The position numbers and the translations under genes are program-made. From a virus, in the IMG/VR virus record IMGVR_UViG_3300010375_000058, positions 1 through 20,231 of that record: 20,231 nt of DNA, one strand, 5' to 3'. Below the pieces are notes generated by a model. That model made no database searches and was not told where the DNA came from. It was given only the letters and a program-made list of their open reading frames with translations. How positions within the stretch are numbered: position 1 is the stretch's first letter; each line of letters opens with the position of its first letter. Positions 1 through 20,231 of the stretch are shown here, piece after piece.

Positions 1-1678
1 GAGTATCGAGCTTCCCATCCTTGTCGAGGTCGTAAAGCGCATCGAGGAATGTGGAGTTAAACTGGAGCTGGTTGTTCTCTCCCGGTATGGCCCGCTTGCC
101 TGCAGCAGAATCCTTCAGATAATCGATCGTGGCGGCTTGCAGATCTTTCCACGCCTGAGTGCCCCTGGCTTGAGTCTCCGGAGTTCCCCCTTTCGTCAGA
201 GTCTCACGTACCGCAACCAGTTGCTCATTTGACCCACGGCGTACGACATTGTCGAACGTATCTTCCAGCGCGACAGCCCTATCGCGGGACATCCCCTTCT
301 GCTTGACCAATCCGGCAACACGTCCCTGTCGATCAAACTCATCCTTGACCGCCCTGAACTTACCGCGGGCATCTTTGTAGAGGTCACCGCCTGACTTATC
401 GAGGATCTCATCAATGACCTTCACGGCCTCCTTGGCGAAATGCCCTTCAGGTCCGGGTTTCTTCGTGTTTGCGGTCGCTTCCTTGCGAATCTCCTCGAGA
501 TTGTTGATCGAGACGTGATCCTTGGGGATGAAGCGGCCCTGCTCGCCTCTGTTCTCGTAATCCTCGATCGCTTTCGACAGATAGCCGGCGTTGCGACGGT
601 TGGTGGGATTCTTCAGCCAGGATTTCAGATCCGAGACATCAGCGGGCTCCTGAAGCGCACCAGACTCTTTTGCTGCCCGATACGCCTCCTGATAGTCCCG
701 GCGCAATGTATCCAGCTTTCCGCGAGCGGCACTCTGTACCGATTCGCCGACCTGAGAGCGCGTCTGTGCTTTGCCACCGGTCTCGCCTCGCAGAGTATTC
801 AGATGCTCATGCAACACCCGATCCTGCTCGGCGTTAATGTTCCGGATCGGAACTCCGGCTTCGCTCTTTGTGAGATTTTCCTCGCGTGTCAGTTGCGCGA
901 GATCCCGGGTTATCTGTCCTCGGGTAGCCGGGAGACCCAGTTTTTCCAGTCGGGCTTGCCGTTCCAGCGCGTGGGGATCGAGGTTATCGAGTCTCGTGGA
1001 GTCCTGTGCAATTTGCGTGAGGGTTTCTTTCGTGCGAGCAGAAAGATAATCCCAATCCAGAGAAGTGCGATTGCGGACAAAGGCACGGGCCGTAGCCTCC
1101 GGTGTAGGCGCATTCATGGCGCCACGAACAGTACTGGGTGTCGCAGTGGCAGCCGCCTCTTCGGCTCGAGCTGCTGTCCTCAGCATACCAGCACCCTTTC
1201 CCAGGAGGGCAGGCGCCATGTTCAATCCGACATTGGTAGCTGCACCAAGCAATGGGCTTCCGGTGATTTCGGCAACCTTTCTGCCGCCTACATCAGCGCC
1301 CTCCCCAAGTTTCCGAAATGGATAATCAGCACCGCTGACTATTTTCTGACCCAGCTCAGATCGGGGTTGATAGGTCAATGCCTGTTGAGTAGCTTGTTGC
1401 CATCGTTGCGCCTTGTCTGTATCTCCTGTCGCCAATCCTCCCAAATAGGCCAATCCACCCGCCAATCCACCCGCCATGCCGGTGACCGAATGAATGAACG
1501 GCTCTGTGATGAGCTCTTTTTGCAGATCACTGGGGCCTTTGTAGTTCGACTTTTTTTCTCCTAACCAATCGGCAGGGATCTCGACACCGTTGGCCTTCAG
1601 TTTTTCCGCAATCTGCTGCTTGGTCGCACCCTCCGGTACACCGCGCAGAATCTCTCCATTGGGCAGTTGCACGTCCAT
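1..1678 (-). CDS. Large internal virion / DNA-ejection protein, 3' end cut by window edge
   Basis: An uninterrupted minus-strand frame runs from the ATG at 1678 off the left edge, giving at least 559 codons with no stop. I translated it by hand at both ends and through much of the middle. The N-terminus (MDVQLPNGEILRGVPEGATK) has the 'LPxGxxxxGVPEGxTKxxIxxKL' signature found at the start of many large internal virion proteins of podoviruses. A Gly/Ala-rich stretch follows (about residues 60-80), then long charged helical sequence rich in Glu, Arg and Gln. Near the window edge it reads FLDALYDLDKDGKLDT. Its ATG overlaps the TAA of the preceding gene (TAATG) and has no clear Shine-Dalgarno site, so reinitiation is likely. 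It is third in a row of three ejection-type genes, the place of P22 gp16 or of T7 gp16-like proteins. The missing C-terminus could carry a lytic domain; none is visible here. The family role is inferred from position and N-terminal motif. Confidence 0.8.
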   Translation of the reverse strand, partial: MDVQLPNGEILRGVPEGATKQQIAEKLKANGVEIPADWLGEKKSNYKGPSDLQKELITEPFIHSVTGMAGGLAGGLAYLGGLATGDTDKAQRWQQATQQALTYQPRSELGQKIVSGADYPFRKLGEGADVGGRKVAEITGSPLLGAATNVGLNMAPALLGKGAGMLRTAARAEEAAATATPSTVRGAMNAPTPEATARAFVRNRTSLDWDYLSARTKETLTQIAQDSTRLDNLDPHALERQARLEKLGLPATRGQITRDLAQLTREENLTKSEAGVPIRNINAEQDRVLHEHLNTLRGETGGKAQTRSQVGESVQSAARGKLDTLRRDYQEAYRAAKESGALQEPADVSDLKSWLKNPTNRRNAGYLSKAIEDYENRGEQGRFIPKDHVSINNLEEIRKEATANTKKPGPEGHFAKEAVKVIDEILDKSGGDLYKDARGKFRAVKDEFDRQGRVAGLVKQKGMSRDRAVALEDTFDNVVRRGSNEQLVAVRETLTKGGTPETQARGTQAWKDLQAATIDYLKDSAAGKRAIPGENNQLQFNSTFLDALYDLDKDGKLDT

Positions 1679-3117
1679 TATTTCAGGTCATTCCAATTGA
1701 CGACCTTGGGAGCAGGCTGTCCGACAGATGCAGCACCGGCTGGCGGAGCTCCGGGAGTGGCGGTCTGGCCAGGTGACGGAGGTGCTTCACTTCTGCCTGT
1801 AATAGCCCGTCCCATATCCGCGCGGACCTGCTGAGGCGATTGCTTCGCGGCCTGCATCTCGCGCTCCATGATGCTCAGCACCGCCTCAAAGCTCTCCTGA
1901 TCGGTAAAGGTGGGCAGGTGCTCAACCGCCGCTTCACGGTCGGCGACCGCGCTGGCGCCTGGCACTGTCGCCCGGGTGTAGATGTTCGCGAAGGATTTCG
2001 CTGCCTGAGCGAACGCGAGAAGATCCTTGTTGGATGATCCGCGCTCTGCGATCTGAAACAGCTTGTTCCACGGGACAAAGGCACCTCGTGGAACCTTCGC
2101 CGAGGCCTCGCGGACGATCGGCAGGATGTTCTGGGCCTCCTGGACGGCCATATCGACGTTGGCCTGGCGGGTCCCCAGAGTGCGCTCACCGGCCTTTACG
2201 CCCGTGAATTGCGCATTGGCCGCAGCCTGATCGGCACCGGTGAGTCCGCGGATCTGCTGCAGGTCCGCCATGCGGTTGCGCACTTTGATCTTGTCGGCGG
2301 GTTTCAGTCCGGTCAGTGCCGAGGTGTCACCGGCCATGGCCTGCTCGGCCAGTGAGTCGGTACTCTCGGCGGTCAAGCCACCATCTTTCCCACGTTGGAT
2401 GTCCACCTTCTCCTGAGACTGCTCCAGCCGCGTCTGTCCCTGAGATTCCATTTGACGGTCGTGGCGCTCGCGTTCCTCTTCCGTCTTTGCACTGGTGGTT
2501 GCCCTCAATTCATCCAGACGGCTCTTGATCATCTGTTGGCCGCGATTGCTTGCGGCCTCGGCCGATCGGATACCGTTGTACGTGAGGTTCTGAGGATTCT
2601 GCGCAAACTTCTGGACTACCGGTACAAGCTGGGGGTTCTGCTGTGCCAGGTTCTGCATGGCTGGAATGACCAGTTTCGCCGCCGCGGCGTCCAGCATAGC
2701 GGGCGTAGCACCCTGAGCCCTCATCTGCTCCAGTTGCCCGTATACGTTATCCAGCGTGCCGGCGATTGCATCCTGTTGAGCACCGGCCAGTTGCAACTGT
2801 TGAGTCTGCCTCTCAATCTCATCGCTCTGATACGACTGAGCGGTCTGCATGAACTTCATCGCCTCGCCGGGCATACCCGCTTGGGTAAGTTTTTCTGCAG
2901 TCTTCATCACTCCATCGGGGGTGGAGTAACTGGCGGTCTTGAGAATATCCCTCGCCCGGGCCTGGTCGGACTGATCCTGCCTGGCCTGACCCAGGCGAAG
3001 TTTGTTCATCTCATTGGTATTGACCAGATCCGCCAGCGTGAAGGCTTTCTCCTTCGCCGCTACCGGGTCGGGTGCATAGTCAGGAATCTGACTGATGATG
3101 GAGGGATCGAATGCCAT
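1678..3117 (-). CDS. Putative internal virion / DNA-ejection protein (479 aa)
   Basis: This 479-aa protein is rich in Gln, Ala and charged residues. It is predicted mainly helical with coiled-coil potential over about residues 30-330, and has a Pro/Gly/Ala-rich C-terminal tail (about 440-472) ending in VVNWNDLK. There is no signal peptide or membrane segment. This composition and its place directly after a Gly/Ala-rich P22 gp7-like protein and before a very large virion protein match the second of three podoviral ejection proteins (P22 gp20 type). No catalytic motif is visible. The ATG at 3117 overlaps the preceding TAA (TAATG) and has only a weak upstream purine stretch, so it is probably translated by coupling. 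An ejection role is inferred from context; 'virion structural protein' is the safer label. Confidence 0.8.
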   Translation of the reverse strand: MAFDPSIISQIPDYAPDPVAAKEKAFTLADLVNTNEMNKLRLGQARQDQSDQARARDILKTASYSTPDGVMKTAEKLTQAGMPGEAMKFMQTAQSYQSDEIERQTQQLQLAGAQQDAIAGTLDNVYGQLEQMRAQGATPAMLDAAAAKLVIPAMQNLAQQNPQLVPVVQKFAQNPQNLTYNGIRSAEAASNRGQQMIKSRLDELRATTSAKTEEERERHDRQMESQGQTRLEQSQEKVDIQRGKDGGLTAESTDSLAEQAMAGDTSALTGLKPADKIKVRNRMADLQQIRGLTGADQAAANAQFTGVKAGERTLGTRQANVDMAVQEAQNILPIVREASAKVPRGAFVPWNKLFQIAERGSSNKDLLAFAQAAKSFANIYTRATVPGASAVADREAAVEHLPTFTDQESFEAVLSIMEREMQAAKQSPQQVRADMGRAITGRSEAPPSPGQTATPGAPPAGAASVGQPAPKVVNWNDLK

Positions 3118-3806
3118 TACGGATATCCGGTGTTGAAGGTATAGCCATCGCCCGCAGACATCGTTGACGGCGTTCCGGCGACAGAGTATCCAGGACTATT
3201 CAGATCCTGAAGTGTCGACAAGGTGGTGTAATTGTTGGCGGCATTACCCACACTCTTGGTGATTCCGGCAATGGTGTTGGCGTCTATCCCCGCCAGGGTG
3301 TTCCCCTGGTTGATGAGATTCCCGGAGATGGTGGACGCGGCGTTGCCGATGTTCGCGGCCTGGCCTGCAGCAGCGGCCTGGCCGAGGCCTACCACGTTCT
3401 CGAGGTTTCCGACCTGCTGCTGATAGGTCTGGTCGGCGAGTCCCGTCGTGTATCGGGACAAACCTTCCAGGGTGTTTCCTGACAGCAGCATTCCGGATGC
3501 GGCGGCAGCATTCTTCGTGGCGTCCAATCCTTGATTCAGTGCGAACTGATATCCGGGTGTTGCAGCCAATGCTGCTTGGGGATTGCTTCCGGGTGTCAGT
3601 CCCAGAAGGTTCTGCAGAGTCGGAACAGCGCTCTGCCCCAGAGCCCGATAGGGTGCTGACAACTGCGCCTGCTGACCTAGCGCTGAATTCTGTTCGGCAA
3701 TGGATGCGTTCGTAGCATCCCTCGTGGTGCTGGCAGATTCACTCCCGGCCACTGCGCTCCCGGCCGCTCCGATCGCCGCCGCTCCGATTACTGCCGCTGC
3801 AACCAT
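3117..3806 (-). CDS. Gly/Ala-rich DNA-transfer (ejection) protein, P22 gp7-like (229 aa)
   Basis: The start is the ATG at 3806, preceded by GGGAGA about six bases upstream and one base after the stop of the acetyltransferase gene. A longer in-frame start at 3944 would lie inside that gene and adds an unlikely arginine-rich leader. The N-terminus (MVAAAVIGAAAIGAAGSAVA) is a hydrophobic Gly/Ala segment typical of small podoviral ejection proteins. The middle has a 'TPGYQFALNQGLDATKNAAA' type sequence and a 'LxGLSRYTTGLADQTYQQQ' helix, which I recognise from proteins annotated as phage DNA-transfer proteins. The C-terminal half is Asn/Gly/Ala rich with repeated NIGNA-like units. Ejection proteins of this kind are carried in the capsid and enter the host envelope with the DNA. 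It is followed with a 1-base overlap by the next ejection-type gene. Confidence 0.82.
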   Translation of the reverse strand: MVAAAVIGAAAIGAAGSAVAGSESASTTRDATNASIAEQNSALGQQAQLSAPYRALGQSAVPTLQNLLGLTPGSNPQAALAATPGYQFALNQGLDATKNAAAASGMLLSGNTLEGLSRYTTGLADQTYQQQVGNLENVVGLGQAAAAGQAANIGNAASTISGNLINQGNTLAGIDANTIAGITKSVGNAANNYTTLSTLQDLNSPGYSVAGTPSTMSAGDGYTFNTGYP

Positions 3807-3807
3807 G

Positions 3808-4263
3808 TCATTCTCCCAACCATTTGGTGTGATACACCTCAGCAGGCTCATATCCGAGACGCTGGAACAGCGCCGAGGAATCCTTGTGAAGCTTCGATCC
3901 CATGAAGACTCTCTGAACACCGCGACGCCTGGCTTCGTGCTCAACCGTGCGGAAGAGCTTCACTCCCGCCGACCCTTTCCGATACGCGGGCAAGACATAG
4001 AAAATGTCCATCGTCAGTGTGAGACAGGTTTTGTAGTGAAGTCCTGGCGCGACAAATCCTACAAAGTACGCGACGATCGATCCTGACTCACGACCCGCCA
4101 CGAACAACACCTGACCGACTGAATCCCGCCTCAGATACTCCTCGTATTGAGGATCCAAAGGAACCGTGTCCTTATTGAGTGCCAGTTCCTCCCAATGCTG
4201 GGGAAAGAGTTCCTTCAACTCCTCCAGACACTCGGTCAGGTTTTCTACACAGAAGGTAATCAT
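3808..4263 (-). CDS. GNAT-family N-acetyltransferase (151 aa)
   Basis: The protein shows the GNAT fold: a beta strand 'TLTMDIFYVLPAYRKGSAG' leading into the acetyl-CoA pyrophosphate-binding loop R95-K-G-S-A-G100 (the Q/RxxGxG/A motif), helix VKLFRTVEHEARRRG, strand VQRVFMG, and C-terminal 'ALFQRLGYEPAEVYHTKWL', typical of GNAT motif B. At 151 aa it is one complete GNAT domain. Its ATG overlaps the stop of the hydroxylase gene by four bases (ATGA), and its stop lies one base before the start of the gp7-like gene, so it is embedded in the late tail operon. The acceptor is unknown; an ejection or tail protein, or a host factor made late in infection, are reasonable guesses. Family assignment is firm, target is inference. 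Confidence 0.9.
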   Translation of the reverse strand: MITFCVENLTECLEELKELFPQHWEELALNKDTVPLDPQYEEYLRRDSVGQVLFVAGRESGSIVAYFVGFVAPGLHYKTCLTLTMDIFYVLPAYRKGSAGVKLFRTVEHEARRRGVQRVFMGSKLHKDSSALFQRLGYEPAEVYHTKWLGE

Positions 4264-4847
4264 AGAGGCTGCGTCGGCAACGCCCCCTTGAACTCGAAGT
4301 GAGATGTTCGGATGTCCACGATCAGGTGCAGTCGGTCTTCGGCCGAGTTGTTGACCACCTCGTGTTCCAGCTCATTGCGGAAGAACCAGACTTCTCCGGT
4401 TCCCATCTGCACTGTCTCATCACCACATCGGAATTGAGCGCCGGGCAGTCCTTTGAGCACGATGTGGTGTCGATCCCAATAATTGGCGTGAGCGGGGGTA
4501 TCTGCGTGAGGAAAGATCCGTCCACCGGGGCGAATGCGGTTAATCATGCATCGGCCCAGACGCTCGCCCTCTATCGCTGCCATCAGGTTGAAGATGAGCT
4601 TGCGTGCGGCCGGAAGATGGATCATGCCATCCATGTTGATGCATTCGTGCTGATCCCTCTGGGATCGCTCCAACTCAGTGACGGAAGCTGGCGGAAATCT
4701 CAGAAAGATGGTGTCCACATCCTCGAACGGTCCTTGAGGGTAATCCCTGAGATACGTATCGGACTTCCACAGTTGAGGCTGTCGTGTGATCTGGAGCATC
4801 AGTGGATTCACATCGATTCCCCGCCCCATGAGCAGAAAATTACGCAT
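4260..4847 (-). CDS. Aspartyl/asparaginyl beta-hydroxylase-like 2OG-Fe(II) dioxygenase (195 aa)
   Basis: The C-terminal two thirds carry the AspH-type double-stranded beta-helix signature. The iron ligands are visible as H114-x-D116 (FPHADTPAH) and a distal H162 (NELEHEVVNN). R172 in 'DRLHLIVDI' fits the 2-oxoglutarate-binding arginine. The surrounding pattern (R-I-R-P-G-G-x-I-x-x-H-x-D, GEVWFFRNELEH) is as in this family. Such enzymes hydroxylate Asp or Asn side chains (or free amino acids) using O2 and 2-oxoglutarate. The N-terminal about 75 residues are phage-specific. Its ATG overlaps the preceding TGA (TGATG), and its own stop overlaps the acetyltransferase start by four bases, so the two enzymes are likely made together. 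The substrate is not shown by the sequence; a virion protein is plausible given that all neighbours are tail genes. Confidence 0.88.
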   Translation of the reverse strand: MRNFLLMGRGIDVNPLMLQITRQPQLWKSDTYLRDYPQGPFEDVDTIFLRFPPASVTELERSQRDQHECINMDGMIHLPAARKLIFNLMAAIEGERLGRCMINRIRPGGRIFPHADTPAHANYWDRHHIVLKGLPGAQFRCGDETVQMGTGEVWFFRNELEHEVVNNSAEDRLHLIVDIRTSHFEFKGALPTQPL

Positions 4848-5113
4848 CAGACCGATGCTCCGGTCGCATCACACCACACGGTCGGATTCCGGCTCTTCAC
4901 CCAGACAGGTTTTCCCAACGTGGTGTCAAAATAGGTCTGTCCGATGTAGAGCGGAATGCGAGAACTGTCGACCGGTCTCGACGTGGTTGCGCCGCTCTGC
5001 CCGACAGGACGCAGCCAGTAATTGACACTCTCGATCCACGATTGCCACAGAGAAGTGAATCTTCCCTGTGAATCGGTAACACGATTGTCGGTTGGAATCG
5101 CGGACAGACTCAT
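4847..5113 (-). CDS. Small tail-associated hypothetical protein (88 aa)
   Basis: This 88-residue protein follows the gp10-like gene with overlap (ATGA) and shares one base with the hydroxylase start. Residues 10-40 contain 'VTDSQGRFTSLWQSWIESVN', and the C-terminal half has 'PLYIGQTYFDTTLGKPVWV' followed by 'WCDATG'. The 'GQxYFDTTLGKPxW...W.DATG' pattern is one I know from ends of phage tail fibre or head-fibre proteins and from small phage structural proteins. There is no enzymatic motif, signal peptide or membrane segment. It could be a small tail or fibre-attachment component; that role comes from the C-terminal pattern and from its position next to the tail hub gene. Confidence 0.75.
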   Translation of the reverse strand: MSLSAIPTDNRVTDSQGRFTSLWQSWIESVNYWLRPVGQSGATTSRPVDSSRIPLYIGQTYFDTTLGKPVWVKSRNPTVWCDATGASV

Positions 5114-6567
5114 GCGGCTGCCCTCGTTACTTTCTGTCTGAGCTTGATGGCCCCTTCCGTAATCACAAACTTTACCGGATCACTCATCCGGATCTTCCAT
5201 GTGGCATCCCGGGTCGATCCGAAACGGCGCCAGATCGCGCGCGTAAGATACTGACCGACCCCTCCCAGAGACACCCAGCGCTCGGCTGACCACGTACGGC
5301 CGTTATCCTTGGAGTACTGAAGCATTATCTGAGGGTTGGACCCCTGGCCTGTCTGAAGACCTACGCCGGTCTCCATATCCAGATAAAGCATGGGGATACG
5401 AACCCGGTTGAAAGATGACAGGATGTGACGGGTAGACACTTCCCGGATGATGGTCTGTCCGTTGTCTGTGTACTGATTAGCTGACATCGTGTAGACCTGA
5501 TTCGTCGCGTAGTCCGAAATCAGAGTCTGACCGGCGTAGTAAGTCGACAAATTTCCCCAATGCCGGGTTGGAGTAACAGAGGGACCTGTCTGAACTTCCG
5601 ACCAAAGATTAGTGGCCGTGTCATAAAGGAATGACCGGTTGGCATTCGGGAATGTGCACTGATAGAACTTGTGCGTATCCGTTCCGTACACCATGCATAC
5701 AGCATCTGACACGGTAGAGAATGAGTTGATGATGTTCTCTATGTCCGCATCAGAGATCACCTGGGCATTGAATCCGTTCAACTGAACAAACTGAACCTGT
5801 CCTTCCCGATTCTGAGCCAGGAAGATGATGGTCTGATTGACACGGCCCCTGGAAAACACCGCAGCCAATCCGTATTCATTGGTAGCTGACGTGATCGGAG
5901 CGAATGGAACCGGTGTTGCTCCGGTAGGAGCCCAATACTCCGTGTGAAGTTGGCAAAACGCGATGAGATTTCCTGACAGATTATCAACCGCGACAATTCC
6001 GTCGGAGTATTGAGATGCGGCAGCAAACGCAAGGGAGTTCCACGTGGAACCGTCATTCGCGTTTGAAACCCAGAAGTTCTGTGTCCCGGGTTGTTCGGCA
6101 ACAAAGAAGTTTGACACGAATGTCAGTGTTCTAGCCCCGTTTGGAAAAGACGCACCGATGGTCGTGAAAGTCGATGACGCTGGCGTATATATATAACCCG
6201 ATACGCCATCAGCTACCAACACCTGGGTGAATCCTGCATTGATTGCGATGGATACATTTCCGGCGGATGATCCTGTGAGTGACGCCGTGAACAATGCGGA
6301 CCCTGAAGCGGATACCGACTGGAACTGGTTATACGTGACTACATACAGTGAGGACTGAGTTCCCAACCATCCTCGGACCGGTAATCCTACAGGCGTGCTC
6401 AACTGGAACGCAGGGGACAGACCGGGCGTCCCATAACAGGCGATTTTCGTTTTATCGCCGTCCTTTCTCTGCTCGAAATAGCAATTGAGCCTGCGCTGAA
6501 CGGTAACCACGGCGCTCTTGGAACGAGTGCTTGCTCCAAACAACGGGACTACCTTGAGCGTAATCAC
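5110..6567 (-). CDS. P22 gp10-like packaged-DNA stabilisation / tail hub protein (485 aa)
   Basis: I place the start at the GTG at 6567, which overlaps the TGA of the gp4-like gene by four bases (GTGA) and is preceded by GAGG about eight bases upstream. An in-frame ATG at 6732 lies deep inside the gp4-like gene and would add an implausible leader. The 485-aa protein begins VITLKVVPLFGASTRSKS and is beta-rich throughout, with recurring blade-like units such as 'SSLYVVTYNQ', 'GNLIAFCQLHTEYW', 'TIIFLAQNREG' and 'DTHKFYQCTFPN', and a C-terminal 'QYSKDNGRTWSAERWVSLG'. This is the pattern of the P22 gp10 family, which forms the beta-propeller tail hub that plugs the portal after packaging. The preceding gene is gp4-like, the partner of gp10 in P22. 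P22 gp10 is of similar size (about 470 aa). Confidence 0.87.
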   Translation of the reverse strand: MITLKVVPLFGASTRSKSAVVTVQRRLNCYFEQRKDGDKTKIACYGTPGLSPAFQLSTPVGLPVRGWLGTQSSLYVVTYNQFQSVSASGSALFTASLTGSSAGNVSIAINAGFTQVLVADGVSGYIYTPASSTFTTIGASFPNGARTLTFVSNFFVAEQPGTQNFWVSNANDGSTWNSLAFAAASQYSDGIVAVDNLSGNLIAFCQLHTEYWAPTGATPVPFAPITSATNEYGLAAVFSRGRVNQTIIFLAQNREGQVQFVQLNGFNAQVISDADIENIINSFSTVSDAVCMVYGTDTHKFYQCTFPNANRSFLYDTATNLWSEVQTGPSVTPTRHWGNLSTYYAGQTLISDYATNQVYTMSANQYTDNGQTIIREVSTRHILSSFNRVRIPMLYLDMETGVGLQTGQGSNPQIMLQYSKDNGRTWSAERWVSLGGVGQYLTRAIWRRFGSTRDATWKIRMSDPVKFVITEGAIKLRQKVTRAAA

Positions 6568-7595
6568 GGATTGTCCTCGTTTGCCTGGAAGTACAGCGAT
6601 GTGGTTTCCACATCCGCTTGGCGTGCCATTGCCACGGATTCCCGATAGTTCAGGTCGGAACTGGAATCCCACTCCGCGTCGAACATGGGGACAATTTCTC
6701 GTGAGAGCCCCCATGACAAAGCTCGGTACCACTGCTGCGGATACTCAAAGTTGTCGCCCGGATTGACGATGTCCATCACCGGACGCAGGTACACACAGTG
6801 GATACGCTTGGTCACATCCTGAGCACCAGCCACATCAGTGTAAAAACGACCTCCTCCGGTAATCACCGGACTGTACTGGTCTGATCCGATCTGGCTCTCG
6901 TAGTACCAGGCGGTCGGATCTCCCAGATAGGTCGGCATTGCTTTGGTCGGAAGGTTCTCGTAGTCCTGCAACGTCATCACATTCAGAGAAATATCGTTGT
7001 TCTGAGAATCCCGTAGAACGGCCGTAACGATCGCCAGAGGCCTCTGGGCTTTTACCGTGTAGTTCCACACATAGGAATTCGAGGCCGCCGTGACACCGGC
7101 AGGAAGCACCGCATTCATCGTTACGGTGCCGGCACCTGAATTTATACTGGCGACAGTCGAGGAGAAGATATCTCCGCTGGAAACTTGCACAACAACAAAG
7201 TCTCCAGTTGTGAAATTTCCGACTTTCCCTGCTCCAAAATTGAGCACGGCTGATCCAGCCGAAGTTGTTCCGGAAAGTTGCTGCTGTCCGAAATTCGCAT
7301 TCGGAAGAGCTGCGCATCCTCCAGCCCAGTTATCACCTGTAGGTCCGAGCTGATAGACGCCCTGAGTTGAAGATAGAAACAGATCCCCCCTTTGCCGCGT
7401 CCACATCTTCAGGCCTGGAGCGAAGTCCTGCGTACCCATCCATTGCTTGATGAGCATGTTGAGCTTTCGCTGGCAGTCGATGAACTCTTGAGCGGTGGGG
7501 ACCTCGGCTTCTCCGATCGCTCCGATATTGAGCATCGCCTCTCGGATCACATCCGTAGCGGTGACAGTGAAGGAGAATGAGTTGGAAAGCGCCAT
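6564..7595 (-). CDS. P22 gp4-like head-tail adaptor / tail accessory factor (343 aa)
   Basis: The N-terminus (TDVIREAMLNIGAIGEAEVP, then 'QRKLNMLIKQWM') is the helical bundle typical of gp4-type adaptors, which bind the portal ring and connect it to gp10. The C-terminus returns to a helical domain with 'NFEYPQQWYRALSWGLSREI' and 'DVETTSLYFQ'. Between them, about residues 100-190 form a Gly/Ser/Thr/Val-rich beta domain (FTTGDFVVVQVSS, SINSGAGTVTMNAVLPAG). That makes it about twice the length of P22 gp4 (166 aa); long forms with such an insert occur in other podoviruses. The ATG at 7595 directly follows the TAA of the methyltransferase-glycosyltransferase gene and has a good site, GGTGGGAG, five bases upstream. 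It overlaps the gp10-like gene by four bases. Confidence 0.87.
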   Translation of the reverse strand: MALSNSFSFTVTATDVIREAMLNIGAIGEAEVPTAQEFIDCQRKLNMLIKQWMGTQDFAPGLKMWTRQRGDLFLSSTQGVYQLGPTGDNWAGGCAALPNANFGQQQLSGTTSAGSAVLNFGAGKVGNFTTGDFVVVQVSSGDIFSSTVASINSGAGTVTMNAVLPAGVTAASNSYVWNYTVKAQRPLAIVTAVLRDSQNNDISLNVMTLQDYENLPTKAMPTYLGDPTAWYYESQIGSDQYSPVITGGGRFYTDVAGAQDVTKRIHCVYLRPVMDIVNPGDNFEYPQQWYRALSWGLSREIVPMFDAEWDSSSDLNYRESVAMARQADVETTSLYFQANEDNP

Positions 7596-9185
7596 TTACG
7601 CTCCCACCACCTGAAGCATAGGCTTTCTGGCCTTTCCCTTGAGTATTGCGGTCTGAATGGCATCCCAGGTCAGAGCGGGATGGATCTCCTCCATGCATAC
7701 CGCAACGCCCTTTTTATCGCCTTTTCGACAGTGCTCGAACGTGAAGTGCAGCATGTGACATGCTGGCGCTTCATTGTCTCCTCGGCCCGGGCAACTGACC
7801 TTGGGTGCCGAAAGAGAAACAGTGTTAGTCCAGTCGCGTGTCAGGTTGTTTCTCGTGGAATGAGACAGAAATACGATCTTCGGTTGCGGCAGACAGGCTG
7901 CAGCATTCATGACGCCCGTTTCGGCGCCGACGAGCACGTCAGCTTGCTCGAGGAAAGCGAGCGTCTGTCGGATCGACCACTTTCCGCTGGTGCGATGAAC
8001 CCGCGGCTCCTCTTCCCAACCCGATTCAAGTTCCGCGCACTCAGGTCCACCGGTCAGGACAACATGCACGTCAGGATAGGAGATCATCAGCCGGGCGACG
8101 ATCTCATCCAGATATGGATAGGTCTTGTGCATGCGGGAAGAGCCTGAGAGCTGCCAGAGCAGGACGGTCTTGCCCATGGTGGCGCGCATCTGCTTCGCCC
8201 AGCGCTTCTCCTCGTCCGTCGCGTAGAACCGGACATCGATATTATCCGGGATTCCCGAGAGCTCGTGAGCGTGCTGCAGGTAGTTCACATTCATGTATTT
8301 GTGGCGCAGGGCCGGCGGCCATTCGTGCTGCACACGACCGGGCATCGCGAGAAATGAGCCCTCGACCGATTCGGACAGGTTCACGAACTTGTCGAACTTC
8401 TGCTTCCAATATGCCCAGTACTCACCCAGTTGGGCGTTCGGAACCTGATCCTTGTCCTGCAAAATGTGGCGATCTATGTTGGGATCATGCGAGACCACAT
8501 CGCATCCGGGGGGAGAGGAGAAGAGCGTGACGTGATAACCCTGACGCTTGAGGCCGGCGAATACGCTGGAGGCCTGCATGAGGTCTCCGAAGGCTCCGTA
8601 TCGGATAACAGCCACGGATTTCTCCGGGCGTGTGCGCTCCTGATACGACAGGTCGCGGCCGACGCTGGTCTTCTGGAACACGAAATACAGCGAATACTCA
8701 TCGTCCTGATCCCTCACCTGGTAGTCGACGAGGTCGAATCCGTCGGGCATCGCCTCCAGCACGCGCGCCTGATTCACGTTCCATTTGTGATCCGCATTCG
8801 CTCCAGGCTCTCCGAGCTTCGGATACTGATTCTCATCAGGCAGATACAGCAGCAGATATCCGCCTTGTTTGACAACACGCAGCCACTCTTTGAGCACAGC
8901 AGGCACGAGTTCGTAGGGGTAGTGCTCGAGAAGATGGGAGGAGAAGGCGAAGTCGAATGAGCCGGTGGCAAAGATCGACAGGTCTTCTGCGGGGCAGCGG
9001 ATGTCTGGCCTGATCAGATGACCGAAAAGCTCCTGATCACGACAACTGTCTATGCCGATGAAGTGATCGAAGGTTTTCTGGATGCCGCATCCGAGATCGA
9101 TACCCTTTCCACGAGTGTAGGGGACGATCTCCCAGCGGATCTTGCGTGATTCAAAGCCCTGGCGGGCATGCGGATCCCATGTCAT
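7596..9185 (-). CDS. Methyltransferase-glycosyltransferase (GT9-like) fusion protein (529 aa)
   Basis: Two enzyme domains are in one frame. Residues about 1-175 form a class I SAM methyltransferase: motif I 'GIDLGCG' (28-34), 'FDFAFSSHLLEHY' (77-89), and 'VLKEWLRVVKQGGYLLLYLP' (97-116), as in methyltransferase type 11. From about 189 on the sequence matches the ADP-heptose/GT9 glycosyltransferase plan: 'VAVIRYGAFGDLMQASSVF' (191-209), second Rossmann half from 340 (VLLWQLSGSSRMHKTYPYLD), 'VHVVLTGGPE' (373-382) and 'VLVGAETGVMNAAACLPQPK' (417-436), where family members usually have DTGxxHxA; here Asp is Glu422 and His is Asn. Four Cys near the C-terminus (465, 476, 486, 497) could bind a metal. 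It lies between small virion genes and the gp4-like gene and is preceded by a copy of the repeated AACCGGTAGAAGC element. The acceptor could be a virion protein, host LPS or DNA; the sequence does not say which. Confidence 0.87.
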   Translation of the reverse strand: MTWDPHARQGFESRKIRWEIVPYTRGKGIDLGCGIQKTFDHFIGIDSCRDQELFGHLIRPDIRCPAEDLSIFATGSFDFAFSSHLLEHYPYELVPAVLKEWLRVVKQGGYLLLYLPDENQYPKLGEPGANADHKWNVNQARVLEAMPDGFDLVDYQVRDQDDEYSLYFVFQKTSVGRDLSYQERTRPEKSVAVIRYGAFGDLMQASSVFAGLKRQGYHVTLFSSPPGCDVVSHDPNIDRHILQDKDQVPNAQLGEYWAYWKQKFDKFVNLSESVEGSFLAMPGRVQHEWPPALRHKYMNVNYLQHAHELSGIPDNIDVRFYATDEEKRWAKQMRATMGKTVLLWQLSGSSRMHKTYPYLDEIVARLMISYPDVHVVLTGGPECAELESGWEEEPRVHRTSGKWSIRQTLAFLEQADVLVGAETGVMNAAACLPQPKIVFLSHSTRNNLTRDWTNTVSLSAPKVSCPGRGDNEAPACHMLHFTFEHCRKGDKKGVAVCMEEIHPALTWDAIQTAILKGKARKPMLQVVGA

Positions 9186-9191
9186 GGACCC

Positions 9192-9207
9192 GCTTCTACC
9201 GGTTCAG
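9192..9207 (-). promoter_or_regulatory. Start-associated repeat, copy 1
   Basis: On the minus strand this reads CTGAACCGGTAGAAGC and ends six bases before the ATG at 9185. The 13-base core AACCGGTAGAAGC also lies just before the starts at 15384 and 17581. It sits in the short gap after the TGA at 9217-9219 and contains the palindrome ACCGGT. The AGAAG part is only a poor Shine-Dalgarno match, so simple ribosome binding does not explain the longer conserved block. Confidence 0.7.
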
Positions 9208-9216
9208 AAACCGAAG

Positions 9217-9585
9217 TCAAATTCGGTCGAGCAGATTCCCACGTTCGACGAATCCGACATCGGACCCCGACTTTGCCTCTCCGTAGAAGGTATCCACGTG
9301 CTCGGCGGTATAGGCATCGTCGGTTGGCTTTACGTCGAATCGCTTGTATCCGTTCTTGACGGCTGGTTCGTTCCAGTCTTTCGTCACATCGGTTTCTCCC
9401 GACATCACCCGGGGGATTGCCGGGTTGTCGATGATCTGCTGATCTCCGATGTTGTCGCCGGGCGGCAAACAATTGAAGTAGGACGGCGCCGACTTGGATC
9501 GGCGCGCACTGGAAGGCTCAACCCACTCGTGGTTCCCCTTCTTGTCGGGGAATTCAACCTGAAACTTTTCCTGGATCAGGCCCAT
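9217..9585 (-). CDS. Hypothetical virion-cluster protein, paralogue of its neighbour (122 aa)
   Basis: I place the start at the ATG at 9585, which overlaps the TGA of the preceding gene by one base (TGATG), the junction type used repeatedly in this genome, with GGTGG upstream. A GTG at 9594 would add three residues but lacks a good site. The protein is hydrophilic, with no signal peptide or membrane segment. It contains 'FNCLPPGDNIGDQ', nearly identical to 'FNQLPPGDNIGEQ' in the gene just upstream, followed in both by a short Ile/Asp/Asn stretch. That suggests two tandem relatives. The rest (DVTKDWNEPAVKNGYKRFDV, YGEAKSGSDVGFVERG) is not recognised. Position after the capsid gene suggests a small head or head-tail structural protein; the function is unknown. 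Confidence 0.75.
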   Translation of the reverse strand: MGLIQEKFQVEFPDKKGNHEWVEPSSARRSKSAPSYFNCLPPGDNIGDQQIIDNPAIPRVMSGETDVTKDWNEPAVKNGYKRFDVKPTDDAYTAEHVDTFYGEAKSGSDVGFVERGNLLDRI

Positions 9586-9854
9586 CAGGTCCACCCATCG
9601 CCCGGATAACCCATATCGGTCACGGTCTTGACCTTCATGGAGTCGGTCCGCTTGATATCCGCCACTGACTGCTCTCCGATGTTATCTCCCGGTGGAAGCT
9701 GGTTGAAGACGTGGCCTGAAAGGCTTGTCGGGGTCACGCTCTGACCCATTGGCGTGCCCTTCTTATCAAGGTAGCCGGTGTCCTTGATACCGGCACGATC
9801 AAGCACCTCACCGCCGCTTGCCGGAAAAGTGCCCTCATCTGGATACTTCGCCAT
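9585..9854 (-). CDS. Hypothetical virion-cluster protein, paralogue of its neighbour (89 aa)
   Basis: The ATG at 9854 has a clear ribosome site (GGGGAAAGAG) and follows the stop of the 130-aa gene by ten bases. The 89-aa product (MAKYPDEGTFPASGGEVLDR...) is hydrophilic and Gly/Asp/Pro rich. Residues about 50-63 hold 'FNQLPPGDNIGEQSV', shared with the next gene. It ends GYPGDGWT, and its TGA overlaps the ATG of that gene. No known domain is recognised and no Cys is present. It probably belongs to the head or head-tail set because it lies between the capsid protein and tail genes, but nothing in the protein proves this. Confidence 0.75.
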   Translation of the reverse strand: MAKYPDEGTFPASGGEVLDRAGIKDTGYLDKKGTPMGQSVTPTSLSGHVFNQLPPGDNIGEQSVADIKRTDSMKVKTVTDMGYPGDGWT

Positions 9855-9864
9855 CTCTTTCCCC

Positions 9865-10257
9865 TTACTGAGTCACATTCGCAAGCGGGGTGATCACCGT
9901 CTCGATGACACCTGCCAGCGTCAAGGTCGCGTCCGTCCCCTTTACCACGTAGTACGTGTCACCCTGCGCCAGATTCGCCGCACTGCCGGGCAAATAGTTG
10001 GAGAATACGGTCGCGGCCGACCCGGTGGTACCCAGACCATAGGTGGTGGTCGTGGTGCCGGAAATCTGGATGAGACTGGCCACATCCGCGGACGTGCTCG
10101 CCACCTGGGGTTTCAGGGTTACCGACTTGACAGCCATTGCCGTGAACGCGATGAACTTCGGAACCGATGCCGCACCGGATCCCGCAGCAATCGCGAAGGA
10201 ATCGTTGTGAACCGAGGTGTACGCCGGATGGTCGTACGCCATGTTCTTGGTCGCCAT
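9865..10257 (-). CDS. Small Ala/Thr-rich putative head structural protein (130 aa)
   Basis: The start is taken as the ATG at 10257 (MATKNMAYDH), with GGAGAG about six bases upstream; a TTG two codons earlier is less likely. The 130-aa product is rich in Ala, Thr, Ser, Val and Gly and alternates beta-type segments (KFIAFTAMAVKSVTLKPQVA, DTYYVVKGTDATLTLAGVIE), with no membrane helix, Cys or catalytic motif. It comes right after the major capsid gene, where many phages carry a head decoration or stabilisation protein of about this size and composition. That role is an inference from position and composition only. Confidence 0.72.
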   Translation of the reverse strand: MATKNMAYDHPAYTSVHNDSFAIAAGSGAASVPKFIAFTAMAVKSVTLKPQVASTSADVASLIQISGTTTTTYGLGTTGSAATVFSNYLPGSAANLAQGDTYYVVKGTDATLTLAGVIETVITPLANVTQ

Positions 10258-10337
10258 ACTCAACTCTCCGTGGGCCGCCTCCCGGCCGTATTGCGCCTGA
10301 TGTCACGCGGGGGCAGGCCCGCCCTGACCGGCTTTAT
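10258..10337 (-). other. 80-base intergenic region with two short GC hairpins
   Basis: This is one of the longest gaps in the head module. On the minus strand, after the capsid stop, GGGC-GGGCCT-GCCC (10311-10324) can form a 4-bp stem. Further on, GGCCG-GGAGG-CGGCC (10273-10287) is a perfect 5-bp stem whose loop is GGAGG, 16 bases before the start of the next gene. Neither has a following T run, so they do not look like ordinary intrinsic terminators. They may affect mRNA stability or translation of the downstream gene. Confidence 0.4.
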
Positions 10338-11318
10338 TTACGCCTGACTGTCCCACTTCACGATACGGGCGTTGCCCGCGGCGGAAGTGCTCGCGTGCAC
10401 GATGCCCATGCCTCCGAGGTAGTACCACGCGACGCCCTTGGATCGTCCGTAGTCAGATGGAATCTTGCCGCGCATCTCTTCCGGCACGGCAATCGCCTCC
10501 GCCACCGTGTCATTGCCAAAGAAGAATATCCAGTCGGACTTTCCGTTGGTCCAGGTGGTCTGGGTGATGCCGTCTGTGCCGGTACCCTTGGCGATGTTGG
10601 TCTGCTCGACGTATCGCACGTTCTCATACCGGCCGATCTCACCGTTCATGATGAGCTGCAGTCCGGTTGACGAATACTGGTGGATGGTCTCCAGGTTGTT
10701 TTTGAACGTGCGCAACGTCGTCGGCCAGGCGAGCGAGTAGTAGTCATCCGCCAGGTAAGCCGGAATGTTGCGCTCCTTCATGGTGTCCACGATCGATTTC
10801 GCGTGACCATTGTTGTAGGCGACGTTATTCGTGCCGGTGACCGTTCCGTTGGTGTAGAGCTGGATGGCTGCGGTGTCGGTGCCGGATGAGGCAATCGCCC
10901 GCAACAGCGTCTGGTTGAACTGCGTCCATGCCAGTCGGTCCAGGAACTTCACGCAGTCGTTCTTCAGCACCTTTTCAATGATCTGGGTCACCGGGAACTT
11001 CGACAGATTGTCGAGCTTCCCCGAGAAGGGAACGCTGTTTGCCGCTTCGGTGATGGTCAACGTGCCCTGAACGACCGTGAAGTTGGTCTCAGGGACAGTG
11101 TTTGTCTCTACCAGCACCGCGCCTGCGGTCGCGACATCCGAATACACGTCGAAGGTGAAGATATCGCCCTTCTTCTTGCCTTGCTGAGAGGCGTCGTGCA
11201 CGTCGCAGAACTGACGGAACTTGGTGAGCGGCTGTACCGCACCACGGAGCACATTGGAGAGCTGGCGGCTGTACAAGTAGCCACCGAGTGAATTGACTGC
11301 CCAAACCTGACCGGCCAT
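10338..11318 (-). CDS. Major capsid protein, N4 gp56 family (326 aa)
   Basis: The 326-aa sequence matches the plan of N4-gp56-type major capsid proteins (HK97 fold). The N-terminal helix region is 'YLYSRQLSNVLRGAVQPLTK'; then 'GKKKGDIFTFDVYSDVATAG' and 'NFTVVQGTLTITEAANSVPF' give the E-loop/P-domain strands. A long spine helix region follows (IIEKVLKNDCVKFLDRLAW), then 'NIPAYLADDYYSLAWPTTLR' and a C-terminal 'AWYYLGGMGIVHASTSAAGN', characteristic of the family. There is no N-terminal prodomain, consistent with a separate scaffold gene just upstream. The ATG at 11318 has TGGAG upstream and follows a stem-loop in the short gap after the scaffold stop. It should assemble the icosahedral head around the scaffold. 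Confidence 0.9.
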   Translation of the reverse strand: MAGQVWAVNSLGGYLYSRQLSNVLRGAVQPLTKFRQFCDVHDASQQGKKKGDIFTFDVYSDVATAGAVLVETNTVPETNFTVVQGTLTITEAANSVPFSGKLDNLSKFPVTQIIEKVLKNDCVKFLDRLAWTQFNQTLLRAIASSGTDTAAIQLYTNGTVTGTNNVAYNNGHAKSIVDTMKERNIPAYLADDYYSLAWPTTLRTFKNNLETIHQYSSTGLQLIMNGEIGRYENVRYVEQTNIAKGTGTDGITQTTWTNGKSDWIFFFGNDTVAEAIAVPEEMRGKIPSDYGRSKGVAWYYLGGMGIVHASTSAAGNARIVKWDSQA

Positions 11319-11332
11319 CGTGTAACTCCAGC

Positions 11333-11354
11333 CACACGATGGCGGTGTCGTGTG
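11333..11354 (-). promoter_or_regulatory. Stem-loop between scaffold and capsid genes
   Basis: The minus strand reads CACACGA, an 8-base loop CACCGCCA, then TCGTGTG: a perfect 7-bp stem. It begins one base after the scaffold TAG and ends 14 bases before the capsid ATG, just upstream of TGGAG. It is not followed by a T run, so a role in RNA processing, stability or reinitiation control is more likely than full termination. This is where a phage must raise capsid output above scaffold. Structure is seen; function is inferred. Confidence 0.5.
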
Positions 11355-11355
11355 T

Positions 11356-12402
11356 CTACTGTTTTCTGACGATCGCTGTGGGGAGATGTCGAACGGCGCC
11401 GCCCTGATGCCGGGCCCGGGCCATCTTGTCGATCACGCTCTCCACCGGTTCCTCCTCTTCGTCCTCCTCTCTCACCACCTGCCGACCGCCGGCTTGTGGG
11501 ATTGGAAGGACCGAGGCCTTGCGCTCGAGCTTTGGATTCGGGGGAGTCGCGGACTTCGTCTTCTCAGAGAGCCAGCCTTTGACCTTGTCACCAGCCTTTT
11601 TCAGGCGGGCCTGGTAGCCGAGAGAAGGCTCATCTCTTGCGAGCCTCGTGTCTTCGGCGACGACCAGTTGGTAGGCCATCGGATCGCTGACGATGTCTTT
11701 GTACTCACCGCGAAACCAATTCACGGCGTCCCGGAAACTCATGCGATCGTCGACAGCGGTGAGCACGTCCGGAGTTACTGTGGATGGTGCCTTGAGCCGC
11801 TGTGCGATCTTTCTGATCGCTTCCGGATCCCCCTGGAGAGCCGAGGTGAGGGTGTCCTCGGTCACGTCTTCCTCGTGACTCGCCGGGCCGTCTTGCGATG
11901 GGCCCCGCGCCAGACTTGCTTCTACCGCTTTTTTGGCCGTTTGCAAATACTCATCGGCACTTTCGACCTTCTGCGCACGCTCCAGGACTTCCTCTTCGGT
12001 GAGCTCCACTTCCTTGCCGTTGACTTTGAGTCTGTACTTCTTCGGTTCAGCGCGAACCGCACCTGCTTCCTGATCCTCGCGGGCCGCGCGCTCGTTGGCT
12101 TCGGTCTCCAGCCTCTGTCGCTCTTCCTCGGCTTCAGCCTCAGCGCGCGCCGCTGCCGCCTCCGTCGGGTCATCTTCGATGAGTTTGTCCCCGTCGAAAT
12201 CGATGGTCTGGCGGTCTTCCTGCTCGTCTGCGCGATTGGCAATCGCGTTGCGTCGATCGACCTGTTCCTGATTCCGCGTGCCGATAGCCGCGGCAATCTG
12301 CCGATCATGCTCTTGAAGTTGCGTTTCTTTTTCTTCGCGCGACAGCGTCTCCGACTCACGTGCCTGAGCGTTGGCGTCAATGTCGGTTTTCTTTTTAGCC
12401 AT
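11356..12402 (-). CDS. Scaffolding / head morphogenesis protein (348 aa)
   Basis: This is a very hydrophilic, highly charged 348-aa protein. Residues 1-135 are almost entirely helical coiled-coil type (SREEKETQLQEHDRQIAAAI, EAAAARAEAEAEEERQRLET). A short domain 'KKYRLKVNGKEVELTEEEVL' follows, then a helical C-terminal half with basic stretches (ARLKKAGDKVKGWLSEKTK), an acidic run (EEDEEEEPVES) and a basic end. Low hydrophobicity, lack of Cys, acidic N-terminal part and location between portal and major capsid are the usual marks of a phage scaffolding protein. The ATG at 12402 has AGGAGA eight bases upstream and overlaps the preceding gene by eight bases. The role is inferred from composition and position, with good support from synteny. 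Confidence 0.83.
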   Translation of the reverse strand: MAKKKTDIDANAQARESETLSREEKETQLQEHDRQIAAAIGTRNQEQVDRRNAIANRADEQEDRQTIDFDGDKLIEDDPTEAAAARAEAEAEEERQRLETEANERAAREDQEAGAVRAEPKKYRLKVNGKEVELTEEEVLERAQKVESADEYLQTAKKAVEASLARGPSQDGPASHEEDVTEDTLTSALQGDPEAIRKIAQRLKAPSTVTPDVLTAVDDRMSFRDAVNWFRGEYKDIVSDPMAYQLVVAEDTRLARDEPSLGYQARLKKAGDKVKGWLSEKTKSATPPNPKLERKASVLPIPQAGGRQVVREEDEEEEPVESVIDKMARARHQGGAVRHLPTAIVRKQ

Positions 12403-12682
12403 CAGAATTCTCCTGCTTCAGTTGCTCGAGCGCCGATTGCCCTACATCGACAGCATCCTGAAGCCACGCGATAAAGTTGTCAGCCGTCAGCAATTTTCTC
12501 TGTATCGCCGCGATCTGAGCGGAATTGAAAGGGTCCGCCGATTTGAATTCCCGGATCGCCTGCTCGCTATGCTCGTTGGCACGACTGAGAAGATAGGATC
12601 CGATGTCGTCCTGAAGAAACAGCTCGACACGCCGGCCGAATTCCGCAACACGGACATTGGGCTCATCCTGATCAAGCGGCAT
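12395..12682 (-). CDS. Small conserved-type head-module protein (95 aa)
   Basis: The product is a 95-aa, mostly helical, acidic protein (MPLDQDEPNVRVAEFGRRVE...) without Cys, signal peptide or membrane segment. It starts eleven bases before the end of the portal gene and ends eight bases into the scaffold gene, so it is locked into the portal-scaffold-capsid transcript. The central segment 'SAQIAAIQRKLLTADNFIAW' and C-terminal 'ALEQLKQENSDG' are amphipathic helices. I do not recognise the family. Candidates are a portal-associated protein or a scaffold cofactor; nothing in the sequence separates these. Confidence 0.8.
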   Translation of the reverse strand: MPLDQDEPNVRVAEFGRRVELFLQDDIGSYLLSRANEHSEQAIREFKSADPFNSAQIAAIQRKLLTADNFIAWLQDAVDVGQSALEQLKQENSDG

Positions 12683-14720
12683 TTACAGGCTCCGGAGGAT
12701 TCATGGCCGCCTGATTGGACTGCTGATCGAGTGTCATGATGTGGTCGGCAAGCTTCAGCACTTTTTCATGCTCGTGCTCCCGACCCTGTTTCAGAAGATC
12801 GGTGAAATTCTTCTCACGCTGAGCGCGGAACTTCAGAATGTTTCCCTGCTCCTTGTCGCCGATCTTTGTCTTGTAGGCCTTCATGAGCTGCTGTAACTGC
12901 TGTTGCAGTTGGATCTTCTCGGGATCTCCTTGAGACAGGAACCGGGATCCATCCTGATAACCCGATAGCGCGAAGACTTCCTTATAGATTTCCGTGATGT
13001 TGATGCCCGGCGGCGGCTTTGCGGCAATCTTGGCAATGTTTCCCACGCCGAACACGAACCTCTGCAGCTTCATGGCTGGATCGGTCGCACCCATCCCCAC
13101 GTTGATCTGGGTCGTCAGCTCCTGTTCCAGAAGACTGTCGATCATCTGGTCAATGCCGAACTTCTGTCGGATCTTGGCCTTTTCTCCTGCCAGAGCGAGC
13201 ACCCGCTGATCGGTCTCGTAATTCTGCTCAAGGAGCACGAGTTGCCGCACCACCGGCAGCACGAACGTCTCGACGAACGTTTTCAGCATGTACTCCGTCA
13301 ACAGATTCGACGGAGTCTGCAGCGCAAGCATGGTGCGCTCGGACTCTCGGGGGGTTCTCTGCTGAGCTACCTGGAGTGGGTTGAAGTTTCCCAGCAGCTC
13401 ATCGAAGTTTCCTGTGATGCGATCTTCCTCGAGGTAGGCGGACTGTGTCACGTCAGTCCAGGCGCTCTCCTTCACATCCTTCTCAATGTCGTTGACCTGC
13501 GTGATGCCTCCAGGCACGTTGCGAATCAACGACGGAAGATCGACATTGGCGCCGCGCTTCACGTAGAAGCGCTTGTTCAAGACCAGCTTGACGTTGTCGT
13601 TGCGCTGGTTCCGGGTGTCGTTCAGGTCATCTTGCAGCCCGCGTCCGAGCTCTGGCACTGACATCGGCAATGCCTTGTGGGTTTCGAGGATGGCCTTGCC
13701 CATGACATACGGACGTTGACCGTGAAACACCGTCCGGACCAGAGGCCTTGGGTCTGTGAGCCGACGATCGGACTGCAGCGTGTACCACTCGACATCCGTA
13801 CCCTTGTAGCGGTGAATGTGCCGATGCACCCAGACGATGTCGTAATCCGAGATACGTGAGCGTGCGCGTGTCGGATCTTCGGCCAGACGCAGACGGGTCT
13901 GGCGTGTTGAGTTATTTTCCGAATCCATGTAGTACCGGAAGACACTGTCTGGATACCGTTTCCAGGTCTGTCCCTTTGGATCGGGCCGGGACATCCGATC
14001 CTTCACATCGCCTACGTACATCGGCATCAGGTGAATAACGTAGGGCGATGCATTTAGAGGATCGACCCAATCGGCTGCTGGGTGAAACCGTATGTTCTCC
14101 ATCGGGATCAAATCGATGCAGGGCCTGTCCTCCATGATCTGCATATCCTTGCCGCGGGCCACGAACCGCCAGTGGATATGGGCGATGCAGGCTGATTGAG
14201 TCTGTGCGTCTTGGAGCGCACCGCACACGATCTGGAACCAGGGAATGGTATGCGTGAGCCGATACTGGATGATCTGCTGCATCACCTCGGCGGAGACGCG
14301 CTGGGCCTGATCAGCCTGGTTGGCGGCCTGAATCGACACTGTATCGAGGTTCGAGAAGAAAGCCGCTGCCGCTGCTGCCTCGTTCTTTCGGATCACTGCG
14401 CGTGTCTTGGGGACGTACGAGTGTGAGCGCTTCCGGAAGACATCCATGTTGTACTTGGAGTCCTGAGGATGCTCGTTGTTGAAGGCCCGGAGCGAATCTT
14501 CCCACTTCTTGCGGTAGTTTGTATCGACGTAGGTGGTGGAATCCCGGAAGGCATCCTTGGCCATACGGTCCCAGTTGGGTCGACCGTCGCTGTCATCCTC
14601 TCCCGCATCGTCCGACAAGTCATCGTCTTCCTTGCCGGCGTACCAGAGTTCTGTATCCCCGCTGTCTGGATCGTGGATGTGCGGCGGGGTTATGCGTGGG
14701 TCGGTGACTTGCCAAGCCAT
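12672..14720 (-). CDS. Portal protein (682 aa)
   Basis: At 682 aa it has the size of large podoviral portal proteins (P22 gp1 is 725 aa). The N-terminal acidic region (KEDDDLSDDAGEDDSDG) precedes 'TNYRKKWEDSLRAFNNEHP' and 'TRAVIRKNEAAAAAAFFSN', typical of the portal wing. The central 'CIDLIPMENIRFHPAADWVD', 'WVHRHIH' and 'LPMSVPELGRGLQDDLNDTR' match the pattern near the portal crown and stem. 'RTPRESERTMLALQ' and a long Gln-rich helical C-terminus (IQLQQQLQQLMKAYKTKIGD) correspond to the barrel. It sits between terminase and scaffold/capsid, as expected for the dodecameric DNA channel at the head vertex. The ATG at 14720 directly follows the TAG of a 28-codon gene and has GAGG nine bases upstream. 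Confidence 0.92.
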   Translation of the reverse strand: MAWQVTDPRITPPHIHDPDSGDTELWYAGKEDDDLSDDAGEDDSDGRPNWDRMAKDAFRDSTTYVDTNYRKKWEDSLRAFNNEHPQDSKYNMDVFRKRSHSYVPKTRAVIRKNEAAAAAAFFSNLDTVSIQAANQADQAQRVSAEVMQQIIQYRLTHTIPWFQIVCGALQDAQTQSACIAHIHWRFVARGKDMQIMEDRPCIDLIPMENIRFHPAADWVDPLNASPYVIHLMPMYVGDVKDRMSRPDPKGQTWKRYPDSVFRYYMDSENNSTRQTRLRLAEDPTRARSRISDYDIVWVHRHIHRYKGTDVEWYTLQSDRRLTDPRPLVRTVFHGQRPYVMGKAILETHKALPMSVPELGRGLQDDLNDTRNQRNDNVKLVLNKRFYVKRGANVDLPSLIRNVPGGITQVNDIEKDVKESAWTDVTQSAYLEEDRITGNFDELLGNFNPLQVAQQRTPRESERTMLALQTPSNLLTEYMLKTFVETFVLPVVRQLVLLEQNYETDQRVLALAGEKAKIRQKFGIDQMIDSLLEQELTTQINVGMGATDPAMKLQRFVFGVGNIAKIAAKPPPGINITEIYKEVFALSGYQDGSRFLSQGDPEKIQLQQQLQQLMKAYKTKIGDKEQGNILKFRAQREKNFTDLLKQGREHEHEKVLKLADHIMTLDQQSNQAAMNPPEPVNAA

Positions 14721-14807
14721 CTAAGGACGCCTCAGCCAATCAACGAACTCAAGGATCGGATACAAACATAATCCAACCGAAAATGCTCCAGCAATCAGCG
14801 TGAACAT
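14721..14807 (-). CDS. 28-aa single-pass membrane microprotein
   Basis: This short frame was found by translating the gap between two genes. It reads MFTLIAGAFSVGLCLYPILE then FVDWLRRP. The ATG at 14807 comes two bases after the TGA of the 124-aa gene, and its TAG directly abuts the portal ATG, so it fills the gap exactly as do the other coupled genes here. Residues 2-22 form one hydrophobic segment followed by D-W-L-R-R-P; the positive end suggests a cytoplasmic C-terminus. The ribosome site is imperfect (GGAGA, 13 bases upstream), so coupling to the upstream stop is likely. It could be a lysis accessory, an envelope-interacting peptide or a portal-associated peptide. A chance open frame cannot be excluded, but the fit is very tight. 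Confidence 0.6.
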   Translation of the reverse strand: MFTLIAGAFSVGLCLYPILEFVDWLRRP

Positions 14808-14809
14808 CG

Positions 14810-15184
14810 TCAATTGAAGGTCTCCGGCCGGCGCGGTTTGAACGTCGAGGGGATCACCGGATCACTACCGTCCCACGCACCGCGTTTGTATCCGAACGCT
14901 TCCAGCATCGTGCCGCCGGCCATAACAGCGTTCCTGGCCAGCTCTGAGGCGCTGTAGCTGTCCAGGTGCTTGAGCACGAATCCGAAGCCATCCCGTGAGA
15001 GATGCTGGCGCACAGCCGCTGATATGAGCCCGTGGCGCACGACCAGCACGCGCCCTTGGAAGCTCACCTGCCATAGATGCATGGGATAGTGCTGGCACAA
15101 CGTTTCCAGCACCTGCTGTGCCTTGTAGAGGTCGAGCGCTTCGTTGGGATCACCGCGCTCAAGGATGAGTTGACCGTCGCTCAC
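14810..15184 (-). CDS. Hypothetical protein in packaging module (124 aa)
   Basis: The 124-aa product (MSDGQLILERGDPNEALDLY...) begins with a helical segment, has a strand-rich middle (HLWQVSFQGRVLVVRHGLIS), a helix 'SELARNAVMAGGTMLEAFGY' and a basic, Pro-containing tail (STFKPRRPETFN). There is no membrane helix or catalytic signature. The ATG overlaps the stop of the 67-aa gene by four bases (ATGA), and its TGA lies two bases before the 28-aa membrane gene. I do not recognise the family. Position between large terminase and portal points to packaging or head assembly, and that is the only support. Confidence 0.8.
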   Translation of the reverse strand: MSDGQLILERGDPNEALDLYKAQQVLETLCQHYPMHLWQVSFQGRVLVVRHGLISAAVRQHLSRDGFGFVLKHLDSYSASELARNAVMAGGTMLEAFGYKRGAWDGSDPVIPSTFKPRRPETFN

Positions 15185-15384
15185 GGACCTGTACCCGGGC
15201 GACGATAGATACCCGTCTGGTACATGTCAGTGCTGTCGAAGCGACGACCATCCGAGAACTGATAGATCCCATGGTCGGGTTGGCGGAACTCAGCCCCCCA
15301 GGCGCGCTCGGCCATCTCGAGCCACGAGAAGCTGCGATAGGTGACAGGGCGACCGAGAGTTGGGGGTATGACGTAGACAGCCAT
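15181..15384 (-). CDS. Hypothetical small protein (67 aa)
   Basis: This encodes 67 residues (MAVYVIPPTLGRPVTYRSFS...) rich in aromatic residues and Arg, with 'PDHGIYQFSDGRRFDSTDMY' in the second half and no Cys or membrane segment. It starts 28 bases after the terminase stop. The gap carries copy 2 of the AACCGGTAGAAGC element, whose 3' end is five bases before the ATG. Its TGA overlaps the ATG of the next gene (ATGA). The protein family is not recognised. The conserved element supports the chosen start and suggests this gene is controlled in the same way as the genes starting at 9185 and 17581. Confidence 0.78.
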   Translation of the reverse strand: MAVYVIPPTLGRPVTYRSFSWLEMAERAWGAEFRQPDHGIYQFSDGRRFDSTDMYQTGIYRRPGTGP

Positions 15385-15389
15385 GGCTC

Positions 15390-15402
15390 GCTTCTACCGG
15401 TT
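15390..15402 (-). promoter_or_regulatory. Start-associated repeat, copy 2
   Basis: On the minus strand the 13-base core AACCGGTAGAAGC lies five bases before the ATG at 15384, between the terminase stop (15412-15414) and the 67-aa gene. It is preceded by GGCCGGCGA rather than CTG, so identity with copies 1 and 3 is limited to the core; copies 1 and 2 share one further G at the 3' side. Confidence 0.68.
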
Positions 15403-15411
15403 TCGCCGGCC

Positions 15412-17037
15412 TCAAACAACGTCTGGCTCGATGTCTTCGATCTGCACCGGTGCCGACGGAGGCATGGGCTCCATGTCATAGATGCGTGAGAGCGCGTCCA
15501 CCACGTCTACTCGGTCTCCAAACGGAAAGAAGCTGATCTGGAGCTTCAGGCGCTCGGTCAGATCGTAAATCTGCTTGTCTCCGTCCATCTTCCGGATACG
15601 CCGGCTGATGCGATATTCATACCCCGCATCTCTCATGCGCTGCTGAACGCTGGTAAGGTTTTCAGGGTCGGTGGCATAGGGAACATAGAACCTATGCGTG
15701 CGCAGGTCAGGGGTGAGCCGCTGCACGCGGTCTGTCTTGCTGCCGAGTCCATCGTGAGGCCACTCCAGTTCCACGATCTCGAAATAGCCACCCTCGTTCG
15801 GCACGCGCATCTGGAGTTCAAAGAAGTCCAGATCCGCAATCGCACCATACCGCTCATATCCGACCTTGACGCCCTGGACACCAGGCTCTCGGCGCCAGGT
15901 GTGGTAGAGATCGCGCATCCGGCGCCAGCGCTCAAGGAGGTCCATTTTGTGATCGAACCCATCTAGCAGATATTTGTTGCCCGCCGCATCCAGTCCCAAC
16001 ACCACCATGGCGGTATGGGCTGAATCCTTCTTCTTGGACCTACCCGGGTCGATCATGATGAATACCATCAGAGTTTCGGGTCGGCACTCGTAAATACGCA
16101 CATCCTGGATATTGAACATGCGTTGCTTGCCGGCGAGCGGCGAGCAAAGGTTCTGGCATGAGAATGTCGCATCACCCTGCTTGGTCAATTTCTCCTGGAG
16201 ATAAGCCTTGGACCACAGCACCGGCTCACCATCCAGTGAGCCGTCGACCGTACAGGCATACTTACGCAGCACTGCGGCGCCGCGATCGATGATGGCCTGG
16301 TAGGTGTCGGCGTGGTGATAGCGGGTACCGATGATCTGCTCGTGTCCACCCTCAGCACCCAGATTGTTCGACAACTCCCAGGCCTCAGTCGTCTTCTGGA
16401 TCTGCTCTGGTGTGTTCACGCTCTCAGGGGTGACCACATCGTCGTAGATACGCAGCTTGAAGTGCCGGCTTGTCGGCTGGCCGTCGACCAAACCATGGGC
16501 TTCGATGGTGGCTTCCTTGGGGTTTCCCTGGCGCTTGACCACGATCCCGCCATCCAGTGACCACGACGGCGCCTCTTTCTCCGGATCCGACCACAGGATC
16601 TCGGGAAACAGGTCTTTCAGGTCCTCGTTGGCCTCGAACTCCCGCTTCACCTGCGAGAGAAATGCCTTGGCGATCGGCTTGGTGTGCGAGAAAAGGCCTA
16701 TCGTGATCTCAGGGTCTCGCAGGATCTCCTGAATCGCACCCGCAAAAGTGATGATGGTCGACTTGTAGTGCTCGCGGGCCCAGATGTCGATGTATCCGTA
16801 GGGAGCCTGCTCCACCTCACGACAGCGCTGATACAGCCATTCGCTTCGGTCCGCATCTAGCCGATGCAGTACTTGAGTGAGCAAGAAGAAGCGATCGACG
16901 AGACAGAGATCGGAATCGGGGTTGGTCTGCCTGGCCTCACTCCAGACGATGTAGCGACTACTGTACGGTGCGGTCCACAGCTTCTGTTGGAGATCGCGCA
17001 GCGGCAGCGGCTGCCTCTTTCTCAAGGCGCTCGGCAT
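15412..17037 (-). CDS. terL: Terminase large subunit (541 aa)
   Basis: The packaging motor and headful/end-cutting nuclease. The ATPase half shows a terminase-type Walker A 'AREHYKST' (about 87-94), followed by 'ITFAGAIQEILRDPEITIGL', a Walker B 'LRIYDD' (195-200) and the coupling-type segment 'EQIIGTRYHHADTY' (233-246). The nuclease half begins with 'VFIMIDPGRSKKKDSA' (325-340), whose Asp330 is the first metal ligand, and ends with 'DRVDVVDALSRIYD', which carries the last conserved Asp. Length 541 aa is normal. It overlaps the small terminase gene by 80 bases and lacks a strong ribosome site, so coupled translation is likely. It should act with the small subunit at the portal to pump DNA into the prohead. 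Confidence 0.93.
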   Translation of the reverse strand: MPSALRKRQPLPLRDLQQKLWTAPYSSRYIVWSEARQTNPDSDLCLVDRFFLLTQVLHRLDADRSEWLYQRCREVEQAPYGYIDIWAREHYKSTIITFAGAIQEILRDPEITIGLFSHTKPIAKAFLSQVKREFEANEDLKDLFPEILWSDPEKEAPSWSLDGGIVVKRQGNPKEATIEAHGLVDGQPTSRHFKLRIYDDVVTPESVNTPEQIQKTTEAWELSNNLGAEGGHEQIIGTRYHHADTYQAIIDRGAAVLRKYACTVDGSLDGEPVLWSKAYLQEKLTKQGDATFSCQNLCSPLAGKQRMFNIQDVRIYECRPETLMVFIMIDPGRSKKKDSAHTAMVVLGLDAAGNKYLLDGFDHKMDLLERWRRMRDLYHTWRREPGVQGVKVGYERYGAIADLDFFELQMRVPNEGGYFEIVELEWPHDGLGSKTDRVQRLTPDLRTHRFYVPYATDPENLTSVQQRMRDAGYEYRISRRIRKMDGDKQIYDLTERLKLQISFFPFGDRVDVVDALSRIYDMEPMPPSAPVQIEDIEPDVV

Positions 17038-17272
17038 AACTCAACCGACGCTCGATAGTCTTGTGAATCTCCTTGAACTCGCGCGGCTTGCCATCCAGGG
17101 TATTGCGTACCTCGGTAATGGCCCATGCATCGCCGTTTTCTGCAGCCTCCAGAACTTTCTCAGCAATCCGATGCAGACGCGCACGATCTTTTGCCAAACC
17201 TCTGCGTATCGCACCTTCCCATAATCTCGGCTTTGCCGCGTTCCGGTTACCTTTCGGAGCTCCTCCCGCCAT
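16958..17272 (-). CDS. terS: Terminase small subunit-like protein (104 aa)
   Basis: The 104-aa basic, helical product starts 'MAGGAPKGNRNAAKPRLWEG', a start typical of small phage packaging proteins, followed by 'RLHRIAEKVLEAAENGDAWA' and 'EVRNTLDGKPREFKEIHKTI' and an Ala-rich C-terminal helix. It sits directly before the large subunit and overlaps it by 80 bases, the usual gene order for small and large terminase. The small subunit recognises the phage packaging site and regulates the motor. The ATG at 17272 has no visible Shine-Dalgarno site (upstream GTTGAATACAAC), and no other in-frame start is suitable. Assignment rests on N-terminal pattern, size and position. Confidence 0.8.
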   Translation of the reverse strand: MAGGAPKGNRNAAKPRLWEGAIRRGLAKDRARLHRIAEKVLEAAENGDAWAITEVRNTLDGKPREFKEIHKTIERRLSYAERLEKEAAAAAARSPTEAVDRTVQ

Positions 17273-17298
17273 GTTGTATTCAACTGTAAATCAATGAT

Positions 17299-17361
17299 CT
17301 ATAGGGTGGGTTCTTCTTCCGACTGTTCGTCATCTTCCTGGACTGGACGACCGTCAATCAT
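17299..17361 (-). CDS. Possible 20-aa acidic microprotein or frameshift tail
   Basis: After the 75-aa gene a second frame gives MIDGRPVQEDDEQSEEEPTL and a TAG. Its ATG overlaps the end of the 75-aa gene by eight bases, with GGCGG a few bases upstream. The peptide is strongly acidic, which is unusual for random sequence in this genome. The same frame stays open upstream for 104 codons, so it might also be reached by a ribosomal frameshift near the end of the 75-aa gene. Evidence is weak; it may be chance. Confidence 0.25.
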   Translation of the reverse strand: MIDGRPVQEDDEQSEEEPTL

Positions 17362-17581
17362 CGCCGCCATTGGGGCCATATACGCTGTAGCCGGTACGAG
17401 GACCGTAGGATCCGCGGCCCGTGTACATCTCAAGCTTCCGAGCCATGTCCTTGTTGGAGCTATGGCCGATCGTGGCGTCCAGATCATAGTCGCCGGTGAC
17501 CTTGGGAACGATGTGCCAGGCCTTGGGAGCCACATCATGGCATCCCTGGTGGGCAAGCTTATGCATGTCGACGTAACGCAT
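17354..17581 (-). CDS. Hypothetical small protein (75 aa)
   Basis: This encodes 75 residues (MRYVDMHKLAHQGCHDVAPK...), His/Asp/Gly/Tyr rich, ending in 'RGSYGPRTGYSVYGPNGGDD'. An overlapping longer frame (17299-17613) exists, but its product is Pro/Thr/Arg-rich low-complexity and would start inside the upstream gene. I prefer this frame because the repeated element AACCGGTAGAAGC ends six bases before its ATG, exactly as at the two other start-associated copies. It stands between the zinc-ribbon gene and the small terminase. The function is unknown; there is no membrane segment. Confidence 0.65.
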   Translation of the reverse strand: MRYVDMHKLAHQGCHDVAPKAWHIVPKVTGDYDLDATIGHSSNKDMARKLEMYTGRGSYGPRTGYSVYGPNGGDD

Positions 17582-17587
17582 GGAGAT

Positions 17588-17603
17588 GCTTCTACCGGTT
17601 CAG
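17588..17603 (-). promoter_or_regulatory. Start-associated repeat, copy 3
   Basis: On the minus strand this reads CTGAACCGGTAGAAGC, identical over 16 bases to copy 1, and ends six bases before the ATG at 17581. The TGA inside it is the stop codon of the upstream zinc-ribbon gene, so the element overlaps the end of that gene. Confidence 0.7.
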
Positions 17604-17818
17604 GAGGCCGCACTCAAGGCGCGACGTGGATTAAGCTTCGTACTGCGCCCTCCCCGCTTTCGGCGTTCGTCCGTAAGCGATTGACCCGTGATGTCCGAAA
17701 GCCGAGGCACCATGGCAGCAACCACGAATCGCGTCTGGCAGTGACAGCAGGCAAAACTGATGTGGATGGTCTCCGCCTGGCATTTCGAGCAATACAGACG
17801 TGATAGGCGCATAAACAT
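17600..17818 (-). CDS. Small zinc-ribbon protein (72 aa)
   Basis: The N-terminal half has two knuckles, C10-S-K-C13 and C24-C-H-C27, separated by ten residues, which is the spacing of a small zinc ribbon. The C-terminal half is basic (DERRKRGGRSTKLNPRRALS) and could contact nucleic acid. The ATG at 17818 follows the TGA of the 46-aa gene with no gap; AAGAAG lies just upstream. Its TGA falls in copy 3 of the repeated element. An overlapping frame (17631-17822) lacks any motif and is taken as a shadow. Small zinc ribbons in phages often act as transcription or anti-repressor factors or are remnants of nucleases; the specific role here is unknown. Proximity to the repeated element makes a regulatory role worth testing. 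Confidence 0.75.
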   Translation of the reverse strand: MFMRLSRLYCSKCQAETIHISFACCHCQTRFVVAAMVPRLSDITGQSLTDERRKRGGRSTKLNPRRALSAAS

Positions 17819-17959
17819 TCACTTCTTGCGCATATTTATTCGTCGCTGCAGGGATGCCATGCGCTGGCAGTCCACACAGCCTCGATTACTGAGGTACCGT
17901 TCTCCCCGGTGGAGACGCTTGCAGGGTGAGCTCACGTACGTGGTGCCTCGGGGGATCAC
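17819..17959 (-). CDS. 46-aa Cys/His zinc-ribbon-like protein (GTG start)
   Basis: This short gene was found by translating the gap after the beta-rich protein. A strong site AGGAGG lies seven bases before a GTG at 17959; the frame then runs 46 codons to a TGA that directly abuts the next ATG. The protein reads MIPRGTTYVSSPCKRLHRGE and then RYLSNRGCVDCQR before a basic C-terminus (RRINMRKK). C13, H17, C28 and C31 form a C-x3-H-x10-C-x2-C pattern. The 'PCKxxHxGxRYxSxxxCVxC' layout is one I know from the N-terminal zinc-binding part of phage HNH endonucleases, but no HNH domain follows. It is therefore either a free-standing zinc ribbon or a shortened nuclease. The Shine-Dalgarno match and exact junction make it a convincing gene. 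Confidence 0.75.
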   Translation of the reverse strand: MIPRGTTYVSSPCKRLHRGERYLSNRGCVDCQRMASLQRRINMRKK

Positions 17960-18031
17960 GGCCACCCTCCTAGCAGCCGCATTTGGTATGAAACGGTATC
18001 CACTTCCTGATCCACGAAGGCCAGCCGCAGA
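17960..18031 (-). other. 72-base leader before the 46-aa gene
   Basis: Between the TGA of the beta-rich gene and the GTG at 17959 I see no gene with a start codon and no clear terminator. One frame remains open but has no ATG, GTG or TTG. The downstream end holds the AGGAGG ribosome site. The length is unusual in this tightly packed region, so it could hold a promoter, but no recognisable -10/-35 pair stands out. Confidence 0.35.
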
Positions 18032-18385
18032 TCAGGACACAGTAGGGTTTTGGACGGGCCCCGGCGTCAGAATGTCCTCGTAATTCAGGACGGCGGTCGT
18101 GGCAACCGCGTTGCCCAGCGCGTCCTGGATCTCAATGAAATACGGCGTATCCAAGGCGATGGTTACCTCCAGGTCGGCATCCGTGACCGTGACATGCTTC
18201 GAGCCGTTCGCGTTCGCAGTGGCATTGTTGATGTTCGCGACGGGCACCGGGTATTTCTTCACCGGTGGATTCACGGTGTCGAGCAGTACCACGTAACTCA
18301 ACGCGGCGATCTGAGCGGCAGTCAGCGTGACCGTATTGCCGTTCTGGTCTGTACCGGTCAGGGGCGTATCGAATTGGATTTTCAC
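18032..18385 (-). CDS. Beta-rich, Ig-like hypothetical protein (117 aa)
   Basis: The start is a GTG at 18385 with GAGG five bases upstream. The 117-aa product (MKIQFDTPLTGTDQNGNTVT...) is rich in Thr, Asn, Val, Ala and Pro and has alternating strands (ALSYVVLLDTVNPPVKKYPV, HVTVTDADLEVTIALDTPYF, NAVATTAVLNYEDILTPG), suggesting a small Ig- or FN3-like beta sandwich. There is no Cys, membrane helix or catalytic motif. Proteins of this look are common as head decorations or fibre domains, yet this gene sits between a nuclease and zinc-ribbon genes, upstream of terminase. Function is unknown. Confidence 0.8.
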   Translation of the reverse strand: MKIQFDTPLTGTDQNGNTVTLTAAQIAALSYVVLLDTVNPPVKKYPVPVANINNATANANGSKHVTVTDADLEVTIALDTPYFIEIQDALGNAVATTAVLNYEDILTPGPVQNPTVS

Positions 18386-18392
18386 GTGAGCC

Positions 18393-18797
18393 TCAAATCA
18401 GTTGAATATGGATGCCGAATGCGTCTTTGACCTGGGCCCTTTTGAGGTTCCAGGCCTGAGTCTCGAATCCCTTCGCGTCGTACCAGTGGACCATTCCATC
18501 GTTCTCCACCACCATGAAATCAACACGGATCCGGCGTTTGGTGCCGGGGAGCTGGAAGCTCACCTGCCTCACGCAACTGCGGATCTCCCCGGCGAGGCGC
18601 TGCAGCTCAAACGCTTTGAACGCTTCGTACTCCCGCTTGCTATCGAATCGCTGTCCTTGAGCCTCGATCCGCTCATTCCGGTATTTCGACAGCTTCCGGT
18701 TAAGCACCTCCGGAGCGGGCCGGAACTCCAGCGGGTTGGCGATCCGATGTCGGATCTGGCTGCTGATGCGCTGGTATTGTTCGGGGGTCAGGCGCAT
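18393..18797 (-). CDS. DUF1064-type PD-(D/E)XK nuclease (134 aa)
   Basis: I place the start at the ATG at 18797 (MRLTPEQYQR), whose A is shared with the upstream TAA (TAATG). A longer frame to 18878 would cover the end of the preceding gene. From about residue 45 the sequence follows the DUF1064 layout: 'RFDSKREYEAFKAFELQRLA' with a conserved Ser/Glu, 'SFQLPGTKRRIRVDFMVVEN' with the Asp of strand two, and 'WYDAKGFETQAWNLKRAQVK', which carries the D-x-K of the nuclease core. Such proteins are thought to be small endonucleases, possibly Holliday-junction resolvases, in phage replication modules. The gene next to it in the transcript is a short unknown, and the helicase lies one gene further upstream, consistent with DNA replication or branched DNA removal before packaging. 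Confidence 0.8.
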   Translation of the reverse strand: MRLTPEQYQRISSQIRHRIANPLEFRPAPEVLNRKLSKYRNERIEAQGQRFDSKREYEAFKAFELQRLAGEIRSCVRQVSFQLPGTKRRIRVDFMVVENDGMVHWYDAKGFETQAWNLKRAQVKDAFGIHIQLI

Positions 18798-19003
18798 TAC
18801 CCTGCCCTCCTCACGCTGTTGAGGTAGCGTGCGCGGTCTTCGCAGATCTCGCGGGCCTCTGCATCCGTTTTGGCCCAACCCAAGTCCTCACCCGTCGTCG
18901 GTCCGAGCTGGTAGGCGATCCAATGGTCGGTCACCGCTTCCACGACACAGTAGGTGCCGCAGGAGGTACGTTGAGTCGAGCCGTTGGGAGGAAGCCACTT
19001 CAT
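18797..19003 (-). CDS. Small conserved-type phage protein (68 aa)
   Basis: The 68-aa product (MKWLPPNGSTQRTSCGTYCV...) starts in the last bases of the helicase gene (ATGA overlap). Its pattern, 'SxCGxYCVVEAVTDHWIAYQ' then 'LGWAKTDAEAREICEDRAR', resembles small phage proteins of the type MKW-(S/C)xCGxYxI...LG...xxEAxxxCExH that accompany replication genes. Cys15 and Cys19 plus Cys54 are present, but no full zinc site is evident. It ends by overlapping the nuclease start. Its function is unknown; I recognise the pattern, not a named family. Confidence 0.8.
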   Translation of the reverse strand: MKWLPPNGSTQRTSCGTYCVVEAVTDHWIAYQLGPTTGEDLGWAKTDAEAREICEDRARYLNSVRRAG

Positions 19004-19953
19004 CGGTATGCCGCCTCGGGCAGATAACGGATTGGTTCTGCGAACTGTTCAATGCTGAACTGGCGTATCGGCCGGTGATACCACCCGACAACATCGCCGA
19101 TCTCGCCTGAGCCGTGGCGCTGTTTACGGATCGCGATCAGCATGGGCGTCGAGTCTTTGCACACTGCTCCCTCGTTCTTGGAACGCCGCACAAACAACAC
19201 GTTATCGGCAATTCCGCCTAACTCGCGGGCACCCGCAACATCGTTGATATCAGGCTCTTGATCCGCACTCACGAGTTTTCTCGGATGTGCAACCAAGTGA
19301 ATATGGATGTTAGACGCCTGTGCTGTCGCTATCGCAAGGTTTGCGAATTGCCGTTGCGATTCGAAATCATCGTTTGCCACATCCATGCACATCAGTGAAT
19401 CAATGATAGCGTGCTTGACTCCCTGAGTAGCCAGCTTGCGGATTACAGCCAGCAATTGCCGATGCTTTGCGAGTCCTACGTGAGACCAGAGCCGGAATCG
19501 CGGACCGTAGACATCGATGAACCACTGCAGTTGATTTGCCGTGGGCAACTGACGACCTGCGGCAACGGCTGCGAGGTTGATGAGCACGTTGCGCGGATGC
19601 TCCTCCAGACTGGCCTGGAACACCGAGCTTCCACGTGCCAGGCATTGGCAAACGAACTGCCTCAGCAATGTGGTCTTGCCAGAGCCCGGGAAACCCGACC
19701 AAATCGTAAGGCCGCCGGGGTAGAACCGGAACCGGTCGCCCGCCGGATCGAACGGCGCGGTGGCAAACTTCGAGTTGAACTTCTCGAAATCATCCAACAA
19801 TTGCCGCCCATCCAATTCTTGCACATCAAGCAGCGCATCCTTCGGATCAACATCAAACTCAGGATCTGCGCCAGACACCAACATCTGACCAACACGTCTA
19901 GCCCTGTACGTATCAAGCTTGACCACTGCCTCATCCTTCGGGTCAATGGCCAT
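19000..19953 (-). CDS. DnaB/RecA-fold replicative helicase (317 aa)
   Basis: I choose the ATG at 19953 (MAIDPKDEAVVKLDTYRARR), with GGAG seven bases upstream; an in-frame ATG at 20010 would lie inside the preceding gene. Walker A is 'SGFPGSGKTTLLRQ' (about residues 86-99) and Walker B is 'HAIIDSLMCMD' (181-191). 'HLVAHPRKL' (219-227) corresponds to the DnaB/Twinkle sensor region, and 'DVAGARELGGIADNVLFVRR' (238-257) matches motif 4 of this helicase class. A short acidic N-terminal region replaces the usual primase-binding domain. Such enzymes form hexamers that unwind DNA at the fork. The upstream gene is primase-like, as in many phages in which primase and helicase are separate. The 11-base overlap supports joint expression. 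Confidence 0.88.
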   Translation of the reverse strand: MAIDPKDEAVVKLDTYRARRVGQMLVSGADPEFDVDPKDALLDVQELDGRQLLDDFEKFNSKFATAPFDPAGDRFRFYPGGLTIWSGFPGSGKTTLLRQFVCQCLARGSSVFQASLEEHPRNVLINLAAVAAGRQLPTANQLQWFIDVYGPRFRLWSHVGLAKHRQLLAVIRKLATQGVKHAIIDSLMCMDVANDDFESQRQFANLAIATAQASNIHIHLVAHPRKLVSADQEPDINDVAGARELGGIADNVLFVRRSKNEGAVCKDSTPMLIAIRKQRHGSGEIGDVVGWYHRPIRQFSIEQFAEPIRYLPEAAYR

Positions 19954-20231
19954 AGATAAACTCCAGTGCCGCGCTGATTCGGCCAGCAGCGGTTGCAACC
20001 CGCGATGCATCCTCGGGAGATATCGATTTGCCTTCGGCTACGTCCGCAGCCGCAATCGATACAACTCCCGCTTCGCGCGACAGCGCACGCAAGGCGTCCG
20101 TTGCCGTGAAGGCCGGTCTTACCCTCGGAAAATCCCCCACGCGCTCGGGCATGATGTCGCGGAATTCCAAGCCCACCGCCGCAAGCACGTCTGCGGTCTC
20201 ACATCCGGCGAAACAGTGAATCAACACCCGA
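19943..20231 (-). CDS. Zinc-finger primase-like protein, 5' end cut by window edge
   Basis: Only the last 95 codons are in the window; the frame is open to the right edge, so the GTG at 20227 is not a reliable start. The first visible residues, VLIHCFAGCETADVLAAVGL, are the end of a CHC2-type zinc finger ('HCxAGCxxxxVLxAxGL') used by phage and plasmid primases to read template DNA, followed by 'FRDIMPERVG'. The remaining about 60 residues are helical and hold no Toprim motifs, so catalytic residues, if any, are not visible. It ends ISAALEFIYGH and overlaps the helicase start by 11 bases, supporting a primase-helicase unit. Gene type is fairly clear; completeness is not. Confidence 0.75.
   Translation of the reverse strand, partial: RVLIHCFAGCETADVLAAVGLEFRDIMPERVGDFPRVRPAFTATDALRALSREAGVVSIAAADVAEGKSISPEDASRVATAAGRISAALEFIYGH

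What the first reader, a model, noticed from the sequence alone, without database searches (positions are those of the whole stretch)
9192..17603. A 13-base element repeated in the same orientation 5-6 bases before three start codons
AACCGGTAGAAGC (minus strand) occurs at 9192-9204, 15390-15402 and 17588-17600. Copies 1 and 3 match over 16 bases (CTGAACCGGTAGAAGC). The ends lie 6, 5 and 6 bases before the ATGs at 9185, 15384 and 17581. Chance recurrence of an exact 13-mer in 20 kb is well under 1%, and the fixed spacing makes chance less likely still. The three genes are unrelated and far apart, so duplication of genes does not explain it. The layout resembles start-associated sequences of cluster K mycobacteriophages. 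It could be a phage-specific translation signal, a target for a regulatory RNA or protein (note the palindrome ACCGGT), a promoter giving near-leaderless mRNAs, or a seam used in cassette exchange.
Basis: partly seen in the sequence, partly recalled or inferred. Interest (0 to 1): 0.78.

Follow-up and report, generated by a model that had tools for sequence, protein, structure and literature searches.

The report
Repeated phage promoter abutting start codons
A short DNA element repeated in front of three genes of an uncultured phage is most likely the core of one promoter used three times, placed so close to the genes that their messages would begin at the start codon; relatives carry a similar promoter at one of these genes, and an RNA 5'-end map would settle it.

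Summary
AACCGGTAGAAGC occurs three times on the minus strand at the stated places, 5-6 nt before the ATGs of three unrelated genes. A fourth copy (12 of 13) lies inside the scaffold-position gene, away from any start.

The best reading is not a ribosome signal but the -10 half of a sigma-70-type promoter. In each copy TAGAAG lies 16-17 bp downstream of a TTG-type -35 box (TTGACT, TTGTTT, TTGAGT; about 3e-5 by chance for the three) and 6-7 nt before ATG, so transcription should begin at or one base before the start codon (leaderless mRNA). Pairing to the anti-Shine-Dalgarno is unremarkable.

The 13-mer is not conserved in relatives; the layout is. Among 1,367 gene starts of related phages, -10 boxes 5-9 nt before the start concentrate at orthologs of one of the three genes, the small gene after the terminase (12/35 versus 10/1,332; p = 5e-15). 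There the box and a Shine-Dalgarno largely exclude each other (p = 0.002).

It is not a member of the cluster K start-associated sequences. Weak points: TAGAAG lacks the usual final T, AACCGG is unexplained, the host is unknown, only a 20-kb fragment exists, and there is no RNA evidence.

The parts
17612..17617 (-). -35-like box TTGAGT, copy 3
   Evidence: 17 bp upstream of TAGAAG
17588..17600 (-). 13-mer copy 3; -10-like TAGAAG at 17589-17594, 7 nt before the ATG at 17581
17354..17581 (-). g173, 75-aa conserved gene of unknown function upstream of the terminase genes
   Evidence: orthologs in 22 terminase loci, iterated set
15414..15419 (-). -35-like box TTGTTT, copy 2; overlaps the last codons of the terminase gene
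   Evidence: 17 bp upstream of TAGAAG
15390..15402 (-). 13-mer copy 2; -10-like TAGAAG at 15391-15396, 6 nt before the ATG at 15384
15181..15384 (-). g151, 67-aa conserved gene directly after the terminase; its orthologs carry -10 boxes adjacent to the start
9215..9220 (-). -35-like box TTGACT, copy 1; overlaps the stop codon of the preceding gene
   Evidence: 16 bp upstream of TAGAAG
9192..9204 (-). 13-mer copy 1; -10-like TAGAAG at 9193-9198, 7 nt before the ATG at 9185
7596..9185 (-). g76, methyltransferase plus GT9-like protein
   Evidence: Pfam; orthologs
11918..11930 (-). fourth copy, 12 of 13 (AAGCGGTAGAAGC), inside the scaffold-position gene, about 600 bp before the capsid gene; possible internal promoter, ambiguous
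   Evidence: coding constraint
11941..11946 (-). -35-like box TTGCAA of the fourth copy; the TTG is a leucine codon of a conserved peptide

Best explanation
The three copies are the -10 end of one repeated sigma-70-type promoter: TTGnnn, then 16-17 bp ending in AACCGG, then TAGAAG, then 6-7 nt, then ATG. RNA polymerase would start at or within about one base of the ATG, giving leaderless mRNAs for g173, g151 and g76. The three promoters would divide the minus-strand structural genes into three units: terminase; portal, scaffold and capsid; and g76 with the head-closure and later genes. One near-identical promoter would tie their expression together. Shown: the sequence, the spacing and its statistics, and the conserved layout at g151 in relatives. 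Inferred: promoter activity, the transcription start, leaderless translation, the unit boundaries, and any role of AACCGG.
For: In a 60-nt upstream scan the best promoter in each of the three is TTGACT-16-TAGAAG, TTGTTT-17-TAGAAG and TTGAGT-17-TAGAAG (shuffle p 0.02, 0.035, 0.015). TTG lies 16-18 bp upstream of 3.25% of positions, so three of three is about 3e-5. Of 55 other viral contigs with the same 13-mer before an ATG only 4 have the TTG, near chance. TTGnnn-16/18-TANAN[T/G] occurs only four times on the minus strand, all at copies of the element, and never on the plus strand. In relatives TANANT 5-9 nt before the start occurs at 12/35 g151 genes versus 10/1,332 other starts (p 5e-15); with a TTG box 8/35 versus 4/1,332 (p 4e-11), mostly intergenic, e.g. 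TTGCGT-17-TATACT-7-ATG in L140 and TTGCTA-17-TACACT-7-ATG in L125. Near -10 and SD largely exclude each other there (2 SD/12 none versus 17/7, p 0.002). Promoter scores at p<=0.05 are frequent for g173 (8/25) and g151 (9/34), against 0-12% for most control families. The nearest relative found, L014, has TATAAG 8 nt before the g173 ATG and no SD. SD pairing of the three window genes is average.
Against: TAGAAG lacks the strongly conserved last T of the -10 box, and the standard consensus scan does not list these sites. The identity extends into the spacer (AACCGG), which a plain sigma-70 promoter does not need. The exact element is absent from relatives. Most relatives have an SD at g173 (21 of 25) and many at g76, and g76 relatives are only weakly promoter-enriched (3/29); neither g173 nor g76 shows the near -10 box, so the comparative support is for copy 2 only. 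Relatives are not fully independent samples. The group uses SD strongly overall. Host unknown; no RNA data.
Confidence: 0.66

Rival explanations
1. Start-associated translation signal, as proposed for SAS elements: the 13-mer acts in the mRNA, AGAAG serving as a weak Shine-Dalgarno or as a site for an RNA-binding protein or regulatory RNA.
For: Fixed 5-6 nt distance to ATG, AGAAG at SD distance; similar layout in cluster K and EF phages.
Against: Anti-SD pairing is average for random positions; the near-copy has no start codon; the -35 boxes at 16-17 bp would be coincidence (about 3e-5); orthologs of g151 use -10 boxes at this position and mostly lack an SD.
Confidence: 0.18
2. Binding site for a phage regulator (operator or stoperator) centred on AACCGGT, overlapping host promoters, so that a repressor or activator controls the three units together.
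For: The spacer block AACCGG is identical in the three copies although sigma-70 needs no such block; ACCGGT is a palindrome; 13-bp asymmetric, oriented repressor sites exist in cluster A mycobacteriophages.
Against: No regulator gene was recognised among the proteins scanned; few copies; fixed distance to ATG. Compatible with the promoter reading rather than opposed to it.
Confidence: 0.12
3. Recombination seam or recently copied intergenic cassette without regulatory function.
For: Identity is confined to a short block in gaps between genes.
Against: The fixed distances to both ATG and the TTG box are not expected of a seam; no longer flanking identity is seen around the copies.
Confidence: 0.04

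Closest known systems
Start Associated Sequences (SAS) and extended SAS of cluster K mycobacteriophages; SAS of Microbacterium cluster EF
   Same: 13-bp near-identical element in one orientation a few nt before several start codons (PMC3203893; PMC7302621); in Adephagia the extended SAS contains SigA-like promoters and a nearby gene is predicted leaderless (PMC11373665)
   Different: Different sequence, fewer copies, weak SD character; the 17-bp inverted repeats were not looked for systematically. Here the repeated block would itself be the -10 region rather than lie downstream of the promoter
-10 motif adjacent to ORFs: leaderless genes of Deinococcus-Thermus and mycobacteria
   Same: TANNNT-like box just before the start, no SD, -35 region enhancing (PMC12340547; PMC4633059)
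   Different: TAGAAG ends in G, the spacer block AACCGG is fixed, and the layout is limited to a few phage genes while the related phages mostly use SD
Operators and stoperators of cluster A mycobacteriophages (L5 type)
   Same: 13-bp asymmetric element oriented with transcription in short intergenic gaps (PMC9283540)
   Different: Consensus not enriched, fewer copies, fixed distance to start codons, no repressor recognised in the fragment

Membership tests
Sigma-70 (SigA-type) promoter | -35 and -10 hexamers 16-18 bp apart | tested here: met
   TTGACT-16, TTGTTT-17 and TTGAGT-17 to TAGAAG in the three copies
Sigma-70 (SigA-type) promoter | -10 box with T at the last position | tested here: not met
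   TAGAAG ends in G; a scan that demands the T does not list the sites. The sites are therefore called promoter-like, not consensus members
Sigma-70 (SigA-type) promoter | transcription starts about 7 nt downstream of the -10 box | not testable with these tools
   no RNA data
Leaderless gene | -10 box immediately upstream of the start codon | tested here: met
   6-7 nt from TAGAAG to ATG; same layout in g151 orthologs
Leaderless gene | no Shine-Dalgarno before the start | tested here: met
   no GGAG/GAGG/AGGA/AAGG core before the three starts; average pairing energy
Leaderless gene | mRNA 5' end at the start codon | not testable with these tools
   no RNA data
Cluster K SAS | consensus GGGATAGGAGCCC with up to two deviations | tested here: not met
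   matches with up to 3 mismatches are at chance number and none is one of the copies
Cluster K SAS | located immediately before start codons | tested here: inconclusive
   3 exact copies yes; the near-copy at 11918-11930 is inside a gene
Cluster EF SAS | consensus GGGAAAGGACCCC | tested here: not met
   no enrichment, no overlap with the copies
L5-type stoperator | consensus GGTGGMTGTCAAG (consensus from memory) | tested here: not met
   matches at chance number, none at the copies
L5-type stoperator | bound by a phage immunity repressor | not testable with these tools
   none recognised among the proteins scanned; the genome is incomplete

The most novel reading that the evidence does not exclude
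The element is a phage-specific promoter class in which a fixed AACCGG block next to a non-consensus -10 box (TAGAAG) is read by a phage-encoded activator or a modified polymerase. It would switch on the structural operons together as leaderless mRNAs, in a phage whose relatives mainly use Shine-Dalgarno starts.
Probability: 0.25. Interest if true: 0.58.

Novelty: new member of a known kind. Interest (0 to 1): 0.4.

Why it matters
Short repeats before phage start codons (SAS in clusters K and EF) are described in the papers read here as having an unclear role. Here a similar-looking element is better explained as a promoter abutting the ATG, which can be tested by 5'-end mapping. The comparison also finds a leaderless-type promoter recurring at one small gene after the terminase in phages that otherwise rely on Shine-Dalgarno starts, which points to selection for leaderless expression of that gene.

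Tried and rejected
A scan of viral contigs for the 13-mer 3-10 nt before an ATG gave 55 contigs with one match each; only 4 have the upstream TTG, so these look like chance matches. The exact element in relatives: only scattered matches with 1-2 mismatches, mostly not before starts. Repeated k-mers before ATGs in relatives were mostly coding repeats or SD sequences by inspection. SD pairing energy did not single out the three genes. Rfam: no match. Near DNA relatives among named phages: none. Host by capsid homology: 61-64% matches in Polaromonas, Pseudothauera and Methylophaga contigs, 48% in Methylobacter, about 50% in Vibrio and Escherichia phages; not decisive. Promoter-like sites inside g124 and scaffold genes of relatives were set aside because coding constraint can produce them. 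The fourth copy lies in a conserved peptide (ADEYL); TTG at its leucine is more frequent than usage predicts (22/51 versus 20%, p 1e-4, not corrected for relatedness), so an internal capsid promoter is possible but not claimed. SAS, EF and stoperator consensus scans were at chance.

Full report
What was checked. The window is the entire record, a 20,231-bp linear virus contig, with no near DNA match among named phages. Its minus strand encodes a podovirus-like structural module: terminase large subunit 15412-17037, a portal-position gene 12672-14720 (PHROG 'head-tail adaptor'), a scaffold-position gene 11356-12402 (assigned by position only), major head protein 10338-11318 and head closure 5110-6732. 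The 13-mer AACCGGTAGAAGC is present three times exactly as stated, and a 12-of-13 copy lies inside the scaffold-position gene. Five matches with up to two mismatches compare with 0.37 expected.

The anatomy. Aligned on TAGAAG, the copies read TTGACT-N16-TAGAAG-N7-ATG (copy 1), TTGTTT-N17-TAGAAG-N6-ATG (copy 2) and TTGAGT-N17-TAGAAG-N7-ATG (copy 3). A TTG lies 16-18 bp upstream of 3.25% of positions, so three of three has a chance of about 3e-5 (1.5e-4 if 15-19 bp is allowed). The bases after the -35 box are also alike (TCGGTT, GAGGCC, GCGGCC), and the distance between the two blocks varies by one base, as expected for separate -35 and -10 contacts. The pattern TTGnnn-N16-18-TANAN[T/G] occurs four times on the minus strand, all at copies of the element, and never on the plus strand. 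A matrix built from the three copies ranks the fourth at 22 bits, against 12.7 for the next site on either strand.

Relatives. The terminase and capsid proteins fetched 59 and 80 related viral loci. The exact 13-mer is not conserved there, but a promoter layout is, at one gene. Orthologs of g151, the small gene directly after the terminase, show TTGCGT-17-TATACT-7-ATG (L140), TTGCTA-17-TACACT-7-ATG (L125), TTGCAC-17-TATAGT-7-ATG (L138), TTGCGC-18-TACACT-8-ATG (L193) and others, many in gaps of 38 bp or more. Over 1,367 de-duplicated starts, TANANT 5-9 nt before the start is found at 12 of 35 g151 genes and 10 of 1,332 others (p 5e-15); with a TTG box (box distance 5-10 nt) 8 of 35 and 4 of 1,332 (p 4e-11). 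Within the g151 family, starts with a near -10 box mostly lack an SD (12 of 14) and starts without the box mostly have one (17 of 24), p 0.002. The set is de-duplicated but not corrected for phylogeny.

The other two genes. For g173, promoter scores at p<=0.05 occur in 8 of 25 orthologs, against 0-12% for most control families; two small control sets are higher (terS 3 of 12, head closure 1 of 6). The distance of the box from the start varies, 21 of 25 g173 orthologs carry an SD, and the strict near -10 test finds none. The nearest relative found, L014, has TATAAG 8 nt before the g173 ATG and no SD. For g76 only 3 of 29 orthologs score, with a box 20-30 nt upstream. The case for copies 1 and 3 therefore rests mainly on their identity with copy 2 and on their own -35 boxes.

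Why not a ribosome signal. The three window starts have no SD core, and their pairing with the anti-SD is average for random positions, although AGAAG sits at SD distance. Related phages clearly use SD, with a strong peak about 7 nt before starts. A near-copy without a start codon also fits a promoter better than a translation signal.

Mechanism proposed. RNA polymerase reads the TTG box and TAGAAG and starts at or one base before the ATG, so the mRNA is leaderless, as known from mycobacteria (PMC4633059) and Deinococcus (PMC12340547). Three such promoters would serve the terminase unit, the portal-scaffold-capsid unit and the unit that begins with g76. Activity, transcription start, unit boundaries and the role of AACCGG are inferred. 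The -10 box lacks its usual last T, so help from AACCGG, through an activator or an unusual host preference, is possible.

Known relatives of the idea. Cluster K and EF phages carry 13-bp start-associated sequences whose role is unclear (PMC3203893; PMC7302621); in Adephagia the extended version contains SigA-like promoters (PMC11373665). The window element does not match either consensus, nor the stoperator consensus (consensus from memory; the family is described in PMC9283540). It works like a leaderless promoter; it is not shown to be a member of the SAS families.

Uncertain points. The fourth copy lies in a conserved peptide (ADEYL), so its TTG may be coding; the excess of TTG at that leucine in relatives (22 of 51 versus 20% usage, p 1e-4) hints at an internal promoter for the capsid gene but is not corrected for relatedness. 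The host is unknown: capsid and portal relatives occur in Vibrio and Escherichia phages and in proteobacterial contigs, and some weaker terminase and capsid matches are Streptomyces phages.

Noticed in passing
window 7596-9185 (-): A 529-aa protein with an N-terminal methyltransferase domain (Methyltransf_11, E 1.3e-8) and a C-terminal GT9-like domain (just above the Pfam cut-off), conserved in many relatives among the structural genes; L058, L059 and L200 match only from residue 186 on.
   Followed up: partly
L170:15786-16997 and L140:3057-4346: The small g151 gene appears within longer ORFs (about 404 and 430 aa), and in L170 it lies before g76 instead of after the terminase, so it may move and fuse.
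   Followed up: no
L140:8843, L168:8844, L193:5211, L154:8789 and others: Promoter-like TTGNNN-18-TANANT sites recur inside g124, about 60-150 bp before the scaffold gene, in about 15 relatives; coding constraint was not excluded.
   Followed up: partly
L026:12366-12410 and L063:8634-8678: Before the capsid gene an inverted repeat (GTGGCGAG ... CTCGCCAC) flanks the Shine-Dalgarno region, possibly an RNA hairpin that affects capsid translation.
   Followed up: no
window 440-1564 (+): A 374-aa ORF on the strand opposite to the structural genes, without a PHROG match (E<=0.001) or a Pfam match (E<=0.1).
   Followed up: no
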